A DNA stretch of 64,000 nt, taken from Litoditis marina. Its lineage: Eukaryota; Nematoda; Chromadorea; Rhabditida; Rhabditidae. The translations under genes and the position numbers were made by a program. Below the pieces are notes generated by a model. It was not told where the DNA came from, made no database searches, and saw only the letters and a program-made list of their open reading frames with translations. The stretch covers positions 18,110,257 through 18,174,256 of the forward strand of contig OZ038433.1 of NCBI GenBank assembly GCA_964036275.1. Direction: 5' to 3'. Positions 1 through 64,000 of this stretch are shown in pieces; position 1 is the first letter of the stretch, and each line of letters starts with the position of its first letter.

Positions 1-2690
1 CATACTTTTTGCTGTGTTTTTCGGAAACTGTCAGCATGTCTCAAATGAAGATTGGTATGCTTTCGCTTACGACCATACCACGTTGAAAATACGCCATCCC
101 GTCCGATCTGGCAAGTCAAGCAACGTTGGGCCCGGTTAGTACTTGGATCGGAGACGGCTTGGGAATCCCGGGTGCCGTAAGCTTTTTGCATACTTTTTGC
201 TGTGTTTTTCGGAAACTGTCAGCATGTCTCAAATGAAGATTGGTATGCTTTCGCTTACGACCATACCACGTTGAAAATACGCCATCCCGTCCGATCTGGC
301 AAGTCAAGCAACGTTGGGCCCGGTTAGTACTTGGATCGCAGACGGCTTGGGAATCCCGGGTGCCGTAAGCTTTTTGCATACTTTTTGCTGTGATTTTCAA
401 AAACTGTCAGCATGTCTCAAATGAAGATTGGTATGCTTTCGCTTACGACCATACCACGTTGAAAATACGCCATCCCGTCCGATCTGGCAAGTCAAGCAAC
501 GTTGGGCCCGGTTAGTACTTGGATCGGAGACGGCTTGGGAATCCCGGGTGCCGTAAGCTTTTTGCATACTTTTTGCTGTGATTTTCAAAAACTGTCAGCA
601 TGTCTCAAATGAAGATTGGTACGCTTTCGCTTACGACCATACCACGTTGAAAATACGCCATCCCGTCCGATCTGGCAAGTCAAGCAACGTTGGGCCCGGT
701 TAGTACTTGGATCGCAGACGGCTTGGGAATCCCGGGTGCCGTAAGCTTTTTGCATACTTTTTGCTGTGTTTTTCGGAAACTGTCAGCATGTCTCAAGTGA
801 AGATTGGTTCGCTTTCGCTTACGACCATACCACGTTGAAAATACGCCATCCCGTCCGATCTGGCAAGTCAAGCAACGTTGGGCCCGGTTAGTACTTGGAT
901 CGGAGACGGCTTGGGAATCCCGGGTGCCGTAAGCTTTTTGCATACTTTTTGCTGTGTTTTTCGGAAACTGTCAGCATGTCTCAAGTGAAGATTGGTACGC
1001 TTTCGCTTACGACCATACCACGTTGAAAATACGCCACCCCGTCCGATCTGGCAAGTCAAGCAACGTTGGGCCCGGTTAGTACTTGGATCGGAGACGGCTT
1101 GGGAATCCCGGGTGCCGTAAGCTTTTTGCATACTTTTTGCTGTGTTTTTCGGAAACTGTCAGCATGTCTCATGTGAAGATTGGTATGCTTTCGCTTACGA
1201 CCATACCACGTTGAAAATACGCCATCCCGTCCGATCTGGCAAGTCAAGCAACGTTGGGCCCGGTTAGTACTTGGATCGGAGACGGCTTGGGAATCCCGGG
1301 TGCCGTAAGCTTTTTGCATACTTTTTGCTGTGTTTTTCGGAAACTGTCAGCATGTCTCATGTGAAGATTGGTATGCTTTCGCTTACGACCATACCACGTT
1401 GAAAATACGCCATCCCGTCCGATCTGGCAAGTCAAGCAACGTTGGGCCCGGTTAGTACTTGGATCGCAGACGGCTTGGGAATCCCGGGTGCCGTAAGCTT
1501 TTTGCATACTTTTTGCTGTGATTTTCAAAAACTGTCAGCATGTCTCAAATGAAGATTGGTATGCTTTCGCTTACGACCATACCACGTTGAAAATACGCCA
1601 TCCCGTCCGATCTGGCAAGTCAAGCAACGTTGGGCCCGGTTAGTACTTGGATCGGAGACGGCTTGGGAATCCCGGGTGCCGTAAGCTTTTTGCATACTTT
1701 TTGCTGTGATTTTCAAAAACTGTCAGCATGTCTCAAATGAAGATTGGTACGCTTTCGCTTACGACCATACCACGTTGAAAATACGCCATCCCGTCCGATC
1801 TGGCAAGTCAAGCAACGTTGGGCCCGGTTAGTACTTGGATCGGAGACGGCTTGGGAATCCCGGGTGCCGTAAGCTTTTTGCATACTTTTTGCTGTGTTTT
1901 TCGGAAACTGTCAGCATGTCTCATGTGAAGATTGGTATGCTTTCGCTTACGACCATACCACGTTGAAAATACGCCATCCCGTCCGATCTGGCAAGTCAAG
2001 CAACGTTGGGCCCGGTTAGTACTTGGATCGGAGACGGCTTGGGAATCCCGGGTGCCGTAAGCTTTTTGCATACTTTTTGCTGTGTTTTTCGGAAACTGTC
2101 AGCATGTCTCATGTGAAGATTGGTATGCTTTCGCTTACGACCATACCACGTTGAAAATACGCCATCCCGTCCGATCTGGCAAGTCAAGCAACGTTGGGCC
2201 CGGTTAGTACTTGGATCGCAGACGGCTTGGGAATCCCGGGTGCCGTAAGCTTTTTGCATACTTTTTGCTGTGATTTTCAAAAACTGTCAGCATGTCTCAA
2301 ATGAAGATTGGTATGCTTTCGCTTACGACCATACCACGTTGAAAATACGCCATCCCGTCCGATCTGGCAAGTCAAGCAACGTTGGGCCCGGTTAGTACTT
2401 GGATCGGAGACGGCTTGGGAATCCCGGGTGCCGTAAGCTTTTTGCATACTTTTTGCTGTGATTTTCAAAAACTGTCAGCATGTCTCAAATGAAGATTGGT
2501 ATGCTTTCGCTTACGACCATACCACGTTGAAAATACGCCATCCCGTCCGATCTGGCAAGTCAAGCAACGTTGGGCCCGGTTAATACTTGGATCGGAGACG
2601 GCTTGGGAATCCCGGGTGCCGTAAGCTTTTTGCATACTTTTTGCTGTGTTTTTCGGAAACTGTCAGCATGTCTCAAATGAAGATTGGTAA
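1..2690. repeat. 188-bp tandem satellite, about 14.3 copies, cut by the window edge
   Basis: The same 188-bp unit, recognisable by CATACTTTTTGCTGTG near its start, repeats head to tail from base 1 and stops abruptly near 2690. Units differ at a few diagnostic sites: GTGTTTTTCGG versus GTGATTTTCAA, CAAATGAAG / CAAGTGAAG / CATGTGAAG, and CGGAGACGG versus CGCAGACGG. Types alternate in pairs, so the four-unit block 1128-1879 is almost identical to 1880-2631, a 752-bp higher-order repeat. The unit keeps overlapping reading frames open on the minus strand, but 188 is not a multiple of three and no splice or start context supports a gene. I see a non-coding satellite, lying beyond the 3' end of the kinesin gene. 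Confidence 0.95.
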
Positions 2691-3867
2691 AAGAAGAGAA
2701 CTGTTTTTGACCCTCTCTGAATTCCGATATCCTAACTGTTTTGAGCATTTCGTGTAGTTTCATGGTCAAGAGAATGAAATGCTATTAAATAATTTACTCT
2801 GTTTTATTTTCTTTCTCCGTGGATTCCAAACCGGGCCATCATAACTCTGTAAAGTGTCATTTTGTTTGTTCTGAGAACTTTGTTAGTAGTAGTTTCTTTA
2901 CTGATAAGAATTAATTGTTTGATATAATAAAGAGCAATTTCCCATGATCCTCAAAAGCTCTCCCATGCTTTTTTTGAATCCAGAAGACTCAGAGCACTAA
3001 ACTGTTAACTGCCACCAAGTGAATGATTTGAGTGAATGATTGGTTTCTATTAGTTCTCTTAATAGTTTGACTCCAACAGTTTTTTCGATTAGCATTTTTC
3101 AAGTCAAATTTTGGAACCAAAATTCAGTAAGTCTCTCAAACTCAGAAAAACCATCTCACTTGAACGATTGACGTGAAAGTACACAGTGAGGAGTTTGAGA
3201 AAACTATTTTCTTAGTTTCATAGATTATAGAATCCTTGGTTTCTTGGAGCAAAAACAGAAACGACCATTCCGTAATTTGTACTGATTGATTACTAATATG
3301 CAGATTCTGCTCACTACAACACCAGGCGAAGGCTTCCACGTTTTTCAGCCATAGCCATGACTACAGTGAGTGCCAAAATTATAAGTTTCTGTCTCTCCCC
3401 GGAATCGAACCTGCGAGCAAAAGATGTAGTAGGGCGCTAATCACTGCGCTATGCACACCATGAGCAAGCTTTGGATACTTATTCAAAAACTATTTATACA
3501 AAAGAGACAGATCAAAATCTACAACGGATGAGTGACTGACGAGTACAAAAACCATATTACATATCAACTAGTAACAAATGTTATAAACTGTATTGATCGA
3601 ATTCATTCACAGACCTTAAAATCACAGAACTTTGGTTAATATAAAAAGTACATAAATCACAAGTGAAATTTTGATAAAGTGAAATATAACTGGGACCCTA
3701 CATAAATATACAATTGAAACACAACCTTTAATTAAACAAGAATACTTTTCTGGGTTTCCTATAGCATTATATGCTGGTGAGTAGAGCAATAATAATTAGT
3801 ATAATAAATTATATGTTGGGGCATCATTATGCAACTATTTCTCAAACAATAAAACGTTCGTTATAAA
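2691..3867. other. Intergenic DNA between the satellite and the kinesin stop codon
   Basis: This AT-rich stretch follows the kinesin stop codon on the minus strand and must contain its 3' UTR. No further WD40-like exon, long ORF or convincing gene was found. It holds one tRNA-like relic near 3395-3466. The polyadenylation site could not be fixed. Confidence 0.6.
3396..3466 (-). repeat. tRNA-derived relic (A/B-box-like sequence)
   Basis: On the minus strand an A-box-like stretch (TAGCGCAGTGATTAGCGC) is followed about 25 bases later by a consensus B box (GGTTCGATTCC). The would-be acceptor stem and part of the T stem do not pair, so this is not an intact tRNA. A decayed tRNA gene or tRNA-derived SINE is the best reading. 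Confidence 0.45.
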
Positions 3868-6800
3868 TCAATTTCCATTCTTCAACTGCCAGAAACCGAT
3901 GGTTTGATCACTGAAATGAAGTATTATAGAGCAATAATTCAATTAAATTGAATAGCCCGAAGTGTGTAATCAATCATACGTGATGTAGTTCCAAATCAGG
4001 GAAAAAAGTGAGCATGAGCACCCCAAAAAAGCGTGTGATTCGAATTACCAGATTGCGGTACTTCTACCTAAAATCATCAACATCACATTTTTTACTCCTT
4101 ATGTGTGCAATGATGATATTTAGTAAGGTTTACAACTAATGCCCATTCGTTCACCTTTCACCATGCTAAACTTCAATAGTTGAGTAGCATGATGGATTTT
4201 TCACTATGGAACATTATTTCTAATGAATGGGCAACTGTTAAGAAGACAATACACAAACCTGGATGCCGTGAACATCATGTAACTGTTGGAACAGAGACCA
4301 TTGATAGCTTCGTTGTGGGCTTTGCTGATCTGAAATCAAATCAAATGATGAAGAAACGACACGTTTCGCACTCAAATCATACTATAAACTACAGAACATG
4401 GTTCTAGCATCTTATTGAGTACATATATAGTACTATTTATCGTTAACAGGATAGAACTACAAAACCAGCGAGATGAGGCAAAATACACTGTATCGGTTTG
4501 GCAATCCCTGTGGAGGTGATGACAACATTTACGTGAATCATCTCTCGCTAGGGTACTTCACAATTCAACAAACTATTCCATCCCAACGACAAAATTCTAA
4601 GGTTAAGTAGGTTGCGGGGGCTGTTAATCGAGTTCAAAATTTCGAGTTTTCTAGTTATCGAGTTTTGGAAATTTTAATGTTTTTTCGAGTCGAGTTTCGA
4701 GTTCGTCTTTGACAACCCTATCGCGTACCTCTTCGACTATTTTCATGCGACGCGAGCTGCTGACATCCCAGAACTTGATGGTTCCCTCCTTGCAAACGGA
4801 GGCCAAAAGGGGACGACCCTGCGACAACTGAAACAGAACAATATCACAATATACGATAAACCCCGTCTGATTTCGAATCACACAGTAAGATACGCGGTGG
4901 TGTCATTACCGTAGTCAACACCGCAACATATAGGTGTCTAAAAGTGTCTGACTCTCTCGCTTGTAACTTGACTGCCCCTATGTCTGACTACTTATACAGT
5001 TTGCAAATGGCTGTCAGGTAGTTCAGACCATCCCTTCTGAGACTGCTACAGTTCCGATTCGAATTTTACCAAAAGGTTGAATGGTGTTCAGTCATAGAAT
5101 ACTGTGGTTTGCAACGACATTAGAATCATCCATCATCCAAATCACAAGTAAAACAATAATTTGGTGCATAACCGAAATGGCAGTGCACACTGAAAAAAGC
5201 ATTGTGACTCTCCCAACTCGATTCGCTCTCCAAAAACTTGACATTTGTAAGAAGATCGCTTGAAACAATACCTGAATATCGATTGAGTGAGAATGAACGT
5301 ACCCCCACTAGATCCATGGCCTGAATGTAGCTGTTGTGCGCCTTCAACTCCAAATGATCTCGTTTGTTGTCAGTTAATGAGAACTTCATGATGTTCTGGA
5401 AATAATCAATATTGACAGCTAACTAATAGATAAAAGCATATCCCCACGAGAACAATACATGAAGCTAGCGTGTTTTGAAGTGAGTCTATTTGCGACTACA
5501 CATATTTTGGGGTGGATCATGTTTGACGTGTTTTTAGTTTGAGTCCGGTGCGTTTGCAGGCATAATCTGATAGTGGTGTGGTTTCAGATCAAACTATAAA
5601 CTACAATTCGCCACCCCTCTACTAACCTTGTTCTTTGATAGTTGTGTTGTTCAAAGTTCAAACTACAAAAATAATCGAACCACACGATCAAACTACAACC
5701 TCCACTCGAGCCCACCCACCATGTCCTTGCTTCCCGTGTACAAATGTCCGTCGAATGCCAGTGTGCAGGTGACATTGTCATAATGAGGGGGAGAGAACTC
5801 GACCGCCGCCTCGTGAACACCAACACCTGCAAAAGAAATCGATAAGAGACAAATCAATACTACAAGGTATAATATAAATTAATATTTATGGAACATTACT
5901 GAGGTTCATTCTACACTGTCGTTATATGCTTTCCCGAGTACATGTTACTTCTTGAACCGATTATGCACTAATTGAACTAAATTTAAACTATACCATCTGA
6001 TAACAACGTATCCAGTGAACACTGCACACATCATGATTTCAGAAACTTTTATTTATAAGAGTCAAGTGCTTTTTTAAATTGTTCACAGTTTTGTGAGTGT
6101 GGTTGAATAATGTAGTAAAATGATATTGTACTGTAATGTACAGTTACTCTAATATACTGCGCTGGGAGGATATTGTATTGAATACATACTGTATTAAATA
6201 ATTACAGTAATGAGAGGATACTGTAACAGATCACAACCTACCGTCGGGGTTCACTTCGTACATCTTGACGTAATGGTCTCGCGAGCCGGTGAACAGAAAG
6301 GGGGTTCCATCCTCTCCGTTGGCTACAGTAAGACAGGACACTTCTGACCTACAATAAATCGATATCAGCTAACATCACCAAGACAAACAGATAGAAACAG
6401 ATCCCGTAATGCAATAGATTGAGAACTGGATACGAGCCAGAAACTCGACATCCACACCCTGTTCCTTTTCATAATTTCATTCCTTAATGATGCAGAAATA
6501 TCCATACGAAAATCTGAGAGTTTTTCGTGACCTTTAATATCCAGTAAACATGGATACCAGTTTTGAATTCTTACTTAGAAATCCAAATTTTGGGCCATAT
6601 AGGCGCGAAAAATGACCCCCTCCCCCTGAGAAAGCTGTCCGCGTACCAACTTTGGTCATCCCTGACCCGACTACCGGAAGCGAGAACGCTCTCACTGAAA
6701 ACAGGTGAGTATCTCTCACCTTGGACTATGGGATGCCCCGATACATCTGCCGAACGATGCCCATTTGTCCGTGTTCCATATACGGACATCGCCGGCAAAG

Positions 6801-9800
6801 GAGGTGAAAAGCAGTCTCCCGCTGGGGTCTACCCGGGCGGCGTTGATCACCGTCTCCAGGAAGGGAACCGTGTTCTGGCGGGAACCAACCGCACCGCCGT
6901 CACCTGAATTGATACATTAATATACACACTGAATACTCAATATGCATATTTATTAGAAATAATGAATATTGATTCCAGCGTGGTTGTTGACAAAATGGTT
7001 CCATCAGACACCAGGTTTCGGATAAGGTATTAGTTTGAAACTAGAAACCCTCTTGTTGACCACGATGACTAAGATCAAAGACGGGAAATTTGTCCAACAG
7101 AACACTCCCTACACGATCTTTTCGGCTCTCTCTCAGGCGAAGCTAAACAGAGCCGCAATTCTCTAAAATGTGGACCCCCCGTACCTTCTATGACCTGCCC
7201 ACTGCACTGAGGCACTGTTCGGTTCACCTTTCAGAACCCCAACTTCTAACAAAACACTTACACAAAAAACGCATATAACTTGATCACAGCCAATCACAAA
7301 CGTAGATCAAACTGACTAACAAAAACTTATTCTTCCAACCCTTATTCTTCCATCTCCTCAAACACCAGTTATCTAAAACGTGTCTCCGTACCTTCGATGA
7401 CCTGCCCACTCGACTGAAGTACCCTGAGGCACTGTTCCGCCCTCGTATCCCACACCCTGACTTGGTACACGGACACCGTCAAAGCCAAATGGGAACCGGG
7501 CACGAATTGCACGGAATGAACGCTGTTTGGGTGTACGCCCAGGGTACGAATCTCTTGGCCACAATTCAAATCCCACAGTTTGGCGGTACGATCTGTAAGA
7601 AAAGAATGTAATTAACCATAGGAGGGATAGACATGCCATTGCTCTGTTCTGCTGTGCTTTTATTATATCCTGTTGTTCCAGTCGTGATCAAATAATATTC
7701 CCCTGTGTACGCGACAAACGATTACGCAGCTACGATAACCAATATTGTGAAGATAAAACTGTTACGTAGCTATTATCACCCCCTATACTCATATACAATA
7801 AAGTCATCTCCGAAACGAGATCAGCACAATGGGATTGCTGAAACGCCACTTGTTGCTCTCTATGGCGGCGTAGCAACCCGTACAATCTCATGAGAAGTTA
7901 ATATGAGTTTCTCATGAGATACCTCATGAGCTGTTCGTGAGCTCTCGCTGTTGTAGCATAGCAATCAATAGAATCTCATGAGAAGCTCATGCTAATAGCT
8001 CATGAGGTGTCTCATGAGATTTTTGAAGATTTGCTACGCCGCCAACCTCATGAGAAGTTCATATGAGTTTCTCATGAGATACCTCATGAGCTGTTCGTGA
8101 GCTCTCGCTGTTGTAGCATAGCAATCAATAGAATCTCATGAGAAGCTCATGCTAATAGCTCATGAGGTGTCTCATGAGATTTTTGAAGGATTGCTACGCC
8201 GCCAACCTCATGAGAAGTTCATATGAGTTTCTCATGAGATACCTCATGAGCTGTTCGTGAGCTCTCGCTGTTGTAGCATAGCAATCAATAGAATCTCATG
8301 AGAAGCTCCTGCTAATAGCTCATGAGGTGTCTCATGAGATTTTTGAAGGATTGCTACGCCGCCAACCTCATGAGAAGTTCATATGAGTTTCTCATGAGAT
8401 ACCTCATGAGCTGTTCGTGAGCTCTCGCTGTTGTAGCATAGCAATCAATAGAATCTCATGAGAAGCTCCTGCTAATAGCTCATGAGGTGTCTCATGAGAT
8501 TTTTGAAGGATTGCTACGCCGCCAACCTCATGAGAAGTTCATATGAGTTTCTCATGAGATACCTCATGAGCTGTTCGTGAGCTCTCGCTGTTGTAGCATA
8601 GCAATCAATAGAATCTCATGAGAAGCTCATGCTAATAGCTCATGAGGTGTCTCATGAGATTTTTGAAGGATTGCTACGCCGCCAACCTCATGAGAAGTTC
8701 ATATGAGTTTCTCATGAGATACCTCATGAGCTGTTCGTGAGCTCTCGCTGTTGTAGCATAGCAATCAATAGAATCTCATGAGAAGCTCCTGCTAATAGCT
8801 CATGAGGTGTCTCATGAGATTTTTGAAGGATTGCTACGCCGCCTGGTCTTTTTGTAGTTTGCTCGTGCGGCGTTGTAGTCAATCTTCGAATAATTGTTGT
8901 GTAGACAAACCAATATACAACACTTGTCCACCAAGCCACAACTTCACTGTGAAATATATAATACTGATAAGCCACCCCTTCATTTCAATGATTATGTTAC
9001 TGCCTTTACAATCTCCAACTTACTGACAACCCGCCCCTAATTCTCCCTAACTAACCCTTGGACCCGGAAAGGAGTTGGTCCTCAGTGGCTGCGACTGTGA
9101 GTATTCCCTTGGAATGGCCCTCCAGGGTATGGGACCGGGTAACCACTCGGGTACCCGGGGCGGGGGTTGGACCGCGGTACGCGACGATACGGCCCTGTTT
9201 CCTGCACCAACAAACACTATGATGAGAGATCCTGTATGTTCTCATACAATAATCTCGTTTATGCAGTACTATTGATCTAGAACTTGACTACACACCTACT
9301 CTTCTTCGTACGCTCTCTCATTCTCTGCTTAACCGTAATATATTATTATTATTATTGTAGTTATTGTTATTGTGAGTGAGGTTAACAGAAAAGAAAACCG
9401 AAAAACTGAACGAAACGCAAAATAAGAAGCACACATAAGTAATCTGTTGTTAATCTACTGAATCTACACCAATTAGAATGTGTTATTATTAGTAAAACAC
9501 AGTTAGAATCTCTGAAATACACTTTTTACACTTTCAAAATCAGTTGTATTCTAATCAGCTGGCTGTAAATTTAAAAAAGCGTTTGAAGCGACCAGTTTAC
9601 GTTTTATCTTTAGAAATAGCTGTTTGTTATACACACTGTGTTGTCAAATCTCGCAACAGTCGCAACATCACGCAAAACGTGATTATCGACTAGTAATTAC
9701 GATCGATACCCATATTCGCTAGCTATTGCCACTTTTTGCTAGTGAAAACTATGCCTCCAGCCGTGCTCAAACTTCTTAAAAAGTGTGTAACCTCAAGCAT

Positions 9801-12800
9801 ACAAGTGAAAGAGAAGCGTGAGAAAAGTATGAGCACGCCTCGGGGCTAGTTACACCAAATACGACTACTGTACAGTACATAGGTCATTGGAACGCTGTCA
9901 AAGTCAACTGAACATCCAGAAACCATACTTTACACGTTCCATGAACTGGTCGTAGTGTATTCTAGTCGTATTCAGCATCACAACAATCAACGCTGGGGCG
10001 ACTTTGTTACCCACGGAAATTGGCGAAAAACGGCGTTGTTCGCCTGGTTTGAACGTCAGGTTTGCTTGAAAAACGGTAGATGGATGAAGCAAGCAACAAA
10101 GTCGTCCCACATTTGACAACAATGTTACAACGTTACAATCACAATATCGAACCGATTGATGAGCGTCTTGGGACTGGCCTCTCCTGACCAGGGGGGCACC
10201 AGGCGGGCGAACACGGACTTGCGCGCGTCTGGCGGCGGTCGCGGGTCCCGCGGCGACACTTCTTCCTCGCAGACCGCGGTTAGACGGGAGGAGGAGGAGT
10301 GGAGACGGGACAGACTAGAAGAGAGACAACCACTGGTAGGTCACGACTGTTAGAAACAGCACCACACACCAGTTATACTGTAGGTATACAACTACGTGTC
10401 AAACTTGTGGCCTCAACCATCATCAATGGTGGAAGGTCACCACAGTTAGGGCACACCACGAACAGGTCCACTTAATGGAGAACCGTGTTTTTGAGGAAAC
10501 GAACCGCAAACCAGTCACTTGGGTAACCCAACCGAAGAGATGTACAGTTGCCGGTCCGGTGAGTGGGCGACGATTCAGCTAAAATGCGTTTAGCTACTAT
10601 CTATTACTCAAGTGAGAACTTCAACGCATAGTTTATAACTTCACAATAGATACTATGTATGGATAAAATACGATTGGTCAAATTTGAAAGAAAATTACTC
10701 ATACAGTTTTTTATACGAGACATAAGCCCAAAGTGTTTTAGCTGAATCGTCGCCCACTCCACGTGATTCAACATTTGATCTACAGATACAGCGGAAAGTG
10801 GGGAAAACCAAAAATTTCGTAAAAAGAATCGGAATAGCACAGAGGTACCTACCCAACTTCCCAGAAATGACACTTATCTCCGAAAGTATTAAACCCGTCT
10901 AACCTGACCATCCCACACTACTATAGTAGTGATTCGAATACGGAAAATCATACAAACTTCCCTAATTTGGCGGATGGAGTCGTTTTGGGAATTTCCTAGC
11001 TAATATTTGCTAAACATGAATATAAGGAGATAGATGCCCGACCCGATAGGAGCTCCCGGCTGATTTCATATAGCCACCCCCCCCCCTGACCTTGAAGAGG
11101 GCCCCTACCGGCATATAGGTGTTAATAGCCGTGGTATTTTTTTTATTTTTTTCTTATATTCACTTTTAAATTTTTCTAAATTGTACTGAATTTTTTTCTT
11201 CTATTACCCTTTGCTGGCGGTTGCTGGTCGCAATCTTTGGGGCTGACCACCGGAATTTCCGGCGGAACGGGAGGACGGAATACCGGAAACCGTGTTCCGC
11301 AGACGGTTTTGGCGGGAAAATACGGAACTATTGGCCGGTGGATGGGTGGCGGAAGCAAACGGCGGCAGGGGCACTCTGAACGAACACCACACACGGTTAC
11401 TGGCAACACACCACGATGGTACTGGGATACTACTAGTAAATTACATAGTCACGTGAAACGACATGTTTTGATGTCTTTACCACGTTCCACGTAACTTCAC
11501 AATTCACTAGTAGTATAGTTCGTTAGCACCAGAAGCAAGACCACCATCACTTCATCAACTTAGCTTCGAGCCTCCTTCACTATACTCCAAAGACTAAACC
11601 GAACCTTGTTTCCAACGGCTTTCCACCAATCTAGACACAACCCGTGTAAGTCGGATTTTCACAATTGAAAAATCAACGAAAAACTAGAGTGGCACGGGTA
11701 ACCGGCAAGAAAAGTTGTCCGGAAAACATTGAAAAACTAGTTGAGTTCGAGCTTCAGAGTATAATATGAGGCTTCATTACCTCCACAGAAGCAAGGAATC
11801 TGAGTACGTGTAAACAGCGAAGCGACATGCACAACTGAGCGTAGGGGAACACATGCAATGTGAGCGAAAACGAAATACTAAACACGTTCAAATAAAACTT
11901 TCCCTATGAACATCTGGAAATAAACCATCTCAACTCACCTAGAACTCTCTCTAGCTCTCTTTCTCTCCTCCATCTCTTCCCTCTCTGTTTCTCTCTCTCT
12001 CTCTCTTCTTTCTTCTACGCATAGTTTCTTTCTTTCTCTTTCCTCTCCTTTCCCTCTCTCTCTCTCTCTCGTTCTCCTTTCCCTCTCTCTCTCTCGTTCT
12101 CCTCCCTCTCTCTCTCCTCTCCCTCCCTCTCTCTCTCTCTCTTCCACGTACAGTTTCTTTCTCTCCTTCTTCTCCTGTTCCTGTCTCTCTTCCGTCTGTT
12201 CCGTACTTTCCGTCGGCGCGTACAGTAACTCATCGGCGGTGGCGGTTCGCCGACGCGCCTTGTATGGTTGCAGCACAGGGTCGGTCGTCGTGGACTCTAA
12301 AAGTTCATCGTTTTCAGAACCACACAAAATGTGTGAGGAGCTTAAAGGGACCGTACCTCTATAATGGGTGATGTAGGTAATTTTTGAAAAATGAAAAAGT
12401 CATTTATTCTGTTTTCAGATGGAAGTTTATACCTTACGTACAGAAAGTTCAAAAAACCACATTAATACGGAGCAAAATAGAAGCCAACAGGATTTGGGTC
12501 ACTGTAATGCAGCAATTCTTAATCTACCACTGCTATGTAGTTTTCATGATAATTAGAAATATTTTTTCACAGATTTCATGTTGGTAATTTTGGCCATGTT
12601 TTGAATATGGTTTCGTAATTTTATGGACATTTTGAAAATTTTGTACGTAGGTGAACTCGGCGGTGTATGTACGTGGGCGTGGTCGCGCCACATTTTTGAG
12701 AACACGGAGCAAGACAGAAATTTGACACCTAAATGAATGATTTTGGTTTTTCAATGTGAACAATATCTACTAATCAGCTCGAACCTTCAAATTAAAGAGG

Positions 12801-15800
12801 AACGGTCCTTTTAAAGCAGGACGATTATGTGGACCAATCTCGTGTCAACGGCTCTTTAAACTGCAATTGAAAAATGCATTGCACTCTAAAGGTCGGAAGC
12901 GTTGCGATTGGATCACATAATCGTTCTTCTTTAAAGAAGAAACCGAGTTGCTTGATTGACTGATCCTACCCGGCAATGGCTCCATCATATTGCAATTCAA
13001 TCGATACGCACCTGACTGACTGGGGGACGAACTGCCGGCCCTCAGCGACTGGGAGGAGTTGGACCGACTCTTGCGACGCATTCCATTCTCCAGAACCAAC
13101 TCGAGGTCACTGGCTGGAACAAACATATTTAGAATAGATTCACAAATAACAATAACATTCTTTAGTCTATTCATTTAGTCATTATTGCCAACTTTTCCCA
13201 CATTTTTGCCCATCTTTTATTTCAAGTACTTTCTGTCGACTTAAATTCCTGTCAGTGCATAGTACTCGAATGTTGTCCCATATCTATTTATGATATATGT
13301 TCTTCGATATTACTTTGTGTACAAAATGAACTATTGTATGTCATTACGCTACGCCATATAACTCAACTTTAGTCCAATTCACCCGTGCAACATTCTTGAA
13401 AACTAAGATAATAAATACCACGTCATTAAGGAACTATTCCAATTCATCAGATATGGCTGGCTTGTTTACCCGCAGCCAAACCGCCTTTACCTAATCTCCA
13501 ATTCAAAATTATCGTCATATGCTACTAAATATATCGAAAATATCCATCGAAAACAATAACAACGCACTCTTTGATAGAAAAGACCTCATTTTCCAGCTTC
13601 TACCTTCCAAAGTATCGCAAAATTACAGTAACTCGGGAAGATGTATCATCATGCTATGGCAGTAAATAGTGAAACGATTGCTAACAGTGAAACTACAAGT
13701 AATTTTTCTCATCTTTATGATTTTAAAAAAAGTGTTTCTTTCAAAAAGCGAATATGAGCTTCAGAAAAGCAGTATATGAGTTGGGCCATATTGAAGGGGT
13801 GCCTCATCAAACAAGTGAAATCTCAAATCTCCTTCCTTTCTTGGTTACACTGCTTATTCCGATGATTCAGACGTGAGATTTAAAAAATCTTCGCGCAATG
13901 CGGAAATGTTTTCGCGAAATATTTTCCAATCAACTGGTATTGACAGTTTGTCATGAAAGACTCTCTTCCTCATAGAAGAGAGATGCCTGCTATTTCTATA
14001 CTTCAATCAGTTTTGTTGAAAACGACTGCAAAATGCATCATATCCTTATTTTCATCTTATCGAATGAAGACATTCATTACGTCGTAACTTGCATGAGCCA
14101 AAAATATATGTGTCCAAAGTATTCCCCAAATAGATTGAAAGTGATAATTTATCATCACTTTCCAATTGTGTGGTCGGATTAGGTTATTCTTGAATAGAAT
14201 TAGTGTGATTGTCTTGTATCTAAATATGGCTATTGTAGAATGAAAACAGAAAGGACAATTCTCTCAGTAGTCGAGAGCTCAACTAAGGCTGCTCGAGAGT
14301 CAAGAATAGCACTAAACGTAAACAACTGGACTGAACTGAGCACTATTTTAAAACTGTGATGAAACTACACTGAACACCCAGATTTTTCAACGATTCAAGA
14401 TTTCAAGATTTCAAGATTTATTCATTCACTTCATATTGTTACAATATGGTGTTCCTTTATGGCCATCCAAGTATCTCGGTCTCTGCACATTCTCAATATC
14501 TCTTCGCCTCGGACATTGGGCGGACGGACACGACCTCTTCTCATTGCACGGTTGAAACTTTGTACGGCCAGCACCAATTCATCTCTCCATCGAACCACGG
14601 GACGCCCACTGCTTCGGATTCTATCAAATGGGCGCCATTCTGTCACAATCAACGACCATCGATCTCGATTCATCTGGGAGATTCTGGAACAAAAAGAGAA
14701 TTTGAGTTTTGTGGCCTCAAGGACTACATCCTTCAACCCAGTGATTCCACGCAAGGTGGCACAAGGAAGGCGATCTTGTAATTTCACGTTTAACATGGCA
14801 CGTTCCATCTTGCGCTGCACGACACGGAGACGATCTTTGTTCCCATTCGATAATGCCCAGGACTCGGCACCATACAGGAGACGTGGCATGATAACAGCAT
14901 GGAAGATTTTCCTTTTCATACTCATCGGGAAACTGGGAGTCTTCAAAATTGTTCGATATTCGTTGAATCCAAACCAAGCGGACGATATTCTTCGGCTTAT
15001 CTCTGGATCCCAGTTACCGGATATATTCACGGTAACTCCAAGATATTTCACACTTTGCTTCGGAGGAAGAGCGACATCAGCAAACTGTAGAGGGGATACA
15101 TCATTCTGATTCGTCATGTATTCTGACTTGGCCATGTTGATTTCGAGACCGACTCTTCCGCAAGCAGCCATGAACTCCTTGATCATTCTCTTCAGCGTGT
15201 CTTTATCCGGAGCAAAAAGCAGGCAATCGTCAGCAAATAGCAAATGGCTTAAAGACTTCCCGTTGACACGAATTCCGAGCTCAGACCAATTCAGTTCTCT
15301 CAAAGCAACATCGAGCACTGTGGTGAACAGGCGTGGTGAGATGACATCTCCTTGGCGGACACCTCTTCGGATTTCGATCGATACATCTTGTCCATTAACA
15401 TCGATGGAGCATTTTGAAGCAAGATAGACGCTTCGAAGGACGTCAACGAGTGGCTGTTGTATTCCAAGTGTAGTCAGGGTGTTCCATATTGCTTGATGAT
15501 GGACACGGTCGAATGCTTTGGACAAATCAACAAAGCATAGAAAGAGTGGCATTCTGTATTCACGGGCCCTCTCAATGACTTGACGCAAAATGTGGATGTT
15601 GTCCGATGTACCATACTTTCTCCGGAAACCGCACTGCTCTTCAGACATTTGTTCATCGAGGAGTGGTTCAATTCGGTTGAGAACACATCTTGACAGAAGC
15701 TTGTAAAAAGTGTTCAGAAGCGTGATTGGTCGATAGTTGGCGATTTCGGACACTTCTCCCTTTTTGAACAAGAGGCGAGTTCTGGACATCATCAGGCTAG

Positions 15801-18800
15801 CCGGTATGTCGTCTCCAGCAAGTATTTGGTTGAACATTCTCGTAATATCTTTGAGCACGACTGAGCCAGACCACTTTATTGCCTCGGCGGGAATCCTATC
15901 CAAACCAGGAGATTTTCCGGAACGAAGGGAATCGATTGCGCTGCGGATCTCTTTCTCCAAAAATGGCGGTGTGCTGTCCTCCATCCAACTCGGAACTGGA
16001 TTCATTTGCGAGTCATCTTCGTAGAGCTTATTGTAGAAACGCTTGGCTATAGATGAAAGCTGATCCGGATGATACTGCACGACACCGTTTTCGTCCTTCA
16101 GTCCGATTATTTTGTTCCGGCGGTTGGATCCTTCCTGCATGACCTTTCGAAGACCACCACCGCGAGATAGGGCATTGCGGAGAGCGGCATCACGTCTTCG
16201 GCGAACGTCTTCTTTTCTGCTGAATCTTGCGAGTTTGCTGATCTGAGTGAACTCCAGACGTCCCCGGATAGTTCGGCAGTTTTGGAGAGAGCGTCTTCTT
16301 TTCAAAAGATCAATGGTGGCATCTGACATGAAGGGATTCAACGGTCGTTCACACTTTGCCACTTCATATGCGGTCCGAATCCGGAAGATGAGGTCATTGT
16401 ACACTTCTTCTACAGAACCATCTTCATCCACGGGGTCTCCAGATGTGAGAATGCCATGATCGAACATAGCCCGGTTGACATATTTCTCGGTCTTCTTCTT
16501 GTCTATTATTCTGTGTTTCCGTTGTAAACCGATCACGATTCTCAAAAGACGGTGGTCGCTGTCGAAATCGAAACTTCCCAGAACGCAGACGTCAGAGACT
16601 GGCAAATTAGCATGCGAAAACACGTAGTCGATTTGGCTCAAAGTTGTTCCATTGGGCGAGCGCCAAGTCCACGTACGTTTTTCTTTTTTCTTGAAGAATG
16701 AGCTGAACGAGCGGTAGTGTTTGCTTTGCAACCAATCGAGAAGTATTCGGCCTCTATCATTTCGACTATCGAACGCAAATGTTCCTAGCTCTCTTTCTTG
16801 ATTTTGACGGGATCCGAGACGAGCATTAAAATCTCCAGCAATTATAGGTACACGATCCTTACAATTTGCGGTTATGTTGTTTAATTCTGACAGGAAGTAG
16901 TTGTAGTCAGCATCAGGATACGCAGAAGTCGGGGCGTACGCAGATATTAATCGAAATTTTCGTTTCCTCATGGTGACATCAAGGTATGAAAGGCGGGACG
17001 ATATTGGACAAAAGCATTCGACATTTCGGGAATTTTTGCTAGAGACCAGAAAACCGGTTCCATGTGTACTGTTAAGAGAGAAATGATAAAGAACATCACC
17101 ATTTGGCAGAGTCTCTCCCACAGTTCCAAGTCGTTTGGTCTCTTGCAACGCCACGAAGTTCCAATTGATCTTCTCGAGTTGTTGTTGTAGGAGTTGCATC
17201 TTGGACGTCTTTCCAAGGCCACGGCAGTTGAGAGTGCACAGGTGGAAGGCACGAGGTAGGGAGTTGGGACCCATGGCTTCCCCAGTTCCAGCTTGGGTCT
17301 TGAGTTTGCAGTCAACGATTGGCCGAAAACAAATCGCAGGCAGAGCGAAATGAAATGCAACCGCACGTGACAAGAGATGGAAGCAAACTCCAAAGATCCA
17401 CAAAAACGATAGAAAACCGAAAGACTAGAAACAATAGCCTAGAATACCTCGTAGTACAACACTTAAATAACATACAGTAAACTGTGACAGATTGCAACCA
17501 GTTTTTTTTTCGATTGAAATATCTACTACAAAGTACAAAGAATATTCCAGTTTACATCCTCCCTACCATAGTGTGTACACTGTAGTACACTTCTCTACTT
17601 AATCCGTAAAACCTCCCCCCCCCCCGCATTCACAAAGCTGTGATATAGTTGTTTACCCCAAAAAACAACGTACTCTTGATATTTGCACGTACTACGATAT
17701 GAACTATTTCTGTGTAGAACCCCCGCTCAACCCCCATTCCAAATCAACCACATTCACCATTATCCAAAGTGAGGATTTGGCTAATCTTCTCGAAACTTCT
17801 CCAAAATAGCCAAAAAATCCAAAATAGCGCAGCGCATGACTGGGGATGTTTTCTGAGATACTGATACACCACCTGACTTCCATTACCATTAGGCTAAACA
17901 CTGCCTTTTCAGCGGTATCTGGTATATAACGAACATCCTTCCACTCCTAATATGTCATAAATGCAATTCAGAACAGATTATAATCGTCTCAAGCAAACAC
18001 TGACCCCTGACATCTCGGCCATTTTTCTGTTAATGTTCGTTTCGAAAACGTAAACTAGAACCAAACCCTACAGATGGGGAAATAGACTATTCTACAGCGA
18101 CCTTAGGATCGTTGTGAAATGCGCATGTTTATTTGACTGACATGCTAATGCACCTATTTCATCATCTATCACCATGAACAAACTCTCAATTCGAATGAAA
18201 ACAGCGGCTTCTCTCTAAATTTGTCCAAACTACTGGTCCCCCTCCCCCTCTTCGAGGTACAATTCGTAATGACACGTGCTAATATCTCCCCTCTCCTTCT
18301 GGCAGAGTAGTGGCCATATTTGGCAAAACAAACATAAGCTGGTCGCGTGACACCCTCTAAATCTCCTCCAGACACAGCTATATTACGCCATCTCCCAAAG
18401 ATCAAACTACCAAAAGTTCGGTCTATGCCATCATTATTAGCTGGCACCAGAGTTCGAAACTTAGTCTAAACGTTAGCAACTTATCCTAACGAATATGGGA
18501 AAAATTGATAAACAACTATTCGAATGAGTGTTCAGCCTTTTTCAATTCAGAAAAGTTTTCGTGTTTAGCGCTAATTACGGCGTTTTCGATACAGAAATCC
18601 ACACAAACACAACATTTCCAAGGTTACAGAGTTTAAAACTAAAATTGCTGGGTTTTCACTGATTCCAGCCACTCAAACGAAATTTCAATAAATGTAAACA
18701 TCCGAAATCGAAAAAGTTCAAGTCTGCTGCCTTTTAGAAAAACATTGTCCCCTAGCATAGATTGAGCTGATTCGCGTCAATTTGCCTTGTTATCCACAAT

Positions 18801-21800
18801 AGAAGACAAGGAACGGCATTACCTAGATACAATTCCCCCCGGGATGTATGGCAGGAAAGACGAATGGGGAGAGACCAAACAACATCTGGTGGATAACTTT
18901 ATATCTTTTTTTCTTTTCTATCTCGCCCTCTTTCGATTTCCCTTTGTTATATCACTCCTTTCCTTTCCTCTTTCCTTCTTATTTTTCACGTCTCCTTTTC
19001 CGTTCCATCTACATCTTCTCAGAACAAGGTATCAACCCTCCCAGGATTAGGCATCAAATCCGATAACCGTAAGAAGAAGCTTAGCTACCGGACCGTAGAT
19101 TGAACATTTCCCGATATTACCAACTCAACCTTACGAATGAATCGCCATACATAATGTAACAACTGAAAATCCAAAACAAAGTTTCTCAATTGTTGGGATT
19201 GATCACCACTAAACCGAAGCGAGCTAAGACTGAAACAATGAGAACCAACTGTAAAAAGACATATCCACCGTAAACCGTACTCATCCAGGCAACCAGAATA
19301 AGTCATTCAAAACTAGAAGTCATTAAAATAAAAGTCATTAAAAAGTAAAAGTCATTAAGTACAGAAACAGTGGAGAATCAAAAATGAAGTTTTCGAAAAG
19401 TTTCGTATTTTTCAAATCCTGACTAAAACTAAATTAATGACTTTTACTTTTGAATGACTTTTACTTTAATGACTTTTAATTTTGAATGACTTGTTCCTGG
19501 TACCACTCATCCATTGTGATCACTTCCGAGTTGTAGTTTGATCTCCACACATAGAGATCAAACTACAAACACAGAAGAATTCCCCAAGAGAACCCTGAAT
19601 GAACGCTCAAATCTCTCCCTACCGTACCCACGCTCTCTTTAAGAGCTACAACTACCCTCAGCCCTTCTCCTTTCCTCCTTCCTCAGAGTAGAGAAAAGAC
19701 CGACTTAACTGGAAGTTTGGCCATTCTAAACCCCGCCCGAGGCATTTTGTGACCCTGTCAAAGTGGAATGTCGTCCCATAAGCAGCTCTTCCCTCTATTT
19801 CCCAAACCACCCAAAGTCTACTATTTTGCACGCTGTTTACGCAGAAACTGTTGAGGGAAAATGCCCAATCTATTGTTTTTTTCTGCATCCGAATTCCCAT
19901 AATCTTTCGCAATTCTCACGGGACTGTTGATATGCTTCAGTCTGCTTCAGTTCAGAGAACATTTTTCGCAAATAAGCCAATTACTTCCAAATAGCCAATT
20001 TTCCACTTGAATATGCTAGTGTTTACGGCTTAACCCTCAGGCGAATAGCCGCGTATGTTCTGTCCGCACACCAGAAAAAGCAAGTACTATACTCAATTTT
20101 TGGTCATGAAAGATAAAAGTCAACTTAAACTGCTAAAAAAACCACGGAGAAACTAGTTTAGAGGGGAAAAGCGTGATATCTCCAGGTTATCATGATTACA
20201 ACTACAAAAACTTCGCCTAGATTTATAGTTTTCCCCGACACCTGCTTCTATATTTACCATGGAAGGAAATGAAAACTCTGCAGCGTGCCTTGTTTCAAGC
20301 TTCCAAGCTCCGCCTTTCTTTCTTCATTATATGCATCTCTGATTGCAATCTGTTACCACGAGTTATATTAGCCAGATAGACCACCTTCCAAGCCACGCGC
20401 CCCGCAATTAAACTAGGCTACTTCTTGCTGTCAATAACCAACCGGATACTGGTGATACTTGAATTCCGTTATAGTTCGTTTCACCAATCGATGACTTTCT
20501 ACAGTAATCTTTCAATAATTCAAACGCATTTATCTAGTCAACAAACAGAATTTAAGATTAACTGTTTTCTATGCTTGTAGTACCCAAAGTGGAAAACGAA
20601 ATCACAACGTTTAAACAATGTACAACACCTACAAGATATTATAAACTCACTAAAAGTTTTATAATCTTACTGTAGAGGGCTATTGTTTCGTGAAACAGAC
20701 TATACAAACCAGCTGGGTCTTTTAGTAACCCGCGATTCTCGCCGATATTTACTAAAACGAAACTTCTTTCCACCTTGAGTTAAATCTCCACCCTGTAATA
20801 CCCCACTTGGAGTACTTCCTCTATACATCCATCAAACAAACCTCAACTACAAGAGGAAGTCTTTGAAATAGGCGACATTTATCTCTCATAGTTACCCAGT
20901 TGAATAGTACACAACAAGTACATAAATTGCCCACTGACCTAGATTCTTGTCCTCGATTACGCCAGAAAGCAACTGCTCATTGATGAACGACGTCTGCTCC
21001 AACTGCTGAATTCGAGCCTCCAGTTCCTGAAAAAATATTCTGGATTCAAAAAGTCTATTTCGCGAATCCTACACAATTCGCTCTTTCCAAAATATGGTAC
21101 ATATTGTGCAAGTTTCCCTATCTAGCTGCATTTGTAGTTTATAGTTTGGTTTCGCTGTTTTTCGGTTCAAACTCCCAAAATATGGCATGTATCCAGCTCA
21201 AACCACATCGAAGATTTAGTGACCCGTCAACAAGAATAAAAGTTTACTGAACGGAAACATCACGCCATCCTACAGACCTTCCGCATAGACCAGAAAACAG
21301 TATTGATTGATCTACTTGCAATCACTTTCTTTCCTCTAAATCCGTTCGGTAGAGCCCAGGATCAACTTTGTCGTCTGACCACTTTCCAGTTTCGAAGCCA
21401 GACCTCTCTGCACACAATTAAAGGCTTCTATTCTTATCATTTGCATGGAACCCATTGGGAGTTCAAATTATTCTTCCTATCCTCCTTCCTTGTTGAAGAA
21501 TCATTTGACCAAAAAACAAAGCATCCAGCCATCTTTTTTCCTCTCCACCCAATCAACCTCAACTGTTTATCTTCAGCCTTTCGCATACATCAAAAAAGTT
21601 TACCACGAGTAGTTTACTAACTTAGTGACAGATACAGTATTTGAGCTGCTTAGGTACTTTGTTCTGTTGAAAAAGAGTTTCAAACATTGCGATTTCGAGT
21701 AGCTAGTTGTTCGAAACTCTGACAGATTGTTATTAGCAGTCGTTTTCCCCATTATTGACAGCTATACCTCATAGTTCCGAAATAACGACTGTGAAACCTC

Positions 21801-24800
21801 GACAACACATGAGAAACCAAAAAACAGCTGTGAGGACAGCTAAAGAATAACATGGAAATCAAAAGAAACTAATATAGCTCAGGACTTTGTTCATTCCGGT
21901 CCAACTTTATGCAAAAAAAAATGAAAAATAAAGATTTCACCTCCACCACAAATTCTAGAATATTTGAATACAACTATTATTATGTTCAGTTTCTAATTCC
22001 TAGTAGGAACTAATCCCTTCAATTAACTGCATTAAATCCATCATTCATGTGAATATATCAGTCTTCTATTTTCATGGAACAAACCTCGTCATAGTATACG
22101 GTTGTTGATCATGCCATCCTACCATAAGATTCGCCAGAAACTCATAAATTACTCACAATTTCTTGAATATTCCACAAATTCCTGTTTTAATTGTGCTCCT
22201 TGTTAACCAAATAGCTACCAGGAAGAGCAATACTTGAAACGCTTCTATTTTCAACTGCTAGGACCGCATACTCCATTCAGAGTACTGCTAAACAACTCAT
22301 TACCAGGAGTTGAACTATCCAGAATAAGCTCAACCATGAAAATTAGTCATGGAACTAGTCTGAAAATGTCCAAAACTGTGTCTCCAGCTAATTTCCATTA
22401 ATTATAGAACTACGTTCGACACATAAAGGTCTATTTCATGTTGAACCGCAAACCAACTATAATAACCTAATCACCCAATTAATTGAATTCTTATAATAGG
22501 TTGGATTGGGGAAAATTAGACTAGAACGCTAAGGGCTCATAAAAACTGCAAAATGTTGAAGAAATCACGAATAAAAGAGTTAACTTATTACTAGAATTCT
22601 CAATACACTAACACTCTAAGAGGGAACTATCAGACTCCTAGTTTAACGAACCCTTTGTTAACCACACCGTTTTGATACCCACCCGGTAACCGCTAATTTC
22701 TCCTGAAAGGTGTTGTAAAAACCAGTTCTAAAGTGGTTACTAGGAAAATGGTTAATTTGAACCGGAAGGTTAACTGTGAGGTTACTGACAAAGTAGGTTC
22801 CCCATGGAATTGATCCAGAGACCAAACACTGTCTGTTCAACTCGAAATTTGTCACCTACAAACTACTTAGAATTAACCATTACCCTACAACACCCAACAG
22901 TATCATTACTTATTTTCCGAAGCATTCAACACCCATAAACCAAACCGAGTGAAAAAAAACACTTTTCTAACTTTGCAACCCAGAACCCAACCATCTCGCG
23001 TCATTGTTCTACTTTTCGCAGTAGCCCTGCAGCTCCCTGTCTGTTTCGAATAATGCATTAGCTGTTCATCTCATTATCCTTTCTACCCCCGGACCACTTC
23101 TGCTAATAAAAAGACAGAAAGATACTCTTCATTCTCTACTTCCTTCTCTCTTTCTGATCAGCGTATTAGCTTCAAACACACATTTTCCGAGTCATATCTT
23201 AGCCATTTTCCATTCAAATAAACCTTGAATCAGGTTAATCTGCGAAGAAACCTCACCGAGTTTTAAAACCACGAGAGAAACTATTAAATAAATTATACAA
23301 ATATGTCATGTCGATGATTCTCCCGATAGAACCTGACAATAGAGTATGACCCTTTTCAGTTACCTTATACTCCCCCATACCTTATATTCCCCCATTTTGG
23401 CGGTATTTTCCTTCTACGAGAGGGATAATCATTTCATTGTTAGTCGCACAATAACAACTTTTATGACAACTGACGTCTCAATCAACCCGAGCGTTTTTTT
23501 CAATGGAAACCCCCTGTTTTGTCACATGGATCTACGTTGAAAAGAGGGATTTCGTCAGTAATGTTATAAATAAACTTTCTCCTCTCCCAAACAAACAAGC
23601 GGATATTCAAACAGTTATATGTCTCCAATTATCCAAACCAAACACCCAAACATAGCAATTAGGGTTGTTAATCGAGTTCAAAATTTCGAGTTTTCGAGTT
23701 TTCGAGTTTTGGCAAATTTCGAGTTTTCGAGTTTTCGAGTTTTGGGAAATTTCGAGTTTTCGAGTTCTGGGAAATTTCGAGTTTTTGAGTTTTGGGAAAT
23801 TTCGAGTTTTCGAGTTTTGGGAAATTTCGAGTTTTCGAGTTCTGGGAAATTTCGAGTTTTTGAGTTTTGGGAAATTTCGAGCTTTCGAGTTTCGAGCTCG
23901 ACTCAACTCGAAAATTTTCGAGTTTTTCGAGTCGAGTCGAGTTTTGAGTGTTTTTGGACCCAAAAAGAGACATTTTTCGAGTCCGAAATTTTGATTTTCG
24001 AGTTTTCGTGTTCAAAATTTCGAGTTTTCGAGTTTTGGGAAATTTCGAGTTTTCGAGTTTCGGAAAATTTCGAGTTTTCGAGTTGTCGCGTTTTTGGAAA
24101 TTTTCGAGTTTTCGAGTTTTCGAGTTTTGAGAAATTTCGAGTTTTCGAGTTTCGAGTTCGGCTCAACTTGAAAATTTTCGAGTTTTTTCGAGTCGAGTCG
24201 AGTTTCGAGTTCGACTTTAACAACCCTAATAGCAATATGTGTGTAAAAACTTTTGAACTTTCATCCCAGAATAAAAGATTACTAAACCGTCAAACTACAG
24301 TAATGAAGCATATGGAATCCCCCTAAATAGAAGGTACTTACGTACTCCTTTTCCTTCTTGGGCCAAAACAAGAGGAGAAGTCTTCTCTCGATAACATACG
24401 ATTTCCTCCCCATTCATGTCAACAATTCATAGACCACTGAGAGGCGCCTGTTATGTCTTCTTCTCAGCCTCAAACGCATAATCTAATGAACAGAAATGTA
24501 AACACACTCCACCTTTCTTATACTATTCTGATCTCAAAAGGTACAACATAAACCATGGAACGCTTCCGGAAGATTAGTCTCAGTATGTTAGCTACTTATT
24601 GACTCGTATCCAGTTGCGCTTGAACTTCGTTATCAGTTAGTCTAATACACAAACACTGCTCCTCTCCTCTAACATTCCCCTCTCAAAACTTTAACATGAA
24701 TCATAAGATTCCAGTCTAGAAAATACCGTAGTAAACATAGAACCATTTCCTTAATCACCTGACTAATAGGGAACTATTGTATTTGGAACCTTGAAGGCGT

Positions 24801-27800
24801 GAATACGATTACTCGCTTCAATATCCCCTTGTAATAAACATGTTTTCATGCCCAAATTGTACTCCAAACACATTCTATCGCCATTAGTGAGCTAACTAAG
24901 CCACTAAAGTATAGCAGCTCACTCACAATCTAATAATAACACACACTATACACATCATTCTGTAACCCTTATAGTTCACAAATCTGCAGGACATTTATCT
25001 AAAACACCTGCCATTTACACAATTTCTTCACTGATCTTAGCGGTACATTTTGTGTTGTAGAATGTAGATGATATCACTAGCTAGCATTATCCAGCAAATT
25101 CTGCTTAATAATCAGGGAAAATGCGATAGATTTGGACACTTTTCATCGAACTCCTATAAAGTTTACGTTTTTTAATGAACATTTGTAGGTATGAAGGTCT
25201 GAGACAATTGTCTCCTTTTCTATTCCCAGGAGAAACATCTTAGCCCAAAATAAGAGGCCGTCGTTTCGAAAACAACTTTTCTCAAAACAACCCTCCTCCG
25301 TTCTCTCAGAAATGCATGAAAACAGCCATTCAACCATGACGAACCTAATCGAAAATGTAGATTTGTTCTGTGAGCTCTTGAACCCCATATTAAGGTGAAC
25401 AGCGAACAACACACTTTTTCGAAACCGGCTTCTATACTCGAAATATTCTAGCAAAACAACTTATATATGGTAAATTGAGTACTCTTCATTGTAAATCCTA
25501 ATTCTGAACGGGATACTACAACAATTATACTTATTACTCCAATTTACTATTTTGCTACTTTCTTTCCTCAATTTTAGACAGTGAGAAACACTCGGCTGGT
25601 TGGTACAAAAACAAAACTATATAATAAAGAACAAAAAAGAATCCCTTTTCCCGACACGTTGTCATCAATTATCCGTTCCCTTGCATGAAAGTCAAACAAT
25701 TTTCAATATCTTGTATGTAGTATAAACGACAAGTTCTTTTTTCGTTAAGAAGATTTAGTTGATATGTACGGTTTTTGCTCTGCCCCTTGATTTGCTCCAT
25801 TATCAAATGAGTTCCCGACATTCAGCCCAGATTTCCGCTCGCTGTTTTCTGATCATTAACCGGATAAAAAGAGGCCTACGTGACCTACTTTTCCAGAAGG
25901 AAACATTGTCAGATATTTCTGGCATGGAAAGTTCACTCCTCAGATATTCACTACTCGAAACCAAGCAAGGAAACTACTTTCGGATAAAGAATCCTTCCCT
26001 GTTTGCATTCGTCCAGGTTCATCATTTCTTACACAAAAGTATTAGAAGAGTATTTAGCTAGCCAAGTTGTTATATGAAATGCGAAACTTATGTCCACATT
26101 GTCCTCTAAAGTTTCGTCACGTTTTTTACTTGTTCGACGACACTTTCACTACGAATGATTAAAACTCCCACTTCTGCTCCAAACTAATAACTCTTCCCTT
26201 TCAACATGTTCAATCCATTAGCTCTATCATTATTAACATAGGTTGACCAAAGTTATTTCTATGTGTCCCAGGAGAGCCAAGTCGGCATACTGTACCCTTA
26301 CTTTTGGACAACTTTCAAATTTGGCTAATTCTTCTTTCTCTCTATCACCACTAATATACGATCTGCAATTACTCTGCCTAGTTAGTTAGTATTAGTGTTC
26401 GAAAAATTTACTTCCTCTATTGAATCTCAATCATCCGGAAAACAAAAACATCAATCCAGTTAACACTGGAATTGGTTGAGTAGTTAGCCAACCCCCGGGC
26501 TGAACTACTCCCCATGACTCCAGTTCAAACTTGTTCTCTCTCTATCTCTCTTTGATAACCGACTTCGTTAAGCATTTATTCGCTGGATTGCCGAAACTTC
26601 AACCTTTCACTGGTTTCTAATATTGTTGTGATATACTATTCCGTGTATGTCTTCAAAATTACATTTTATCATGTGAACGAATCAATAAATCAATATAACC
26701 CCCTATGAATGGTAACCTACTCTGGTGGTTGCCTGTGCATTAGCGGCTGTCACTCCCTGTTCGAGACAGTGTCCAAAGAGGTGTTGAAGGAGGTATTTGG
26801 CCTCCACGATGTTCGAGCAATGCTCCAGAATCGACTCCAGATTAGACACCTCCACGCTGTCTCCATCGTCACCGTTCTCCTGGAAACAAGAAAAATGAAT
26901 ACATTTTTGTATACTGTATTCTGTTCTAATCTATTCTATCTATTCACTTTTCAGTATGTAAGTAAAATGACTATAAGTATAATATTAAGGACCAATTATT
27001 CTAGAAGTAGAAAAGCATACTAAGTTGAGTATGTAGTACACTCGCTATCTCCATCTCTCTTTCAAACTGAACCATCTGCACATACAGCAGAGATTAACCC
27101 GTTTTCTATTTCCTTTCAAACTATCGAGATCCATTCTCTCCAACAACCTCGCTTATATCCTACAAATTCGTTCCGACAAAAAACTGCGAATTCCCGCACC
27201 TCCCTATCTTCAATCCGTGTTCCATCCTACTCATATTTTATATCGCCGCCTGATTTATGGTTTCCCTTTAAACATCTCATTTCCCGCCAGCCTATCCATT
27301 CAAAATGTACATTAATGATAGGGTTGTCCAGTCGTCATTTACCCATGCAGCATATACGTTTATCGGCCATTCAAAGTAACAAGAGTCGCCCGGCCCATTA
27401 ATTATCCCCACCCCCCCCCCGTGCCGGCTAACCACTTGTATTCGCTAATAACATCAGTCGCCTCAATGACTACATGCAAATGTTGCAAGATCTCCATACA
27501 TATCATATGTCTCTGGTTCGAAGTGAAGCGTAGTATATTTGCAAACAGAGGAAAAACCGTTTTCGATAACCCTCAATTCCTTAACAGTTCAACAGTTATA
27601 TGTGCTTTTTCAGGACGAGTTAATCGTAACCGTTAGGTTGATCACCATCATCCTGAAAACTTCAAAACCCGTCCAATCTAGGAAGTAGATCGAGTTTTAG
27701 AGAGATACACTTCCCAATCAACTTATTTTAGCTGATAGCAACGACCATATCAATATTACTGGTTCTGCACGAGCTTTTTGCGGATTAGGAGTTATTATGG

Positions 27801-30800
27801 TTTCCCTAAAGACGTATATCGCATGGCTAGATCCCTATGAATTCCCCCGCAGACTACAGAAAGATTATAAAGTCACAAACTATTCCGTACATCGTTGCAA
27901 TCATTGAGATGTCTTGTATAACTACAGCCTTGTTTACATTACATCTATGTGTTCGGAATATCGCAAACACTGGCGTGAACCGATTTGGCTTCTTGCCAAT
28001 GGAACTAATTAGCCACTTTGACTAGCCGCTAGACATCCAAACAAGCCTTTCAGAGCAGCTAAAGACATTGAATCCGGCCGGTTGTTGACATGCAGTAGTG
28101 GCCCCCTTGTGACGGGGCTCATTCAATAATCACTGCTATCCCCCCCCCCCCCTTTTATAGCCAATTGCACTGCTACATTTCAAGAGCCAGTCACCATTTA
28201 CCTTTAGCTGAGTCTGAGTTCTAGGAATCAATTTGAATTCGTCATTTTACGCGACTATAGAGAGAAAATTTGTCGACCTTTGTATCATTTATATACTGTA
28301 TTTAACCAGGCTTCTGTTTGACTGGTTCGAAAAAACTTGTCAACCGGTTGGTGATCGCATCGTTTGATTGTTGATGAGAGTTGGTTGGCCAACTAGAGAG
28401 ACTGTCAATAAAATTTGAGCATAGATAACCTAACCACGTATGAAACATTATTTTTCTAAATAACTCCTGACTAATATAAAATCTTCCCCTAAGTGCAATC
28501 GGGTATCATAGCCCTTTAATATCGTTGTGTTAATTGAGCAATGTTCTCATGACCCTCCGACATGTGTCAGTGTCGCTCTCATATTACACCGGTGAGGGTG
28601 GCAAAATCTATCGCAACCACCACTGTTTTCCGTCCGAGTCATTTTTAGCGCGTTCACGCTGTCTAGTTCCTTGTGGTCAACTGCACTTTCCAGTCTTTCT
28701 TTCAGTAGTAACTCAATGTTTCACTTTGTACTTTGTATTCATATCGAGTTTTAAGGTAACCTCATTACATGAACGGTTGATAAATGCAGCATTGACATGC
28801 TAGGACGTGGTGCATGCATCATTTGCTGCTGGTCATTTTTCATCCATCCAATTTTGTGCCAACATTATATTTGACAAATGACCATGCGCTTCTGTTAATT
28901 TATACGTCAACAGGGCAATTTGGATAGATGTTTGGCACAGCGAAAACAGTGTAGTTCTTTTCCAGTACATCGTTTATCCGAAAAGAACACGAGACACGCC
29001 TTCATTAGCATTCAAGAATGGCCGCCGCCGCTACAGACGCCAAACGCTCCAACAGCCTGACAACAGACCGGAAACGATCCAGCATACACTTGCAGAAGGT
29101 ATTTTAATTCCTATCAACATTCCCCATGAGATCACCTCATAGTTACTGTGTATCACGTGCTTCTCAAAAGCTTCCATCGATTGCTCACATGAACATCTGT
29201 GTAGCTCATGACATATTGATGAGTTTTTTGAGAAAAACAGGTGAACCTCTCACGCGATTGGAGGAGGGCTTTAGCTGATAACGTATGCAGAGAGATCGTT
29301 GAGCAGTTCGCAATGCATATTTTACAGGGTAGTTTCGGCAGCGAGGCATCACATCATGGTAAAATGTCCATGAAGCAGTTCTTGACTTCTCCCTCACAGT
29401 CGCACTCGAGGATGACGCCCGGCGGACAGGTAACACACAATAGCCATCGCATTTCATGAACGTATGACACGCACGTTTTGTAATGCCCAGCTCATTTATT
29501 AGTGTAATTAGTACCATTATGTACAGTTCTCTTAGTGGAGTTGACCCACTCTAAACTCATCGGTCTGGTTTTTTTACATGACCAAACTCACACCGTTGAA
29601 CTCATTTCGAATGAAGAAGCAATTCTCTCACGTCAGCCAGAATGGACCACATACAGTAACTAACTATAACCTACTAATTGACATTGATCCAGTAACACCA
29701 CAAACGTTCTGTTAGTAATGGTTAGTATCCACCATACAATGGCCATCCCGATAAAATACACTGTTAGTAACGAGTGTCACTTGCAGATGTTCCTGTGCAT
29801 CATGGGTCTGGCCATAAGTGTAGCGATCTGTGTCTGGCTGGCCGGATTCAGTCGCGAACTCGGCTGGCGACGAGTCATTTTCTCGGGAGGAGCCGCCTTC
29901 TGTGCCATTCTATTCGCTTTTCTCGCCTTCATGACCATCAGAAGAGCCAAGCAGTGAGTCAGAAACTCGTGTCTCCTCGTTTCAACTGACAGCTTAGTTG
30001 GTCATTTTCCACGTCAATTAGAGCAATTTGCTTTTCGGGTGCTTCTATCATTAAGTTTGACATGTTCACCTTGAAGTTGAAAATTTTTCTCTCTTGATAG
30101 CAACATAAAGTTGGCGAGCTGGAAACATCCTTCATTTTCTAGGTATATAAAACTCTATGTTTCCAGTCCCCAAGAACCAGAATCCCTGCCCGATCTGTCA
30201 CACAGACGATCGACCATCGGAGCAAGAATGAGCAAGAAATCCGCCAGCTCTGTGCCATATCACGATGAAGGACCCACACAGGTACGGTTCTCAACTGAAC
30301 GCTAGGGTTATTGAACTCAAATCCAAAACTTACAGCTTATTAATAGAACAAGCGATTTCAAAATTGTTCAATTGGTTACCCGAAAAATTCTTCGTCTGTC
30401 ATTTGTTTTGTTAGTGAAGAATGTTAGTTGAGAACTGGCTTCGAAAACATTTCCGCCAACTCGTGTTTGTCAGTTTTTGCTCAAAAAGCCAATCAGCTGT
30501 TCATTTACCTCAATTTCTGTGGCTAATAAATGGAAATGGGAAAACGAAAACATTCCGAGTGTCCTATTTTAGGTTCTTGTCATCGGCGACAAAACAAGGC
30601 CGTCGCTTACATTGGGATAAAAAAAAGAACGTCTTCTACACTCGCGAGCTACGGTTCTTTGATTATTTTACTCCTGTTCAACGATTTGTTCCATTTCAAT
30701 TCTTCCCGATTCTTTGGTTTTCTCTCCTCTTCCCTGTTCATGTGTGATTTCTCCGCTGTTAATCCGGTTCATTGTTTTGATATTTAAGAGAAAAGCTCGA

Positions 30801-33083
30801 ATCTCCTACATTTTGTGTTTCATCTCATGTTTGTTGTATTAATTTCTAATCATACTAACTCGGTGTCTCTAGACGTTATTTGAATGCTAGAGTAATCTAG
30901 ATGTCTTCCCATTTTGAATGTTGTTTTATCAATTTATTACTGTGTGCAATGTACCTAATTCATCTCAATGTGGTCAGAATTTAGAACTGGGTCCACAATA
31001 TTCCGTTATGTCCAGAACAATAAAACCTTATTCCGATATCTCCACCATACTTGTACATAAACTTAGAAAAGCCTTAGAAAGATCAACTCATTTCAAAGTT
31101 TCAGACAGAATGTTCTTCGAACAACTTCTGCGTTTTGGTCAACCACCCTGCTGGTATACTATGATGCACTTCGCGACTCTATAAACCCGCCAAATCTCAT
31201 GCACAGTGTAATTCTTGGCCGAAATAACACCTGGCAGGCTAGGGCTGCAATCACAAATCAAAAAGGACAACACCTTTTCATTTCATCTGCCCTAGCGTAT
31301 ATTATAAATTTCCTGCAAAAAAACACCAGGGAACTCTCCCAAGTTGAAAAAGCACAGTTTAGACTGAGCTTTCGGCAAGATCTGCTGCAAGTACCAGCCT
31401 AGACAGACAGTTGCTCACATAAAACTGCTTGCTACACTGTCTAGCTGTCAATAACCGCTCACTACTTGTGAAAGAACTCCTTACTCCTCAATTCGAACAT
31501 CTTGGGTCTTCGACCATGAACAAAGCCAACACGAATCCCTTTCCCAATCTCCAAATTCCCACACAAGCTCTCAGAGATTCCATGCTGCATAACAACAACA
31601 TATTCTATTCAGTGCAGTAGGGGAGAAGCCGTATCAAGTTTCCACGAGAATAGTAAAGCTATTGCCGAATTAGCCAAACAACACATGCGTGACAAATTTC
31701 ACTCAAATTATTGGCAAACTCACAATTTAAAAAAATAACCAGCTATGAAAATCTGAATTCCAGTCTATGAAAGTTGTCACTGGGACTACCGAAAGCGAAA
31801 CTCCTTCAAAATGAAGCCTATTCTTCGATTGAAATCCGTGGAAATCAATGGGTTCGCTTAAAAAGTGACCGATTTCAAAATTTAGAAGAAAAAATTCCGT
31901 TAAGTTTGATAGTAGGGGAATGTTGCGAAACTATGCTTGCTACTCAACCCATTCCATCTCCAGTCTGCTCTGCTCAGTGTCCCCCTGTAACCCACCTTAT
32001 TGGCATCCAAATCGACTATCGTCGTCTGAGTCTCCGTGATCTGATCTTGGACATATGCCAACTTCTGTCGAACCCCGTCTATGTCCTCGTTTATCTCATT
32101 GCGATCCTCAACCTTGGAGGCGGCTTGGAACTTCTTGTCCTGAAACAAAAAGATCGATGAAAAGAGACAATGACTCTTCTATTCGTATATACTAAAATTC
32201 ATTCAAATTCCATATTCATGGACACTTCATACGGATACAAAATCATCAACTGTGAAAACTGTTGCTACCTAAATATCGAAGCCATGCAGGTTTGAAATTG
32301 GGTGTGGATGTGGAATAAAGTGCGAGAACATCGTTGAAGATCTCCGTCGTTTAATGCGTCAAACATCTTCTACAGAGCAAGTTGCAGGAAGAAAGGAGTC
32401 TTGTGTCTTGTTAAGATTGCGAGGAATTTCCCGGGTAGTCTCACTTACCAGAAGAGTCTGTTCGTCTACGAGTCGATGTCGTTCCTTCAACAGTCTCGCC
32501 AGACTTTCCTCCATTTTCCCGATAGTCTGTTTCTGGGTAATCAAACGAACCAACTGAAATCAATCAAATGGGTCGAAAAGAAGGCGGAAAATCACATTTT
32601 ATTCAGTTGTACGACTCTTCTGGATGTTACTTTCGAGAGCCTGAAGCTAGCCACTATGTAGTCTGCGCTGTCACTCCTCACTTGACATAGTTTTCGAAAT
32701 GTACGTTAGTCATCGATATGTGAATGAACGGCAATTGGGAGTTTGCAAAATTGCAGCACGTTTCATTTGTACAAAACGCATGTTCGGTCACTTTTTGACA
32801 TTTTCGTGTCGACGAAATGTGATATGCATCGCAGGGCGAGGTGTCACAACAGCTTCTCACAATGACCAGCCGAGACCAACACAAATTATACTAAAATATA
32901 TTCTCAGTGAAACGGGTACAAAAAAATGGTTCAATCTCTACAGTGTGGTCCCCACACAGTGTCACCTCTTCACGTTTTCTACGTGGTGTTTGCTTCCGAC
33001 TGTTCATTCGGTTATAGTTCTTCTGTGTCAAAGCAACTTGCTGGCTCGTACACACTGCACATTCCTAGTTTTATGAAAAACAA

Positions 33084-33114
<31 letters not shown>

Positions 33115-36100
33115 GAGAAAGAGAGGTAGCGGACCTTTTTCTCAATCATGTTCCACTTGATCTTGGCGTGTTTCGGTGAAAAGGCTACTTCTGGCGGCGG
33201 CTGTCCCCTTCTCAGCGGGGTTCGCAGTGGTTGACGACTGCTATTGACACCCGCTCGGGACGGGGTCGACATCTGACGTTTCTGCAAGGAAACAACATGA
33301 GAGTACATGAGCGGAATTGCACTTTCGGATAAACTAACGCAGTGGTGAGATAATTTTGCTTCGAGGGTTTGATGAGTTAGCCGCCCACAGAGAAAAAGCC
33401 AAAAGTCATAAGTATTTAGTATAAACTTTTTCTGGCAAATTTTGAATAGCTACCTGAGTAAAACAAAATATATCTCCTGCAAACTGTTTCTCTACGTTCC
33501 CACAACAAACATAAGATGGGGTAGATAATAATAGCCTAAGATCTACCCAGCAATATAGTCACCTTTCGGTTGAACAATCTCTCCAAACAGCATACTCCCC
33601 AGCTACCCACCTGTCTCTCCTGTTCCTTTTGTGCCTTTCTCAGTCGGGCGACTTCTTCGTTCTTTCGCTTCATAAACTCTTCTCGCTGACGATCTTTGCT
33701 CTCCAGCAGACGGATTTTGTTCTCTTTCATTCTGAAACAGATATGAAGATCACACATAAAACCTACTGTGAAGTTTTTCCTGAATGCTCATTCTCTCCTT
33801 GAAAAGCCTAATATACAACTGCCGTTTGCATTTAAGGCACACTCACTGCAGTAAGTTTCGACTTTTCTCCAAGAAAACACTGTTTTTTCCATCAAAAAGG
33901 TGTAAGATTTCCACTGAATATTCATCAGAAATCTACAATCTCCCAGATTTTTGACATTTCTGAGCGGTTCTGCCGAACGAGGTATGGAACCAAGTCATTT
34001 CTCTCCCCCTCACCTAGCCTCCTTATCCCGCGTGGCGAGTAGCTTGGCGTTGCTGGCTAGTTGCTGCTGCGTTTTTCTCGACTCCTCCTTGATCTTCTTC
34101 ATCAAATCCACCTGAAAAATCGAACTTGCTTTAAAAAATACCATGAAAACGCATGAAAAATGACTTAAGCATAGTCTAAACTAGATGCAATCAGGTAACA
34201 AGTGAAAAACGACCTTACACAGGGCAGAAACTCTTATTTCGCGGGCAGCCTCAACATAAACTAGGCAAATTAGTTGAACAATTTTTTTGCCAAACTAGCC
34301 AAGCACAGTAGGTAAGAGCCCTGAGCCCTGAAAGCCACTACTTCCAAATAAAAACACAATTACGCTACCAAATTACCAGGTCAACCGCACCGAATACACT
34401 ACTATATCTTGATATACACCTCAGCAACAGTAGATCCACAATCCTCAGTCCCCCTTTGACCTTTGACCTACCTTGACCTTCTTGAGTTCCCTCAGTTCGC
34501 CTTGTAATCCCATCAGCTGCTGTCTTTCCTTCTCCTGAATTGCCTGCATTCTCTTGTGTTCTCTTTCCATAACTTGCAACTTCCGGAACTCGTTTCGCAT
34601 ATCTGACAGCTTTCGCTCGTACTCCTCCTTGATTCGCTGAAATGAGCAGGCATAATATTTCGATTTCCGTTCCGGAGAATAAAGCATCTTACAAATGTGA
34701 TATGTGATTAGGTGATCACGTGAGCCGAAACCTGCTCAAGATAAGGTCAAGTCGGTTCAAATTGAAAAAGATGATCGGAGTTTCCCTATGTTGGTTAACT
34801 ATTTGTAAAAAACCATATTCTCACAAACTTCTTGAAGAAACTATGTCAAAGTAACACTGTTTTGATGTTTCTATTGCAGAATGTACCAACCTTCGCCTGT
34901 TCCTGACTGGCTTTGTCCGTCTTTTTCGAGGCGTTTTCCGCCATAATCCGATCTCTTTCCGCCTCGGTCGACTTTATTCTGACGGACAATTCCGTCAGTT
35001 TCTTCTCGTACGTCAGTCGGACCTCCGCCAGACGACGCTCCGACCTTTCTAGCTCTGCGATCAGTCTGGAAACGCAAAAGACATACACCAGTAAAGTTGT
35101 CCGAATAGTCAGAAAAAAATCGAAAAACGGGCTACTTTTTCACCGAAAACAAGAAAATCGGTCTACTTTTGATGGAAAAATCATATTTTTTTCACGTGTT
35201 CACATCTGAAACGGACTACTTTTTGTCGCTTAGTCAGACCTTACGGGCCTCTGGCAAAAGACTACTACGAAAACGAAGAATATGATATTAAGATGGTAGG
35301 TAGTTTCACTCACAACATGCGAAAAGCCTTGAACACTTCTATCCCGAACACACAATAAAGTAGTGACTATTGTGTAAAAATCACTCCGTTTTTAAACTGA
35401 ATACGTGCACATTTGTTACGAATTGGCCCGGAACTGGTGAATTAAAAGCAAGTTATGTGAATTTTCTAGCTAGAACAGCTTTACTGAAGTATGACACTAA
35501 GCCCTAACTATTGAGGAAGTATCCAATTTTGATATAGCGTCAAACGTATATGACCTGTGCAATCTACCTTTCTTTCAGTCCAATCTCGTTCTGTAGATCA
35601 TTCAGATTATCACGAAGGACGATGGATTCTGAATGAAGAAAATATGAAACCAAACTACAAAACTATCCATCTCATACTGTGATATATCACAGCCGGGTTG
35701 CACAACTAAGTCGCCTATCGTACTCATTCGAACATCGAACTTTTCAATGAATGTTTTCTATTGTGAACTGTACCTTTGTTGAAATTTCTTGTGACGCTGA
35801 CTGAAAACATATTTACGTCATTTAAACGCACTGGAACCTTTGCATTCCTACTGTAAGAGTCTGAATACAGATGAAAAAGACTATACCCCTGGTCTCCTCG
35901 AAGGTGTCCCCCTCATCTTCCATTTCATCGTCGCCTTCTGAATCCAAATCGTCAGCGTCGTTGCTGGTTCCGTCCTCCTCCCCCTCTTCTTCGCCCGTTT
36001 CACCCGTGGAAACATAGTCCGAGGTAGCTGGAATACACGTGAAATCAACATACTCAACACATTTATAATAAATACGTATGTACTAAATTATTGCAATTTT

Positions 36101-39100
36101 AGTGTTACTTTGAATAGTCAGAGGTGGCTGGAATACACGGAATAAATATATTTTATCCATTCTCACATAGCTGAAATATAGAAAAGACCATCCAAAACTC
36201 AGCCAGCTGTGTTGAAACATAGTCCGAGGTAGCTCGAGGCCTGAGGCCAACAAGGCATGAGGCCAGTGCGTGTATGAGTGAGATCAGACATAAAAAGAGA
36301 GAAAAAAAGCGCGAAATGAATTTTCGGTAATTGACCAAGACGCGGTCGGTCGGTTCAGGCTCGGTCGGCACATGTCCAACTGGCGGTCGGTGGCGGTCGG
36401 TGATAAGAGTGTTGGTCGGCATGTGTATAGCTGGCGGTCGGTAATGAACCAGTATAGGTAATACTCTAACTGTGGTTTTTCTTACCGACCGCCAGCTATA
36501 CACAGGCCGACCCACACTCCTATCACCGACCGCCAGTTGGACATGTGCCGACCGAGCCTGAACCAACCGACCGCGTCTTGGTCAATTCCATAGCCAAACA
36601 GTAGACACCAAAAAAATTACTGTCAGGAAGAGACCTGGCTGCCAATTGTGAAAAGTTGAAACCACCTTATCTCTACCAGCTCATTTTTATCACATAGCTT
36701 AGAGCGGTCTACCTGTCTAGTTGAAGCATTTGAAACCCTCTAACCCAAGCATTTGACAATAATTTTAGCTTATTCTATCCTAATCTGGTCCCTCTAACCT
36801 TTTCTTATTTCCACCCCTCTAACCTTTTCTTATTTCCATCCCTCTAACCTTTTCTCATTTCCACCCCTCTTCCCTCTCTATTTCTATTACGAAATTGTCG
36901 CGTCCGTTGGTCATGTGCCATATGACTAATGCTTCTTCTCTCCATTTGCGCACTCAACCGAAAACAAAGGGTCGAAGGCTAGCATGACAGGAAATTTAAG
37001 GATTTTTTTCTCATATAAAATAGAATGCTAAGATCTATCAAGTCTTCAAAAAGGAACAGGGAACACATCCTCCAATTTGATTGGCTCAAATTCAATAATT
37101 TTCATTCAAATAGTCCAAATTTTTCCAGGTTTCGCTGTTTCACAAGAAAAGAGTTGCTTGCATTTTTCAGCCAAATCGACCAATTCAGCTGAGCCTGACC
37201 GAATACAAGTCTTTGGCCTAATCATTCTCCAAAAAGAACCCGTTGTTCAATAGTATCTGGTACCTCAGATTTCACTTTGAGGTCGAATCAATCAATTTTG
37301 TTACAAATTGTCGGTAAAATTAAAGAAAAATCGTGCTTTCCAATCACATATGCTTACTTTTTGGGGATGCTCATGCTCACTTTTTTACCGACTTGGTGTG
37401 AACCTTTTTTACGTATGTTCCCGACAGGGGCGGGCAGAAAATGGTTCGACGTCGAGTCCAAAACGACCCCACCACTCCCTTTTTGGAAAACATCAAATTT
37501 TCACAAATAAACGGAACATTTCGAGCGAAGTTTTGTTCTGGTTGTTAAAAACGTGAAATTTTCACCCCGATCTAGACCAAAAACGACCCCCCTCCTTGAC
37601 TTTTTTGGTTTGCCAAAGCCAAGCCATATCTGCCCTCCCTTGGTTCCAGATGGCACAAAAATGTGTTCCTTGACATACCGTCGGTGACGATGGCGCTTTT
37701 CTTCATTCTCTCCAGGTCTGCCTTGGCTTCTTCCAACAACTGTTGTTGTCCGAATGCGTTGGGCGAAAAGGGAGAACTGTCTGCTCCCAAAGCAGAAGAA
37801 GAGATGGAAACACCGCCCGCCATCGCCTAGAAACACAGCAGAATTAGAAAAATTCGCCTAAATCATCAGGATCAAACTACAAATACAAACCCTGCGGAAC
37901 TAAAGATAATGTATGAAAGTGGCAGACACACCTGCGCATTCCCAGCAATACCCCTATAAAACGAGTACCAGCCGCACCAGTTGGATAGATGAATTCTGCT
38001 AACCACTGTGAACATAGAGAATAATTTACTCGCACGCACTCATATTCATACCAAGTTAACAAAGTACAACATTAAACATTAAACAATTAAACTACCGCCA
38101 TTTGGCAAAAATTGGCTGCCTACAAGTCGATTATCAGTTGTTTGAGTTCACTCAAGGCTCACAAACATAAAACCGGACAACTACGTTGCAATCCGAACCT
38201 GTGCCTTCCACCGTTGTAGTTCCTTTCTCAGTTGATCAGAAGTGGCCTGAGATTCGTAGAGAGAAGACCTCATCCTTTCCAACTCCTCCAGATATTTTCG
38301 TACCGTCGCCTGCACTGGATCCAACTGCTCCCCATCACTCGAGACGGTCTCTTCTGAAACATTCAAATTGAAGAAGAACTAGAAAACTGGAACTATTTTA
38401 TAAACATTAGTGTAATTGCATACACCAGCAAGGTTGTCCGAATAGTCAGAAAAATTCAAAAAACGGACTACTTTTTAGCCGAAAAAATGAAAATCGGTCT
38501 ACTTTTGATGAAAAATCCTAATTTTTTACGTGTTTATATCTGAAAACGGATTTATTTTCGTCGCTTAGTCAGACTTGACTGCTGTATGTGTAATTGTATC
38601 AACTCAACAAGTTGTGAATACCGGACACATTACCGTCATATGTGTACACTATTGTTAAGGTGTGTTTGTAGCTTTATGATCCCATCAATGGATCATTCAT
38701 TCGTTTTTCAAAAAACCTGATTGTATGGTCATTGTTGTCACACTGTGTTTGTCATATGATCTCTTTGTATCGAGTTTTTCAATATATACCATAAAAGAAC
38801 AGTTTGTTCGCTTCTCAGACTCTACCTTGCTACTTGCTAGTAGTGTTGCTACATGGAAAAACTCAATGAAACGACCTAATATAACCAATAAACCAATACT
38901 ACCAATAGTACAATGATAATCGCCAACCTGTGCCGGCAGCCCCGTTTCCTGCAAATGCAGCCATGTCCTGGGCGGCCATTAGTTCCACGTTTCTCCCACG
39001 GAGAATTTCGTTCGTCTCTTGAAGGGCTTTTACACGGAATCGCATCTGATTCACTTCCGCCTGCAAACCAATCAATAACTAAATAATTCAAAGATTAACA

Positions 39101-42100
39101 ATCAACTGCAGATTGAGCTTGCATATAGAATATACATCAAACTACTATGTCTGAGAGCAACTACGTATCGTCAAACACGTCTACGTCTAACGCCTCGAAC
39201 GACACAAGTGACAGGTTCACCACTAGACGCACCTTTACAGGTGAAATCGAGACCCTCTCCCTCCACTAACATGGCCCAGGCTTAGCGAAAAGTTACGAGT
39301 GAAAATGTCACGACCGGAGAGCTCCCCGTAGTGCGCGTTTCACGAAAATATAAGAAGTTGACATTTTTTAGAAAGCTATGAACCAACAAATACCATGAGC
39401 GTATGCTCCAGTCATTATAGATCAGGTTATTTTATTCGAATAACAGCAAGCCGTTCTCACCGTGAGCATGACATTCTCGTGATATTGGTCGTTGACGGTC
39501 TCTATCCCGTCTCCATCCACCCTCCTTCTTCCCTGTTTGAACTCGAGTAGCTCCGCCTCCAACGAGGCTATTCGACCACGCAATTCACCGATCATCTTAG
39601 ACGATTTGTCCTGGTTAGCCACCACCTAAAAAGATGAAAAGTATAAATGAGCCATATTTTCGGGCGTGATACTGTCGATTCAAGAGTTGGGTATAAATTA
39701 TACATTACAACACTGCCTCGGTAGATTTTATTGACAAGGTTCAATTCGTAAGCATCTAACTAAAACTAGCAAACGGAGTGAAGAAAGTTGGAAACAATCG
39801 TATGGTATAAACTTTGGCTGTTTCAAGCAACCAAATAGTAGGATATTGGATATACCATGTAGTACGAATTTGGAAAAAAACTCCTTTCATCACGCGACTT
39901 CATGTCTTGAGTCTTCATAAATAACAAAATAGAAGCCTTCGTAAGAAAACAGAAAAAAGAAATATAACACATATATCATGTCTCCCACCTTATTCTTGAT
40001 GTTCTTCGCCCTGTTCGCGTATTTCATGGTGTTGAGTGTCTCAACGAAATCACTGTCGCTCGGGGACACGCAGGCGATCATTAAGGTACGACTGAAAAAG
40101 GCAGTCAGTCAAGAATTCAAGAGTCAAGTCAAGAATTCGGTATTCGGCAAACAATAAAGTTTATGGAGGTCGATAATTGGGGGTCTCAAATGATACGAAC
40201 TTTTCACGTTTTCCCCAATTGAAATGCGAATCCGCTCGAAATGCTCATTATAATAGTTGGAATTCCACTGTTTTCATTTCCAGAGGGAGAGAGGGGTCGT
40301 ATCGGATAGAATCTCAAACCATTTTCTGTCCACCCCCTAAACTCAGTTGTGACATCGTGTTCATGATAAATCTATGAATGCCTGAGTAATCTTCAAAAGA
40401 AGACCATTTTTGAGCAAAACACGCGACATTTAAAAAAATCGCTTCCCACCTGTTTCCTCCCAGGGAATCCTGTAGTAGTCTGGTCAGCTTCGAATCTCGA
40501 TACGGAACATGATTGACCTTTCCATTGGCGCCTCCCAGAGCACTGATCACGTTACCAAGAGCCAGCTGAAAACATGGGATTATATATACACACCATAACA
40601 TAAACTAAACTACAAAAAAATTATATTCAGTACCAGACATTGAACTTCTTAACTGAAACGTAACTGCAACAAACTGCAAGAGAAAAATACATTTCTCGTA
40701 TACGCATTCTGCACGAAAATTATCCCTCTAAAGCCCCATCGCTTGATAGGTTGAATCTACAATTATTAACGGAATTTCCGTTCATGTTTGTAAAATGTAT
40801 TAAGAAAAAACAGTCGAAAAAATAGGTGAAAAGGCAACGTACGAGTCCACTGTTGATGCTAATTCCCTCCTTCGCGCGGTCTCCCGTAGCTCCGGTTCGT
40901 TTCAGTCTCTCGGAACCGGCCAAATCTACGAAATGGAACTTCGCGGACAGCATTTCAACTTCCGTTTCTCCCTGAAAACCATTTCTGGTTTTTACTTTGA
41001 CGAATTTCGCTATAGTAAAGCAAATTCTCACCCATTTGGTCATTTTCTTCCTCGATTGTTGGCAAATTATAAACAGTTCATGCATGACACATCCAAAATA
41101 CATACCTAACAATAGGTTGTTACACCTAGTTTTTGGTAGACCTACTACTGCACTATGTGGTACGCATACACCAGCAAGGTTGTCCGAATAGTCAGAAAAT
41201 TTCGAAAAACGGACTACTTTTCAGCCGAAAATATGAAAATCGGTCTACTTTTGATAAAAAATTCTGAATTTTCACGTGTTCACATCTGAAAACGGCTTAC
41301 TTTTTGTCGCTTAGTCAGACCTTGCTGTTGTATGGTGGTACGACACACTCAAAACAGAAACTATTTGAAAAAAAAGGCAAACTTACATTAGGATTAGCGG
41401 ATTCCTCAGCGTTTTCCATGGGAACGACCCGCTGTTGTTTGACGTGGATGGAGAAAATGGCATGAGAACGGGAAGACTGTTCATTCATGTTCGTCGAGGC
41501 CACAGTTCGATTCAGAGCACCGTTCTTCAGAATCTCGAGCGTCTGAAATCATACACCAGTAAGGTCCGACCAAGCGACATGAAGTAGTCCGTTTTCAGGT
41601 GTAAACACGTGAAATTTGATGATTTTTCATCAAAAGTAGACCGATTTTCTCTTTATTGGCTGAAAATTAGTCCGTTTTTCGAATTTTTCTGACTATTCGG
41701 ACAACTTTACTGTATGTCTGAAATGGATGAGTGAGGAACACTCGGAACACAGCTTTGCTTTACAAAAACACAAAATGACCTTCAATCAAAAAGATAGAGA
41801 CCATATTCTATATTTTTACAAAAATCATCAAACTATGTGATATCCCTAAAGAAATAACTCAACAATTCTGAAAATACCGAGACGTCAATTTTCGGAAAAG
41901 ATAAAGCAACTGAGAACATGATCTAGTTTGCATCTGGGACACAAAATAAACATTGAGAGCTAGCAGAATACTGACCGAGTGTAGATCCTGAACATTCTTT
42001 CCCGTGACTCCGTGCAGATATATTTCTCCCTTCGAATCTTCGTGGATTTTCACATTCAGAGAAGAGGCACGATCGTCGGCCAGTAAATCAATAACTTCCT

Positions 42101-44465
42101 CGTTGTACAACTGAAATGAAGTTGTGATTATGACACAATTATAATGGAAAGTACAGAAACGTTTGTGACCTACAGACAGCCAGGAGTAATTCCGGAATTT
42201 TAGCTGTGGAGATCATCTTAATCATTCATAGAACACAAGCATCAGCTCCAAGCTCCAATACATATTCCAAACCACCCCAGAAAACATAACTCTTGCTATA
42301 GAAACAAACTTATTGGAACCAAGCTATGCTAACATTTCGCCTCACTGCCAATGAACACATTTACTCTGTTGATTTACCCCAACAGCGAATATCCAAAAAA
42401 ATCCCCTTCATTGATGAACGATGTACCGACTATACAGCAGCAAGGTTGTTCAGATAGTCAGAAAAATTCGCAAAACCGTCTACTTTTTTGCCGAAAAGAT
42501 GAAAATCGGGCTACTTTTTTGAAAAAAATCCTAAATTTTCCCGTGTTTATATCGAAAAACGGATTACTTTTTGTCGCTCAGTCAGACCTTACTGGTGTAT
42601 GGTACCGACCTCTACGCACCGTTTTTTTACGGCTCATAATGAGAACGTGTGTGTTTGTGAAATAAAAACCCCACCTCAATGAACTGCACGGCAACATCGA
42701 ATGTGGGTTCGAGTACCCCCTTCTCCTGTGCCGCCCTTTTGGTGTCCGCCACCATTCGGAATACGTGGGCGATTGCCCGGGGAATCACCCCGACCTGGTC
42801 GTCGCTCATCACCAGACCAGTGTCGAATGAGGTTCCCATCGTGTACGTTTTGCCGGAACCCGTCTGCAAATAAGTAGAGGTTTCTAAATTATAAGGACGA
42901 ATAAATGAATGAATCATTTCATTTATTACTGTCATCATGAGCTGGATTTTCCATATTATTCCTCCATCCTACCTCATGCGGGTATCGAACCAGCGATTGA
43001 AAACTTGAAGAACGTCGTACAAACCTATAGACCATCTAACTAGCCTTTTAGCCGCAATGTCGACAAAGAAAATATACAGAATACAATTCACTGCGATTTT
43101 TATTCAGGATACACACATCTTCCAACTATGATCGTGAGTACAGTTAAATACTGATGAATGGTCCAACAACATACCTGTCCGTATGCGAGAACAGTAGCAT
43201 TGTATCCATCGAAAAGTCCTTCCACCAGTTTTTCGATACATGCCTCATAGATACTCGGCTGGGCACTGGCTTGATCGAACACGTGATCGTACGTGAACGA
43301 ACGATCCCCGCCAATTGTAACCTAAAAACACGTGACGCGTCACATAGAGTGTTCGTCAGCGCTATTAAAGTAGGACGATTACGTGCTCCAATCTCGGCGC
43401 GTCAGTCCTTTAAACTGCAATTGAAAAATGTATTGCAGTTTAAAGGACTGACGCGCCGAGATTGGAGCACGTAATCGTCCTTCTTTAAACGAGTATTTCA
43501 CCTGACTGACGAATGATTAACGAAACTGACCGAATATTTGGTTCATAAATCGACTGTTTTCTGTTTCTCGTTGTTTGTCGATCGGTCTAATCAATTCGAA
43601 CTTATATGAACTAAGCAACGGGCAATGTTATTTTTAAGGTAACTTGGTAGTGAATACTGAACTATGTGTATTCATTCTGATGATGTTTCTATGCAACACA
43701 CTATGATACTATGAACATACCTGTGGTTCATTTGGAATAACCGAAGTACAAACGCGACTTCCCTCTAATTTCTCGCGATTGCCCTGCGGTCTTATTCTGA
43801 AATAGAGTGTTGAGAAGATGACAATCTCAATCATACATGAACTCAACTAAATGCGTACGACTCCAAATTCGTTGTTTGATGAGTTCAGTAGTTCAGTGTA
43901 AGATATACGTCGTCGTATGGTCGTAACATTGTCATTTAGGAATTTCGGACATTTTCGAAAAATGGTACCGTCAACTGACTCCTATGACCTATGAACCATG
44001 GAATCAAGAAACCTTACGCTATAAAACTCGTCTAGACTTGATATCAGAGTTTTGAACCGGTAACTTGAAATACCTATAGAACTGATGTTCTGATTCGTTT
44101 GTATCTTCTGGCCTGCCTTTCCGAAGTATCTTTTCCCTATACGGATTGTTATCATATGCAAATACGGCCTACACCCCTTCAACCCGCAACCCTTCGCGCG
44201 CTCAAAGTAAACAGTTTCAATGGCCAGTTTGAGAGTTTATTTGGCAAGACCCACAAATTAGGAACGTGAAATATAGAAAGCACTATAATAGAACATAAAA
44301 CTTAGTATAAACAAATGTTTTCTGGCAATGATGTTGTCCTCAACAAAGACAGTTCAAGAATGCATTCTGCACTGTTTAGAAGGTCGTGTCGGGGTCACTA
44401 ATAAAATAGACCATAATATGAACATACCTTAGTGCAACCTGCACAGTTGCTGATGCCGCGTCCAT
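3868..44465 (-). CDS. klp-12: Kinesin-4 family motor, KIF21-type (37 coding exons, 1,644 aa)
   Basis: Microtubule-plus-end kinesin-4 of the KIF21A/KIF21B/KLP-12 type; family members restrain microtubule growth, for example in axons. The start codon is at 44465-44463 and the stop TGA at 3870-3868. All exons join in frame with GT/AG junctions to 4,935 nt, close to the roughly 1,640-1,670 aa of vertebrate KIF21 proteins. Order: motor (1-363), coiled-coil stalk with an acidic insert (364-1031), basic and Arg/Glu-rich linker (1032-1295), WD40 propeller (about 1296-1644). The order of blocks and the WD40 spacing match KIF21 rather than other kinesin-4 members, which lack WD40 repeats. Exon coordinates are in the four sub-entries. 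Upstream of the ATG a TTCTTGTAG at about 44488 could be a 5'UTR or trans-splice acceptor. The main uncertainty is the exon 28 donor. The symbol assumes a nematode. Confidence 0.95.
4612..4720. repeat. Short degraded copy of the CGAGTTTT hAT-like element
   Basis: Shares the inner left end (CTGTTAATCGAGTTCAAAA) and right end (CGAGTCGAGTTTCGAG ... GACAACCCTA) with the 569-bp element at 23660-24228, but lacks most of the interior. The left terminal repeat is degenerate and no clean target duplication was found. Its right end lies eight bases from the splice donor of kinesin exon 35. Confidence 0.6.
5561..5705. repeat. Clustered GATCAAACTACAA motif in inverted arrangement
   Basis: In intron 33 several copies of a short motif (GATCAAACTACAA and near variants) lie within 145 bp, with GTGGTGTGGTTT at one side and AACCACAC at the other, suggesting a small foldback element. 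The same motif recurs in other introns and intergenic DNA (19531-19570, 37870, 60061-60130). Confidence 0.45.
7155..7228 (-). pseudogene. Duplicated fragment of kinesin exon 30 and its donor
   Basis: The block resembles 7365-7440, the 3' end of exon 30 plus its intron start, with shared stretches such as CTCTAAAA, CGTACCTTC, ATGACCTGCCCACT and CTGAGGCACTGTTC. It has small deletions and substitutions and lies about 200 bp downstream, inside intron 30. It keeps an exon-like sequence followed by a GTACGG donor but would shift the frame, so it is a non-functional duplicate and a possible decoy splice site. Confidence 0.65.
7881..8840. repeat. 160-bp minisatellite, six copies, rich in CTCATGAG palindromes
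   Basis: GCCGCCAACC recurs at exact 160-bp steps (8041, 8201, 8361, 8521, 8681). Six units lie between about 7881 and 8840 in intron 29. Each unit contains about six CTCATGAG palindromes and an internal TTGTAGCATAGCAATC ... GATTGCTACGCCGCC pairing, so both strands can fold heavily. Copies differ by only a few bases (CTCATGCTAA versus CTCCTGCTAA), implying recent expansion. Confidence 0.95.
10558..10762. repeat. MITE-like element with 27-bp terminal inverted repeats
   Basis: GGGCGACGATTCAGCTAAAA at the left end is matched by its reverse complement TTTTAGCTGAATCGTCGCCC at the right end, about 205 bp apart, with AT-rich DNA between. It lies in intron 27. No coding capacity; superfamily not assigned. 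Confidence 0.6.
12812..12930. repeat. Diverged TTAA-ended palindromic element
   Basis: An imperfect palindrome beginning TTTTAAAGCAGGACGATTA and ending TAATCGTTCTTCTTTAAAG, with centre AACTGCAATTGAAAAATGCA. It is the same family as the better preserved copy at 43365-43488. Located between kinesin exons 25 and 26. Confidence 0.7.
14390..17500 (-). mobile_element. Non-LTR retrotransposon (LINE), RTE-like, apparently full-length coding
   Basis: A single intact endonuclease/reverse transcriptase ORF on the minus strand is followed by a very short 3' UTR and an 8-bp microsatellite tail (ATCTTGAA repeated) ending near 14394. A short 3' UTR with a simple-repeat tail is typical of RTE-clade elements. 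The 5' boundary is not visible; I place it near 17400-17500, and no target duplication was identified. The element lies in intron 24 of the kinesin, in the same orientation as the host gene. Confidence 0.85.
14431..17403 (-). CDS. LINE ORF: APE-type endonuclease plus reverse transcriptase (990 aa)
   Basis: Encodes the enzyme that nicks target DNA and copies the element RNA at the nick. The endonuclease domain (about residues 53-290) shows LNCRGLG with N59, LQETK with E88, YAP at 156-158, GDFNA at 190-194 and the catalytic SDHR at 282-285. The reverse transcriptase domain (about 480-780) shows [42 protein letters not shown] and the catalytic FADD at 723-726, followed by KYLGV. The C-terminal region ([27 protein letters not shown]) resembles RTE-type elements common in nematodes. 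No stop or frameshift interrupts it, so it may be recently active. The true start may be the second methionine at residue 44. Confidence 0.9.
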   Translation of the reverse strand: MWIFGVCFHLLSRAVAFHFALPAICFRPIVDCKLKTQAGTGEAMGPNSLPRAFHLCTLNCRGLGKTSKMQLLQQQLEKINWNFVALQETKRLGTVGETLPNGDVLYHFSLNSTHGTGFLVSSKNSRNVECFCPISSRLSYLDVTMRKRKFRLISAYAPTSAYPDADYNYFLSELNNITANCKDRVPIIAGDFNARLGSRQNQERELGTFAFDSRNDRGRILLDWLQSKHYRSFSSFFKKKEKRTWTWRSPNGTTLSQIDYVFSHANLPVSDVCVLGSFDFDSDHRLLRIVIGLQRKHRIIDKKKTEKYVNRAMFDHGILTSGDPVDEDGSVEEVYNDLIFRIRTAYEVAKCERPLNPFMSDATIDLLKRRRSLQNCRTIRGRLEFTQISKLARFSRKEDVRRRRDAALRNALSRGGGLRKVMQEGSNRRNKIIGLKDENGVVQYHPDQLSSIAKRFYNKLYEDDSQMNPVPSWMEDSTPPFLEKEIRSAIDSLRSGKSPGLDRIPAEAIKWSGSVVLKDITRMFNQILAGDDIPASLMMSRTRLLFKKGEVSEIANYRPITLLNTFYKLLSRCVLNRIEPLLDEQMSEEQCGFRRKYGTSDNIHILRQVIERAREYRMPLFLCFVDLSKAFDRVHHQAIWNTLTTLGIQQPLVDVLRSVYLASKCSIDVNGQDVSIEIRRGVRQGDVISPRLFTTVLDVALRELNWSELGIRVNGKSLSHLLFADDCLLFAPDKDTLKRMIKEFMAACGRVGLEINMAKSEYMTNQNDVSPLQFADVALPPKQSVKYLGVTVNISGNWDPEISRRISSAWFGFNEYRTILKTPSFPMSMKRKIFHAVIMPRLLYGAESWALSNGNKDRLRVVQRKMERAMLNVKLQDRLPCATLRGITGLKDVVLEATKLKFSFCSRISQMNRDRWSLIVTEWRPFDRIRSSGRPVVRWRDELVLAVQSFNRAMRRGRVRPPNVRGEEILRMCRDRDTWMAIKEHHIVTI
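19310..19497. repeat. Foldback of AAGTCATTAA / TTAATGACTT repeats
   Basis: Three to four copies of an AAGTCATTAAAA motif on the left (19316-19360) are mirrored by TTAATGACTTTTACTTT copies on the right (19434-19492), with about 75 bp between. It is a small stem-loop repeat with no ORF. Confidence 0.7.
19531..19570. repeat. Small palindrome of the GATCAAACTACAA family
   Basis: TTGTAGTTTGATCTC and GAGATCAAACTACAA face each other across about ten bases, making a 15-bp stem. It is the clearest inverted pair of a motif seen many times in the window. Confidence 0.7.
20470..20704. mobile_element. Tc1/mariner-type MITE, copy 1
   Basis: The ends are TATAGTTCGTTTCACC and its approximate complement GTGAAACAGACTATA, with TA at both borders as in Tc1/mariner target duplication. 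Sub-terminal CTACAGTAATCT and AATCTTACTGTAGAGG also pair. A second copy with the same ends is at 61738-61973. About 235 bp, non-coding. Confidence 0.7.
21027..26720. other. Kinesin intron 23: mostly unassigned AT-rich DNA
   Basis: About 5.7 kb between exons 24 and 23. Apart from the hAT-like element at 23660-24228 I see no gene, only short unsupported ORFs and scattered simple sequence. Confidence 0.6.
23660..24228. mobile_element. hAT-like non-autonomous element made of CGAGTTTT repeats
   Basis: The terminal inverted repeats start TAGGGTTGTTAA and end TTTAACAACCCTA. They are flanked by an identical 8-bp duplication ATAGCAAT on each side, the signature of hAT superfamily insertion. The 569-bp interior is almost wholly degenerate TTTCGAGTTTTCGAGTTTTGGGAAA units, with a 3' half partly repeating the left half (GAGTCGAGTCGAG blocks near 23930 and 24190). 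Long ORFs in several frames (up to 235 aa) are a by-product of the repeat. Confidence 0.8.
29018..30281 (+). CDS. Nested small membrane protein gene, exons 1-4 (3' end not settled)
   Basis: A spliced plus-strand gene inside intron 22 of the kinesin. Exons: 29018-29098, 29241-29429, 29787-29953, 30167-30281. All have GT donors, CAG acceptors and matching phases, giving 184 residues before a phase-0 donor. The protein starts [13 protein letters not shown], has a polar Arg/Ser-rich N-terminal half (1-90), two hydrophobic helices in exon 3 (about residues 91-111 and 120-142, separated by a short Arg-containing turn) and a polar Ser/Arg tail. It looks like a hairpin membrane protein with both termini on one side. 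I do not recognise the family. TTCTTTTCCAG about 50 bases upstream of the ATG could be a 5' UTR or trans-splice acceptor. Confidence 0.75.
30282..31763. other. Intron of the nested gene with scattered open reading fragments
   Basis: Between about 30918 and 31620 several plus-strand reading fragments of about 60-90 codons follow each other in different frames, separated by single stops. This pattern fits a decayed coding element, but I could not match it to a known family. Confidence 0.3.
31764..31814 (+). other. Candidate terminal exon of the nested gene
   Basis: After AATTCCAG, a phase-0 reading gives 16 codons beginning SMKVVTG and then TGA, which would complete a 200-aa protein. An alternative terminal exon after TTTCAG at 31105-31164 encodes 19 mostly non-polar residues before a stop. 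The first is preferred for its hydrophilic, tail-like composition. Neither is proven. Confidence 0.4.
35082..35253. mobile_element. hAT-type MITE, copy 1 (intron 15)
   Basis: Member of a family of about 170 bp starting CATACACCAG, with internal TTGTCCGAATAGTCAG, GAAAATCGGTCTACTTTTGA and TTGTCGCTTAGTCAGACC. The right end is degraded, yet an 8-bp duplication GCAAAAGA (35074-35081 and 35254-35261) still brackets it. Non-coding. Confidence 0.8.
36115..36234 (-). pseudogene. Two short duplicates of the exon 14 acceptor region
   Basis: The start of exon 14 and its upstream intron (GAAACATAGTCCGAGGTAGC at 36009-36028, then GGAATACACG) is repeated at 36115-36139 (TAGTCAGAGGTGGCTGGAAT, then ACACG) and 36214-36234 (GAAACATAGTCCGAGGTAGC, then T). 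These are spaced about 100 bp apart upstream of the real exon in transcription order. They carry extra acceptor-like AG sites but no extended exon. Confidence 0.6.
36326..36590. repeat. Foldback element built on CGGTCGG motifs
   Basis: AATTGACCAAGACGCGGTCG on the left is mirrored by CGACCGCGTCTTGGTCAATT on the right. Inner blocks GGCACATGTCCAACTGGCGG and AGCTGGCGGTCGGTAA are likewise mirrored. Arms are about 115 bp and the centre about 35 bp. Located in intron 13, GC-rich against an AT-rich background. Confidence 0.85.
38419..38588. mobile_element. hAT-type MITE, copy 2 (intron 11)
   Basis: Same family as 35082-35253. Ends CATACACCAG and GCTGTATG, bracketed by the 8-bp duplication TGTAATTG. 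Non-coding. Confidence 0.85.
41165..41334. mobile_element. hAT-type MITE, copy 3 (intron 6)
   Basis: Same family. Ends CATACACCAGCAAGG and CCTTGCTGTTGTATG, bracketed by the 8-bp duplication GTGGTACG. Non-coding. Confidence 0.88.
41550..41716. mobile_element. hAT-type MITE, copy 4, inserted at a splice acceptor (intron 5)
   Basis: Same family in the opposite orientation. Ends CATACACCAGTAAGG and CTTTACTGTATG, bracketed by the 8-bp duplication TCTGAAAT. On the minus strand that duplication reads ATTTCAGA, the 3' splice site of kinesin exon 6, so the insertion doubled the acceptor. The exon-proximal copy (41542-41549) gives the intact exon. Confidence 0.9.
42431..42601. mobile_element. hAT-type MITE, copy 5 (intron 4)
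   Basis: Same family. Ends TATACAGCAGCAAGG and CCTTACTGGTGTATG, bracketed by the 8-bp duplication GTACCGAC. Non-coding. Confidence 0.88.
42962..43046 (-). repeat. tRNA-derived relic with consensus B box
   Basis: On the minus strand a TAGTTAGATGGTCTATAGG A-box-like start is followed by CGCTGGTTCGATACCCGC, a perfect pol III B box. The acceptor stem is not convincing. A tRNA pseudogene or SINE head in intron 3. Confidence 0.45.
43365..43488. repeat. Near-perfect TTAA-ended palindrome
   Basis: Arms of about 57 bp (TTAAAGTAGGACGATTACGT ... GTCCTTTAAACTGCAAT) are mirrored with almost no mismatch around a ten-base loop. Both ends carry TTAA. This resembles TTAA-flanked palindromic repeats of nematodes (PALTTAA type). 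A diverged relative is at 12812-12930. Confidence 0.85.
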
Positions 44466-45604
44466 TTTGAATTGGTAATCTTCACACTACAAGAACATCA
44501 GAAGTTGCGAGCAGAAGAAACAGTAAAATCGAGTAGATTTTCAGTACAGCTGATTTTCCCAGCAAAAAATAGTAGTCTGAAACAAAAAAATATGGTTCAA
44601 ACATAAATATGCTAACAACCATACAACATGATTTATGAGAAAGAAGGAAGATTACGAACAAATTTACTGAATTTTAAAGAATTAAAAAATAAAAATAAAT
44701 ATCGACCGAATTTTGAAAACCGGAAGATTATAGTTACGCTGTAAACCAAGGGCAACTAGACTGTAGAAGCTGTGTGTAGGATCTAAAACTGGGTACTGTA
44801 GTTTTCTTACAAATGAAAAACAATAGAATTGTACTTACAATATTTAATTCAAAACACTAACTTTAGGTATCGGAAACAGCTTGAAAATCATGGCCAATGA
44901 GTCGATTTATTCGCAGAAAACCCCTACAAATGCCCTTGTTGCTCTACTTTTTTTCCCAAAAAGCTATCAATGTGGTTGAATACTTTCATCAAAATGTGCG
45001 AAGTGAACTGATTATAACAAGTCTAGAACGAGAAGGGGTTTTTGCGCGTTAAAGGCGACGTCTCGATTGAGGAACGGGGTCCAGTTGGTGATTGTTTGGG
45101 GGAAACCTCCCCCCCCCACAATCACACCTGCGCGGCCGATAAATCAATTCCGCTGCCATTTTTCGGCAAAGAGTGGACATTGGGGACATCGAATTCAGAA
45201 AAACCATGAAAAGGTCATCATTATGAACTTTCAGATGGGATAATATCTGTTAATATTCGTATAGTTGGATCAGTTTACATTCCGATTTAATTACAGAACG
45301 TAAACTTCAAAACTAGGAATGACAAGAGTAAATTGGTTTCTCATAGAGTCTCGAACAAATTTTGGGCCAGTTCCACAAGGAACCGGGTAATTGTGAACCC
45401 TATCAACGGATTCACAAAAACCAAGAAAAGGTCATCAATATGAACTTTCAAATGGGATAAGTGTTTCTATCAATATTATGGGTAGATAAGTACAAATACC
45501 GTTCTGATTTCGGTAGCTTATGTTTCACAACTGGGTATAATACGATATGAATAGATTTTCAATGAGTCTCGACGAATTTTCAGTGCAGACAGGTTTTGAT
45601 CAAT
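44466..45604. other. Kinesin 5' flank with a diverged 218-bp tandem duplication
   Basis: No gene seen. Two diverged copies of a segment of about 215 bp lie at 45192-45409 and 45410-45604 (shared AAAAGGTCATCA, TATGAACTTTCA, ATGGGATAA and GAGTCTCGA). The Polinton-like palindrome is inserted directly after the second copy. A nine-base C run is near 45110. The kinesin promoter must lie here, but no specific site is evident. Confidence 0.6.
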
Positions 45605-45610
45605 GTTACA
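45605..45610. repeat. Target site duplication, left copy (GTTACA)
   Basis: Identical to 58427-58432 on the other side of the element. The six-base length fits Polinton/Maverick integration. Confidence 0.85.
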
Positions 45611-46149
45611 AGTAGTGTATGTACCCCCCCTGCGGCGTGTCCCCCAGTTGCGGCGCCTCCTAAATAGAGTCTCCCCCTGCGGAATTGCCCCCAGTTGCGG
45701 AATCTCTATTCTACTCTCTTAGGCTTCCAGGTGCAGGAATGAGGTATCACCCAGGAATGAGGTTTTGAAAGCAATCAAAAAAAAATCAATATTTTTCAAA
45801 AAAAAAAAAATCAAAAAATCAAAAAATACATTTTAGTCATTTTCATCTCATTTTTTCCTTATTTACACCTGCGGGACGAGTCCCCCAGTTGCGACTGCCA
45901 TTCTAAAACACCAGTTTCGAAATTAAGGGGTTCTTCTGATATCTGCATGATATGCTGATCTTGCACAGCAGAATATGCGACCGCGAGTTGGTAGTCCATG
46001 TATTTTGATTATTGCGAAATTTTTCAGGTTTTCGAAATAGGTGTTCGTTATTTCGAGAGTGACCTTGTACTAACCGATTCGCTTATACGAAATAATACGC
46101 TATATAGACGCTTATGGGGTGACATTGAATTGACCAGTCTTGCAATTAC

Positions 46150-46300
46150 GAAAATGCTGAGATAGGATCAAAAGGAGCGTGGCCAAGGCCTGTGATTGGT
46201 CAGTTCATCACCTACGAAACAACCAGGCGAGATTCGAAAATGCTGAGATAGGCATGATCAAAAGGGGCGTGGCCAAGGCCTGTGATTGGTCAATTCAACA
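46150..46300 (+). promoter_or_regulatory. Tandemly duplicated promoter-like block before the Cys-rich ORF
   Basis: The sequence AAAATGCTGAGATAGG ... GCGTGGCCAAGGCCTGTGAT followed by TGGTCA occurs twice, 87 bp apart, ending about 60 bp before the ATG at 46357. Each copy holds a GC-box-like GGCGTGGCC and an inverted CCAAT box (ATTGG). Position and duplication suggest an upstream activating region. This is inference from motifs only. Confidence 0.5.
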
Positions 46301-46356
46301 AGTACCAGGCCAGAAATACGTAAATCGTCATTCAGCACACCTACGTTCATATCAAC

Positions 46357-46956
46357 ATGTCGTCCCTTTTTGACTGTGAATTGAAAATTAAAGCCGTTGT
46401 TCCTTCTTCTACTCGTCTATCTCTTTCCTTTGCCGTGACAATTTCGAAACTATTATCCGATTCAAAGTTTGCCACTGATCCAGTTGATGTGGAAAGAATA
46501 CGCCAGAAGCAATGTTATTTGAGAAAGCATCCTGCAACATGGAACACGACAGCTCTCGAACTTCTTGAAAGATGTGAAATCCCGGCCGATAAACCCGTCT
46601 TTGGGATGGATGATCTCGAAAAAATTGCTGCAAAAATGCCTCGCTATCATATTCAACTATATCACCGTGTTCCTCCCGCCAAAGTCTATTCATTGAAATG
46701 GGAAAGTAATACTACTGCCCCCAAAAAGATGTTCATTGCCTGTTTTAACGGTCACTTCGATGTATTCACACCCAATAGGACTACTATTGGAAAAACATTG
46801 TGCAAAGACTGCTACAAAACGTATTTGAGAGCGGATCGTCACAAGTGTACACCCATGTGTATTCACTGCCGTCGCAAGGGATGCACTGAAACTTGCGTTC
46901 GGAAGGTCGACTGTCCGAACTGTAACGAGAATTTCTACATACAAAGATGCTATTGA
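46357..46956 (+). CDS. Cys-rich 199-aa protein, resembles N-terminal zinc region of Polinton-type PolB
   Basis: A complete ORF starting ATGTCGTCC and ending TGA, with a duplicated promoter-like block upstream. Residues about 1-135 are mixed alpha/beta-like without known motif. Residues about 148-199 form a dense Cys/His cluster: CKDC, HKC, CIHC, then two single Cys, CPNC and a final Cys. The order CxxC - HxC - CxxC - CPxCxxxFxxxxC resembles the zinc-binding segment ahead of the exonuclease domain in protein-primed type B polymerases of Polintons and adintoviruses. The ORF stops just after it, so exonuclease and polymerase domains are absent. It may be a truncated polymerase or a stand-alone finger protein. 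The family match is from memory of the pattern, not a search. Confidence 0.6.
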   Translation: MSSLFDCELKIKAVVPSSTRLSLSFAVTISKLLSDSKFATDPVDVERIRQKQCYLRKHPATWNTTALELLERCEIPADKPVFGMDDLEKIAAKMPRYHIQLYHRVPPAKVYSLKWESNTTAPKKMFIACFNGHFDVFTPNRTTIGKTLCKDCYKTYLRADRHKCTPMCIHCRRKGCTETCVRKVDCPNCNENFYIQRCY

Positions 46957-47254
46957 AGTAATATTATAGTTTGTAATAAATATTTCACCTCTATTCTGTT
47001 TTTGATACATAAGCAAAAATATGATTACGCTTGATGGAACTAATATCTCGGCCAGAAAAAAACGATGTTCCATTCAATCATCGAGTTCCACCAGCCTTGG
47101 TGAAAACTCCCGTTGTTCTATTTTCACGAGCACACATCAATAACCATTGCACAATTTGAATTGTCGAGTAAGGTAGCTTTAACGAAATTTCAACTCAGAA
47201 ATGGGATGTCTACACCACAAAAAATACAAAATCATATAAATTTAATATCAACAC

Positions 47255-47297
47255 TAAACCATTCGGGAACGGAGAGGTCACGCGAAGTGCCCTTGTA
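47255..47297. repeat. Palindrome-arm box 1 (GGAGAGGTCAC...AGTGCCC)
   Basis: CATTCGGGAACGGAGAGGTC continuing ACGCGAAGTGCCC. Related boxes are at 48440-48480 and 50945-50985 (same strand) and 51772-51815 (opposite strand), with mirror copies in the right arm at 56741-56783, 55558-55598, 53053-53093 and 52223-52266. Conservation is limited to about 40 bp around GGTCAC and AGTG/GGTGA. The function is unknown. Confidence 0.7.
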
Positions 47298-47559
47298 GAA
47301 TACGTTTTAACACTATTTCGCCAATTGAGTCAGAACCATGAAGAACGTTCGGAAACCTCAAGCTAATTTTTTGATTTAGCCTTCTCGACTAAGATTCAGA
47401 CATGAGAGTGTACGTGAGTAGGAACGTAAATAAGCAGACATGACATTCACAAATCACACCGGAACGCGACGCATCTAGTGTCGTCGGCCAAGAAAAAAAC
47501 CACTTGTGCTATTGAATGAGCTCCTACGTGTTCAATATTTCGAGAACTTTTATCCACTT

Positions 47560-47693
47560 CATAGTGTTCCAAAATTATGTTTTTCTTTATGGTCATCCAG
47601 GTATCTCTGCACATCCTTAATACCACTTTACCTTGGACATTGGGGAAACTGCCACGACCTCTTTTCGTTGTACGGGTGAAAGTTACACGGCTT
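47560..47693 (-). mobile_element. LINE 3'-end fragment inside the left arm
   Basis: On the minus strand it encodes a stretch similar to the last 40 residues of the LINE at 14431-17403 (PNVQGK, LRMCRDTWM versus [17 protein letters not shown]). The DNA also aligns (TTCTTTATGGTCATCCA versus TTCCTTTATGGCCATCCA). It lacks the rest of the element and is clearly diverged. The mirror copy is at about 56345-56478. Confidence 0.75.
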
Positions 47694-48570
47694 AAGAAAC
47701 ATTCATTAAGAAACATTCTTTTGCGACTTTTTGCGTCATAGAGCTTGTGAAAGCGAAGCAGATACCATTAAGACTTGTGGTTTGCATGTGTTTTAGGTGC
47801 AAAATGTGTTAGACTTTATTTTTGAAGTGGAAATCACCTTCGAAAAGCCGTTTGCCATTAAAAAATACGTGCTTTTTCATGAATGTGTCTAGATTTTATC
47901 CTCAGTACCGCTTCAAAAAATCCCGGTCAAGTGAGTTCACTCTGAAAGAGTTTGAAATGCCTAGAAACTCATTGTTGATTTGAATTCAAAAACAACATTC
48001 AAAAATGTGCCCTGAATTCGATGAGAGAAACACTCTAAAATTCAGTAAAATACACTTAACGGGATAACAACAGAAGACCTTGAAGCCAGGTATGAACAAA
48101 GTGTGAAACAACTCAGTTTATTGTACATCACTTTACGGGTTTTTTTGAATATGTATTGTGACTGGTTACATATTTTCAGGAAAATCATCGAAATCGGCTC
48201 TAGATATCCAAGTACATGCCTATGAAGAATCTCTATGACCCTCTAATCTCTTTATACTCTCTTGCTCTGCAAAATATCTCTCTAGCAGAAATTTTATGAA
48301 AAACCCACCACTAGGATTGAGTTCCGCATAATTACGAAGCGTAATGAAGACATACTGATCTTAACACGCCTAAAATTTAATAGTTTTCATAGAAAATACG
48401 CAAAACTTACCAACGCTCATTTTCAATTTACAACACACAAACGTTCGGTAACAGAGCGGTCACAACAAGTGATATCGTAGTGTCCGTTTTTCATTCATTC
48501 TCTTTTACTGCTCAAACTATCAATCACAGTTTTTTTCAATTGCCCAGAAAACAAGCCATATCTAGAATAT

Positions 48571-49017
48571 TTATTTGGAATAGTATACATAAGTTACAAA
48601 TTTGGTATCAAAATTAGTATTCTTCTCAGATGAAGTAGCATCAATTTCAGTTCTTTTTATTTTGTCAGGAAGATCAACCAGCACGATTACTTCTTTTCTT
48701 TCCGGTGAAGTAGCAATCGTTGGAGCATTGACATAGTTTTCCGTCTTCAAAATTTTAGTGTTCACGATACTAGAGGAGTCAGCATGTATACGTTTGAGAT
48801 AAGAAGGGTGGTTATTAAAGCGAGTGATAAAGTCTTTGGGAGAGAGATCCAATGTAGGAACTTCTATTCCGGAATGATGTGTGTTTATGTGGGATAGTCT
48901 TCTCTGTTTGGATGAGAAAAACTTGTCACATATGGTACAATAAGTAGAACAGAGAGAATGCATAACCGACCGCTCACAACAGAATAGGATATTTAAATGA
49001 TCAATCGACTCTGACAA
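48571..49017 (-). CDS. 148-aa protein with one C2H2-type zinc finger
   Basis: ORF of 148 codons. Residues about 27-48 form a finger of the pattern C-x2-C-x12-H-x3-H (CTICDKFF then SHINTHH). The rest is polar with no known domain. It starts close to Cys residues at 13-14, and the real start could be the internal methionine near residue 19. In the left arm it points outward, toward the Cys-rich ORF. Zinc-finger ORFs of unknown role occur in large DNA transposons and viruses. No family could be named. Confidence 0.5.
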   Translation of the reverse strand: MSESIDHLNILFCCERSVMHSLCSTYCTICDKFFSSKQRRLSHINTHHSGIEVPTLDLSPKDFITRFNNHPSYLKRIHADSSSIVNTKILKTENYVNAPTIATSPERKEVIVLVDLPDKIKRTEIDATSSEKNTNFDTKFVTYVYYSK

Positions 49018-49139
49018 GTTGTATTGATGTATTATTTAAACTGCGTTCAACTTCATCACATGAACTCCGATCTAAGCACGAAACCATTCAAAACTGTATC
49101 ATCTCATTTCAAAAACGTGCCAACGCATGCCTAAAAAAC

Positions 49140-50680
49140 TCAAATTACAGAGTCAAAATGCATTTTCCTACAGCTATCCACCACTTTTAATAGGTCATAA
49201 TACACTTTTATAGAGTAGATCGCTATAATTGGTTTATGCCGCGCCTATTGTGGTCAATGCAATGTGTGAGGTAAAAATATTTCCTCCACGGAAGAGTGCT
49301 TCTCCGTACACATAATTTTGAATGCAAGTTTTGAATGAAATGACTTTGAAAGATGTATAAATTAGTGTATATACAAAAAATCTCCACTCCGATATTCCTA
49401 ATAATAGTACGAATCGCACATTTCTGTATGAATATCGTGCAAGTGTACGCTCTAAAAATTTACTTCCCAATAGTCAAAATTCACATTCCCAAAGCTATTG
49501 AGCACTTTCCCAAAGCTATCGAGCACTTTCTCAAAGCTATCGAACACTTTGAGAAGGCCATAATACACTCTCATATCCCAAAAATTCATTATAATTCGTT
49601 TCTCTCGCCCCATATAAGGACATTTTCGATGTGGAATTCCGTGAATATAAAAGTGATATTAGTTTCATATACCCATATTTCGCCATAATTCCTCCTTTTA
49701 CCTACATACTTAGGCAATTTGTATGTGTAAGGCCATTAAATACGGTTGAAAAGTCATAATATATGCGTCGTAGACTGAAAATTTTCCTATAGATCATTTC
49801 GTTCACAACGTTTTGGGCATTTTTAATGCGTCAGGTACTCGTTTTTTTCAAAAGTATTAGTAAAAACCTGGAATTTCCCTGTATTTTTTCAAACAGTGTG
49901 TAGATACCGGGACGGAAAGCATATTCTAGGAAGTGAAATCTGTATCAAAACAGCTACTGGACTTCCACGATCTTCTGATCAGTCGCAGACTTGTCTGACA
50001 ATCTACTTTAACATAAACGCTCAGTAGATAGAGCATTTTTGATGTGTAATTCCATGAAGTATTTCTCAAAAAAAGTGATATTATTTCTTTGTACACCATT
50101 AATTTGCTATACGTCGTTCTTTCGGCAGTCATATATGGGCACACTTGTATGTGTGAGGCCCTTGAATACGGTTGAAAAGTCATTATACACTGTCGTAATT
50201 CACTATAATTAATGTAGTTTGCACCAGGTATAGGCATTTTCATTGTAGAATGCACTCATTTTCCGAAAATATCAGTAAAAAACCCTGGAATTTCATGTTT
50301 TCTTCCAAACCGTGTGTAATTACCGAGCCAGAAAGCATTTTTCTAGATTCTCCCCTTTCGAATAGTAGAGTCATAAATTAGTCTAAATGTACACAAAAAC
50401 TGTCCATCTCTACTCGGTCTTCCTAATATTATTACGAGTCGCGCATTTTTCAGTAAATATCGTGCAAATGCATGCCCTAAAAATGAAAATTTACTGCCCT
50501 GTAGGCAAAGTGCACTTTGCCAAAGCTATTGAGCACTTTCCCAAAGCCATCGAGCACTTTCCCAAAAGCTGTCGAGCACTTTCAGAAGCCATAATTCATT
50601 CTCATATTCCATAAATCCGTCATAATTCGTTTCTCTCGCCCCCTATAAGGACATTTTCGATGTGTAAGTCCATAGTATTT
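49140..50680. repeat. Degenerate repeat zone of the left arm
   Basis: Five diverged copies (near 49190, 49555, 49743, 50160 and 50585) of a block with the theme CATAATNCACT ... ATTATAATT-GTTT ... ATAGGCATTTT-GATGTG. Two of them are preceded by 3-4 tandem copies of a 21-bp unit (CAAAGCTATCGAGCACTTTC) at 49489-49560 and 50505-50585. ORFs of about 75-111 codons here are repeats of each other, and I do not accept them as genes. The mirror zone is 53358-54898. Confidence 0.65.
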
Positions 50681-51971
50681 CTCTAGTGTCATCGCCAAAA
50701 CTTAGGTAATAGTCTTTTTTCAAGAAACACAGCAGAGAAAAGATGATGATACATCGGCTCGAAAGTATGATTTGATGACATTCCTTGAGAGTGTCTTAAG
50801 CTACTTTGAAAACTCAAAAAATAGGAAAATTATATTTGCAAGCCAAGCATGCTTGTGGCTTGTCAGGCTTTCAAGAAAGAAAAAAGTCAACTTTTCAGGC
50901 ACAATTCTTTACTTTATTAATGCAAACGTTACTTCCATCACCAAACTACCGGAGTGGAGAGGTCACAACAGGTGATCTCGTAATGTAAGGTTCTTCTTCT
51001 TATTGACAGAGATGTATGTTTCTCCGGTATGGTTTTGAAGAATGGAGCCAAGAATTCGGATATTTTTCATTGGTATTCAAGAACGAGCATCTCGTAAATA
51101 CTTCAGAGATACCCCAGTATTAATCGACTATTTAGGTTCATATGTTTTCAAGCACTAGAAAGTCAGTCACATTTCCGTAGATTTGAAAATTGCTTCGCTA
51201 TTCTATAATAGATTGTAGTCTTCCAGGTGTAAAAATCCTCTACGACACACGTTCAAGTCGTTTTTCTGTATAAAATTTTCTCTCTAAAGTATCATACAGT
51301 TGGTCTTTCGCCAAAGAAATCCTGAAATCGATCAATCAACGAAGAGAGGAATTCAACTTATCTTGATTCTCTGTAGAGCATTCTATCTCAAAATATCATT
51401 ATTCAGTTGATCTTGTATCAAAAAAGTATGAAATTAATGAGCGGGAAGATGAATGACACTTCATAGCCATTAGTGGTATACCTGCCTCCACAAATTTCAA
51501 GGAAGTCCATGAAAATATAATACAAATACAAGAAAAATGCACTTTCCGTAAGTGAAAATGTACAAATTACTGATATTCACTAGGAATCCACCATAATACT
51601 CACTTTTCATACCTAATTAATGGAAATCACTCCCGAAAGTTTAGATATTTCACATAAGTATTTCGCTCCCTCTCTACTGATTCGTATTCAAGTTTTAATC
51701 TACCTGTCTGGTCTAACCCTTTTCTATTTGTCTGTTTTGAGACTTTTATGCATTGAAAAGAAACGTACACTCGAGGGCACTAGGCGTGACCTCTCCGTTT
51801 CCGAATGGGTTGGTGTTGAAAGTAGGGAGTGTTATTGATGCTTAATACATTTTTAAATGCATTTTACCTTTTTTGTCTTATATCTACTTTTGTCTTATAT
51901 CTACTGTCTTATATCTGTCTTATATCTATTTCCTCTTTTTTATCTTTTTTGTCTTTTATTCACTTCGTATT

Positions 51972-52067
51972 CTCCTTGTATTTCCTCTCTGGAATCAGAA
52001 ATTACAGTTTCGATATATGTTCTTTTTTCTGAAGTATTGCGAAAGAGTTATAGTGAATTTCGAGCAA
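51972..52067. other. Unique 96-bp spacer at the palindrome centre
   Basis: The only part of the element not duplicated. It is AT-rich, without ORF or evident hairpin. It would be the loop if the arms paired. Confidence 0.85.
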
Positions 52068-55021
52068 AATACGAAGTGAATAAAAGACAAAAAAGATAAA
52101 AAAGAGGAAATAGATATAAGACAGATATAAGACAGTAGATATAAGACAAAAGTAGATATAAGACAAAAAAGGTAAAATGCATTTAAAAATGTATTAAGCA
52201 TCAATAACACTCCCTACTTTCAACACCAACCCATTCGGAAACGGAGAGGTCACGCCTAGTGCCCTCGAGTGTACGTTTCTTTTCAATGCATAAAAGTCTC
52301 AAAACAGACAAATAGAAAAGGGTTAGACCAGACAGGTAGATTAAAACTTGAATACGAATCAGTAGAGAGGGAGCGAAATACTTATGTGAAATATCTAAAC
52401 TTTCGGGAGTGATTTCCATTAATTAGGTATGAAAAGTGAGTATTATGGTGGATTCCTAGTGAATATCAGTAATTTGTACATTTTCACTTACGGAAAGTGC
52501 ATTTTTCTTGTATTTGTATTATATTTTCATGGACTTCCTTGAAATTTGTGGAGGCAGGTATACCACTAATGGCTATGAAGTGTCATTCATCTTCCCGCTC
52601 ATTAATTTCATACTTTTTTGATACAAGATCAACTGAATAATGATATTTTGAGATAGAATGCTCTACAGAGAATCAAGATAAGTTGAATTCCTCTCTTCGT
52701 TGATTGATCGATTTCAGGATTTCTTTGGCGAAAGACCAACTGTATGATACTTTAGAGAGAAAATTTTATACAGAAAAACGACTTGAACGTGTGTCGTAGA
52801 GGATTTTTACACCTGGAAGACTACAATCTATTATAGAATAGCGAAGCAATTTTCAAATCTACGGAAATGTGACTGACTTTCTAGTGCTTGAAAACATATG
52901 AACCTAAATAGTCGATTAATACTGGGGTATCTCTGAAGTATTTACGAGATGCTCGTTCTTGAATACCAATGAAAAATATCCGAATTCTTGGCTCCATTCT
53001 TCAAAACCATACCGGAGAAACATACATCTCTGTCAATAAGAAGAAGAACCTTACATTACGAGATCACCTGTTGTGACCTCTCCACTCCGGTAGTTTGGTG
53101 ATGGAAGTAACGTTTGCATTAATAAAGTAAAGAATTGTGCCTGAAAAGTTGACTTTTTTCTTTCTTGAAAGCCTGACAAGCCACAAGCATGCTTGGCTTG
53201 CAAATATAATTTTCCTATTTTTTGAGTTTTCAAAGTAGCTTAAGACACTCTCAAGGAATGTCATCAAATCATACTTTCGAGCCGATGTATCATCATCTTT
53301 TCTCTGCTGTGTTTCTTGAAAAAAGACTATTACCTAAGTTTTGGCGATGACACTAGAGAAATACTATGGACTTACACATCGAAAATGTCCTTATAGGGGG
53401 CGAGAGAAACGAATTATGACGGATTTATGGAATATGAGAATGAATTATGGCTTCTGAAAGTGCTCGACAGCTTTTGGGAAAGTGCTCGATGGCTTTGGGA
53501 AAGTGCTCAATAGCTTTGGCAAAGTGCACTTTGCCTACAGGGCAGTAAATTTTCATTTTTAGGGCATGCATTTGCACGATATTTACTGAAAAATGCGCGA
53601 CTCGTAATAATATTAGGAAGACCGAGTAGAGATGGACAGTTTTTGTGTACATTTAGACTAATTTATGACTCTACTATTCGAAAGGGGAGAATCTAGAAAA
53701 ATGCTTTCTGGCTCGGTAATTACACACGGTTTGGAAGAAAACATGAAATTCCAGGGTTTTTTACTGATATTTTCGGAAAATGAGTGCATTCTACAATGAA
53801 AATGCCTATACCTGGTGCAAACTACATTAATTATAGTGAATTACGACAGTGTATAATGACTTTTCAACCGTATTCAAGGGCCTCACACATACAAGTGTGC
53901 CCATATATGACTGCCGAAAGAACGACGTATAGCAAATTAATGGTGTACAAAGAAATAATATCACTTTTTTTGAGAAATACTTCATGGAATTACACATCAA
54001 AAATGCTCTATCTACTGAGCGTTTATGTTAAAGTAGATTGTCAGACAAGTCTGCGACTGATCAGAAGATCGTGGAAGTCCAGTAGCTGTTTTGATACAGA
54101 TTTCACTTCCTAGAATATGCTTTCCGTCCCGGTATCTACACACTGTTTGAAAAAATACAGGGAAATTCCAGGTTTTTACTAATACTTTTGAAAAAAACGA
54201 GTACCTGACGCATTAAAAATGCCCAAAACGTTGTGAACGAAATGATCTATAGGAAAATTTTCAGTCTACGACGCATATATTATGACTTTTCAACCGTATT
54301 TAATGGCCTTACACATACAAATTGCCTAAGTATGTAGGTAAAAGGAGGAATTATGGCGAAATATGGGTATATGAAACTAATATCACTTTTATATTCACGG
54401 AATTCCACATCGAAAATGTCCTTATATGGGGCGAGAGAAACGAATTATAATGAATTTTTGGGATATGAGAGTGTATTATGGCCTTCTCAAAGTGTTCGAT
54501 AGCTTTGAGAAAGTGCTCGATAGCTTTGGGAAAGTGCTCAATAGCTTTGGGAATGTGAATTTTGACTATTGGGAAGTAAATTTTTAGAGCGTACACTTGC
54601 ACGATATTCATACAGAAATGTGCGATTCGTACTATTATTAGGAATATCGGAGTGGAGATTTTTTGTATATACACTAATTTATACATCTTTCAAAGTCATT
54701 TCATTCAAAACTTGCATTCAAAATTATGTGTACGGAGAAGCACTCTTCCGTGGAGGAAATATTTTTACCTCACACATTGCATTGACCACAATAGGCGCGG
54801 CATAAACCAATTATAGCGATCTACTCTATAAAAGTGTATTATGACCTATTAAAAGTGGTGGATAGCTGTAGGAAAATGCATTTTGACTCTGTAATTTGAG
54901 TTTTTTAGGCATGCGTTGGCACGTTTTTGAAATGAGATGATACAGTTTTGAATGGTTTCGTGCTTAGATCGGAGTTCATGTGATGAAGTTGAACGCAGTT
55001 TAAATAATACATCAATACAAC

Positions 55022-55468
55022 TTGTCAGAGTCGATTGATCATTTAAATATCCTATTCTGTTGTGAGCGGTCGGTTATGCATTCTCTCTGTTCTACTTATT
55101 GTACCATATGTGACAAGTTTTTCTCATCCAAACAGAGAAGACTATCCCACATAAACACACATCATTCCGGAATAGAAGTTCCTACATTGGATCTCTCTCC
55201 CAAAGACTTTATCACTCGCTTTAATAACCACCCTTCTTATCTCAAACGTATACATGCTGACTCCTCTAGTATCGTGAACACTAAAATTTTGAAGACGGAA
55301 AACTATGTCAATGCTCCAACGATTGCTACTTCACCGGAAAGAAAAGAAGTAATCGTGCTGGTTGATCTTCCTGACAAAATAAAAAGAACTGAAATTGATG
55401 CTACTTCATCTGAGAAGAATACTAATTTTGATACCAAATTTGTAACTTATGTATACTATTCCAAATAA
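55022..55468 (+). CDS. Second copy of the 148-aa C2H2-finger protein
   Basis: Mirror of 48571-49017 in the right arm, with identical translation. Same comments. Confidence 0.5.
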   Translation: MSESIDHLNILFCCERSVMHSLCSTYCTICDKFFSSKQRRLSHINTHHSGIEVPTLDLSPKDFITRFNNHPSYLKRIHADSSSIVNTKILKTENYVNAPTIATSPERKEVIVLVDLPDKIKRTEIDATSSEKNTNFDTKFVTYVYYSK

Positions 55469-56344
55469 ATATTCTAGATATGGCTTGTTTTCTGGGCAAT
55501 TGAAAAAAACTGTGATTGATAGTTTGAGCAGTAAAAGAGAATGAATGAAAAACGGACACTACGATATCACTTGTTGTGACCGCTCTGTTACCGAACGTTT
55601 GTGTGTTGTAAATTGAAAATGAGCGTTGGTAAGTTTTGCGTATTTTCTATGAAAACTATTAAATTTTAGGCGTGTTAAGATCAGTATGTCTTCATTACGC
55701 TTCGTAATTATGCGGAACTCAATCCTAGTGGTGGGTTTTTCATAAAATTTCTGCTAGAGAGATATTTTGCAGAGCAAGAGAGTATAAAGAGATTAGAGGG
55801 TCATAGAGATTCTTCATAGGCATGTACTTGGATATCTAGAGCCGATTTCGATGATTTTCCTGAAAATATGTAACCAGTCACAATACATATTCAAAAAAAC
55901 CCGTAAAGTGATGTACAATAAACTGAGTTGTTTCACACTTTGTTCATACCTGGCTTCAAGGTCTTCTGTTGTTATCCCGTTAAGTGTATTTTACTGAATT
56001 TTAGAGTGTTTCTCTCATCGAATTCAGGGCACATTTTTGAATGTTGTTTTTGAATTCAAATCAACAATGAGTTTCTAGGCATTTCAAACTCTTTCAGAGT
56101 GAACTCACTTGACCGGGATTTTTTGAAGCGGTACTGAGGATAAAATCTAGACACATTCATGAAAAAGCACGTATTTTTTAATGGCAAACGGCTTTTCGAA
56201 GGTGATTTCCACTTCAAAAATAAAGTCTAACACATTTTGCACCTAAAACACATGCAAACCACAAGTCTTAATGGTATCTGCTTCGCTTTCACAAGCTCTA
56301 TGACGCAAAAGTCGCAAAAGAATGTTTCTTAATGAATGTTTCTT

Positions 56345-56478
56345 AAGCCGTGTAATTTTCACCCGTACAACGAAAAGAGGTCGTGGCAGTTTCCCCAATG
56401 TCCAAGGTAAAGTGGTATTAAGGATGTGCAGAGATACCTGGATGACCATAAAGAAAAACATAATTTTGGAACACTATG
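56345..56478 (+). mobile_element. LINE 3'-end fragment inside the right arm
   Basis: Mirror of 47560-47693, so the LINE fragment entered before the arm was duplicated. Confidence 0.75.
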
Positions 56479-57080
56479 AAGTGGATGAAAGTTCTCGAAA
56501 TATTGAACACGTAGGAGCTCATTCAATAGCACAAGTGGTTTTTTTCTTGGCCGACGACACTAGATGCGTCGCGTTCCGGTGTGCTTTGTGAATGTCATGT
56601 CTGTTTATTTACGTTCCTACTCACGTACACTCTCATGTCTGAATCTTAGTCGAGAAGGCTAAATCAAAAAATTTGCTTGAGGTTTCCGAACTTTCTTCAT
56701 GGTTCTGACTCAATTGGCGAAATAGTGTTAAAACGTATTCTACAAGGGCACTTCGCGTGACCTCTCCGTTCCCGAATGGTTTAGTGTTGATATTAAATTT
56801 ATATGATTTTGTATTTTTGTGGTGTAGACATCCCATTTCTGAGTTGAAATTTCGTTAAAGCTATCTTACTCGACAATTCAAATTGTGCAATGGTTATTGA
56901 TGTGTGCTCGTGAAAATAGAACAACGGGAGTTTTCACCAAGGCTGGTGGAACTCGATGATTGAATGGAACATCGTTTTTTTCTGGCCGAGATATTAGTTC
57001 CATCAAGCGTAATCATATTTTTGCTTATGTATCAAAAACAGAATAGAGGTGAAATATTTATTACAAACTATAATATTACT

Positions 57081-57680
57081 TCAATAGCATCTTTGTATGT
57101 AGAAATTCTCGTTACAGTTCGGACAGTCGACCTTCCGAACGCAAGTTTCAGTGCATCCTTTGCGACGGCAGTGAATACACATGGGTGTACACTTGTGACG
57201 ATCCGCTCTCAAATACGTTTTGTAGCAGTCTTTGCACAATGTTTTTCCAATAGTAGTCCTATTGGGTGTGAATACATCGAAGTGACCGTTAAAACAGGCA
57301 ATGAACATCTTTTTGGGGGCAGTAGTATTACTTTCCCATTTCAATGAATAGACTTTGGCGGGAGGAACACGGTGATATAGTTGAATATGATAGCGAGGCA
57401 TTTTTGCAGCAATTTTTTCGAGATCATCCATCCCAAAGACGGGTTTATCGGCCGGGATTTCACATCTTTCAAGAAGTTCGAGAGCTGTCGTGTTCCATGT
57501 TGCAGGATGCTTTCTCAAATAACATTGCTTCTGGCGTATTCTTTCCACATCAACTGGATCAGTGGCAAACTTTGAATCGGATAATAGTTTCGAAATTGTC
57601 ACGGCAAAGGAAAGAGATAGACGAGTGGAAGAAGGAACAACGGCTTTAATTTTCAATTCACAGTCAAAAAGGGACGACAT
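57081..57680 (-). CDS. Second copy of the Cys-rich 199-aa protein
   Basis: Mirror of 46357-46956 in the right arm, with identical translation. Both copies are open, so either could be expressed, and both read inward from the element ends. The same reservations on identity apply. Confidence 0.6.
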   Translation of the reverse strand: MSSLFDCELKIKAVVPSSTRLSLSFAVTISKLLSDSKFATDPVDVERIRQKQCYLRKHPATWNTTALELLERCEIPADKPVFGMDDLEKIAAKMPRYHIQLYHRVPPAKVYSLKWESNTTAPKKMFIACFNGHFDVFTPNRTTIGKTLCKDCYKTYLRADRHKCTPMCIHCRRKGCTETCVRKVDCPNCNENFYIQRCY

Positions 57681-57736
57681 GTTGATATGAACGTAGGTGT
57701 GCTGAATGACGATTTACGTATTTCTGGCCTGGTACT

Positions 57737-57888
57737 TGTTGAATTGACCAATCACAGGCCTTGGCCACGCCCCTTTTGATCATGCCTATCTCAGCATTTT
57801 CGAATCTCGCCTGGTTGTTTCGTAGGTGATGAACTGACCAATCACAGGCCTTGGCCACGCTCCTTTTGATCCTATCTCAGCATTTTCG
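57737..57888 (-). promoter_or_regulatory. Mirror copy of the duplicated promoter-like block
   Basis: Right-arm copy of 46150-46300, placed before the minus-strand Cys-rich ORF at 57081-57680. Confidence 0.5.
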
Positions 57889-58426
57889 TAATTGCAAGAC
57901 TGGTCAATTCAATGTCACCCCATAAGCGTCTATATAGCGTATTATTTCGTATAAGCGAATCGGTTAGTACAAGGTCACTCTCGAAATAACGAACACCTAT
58001 TTCGAAAACCTGAAAAATTTCGCAATAATCAAAATACATGGACTACCAACTCGCGGTCGCATATTCTGCTGTGCAAGATCAGCATATCATGCAGATATCA
58101 GAAGAACCCCTTAATTTCGAAACTGGTGTTTTAGAATGGCAGTCGCAACTGGGGGACTCGTCCCGCAGGTGTAAATAAGGAAAAAATGAGATGAAAATGA
58201 CTAAAATGTATTTTTTGATTTTTTGATTTTTTTTTTTTTGAAAAATATTGATTTTTTTTTGATTGCTTTCAAAACCTCATTCCTGGGTGATACCTCATTC
58301 CTGCACCTGGAAGCCTAAGAGAGTAGAATAGAGATTCCGCAACTGGGGGCAATTCCGCAGGGGGAGACTCTATTTAGGAGGCGCCGCAACTGGGGGACAC
58401 GCCGCAGGGGGGGTACATACACTACT

Positions 58427-58432
58427 GTTACA
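58427..58432. repeat. Target site duplication, right copy (GTTACA)
   Basis: Identical to 45605-45610. Confidence 0.85.
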
Positions 58433-59397
58433 TGAATAGAAAAAGCAGAGAACCAACGCAGTTGTTCACTGATGATTGCTCTTTTTATGTGGTGTTGCCT
58501 TCATTTACAAATTACATGATATATTTCCGTTTAATATATGGCGATTCGCAAATCAAAGATCATACTTCATTTCCTGTCATCTGGGGCATAATCAAACTTT
58601 CGAAAAAAAGAGATTCTTGGAAGCGCCGTATTTCTTAAGATGGAATCTTTCCTTCTTCTGATTTTAGTATCTTTAAACGTTATAGAATAGAATTAGAGAA
58701 TTGAAATGTGGATATAAATGGAAACTATTTGTCCGAATCGATAAAAGGACAGTTGTCTAAACTGAAAAAGTACAAATAAAAATCTATAGCTCGAATGACA
58801 ACAGTTTTTTTTCTTTTAAGTTTTTCGGAAATAATCTCAAAAATAGCTGCTGTGTTTGTTTTTCAGCTAAATTTCCTCCGCGGTGTTTGTTAACTAAAGT
58901 GTTTTCTATTCTTCTATAACCGATGTGACATGCTCGTGGAGTCATACAGTATCAATCGGAAATCTTACCAGCGGTTCTAAAATATAGATGTTTTATGATT
59001 TTAAGAGCTTTCTGATGTTTTCTCCAGATCATTACAAAACATTATAACTAGCTTTGTTGGAGAGTTTGTTTTTAAAACTGAAATATTCTGTAAATGTGAA
59101 TGGATGACTGAAACGTAGTAAATTTCTCCTAGTCTCTCTCTTCCGAAGAAAACCGGTCGCTTTGAACTTCTGCCGAACCCGATCTATAAAAACCGTCCAT
59201 GAATAAAGATAACCAGATAACCCAGAACATTGCCGTGCATAGTTTTATGAATAACAGGTTCGATTTTCACTAGATTCTCCTAATACAAGAAAGAAGAACA
59301 GCCATGTACTTTTCATTCTACAGAAACCCCGTGCGTGGTCTAACCCATTTTACCCCTTCTCTCGAAAACCCTTTTTGTTCGATGAATTCTGTATTTA

Positions 59398-59640
59398 CCC
59401 GGGTTTTTTGGAAACCTCGCCGGTTTTCGGTAACCCTTTTTTAGGTTATCCCACAGGTAACCGGTAGGTAATCTAAAACTCAATTTCGGTTATCGTTCAA
59501 ACTACAGGGAACAACCATATTTTACTATTTTAAAACAGGAAACCTATTCTCATTCCAAGTTCCTGTGCGGTAACCTGAAAAAAAGGTTACAAAAACCGGT
59601 TAAAAACCAGTTAGGTTACCGAAAAACCCGGTTAGATATA
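59398..59640. repeat. Foldback rich in GGTAACC/GGTTACC
   Basis: CCCGGGTTTTTTGGAAACC and CGGTTTTCGGTAACC on the left are mirrored approximately by GGTTACCGAAAAACCCGG on the right, with inner GGTTACAAAAACCGG pairing. An imperfect MITE-like stem of about 240 bp. GGTAAC-rich DNA at 22660-22860 may be a diverged relative. Confidence 0.55.
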
Positions 59641-61737
59641 GAATTTACGTTATTTTCTGAGCCGCCCAACGGAAAACGAGAATATTCGTTCGTTTATAGG
59701 GTGAAACCAAACATTTGTTGTAGTTTTATCTCGGAACAACCTATAATCTACAAATTTGGATCGAACAGCAATGCGATCAAACTTCAAACACACCAGAAAA
59801 GCGCAACATAAATCATATACATAAATGGTTTATCTTAGAAAGTGTTTGTATTGTTAACTAAATATAACATTTCTTATTTTGAATATACAGCTTAGCTAAC
59901 TGAACATAATTGTAAATTTAAATACTACTTATATTTGACTCATAATATTTTAATTTATCATAACTTTTCCTTTTAATATAAAATTGGTTTTGGGAAAGTA
60001 AGAAAACGACTTAGGGATTGCTAGATTTAATACAAGTCTGAACTCCTCATATTCTTCTCGATTGTAGTTTGGTCCCCCGAGTTTCAGACTGAATCAATAA
60101 ATATACTGTATACGTAGGTCAAACTACAACTCACACATCTTGCGTACAAAACGCAAATACCCTTGTTCTATCTAAGAGGCAATGGTTCACAATTGGGGTG
60201 ATATTCACTTATTAGCTGAAGGTTTTAATGCAAAAAAACTCATAATGCTCTGAAATGTGTGTTCATTGGAACCAGTAAAATATGTGTTGATTAGAATATT
60301 ATACGAGTACGAAGAAAAAGTGAAACACACCAAAATGAAAAATGCAGTTGTGATTCGATAAAAGAGACCTGACTGTAGTTCTCCCAACAACGTAGCAAAG
60401 ATAAAATATCAATGATGTGATAAGAAAGGTCAGAGCAGAATGAACCGAGCTCCGTAGCTTTCTAAACGCACTTTTGTAACTACTTCATATTTTGCACTAT
60501 TTCGAAAACGATAGGAGTAAACTTGACAGGTTGCCCGAAATCATTGTTTTGGGGGGTACGCGAATAGGTAAGCAATATCAAATTAGCCAACCCTGCAGGT
60601 GGAAAATACTAGGTAATCATCTCGACAGAAGCTTGTTAGAATTGTTCTGGGACAATTTCTCATTTCCTAGAAGTTCAGTACACAGTATTCGAAGCTAGTG
60701 GTGATCAAAACAGAGATAATCTGTGGCGAAACTAATTCCATGTTGAGGCGAGCAAAGTGGGTCGTGTTTGGAAATTCCATGCTCTGAAATTGCTCTGAAG
60801 TTGCTCTAGATTTCATGAACTGATTGTCTGGTCGTCTAACAAACAACAGCGGAGACGGTCTGAGAGAACAAATCATGACGGTGGTCTACACAGAAATACT
60901 TTATAAGCTTTATACTTTAACTTCACCCTGCACAGCTTAGACTATATCACCCACACATAATAGTAGTGAGTGAGCTACTTTATGAGAAACTTGTTGTAAA
61001 CTTTGTTGTAACCAGACTGGGTTTTATTTTTCAGATTTAATGTATTCAGCTGTATTTGTTCGTAGTTCGTACCCAGCTATACTCTCTGAAGCTAAAACTC
61101 GAGTTGTTTACCGAGGTTCGCCCCACCAAATTGGTCACTAGTTGATATCAAGTTGTGAAATCAAAAAGTGATGCACAATTGTGTAGCGACTTCTTGATGA
61201 AAAGACTGATTCTTGATTTACAACTTACGTTTTCGAAGAACCTTGGTAAACAACTCGGTTTTTAACTTCAGAGCTCGCGAATCGAAAACTGCACTGTTCA
61301 CGCACATCGAAGTACAACTCAGCTGAGTTTCTCCGCACCTAGACCAAGAACAAGCTTTGAGGATAGTTTAGCAAGATGTTATAGCTCACTTAGTTCACTT
61401 TGATACTTTTTCAGGTCGCAGATAGATAGCCTAAATGTGAGTCCAAATGTTTTTAAAACATAAGTATCGAGTAAACGGTAAGTATACGGTACTTCACTTA
61501 TGCTCGGCTACTACGGCTACTCAAAAGTCCATCTAGGGAAACGCAGCAAGTTGTCTACATTTGGGAATTTCCCTAATTTCTACCTAGTTTCCCAGATAAG
61601 CGTGTCCTTTACGGAGCAACCTGCAAATCAGTACTGGAAATCTGAACACCTACGATATAGCCGGACTGACAAGACGAGATGAGGGTACAGAGACATGTTT
61701 GGGAATTATGTGGACAAATAATCGTGGTACATCCGGG

Positions 61738-61973
61738 TATAGTCCGTTTCACCAATCGATGTCCTTCTACAGTAATCTGTCACATGTTCAGAAGGCTTTT
61801 TCTAATCAATAAATCATTATTTTGGTTTCAAAATTTCAGTGTTTGTGATAGCATAGATAGAAAACACAACAGCGAAAATTGAAGTAATTCCAAGAACATC
61901 AAACTACGAAACGTTGATCTAGAAGTTCGCGAAGATTACTGTAGAGGGTTATAAGTGCGTGGAACAGACTATA
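61738..61973. mobile_element. Tc1/mariner-type MITE, copy 2
   Basis: Ends TATAGTCCGTTTCACCAATC and GTGGAACAGACTATA, nearly the same as at 20470-20704, with TA at both borders and matching sub-terminal CTACAGTAATCTG / GATTACTGTAGAGGG. The interior diverges from copy 1. Non-coding. Confidence 0.7.
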
Positions 61974-62504
61974 ACTGTCCTCTCCTACTTTGTAGTTGGG
62001 GTTCATGGTCAAATGCAAAGTCAAATTCCAATGTTGTACAATGTCCCCACCCGTTTAAGACCTGGCCACGATCTGCATTGAAACCTGTCTGCCCATGGCA
62101 AGCCCAAAAGTTGCCCATGACTTGACGACAAAATTTTTTTGGCAGTGCCCGGTACATGCCATGGGCACCCCTGCCCGAAAGCTGCCAGAAAACTGCCAGA
62201 AAGTCACTGGCCTGCCCAGAACACTTTTTTATCATAATATTATTGAAAACTAATTCAAAACAACAAGAACATAATATTTATGATCGCAAAAGACACTGAG
62301 AATGGCAAAACATCAATAGGCTGAACAAAAAGCTCAGAATTCTGTCATAAACACAACTTGAATTACCAAAATGCATTATACGGCGATTACCAGAATTAAT
62401 ATCTGTATAAAAACTGAAAACATACATAAAATCACAATAGAATTGATTGCTCACGTTCACTTACAACATCTCAGACAAAAAACACTATGAAAAACATGAA
62501 CATA

Positions 62505-62974
62505 CCCTTTCCCTCGAACCAGCTCTCTCTCCCTCTATCTGGAACCAACCCCCCCCCCCCCCCCCCTCTATCTCCCTCTACCTCGACCCAGCTCTCTCTC
62601 TCTCTCTCTCTCTACCTGGAACCAACCCCCTCTCTCTCTCTCTCCCTCTACCTCGACCCAGCTCTCTCTCCCTCTACCTCGACCCAGCTCTCTCTCTCTC
62701 TCTCTCTCTCTACCTGGAACCAACCCCCCCCTCTCTATCTCCCTCTACCTCGACCCAGCTCTCTCTCTCTACCTGGAGCCAACCCCCCCCCCCCCTCTCT
62801 CCCTCTACCTCGACCCAGCTCTCTCTCTCTCTCTCTACCTGGAACCAACCCCCCTCTCTCTCTCCTCTACCTCGACCCAGCTCTCTCTCTCTCTCTCTAC
62901 CTGGAAACCAACCCCCCCCCCCTTCTCTATCTCCCTCTACCTCGACCCAGCTCTCTCTCCCTCTACCTCGACCC

Positions 62975-63012
<38 letters not shown>

Positions 63013-63335
63013 CTGGAACCAACCCCCCCCTCTCTATCTCCCTCTACCTCGACCCAGCTCTCTCTCCCTCTACCTCGACCCAGCTCTCTCTCTCTCTCTC
63101 TACCTGGAACCAACCCCCCCCCCCTCTCTATCTCCCTCTACCTCGACCCAGCTCTCTCTCTCTCTACCTGGAACCAACCCCCCCTCTCTCTCTCCCTCTA
63201 CCTCGACCCAGCTCTCTCTCTCTACCTGGAACCAACCCCCCTCTCTCTCTCCCTCTACCTCGACCCAGCTCTCTCTCTCTCTCTACCTGGAACCAACCCC
63301 CCCTCTCTCTCTCCCTCTACCTCGACCCAGCTCTC

Positions 63336-63394
<59 letters not shown>

Positions 63395-63545
63395 CTTGAA
63401 CCAACCCCCCCCCCTGCCCCCCTCTCTCTCCCTCTACCTCGACCTAGCTCTCACTCTTTCTCGAACCAGCTTTCTTTCTTTCTTTCTCCCTCACTCTCTC
63501 TCTCTACCCTATTCCAGCTCTCTCTCTCTCTCTCTCGCTCGCTCA
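62505..63545. repeat. CT-rich minisatellite of about 1 kb
   Basis: Irregular units alternate CTACCTCGACCCAGCTCTCT and CTACCTGGAACCAACCCCCC, joined by CT runs. About 15 copies of the first block and 12 of the second are seen. The longest C run is 18 bases (near 62549) and a long pure CT tract lies near 63350. Long ORFs in two plus-strand frames (up to 374 codons of Ser/Leu/Pro) come from the repeat and have no gene context. Confidence 0.9.
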
Positions 63546-64000
63546 ACCCCAATCAAACCACACTGACTTAAGAACAGCTAGAACGGGGAGGAAAACTAAA
63601 AAGTGAGGAAATAGGCTGTTATGCTAAAAAAACACAAACTGGAACAAAACACCAATCCGTGCCACACTGTCTGCTTTGATCTTGGAGAAGTCATTGAATT
63701 GCAGCCGGAATTTTCTTTGTACGATACGAATCTCAGAGCTGAAAATGGAATCATAAAATTTGGCAAACAGTTCCACTCTTTTTCAACCCATAGTCGTGAA
63801 TAAAGTACCTAGTGAAGATGAGCTCAAACGTCGGGCACGTTTCTCAACCCCAATCAAACCACACTGACTTCACGTCAATTAGGCTCACAAAAGACTGTGT
63901 CAAAATCATCTAGAAATATACAATAACAGCGTGGGACTATTCTACTATTCAGTATTCAACAAGAAAGAGCCGGTTGAAGTGTAGCATAGCTTTATTGATA
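63546..64000. other. Right window edge: short ORF between 27-bp direct repeats
   Basis: CAACCCCAATCAAACCACAC followed by TGACTT occurs at about 63544 and again at about 63846. Between them a 60-codon plus-strand ORF (63621-63803, FDLGEVIELQ ... IIKFGKQFH) has protein-like composition, unlike the simple sequence nearby. No family recognised; it could be a gene or transposon fragment, or chance. Confidence 0.35.

What the first reader, a model, noticed from the sequence alone, without database searches (positions are those of the whole stretch)
45611..58426. A 12.8-kb near-perfect palindrome that is a complete, integrated Polinton-like unit
Both ends of the inverted repeat coincide exactly with AGT...ACT termini and a 6-bp target duplication. 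The whole palindrome therefore went in as one linear molecule rather than arising by duplication after insertion. Ordinary Polintons have terminal inverted repeats of a few hundred bases around a 15-20 kb gene set. Here the repeat is the entire element apart from 96 bp. This looks like an integrated snap-back or defective genome of a protein-primed replicating element: one half copied onto itself, then used as an integrase substrate. I know of no standard description of such a form.
Basis: partly seen in the sequence, partly recalled or inferred. Interest (0 to 1): 0.92.

Follow-up and report, generated by a model that had tools for sequence, protein, structure and literature searches.

The report
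Palindromic transposon family from Polintons
A 12.8-kb stretch that reads the same on both strands is a mobile DNA element of the virus-like Polinton kind that seems to have copied one of its ends back on itself, and the same genome holds many such palindromic copies, so what looks like an accident has become a lasting form of the element.

Summary
Window 45611-58426 is an inverted repeat with arms of 6,361/6,359 bp, 11 differences and a 96-bp centre. It ends in AGTAGTG...CACTACT and is flanked by GTTACA twice.

It is not a one-off. Eleven palindromes of this family, counting this one, have both termini and perfect 6-bp target duplications. Ten of them show a homologous off-symmetric centre; the eleventh was not read there. 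Arms differ by roughly 21-35% between distant copies, yet the two arms of one copy match closely (0 differences in 6,736 and 7,201 bp in two copies). One copy carries an unrelated 1.23-kb transposon at the mirror site of both arms, identical, so one arm was copied from the other.

A second Polinton group has palindromes made from the opposite, integrase end. Three copies switch strand at three different points relative to a closely similar non-palindromic element.

Best reading: fold-back (snap-back) copying in protein-primed replication, before integration, giving non-autonomous elements. The window copy lacks polymerase core, integrase and capsid matches, so it is no complete Polinton. Linear plasmids offer precedents.

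The parts
45605..45610 (+). left copy of 6-bp target duplication GTTACA
45611..51971 (+). left arm of the palindrome (6,361 bp)
51972..52067 (.). 96-bp non-palindromic centre (loop); the 240 bp around it are 100% identical in copies C76 and C16:38.5 Mb and homologous in the other copies where the centre was examined
52068..58426 (-). right arm of the palindrome (6,359 bp)
58427..58432 (+). right copy of 6-bp target duplication GTTACA
45611..45700 (+). terminus shared with non-palindromic Polintons of the same genome (79-89% over 90-96 bp at five of six of their ends; the sixth, C27 right, in a longer 66% match, 100% over its first 64 bp)
58337..58426 (-). mirror of the shared terminus
46324..46956 (+). 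ORF1, 210 codons stop to stop: N-terminal part of Polinton DNA polymerase B (80% identical to codons 1-210 of a 1172-codon polymerase); OTU-protease-like fold plus Cys-rich tail; polymerase core absent
57081..57713 (-). mirror copy of ORF1
48068..48145 (+). remnant of the polymerase C-terminus (codons 1146-1171, 65%)
48571..49035 (-). ORF2, 154 codons, C2H2-zinc-finger-like (below the Pfam cut-offs), also present in the non-palindromic Polintons (50-52%)
55004..55468 (+). mirror copy of ORF2
49482..49550 (+). 21-bp tandem repeat, resembling repeats after the ATPase-like gene of the non-palindromic Polintons (second block 50512-50583; mirrors 54489-54557 and 53456-53527 by symmetry)
46410..47728 (+). 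only tract where the two arms differ (9 substitutions, 2 indels); at 5 of the 11 sites both states occur in other copies
56311..57627 (-). mirror of the difference tract

Best explanation
The window element is a non-autonomous member of a palindromic transposon family derived from Polintons (Mavericks). Step 1 (inferred; supported by comparison in a sister group): during replication of the linear, protein-primed extrachromosomal form, a growing strand that carries one terminus plus a stretch inwards folds back and copies itself out to that same terminus, so the other half of the genome is lost and both ends become the same end. Step 2 (shown by target duplications): the palindrome is inserted as one linear molecule with a 6-bp duplication; as it lacks polymerase core and integrase, these must come in trans from intact relatives with the same termini (inferred). 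Step 3 (arm-to-arm copying shown, mechanism inferred): on later rounds a strand that has passed the inherited centre folds back on it and copies its own first arm, so new insertions start with near-identical arms while the centre is inherited. After insertion the arms drift apart like LTRs (seen in one copy, C31).
For: (1) 14 palindromes with both termini and perfect 6-bp duplications (11 of the window family, 3 of a second group) among 24 terminus pairs examined, of which 19 have the duplication. (2) A shared off-symmetric centre in 10 of the 11 window-family copies (the eleventh not read there), so this family is inherited as a palindrome. (3) Zero arm differences in C1:16.1 (6,736 bp) and C4:12.46 (7,201 bp), although C1 arms are only about 65-79% identical to the window arms in the main aligned stretches. 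(4) A 1.23-kb TIR transposon with relatives elsewhere sits at the mirror site in both arms of C4:12.46, identical over 1,231 bp. (5) In C31, 38 arm substitutions are spread over the 4.25 kb compared; 16 are private to one arm and 21 to the other, judged against the window. (6) Second group: three palindromes follow a non-palindromic C18 element, then switch to its inverted copy at three different places; one switch lies in a 16-bp inverted near-match (15 of 16), one shares CGA (5 of 6). (7) Such termini occur on non-palindromic elements with integrase, ATPase-like and 1172-codon polymerase genes.
Against: No extrachromosomal or hairpin molecule was seen. No non-palindromic parent was found for the window family, so its first fold-back rests on analogy. 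The three switch points of the second group could also be one fold-back followed by separate deletions of the centre. The third switch point has no overlap: the matches abut with one base between. In C16:18.59, 1 of 4 arm differences in 888 bp is an allele seen in the C18 element while the other arm has that of C16:3.0 and C2:16.31; C16:38.5, C16:27.1 and the window tract 46410-47728 mix arm types, so recombination or joining of two molecules also occurs. The inner arms of the window, C76 and C16:38.5 are nearly identical between copies, as are those of C4:12.46 and C16:27.1, so conversion cannot be excluded there.
Confidence: 0.65

Rival explanations
1. Palindromes are born by tail-to-tail end joining of two broken linear genomes, not by fold-back copying of one strand.
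For: One switch point without overlap; one of four arm differences in C16:18.59 is an allele shared with another element; short microhomology also fits end joining.
Against: C16:3.0 arms differ at 3 of 6,964 sites while elements of this group differ by about 0.2-0.6%; two window-family copies have no arm difference at all, and a later transposon insertion appears in both arms of one of them with the centre kept.
Confidence: 0.22
2. Arms are kept identical after insertion by gene conversion inside the chromosome, as in Y-chromosome palindromes (recalled comparison).
For: Near-identical inner arms in many copies; clustered arm differences in the window.
Against: C31 arms differ by 38 spread, mostly one-arm-private substitutions; C16:38.5 arms differ at 74 sites in the outer 3.8 kb; conversion does not explain how a palindrome flanked by a target duplication was made.
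Confidence: 0.13
3. These are ordinary long-repeat Polintons that lost a large centre.
For: Termini and 6-bp duplications are those of Polintons.
Against: Relatives have inverted repeats of about 160-340 bp; C18:1.85 shows no mirror match in the 1.5 kb tested; second-group palindromes run colinear with C18 and then switch strand.
Confidence: 0.04
4. Assembly artefact (fold-back reads).
For: The assembly has 522 contigs and several copies lie on small ones (C76, C31, C294); C216 shows a palindrome with inverted flanks.
Against: Target duplications at many chromosomal sites and unique flanks at the window; arms that differ within a copy; fold-back reads would also mirror the flanks.
Confidence: 0.03

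Closest known systems
Polinton/Maverick transposons
   Same: AG...CT-type termini (recalled criterion), 6-bp target duplications, polymerase N-terminal fragment, C2H2-like gene and repeats shared with non-palindromic Polintons of the same genome
   Different: Whole element is one inverted repeat; no match for polymerase core, integrase, ATPase or capsid in the window copy
Hairpin/palindromic derivatives of protein-primed linear plasmids (K. lactis hairpin plasmid, Kikuchi et al. 1985; kalilo deletion derivative, Vierula & Bertrand 1992; only reference entries seen; details recalled)
   Same: One end kept and copied onto itself, hairpin and duplex palindrome forms of a protein-primed replicon
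   Different: Free plasmids, not integrated, no integrase or target duplication, not known to me to found a transposon family
Snap-back defective genomes of viruses (AAV snapback particles PMC8235507, search listing only; adenovirus symmetric recombinants, recalled)
   Same: Self-complementary defective genomes made during replication
   Different: Not known to me as an integrated, diversified multi-copy family; AAV replicates in another way
Fold-back / long-TIR transposons such as FB and Galileo (recalled)
   Same: Very long inverted repeats
   Different: Other transposase superfamilies; no protein-primed replication

Membership tests
Polinton/Maverick | 6-bp target-site duplication | tested here: met
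   GTTACA in the window; 19 of 24 terminus pairs examined in the genome
Polinton/Maverick | terminal inverted repeats beginning AG | tested here: met
   AGTAGTGTATG at both ends, shared with Polintons of the same genome
Polinton/Maverick | protein-primed DNA polymerase B | tested here: not met
   only codons 1-210 and a 26-residue remnant in the arm
Polinton/Maverick | retroviral-type integrase | tested here: not met
   no match in the arm; present in relatives
Polinton/Maverick | packaging ATPase and capsid genes | tested here: not met
   no match in the arm; ATPase-like and capsid-like genes in relatives, Pfam matches below cut-off
snap-back genome of a protein-primed replicon | single terminus duplicated, inverted repeat reaches the terminus exactly, short centre | tested here: met
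snap-back genome of a protein-primed replicon | fold-back junction relative to an intact parent | tested here: inconclusive
   no parent found for the window family; strand switches against a non-palindromic relative in three second-group copies
snap-back genome of a protein-primed replicon | hairpin molecule exists in cells | not testable with these tools
   sequence only
chromosomal (Y-type) palindrome | arms include ordinary chromosomal DNA without target duplication | tested here: not met
   arms end on transposon termini with a target duplication
FB/Galileo-type fold-back transposons | their own transposase superfamily | not tested
   considered from memory only

The most novel reading that the evidence does not exclude
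Polintons in this genome repeatedly throw off self-complementary hairpin genomes which are themselves integrated. One such hairpin, from the polymerase end, became a long-lived satellite transposon that replicates by folding back on an inherited loop, so that new copies rebuild one arm from the other, and that lives off intact Polintons.
Probability: 0.42. Interest if true: 0.85.

Novelty: new variant of a known kind. Interest (0 to 1): 0.76.

Why it matters
That Polintons replicate outside the chromosome by protein priming is, to my knowledge, largely inferred from their genes. Integrated palindromes with strand-switch junctions would be a fossil record of that stage, with many insertions to study in one genome. 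They also show what looks like a defective replicon turned into a lasting transposon family, a route to satellites parallel to defective interfering genomes, and arms that may date insertions as LTRs do.

Tried and rejected
Stand-alone terminal protein: ORF1 is the N-terminal piece of pPolB, and in other Polintons the N-terminal domain is the primer protein (PMC11071308, passages). The alignment with six pPolBs places ORF1 on the following OTU-like domain and Cys-rich region instead. A moderate model (mean pLDDT 62) matches OTU proteases best (E 0.004, none of 160 matches below 0.001). Rejected.

Selection on the ORFs: ORF1 dN/dS is 0.22-0.32 against the three non-palindromic relatives, but 0.13-1.36 on few changes among seven palindromic copies. 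ORF2 exceeds 1 in 9 of 15 pairs of six copies. Frames with a stop or shift, and second arms of a copy, were left out beforehand. No claim made; C1:16.1 has a degraded ORF1 and yet has identical arms.

Relatives in viral contigs: one scan with the polymerase, 10 pattern hits, none confirmed. Homologue search on residues 1-215: none at E 0.001, although the whole-protein search had found six. An empty site elsewhere in the genome: none. C216 and C301 were not counted since their flanks are inverted, not duplicated. C27, C106 and C16:26.80 have no matching duplication. Independence of the three second-group switch points, which I first took as three events, is not proven: separate deletions of one ancestral centre would do too.
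Full report
What is there. Window 45611-58426 (G000:C4:18155867-18168682) is a palindrome of 12,816 bp. Arms 45611-51971 and 52068-58426 differ by nine substitutions and two single-base indels, and 96 bp in the centre do not pair. Both ends read AGTAGTGTATG and the element lies between two copies of GTTACA. The joined flanks find only themselves in the genome. The arm differences all lie within 1.3 kb (P about 1e-6), and at 5 of the 11 sites both states occur in other copies.

What it encodes. Each arm has a 210-codon ORF that is 80% identical to codons 1-210 of a 1172-codon DNA polymerase B (PF03175, E 2e-43) in a non-palindromic element on C16. It also has a remnant of that polymerase's C-terminus, a 154-codon C2H2-like gene also found in that element, and 21-bp repeats resembling those after its ATPase-like gene. 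No other polymerase sequence, and no match to the integrase, ATPase-like or capsid-like proteins of the relatives, was found in the arm. ORF1 corresponds to the OTU-like domain of pPolB, not to the terminal-protein domain. The element looks like a deletion derivative of the polymerase end of a Polinton.

A family. A terminus motif search gives 60 places, with none for the reversed-motif control. I examined 24 inverted terminus pairs, chosen from the hits, and 19 have a perfect 6-bp duplication: 7 of 8, 8 of 10, 1 of 1 and 3 of 5. Of the 19, 11 are palindromes of the window family: the window, C76, C16:38.5, C4:12.46, C1:16.1, C2:3.86, C4:51.7, C18:96k, C17:8.58, C4:15.3 and C3:22.39. Three are palindromes of a second group, three are not palindromic (C16:23.68, C16:21.81, C18:1.85), one is a 1.08-kb mini-element, and one (C16:24.36) was not tested. 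The depth of testing varies. Complete arms were aligned for five copies (window, C76, C16:38.5, C4:12.46, C1). For C2:3.86, C4:51.7 and C18:96k the evidence is 100-bp ends, 1 kb at the centre and symmetric hit coordinates (C2:3.86 is 107 bp off centre). C17 and C4:15.3 are 26-28 kb end to end and evidently carry insertions in an arm. C3:22.39 was tested over mirrored 1.5-kb pieces and its centre was not read. Further copies lack one end or lie at contig ends (C16:27.1, C2:24.3, C31, C294, C4:34.75).

One origin, concerted arms. The asymmetric centre is 100% identical in C76 and C16:38.5, 86-92% identical in ten other places, and recognisable in C1. In a tree of inner arm sequence with both arms of 13 copies, the arms of 7 copies pair with each other (C294, C1, C31, C2:3.86, C18, C4:51.7, C4:15.3), some at modest support. 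Five copies fall in two nearly identical groups that hold several copies (window, C76 and C16:38.5; C4:12.46 and C16:27.1), and C4:34.75 is unresolved. Arm differences are 0 in 6,736 bp (C1) and 0 in 7,201 bp (C4:12.46), 1 substitution and 4 indels in C76, 38 substitutions and 30 gap letters in 4.26 kb of C31, and 74 substitutions in the outer 3.8 kb of C16:38.5 with none further in until the edge of the centre. C31 lacks its left end, so its target duplication is unknown.

Arm-to-arm copying. C4:12.46 carries a 1.23-kb element with about 38-bp inverted repeats; its three best relatives elsewhere are 93-95% identical. It sits at the mirror position in both arms, 1,231 of 1,231 bp identical, and the arms of the other fetched copies that cover that position run across it without the insert. 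Two independent hits on mirror positions are not credible, so one arm was copied from the other, before or after this insertion.

A second, independent case. Integrase DNA of the C16 element finds 14 places at 83% or more, itself included, and a group near 70% in which integrase occurs in inverted pairs 10-12 kb apart at three places. C16:3001230-3018735 has arms of 6,964 bp with 3 differences, duplication ATGAAG, integrase, ATPase-like and further genes in both arms, a 3.58-kb centre with capsid-like and C2H2-like genes, and no polymerase match (the capsid-like frame has no Pfam match of its own). C18:1849186-1869782 is a non-palindromic relative: mirrored 1.5-kb pieces do not match, and its end is 99% identical to the palindrome arm. 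Against C18, the palindromes run colinear at 99.4-99.8% (C2:16.31 at 97.9-99.5% with repeats over its last 1.3 kb) and then jump to the inverted copy at three different pairs of positions. The C16:18.59 jump lies in a 16-bp inverted near-match (15 of 16), the C16:3.0 jump shares CGA (5 of 6), and at the C2:16.31 jump the matches abut with one base between. None of the three can come from another by one simple deletion, since the copy with the longer forward part has the shorter inverted part, but separate deletions of one longer ancestor would also fit. At the least, palindromes arose twice, from opposite ends of Polintons, and before integration.

Mechanism. Shown: insertion as a unit, inheritance of one centre in the window family, arm-to-arm copying, arm drift in C31, formation from both ends. 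Inferred: that copying happens by fold-back of a strand during protein-primed strand displacement, that a hairpin is the intermediate, and that intact Polintons supply polymerase and integrase. Results against a pure fold-back picture are the mixed arms of C16:38.5, C16:27.1 and the window tract, one shared allele in C16:18.59, and one junction without overlap.

Known or new. Hairpin or palindromic derivatives of protein-primed linear plasmids are known: Kikuchi 1985 and Vierula & Bertrand 1992, seen only as reference entries in PMC4443254 and PMC11071308 (passages). AAV snapback genomes were seen in a listing (PMC8235507). Passages of PMC6431247 and PMC8504770 describe Polintons of 15-25 or 15-30 kb and mention no palindromic ones. 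Searches showed, by title and start of abstract, no paper on palindromic Polintons among the rows listed (20 of 44, 15 of 15, 5 of 5, none, 14 of 14, 10 of 36, 12 of 17, 15 of 22). Passages of two further papers (PMC12368964, PMC5182062) did not describe any. A nematode Polinton paper (PMC10748475) is not held, so absence from print is not shown. TTAGGC arrays suggest a nematode host (link recalled).

Noticed in passing
G000:C216:69847-83876 and C301:2204-14020: Second-group termini flanked by inverted, not duplicated, host sequence (GAAGGGTTTAGG / CCTAAACCCTTC); C216 is palindromic in mirrored 1.5-kb pieces, C301 showed no mirror match.
   Followed up: partly
G000:C16:18592827-18610941 and C2:16310193-16328930: Two second-group palindromes on different contigs have the same target duplication TACGTG.
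   Followed up: no
L018 (G000:C27:14770-15526): A Polinton terminus is followed directly by an inverted copy (99%) of the polymerase start region, without target duplication.
   Followed up: no
G000:C4:40487128-40488211: 1.08-kb mini-element with the same termini and duplication GGCATT, arms about 300 bp at 91%.
   Followed up: no
G000:C16:26802017-26804154: 2.1-kb pair of termini whose flanks are inverted copies of each other.
   Followed up: no
window 1-2689 and 7883-8843: Tandem arrays of 188-bp and 160-bp units.
   Followed up: no
window 14431-17424 (-): 997-codon ORF of non-LTR retrotransposon type with endonuclease and reverse transcriptase domains.
   Followed up: no
window 40720-41220 (-): Kinesin motor domain fragment.
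   Followed up: no
window 35082-35247, 38418-38592, 41164-41334, 41550-41712, 42432-42604: Interspersed repeat of about 165 bp in five copies, both orientations.
   Followed up: no
window 62430-63566 (+): Long repetitive open frames (378, 374 and 299 codons in overlapping frames), no Pfam match for the longest.
   Followed up: no
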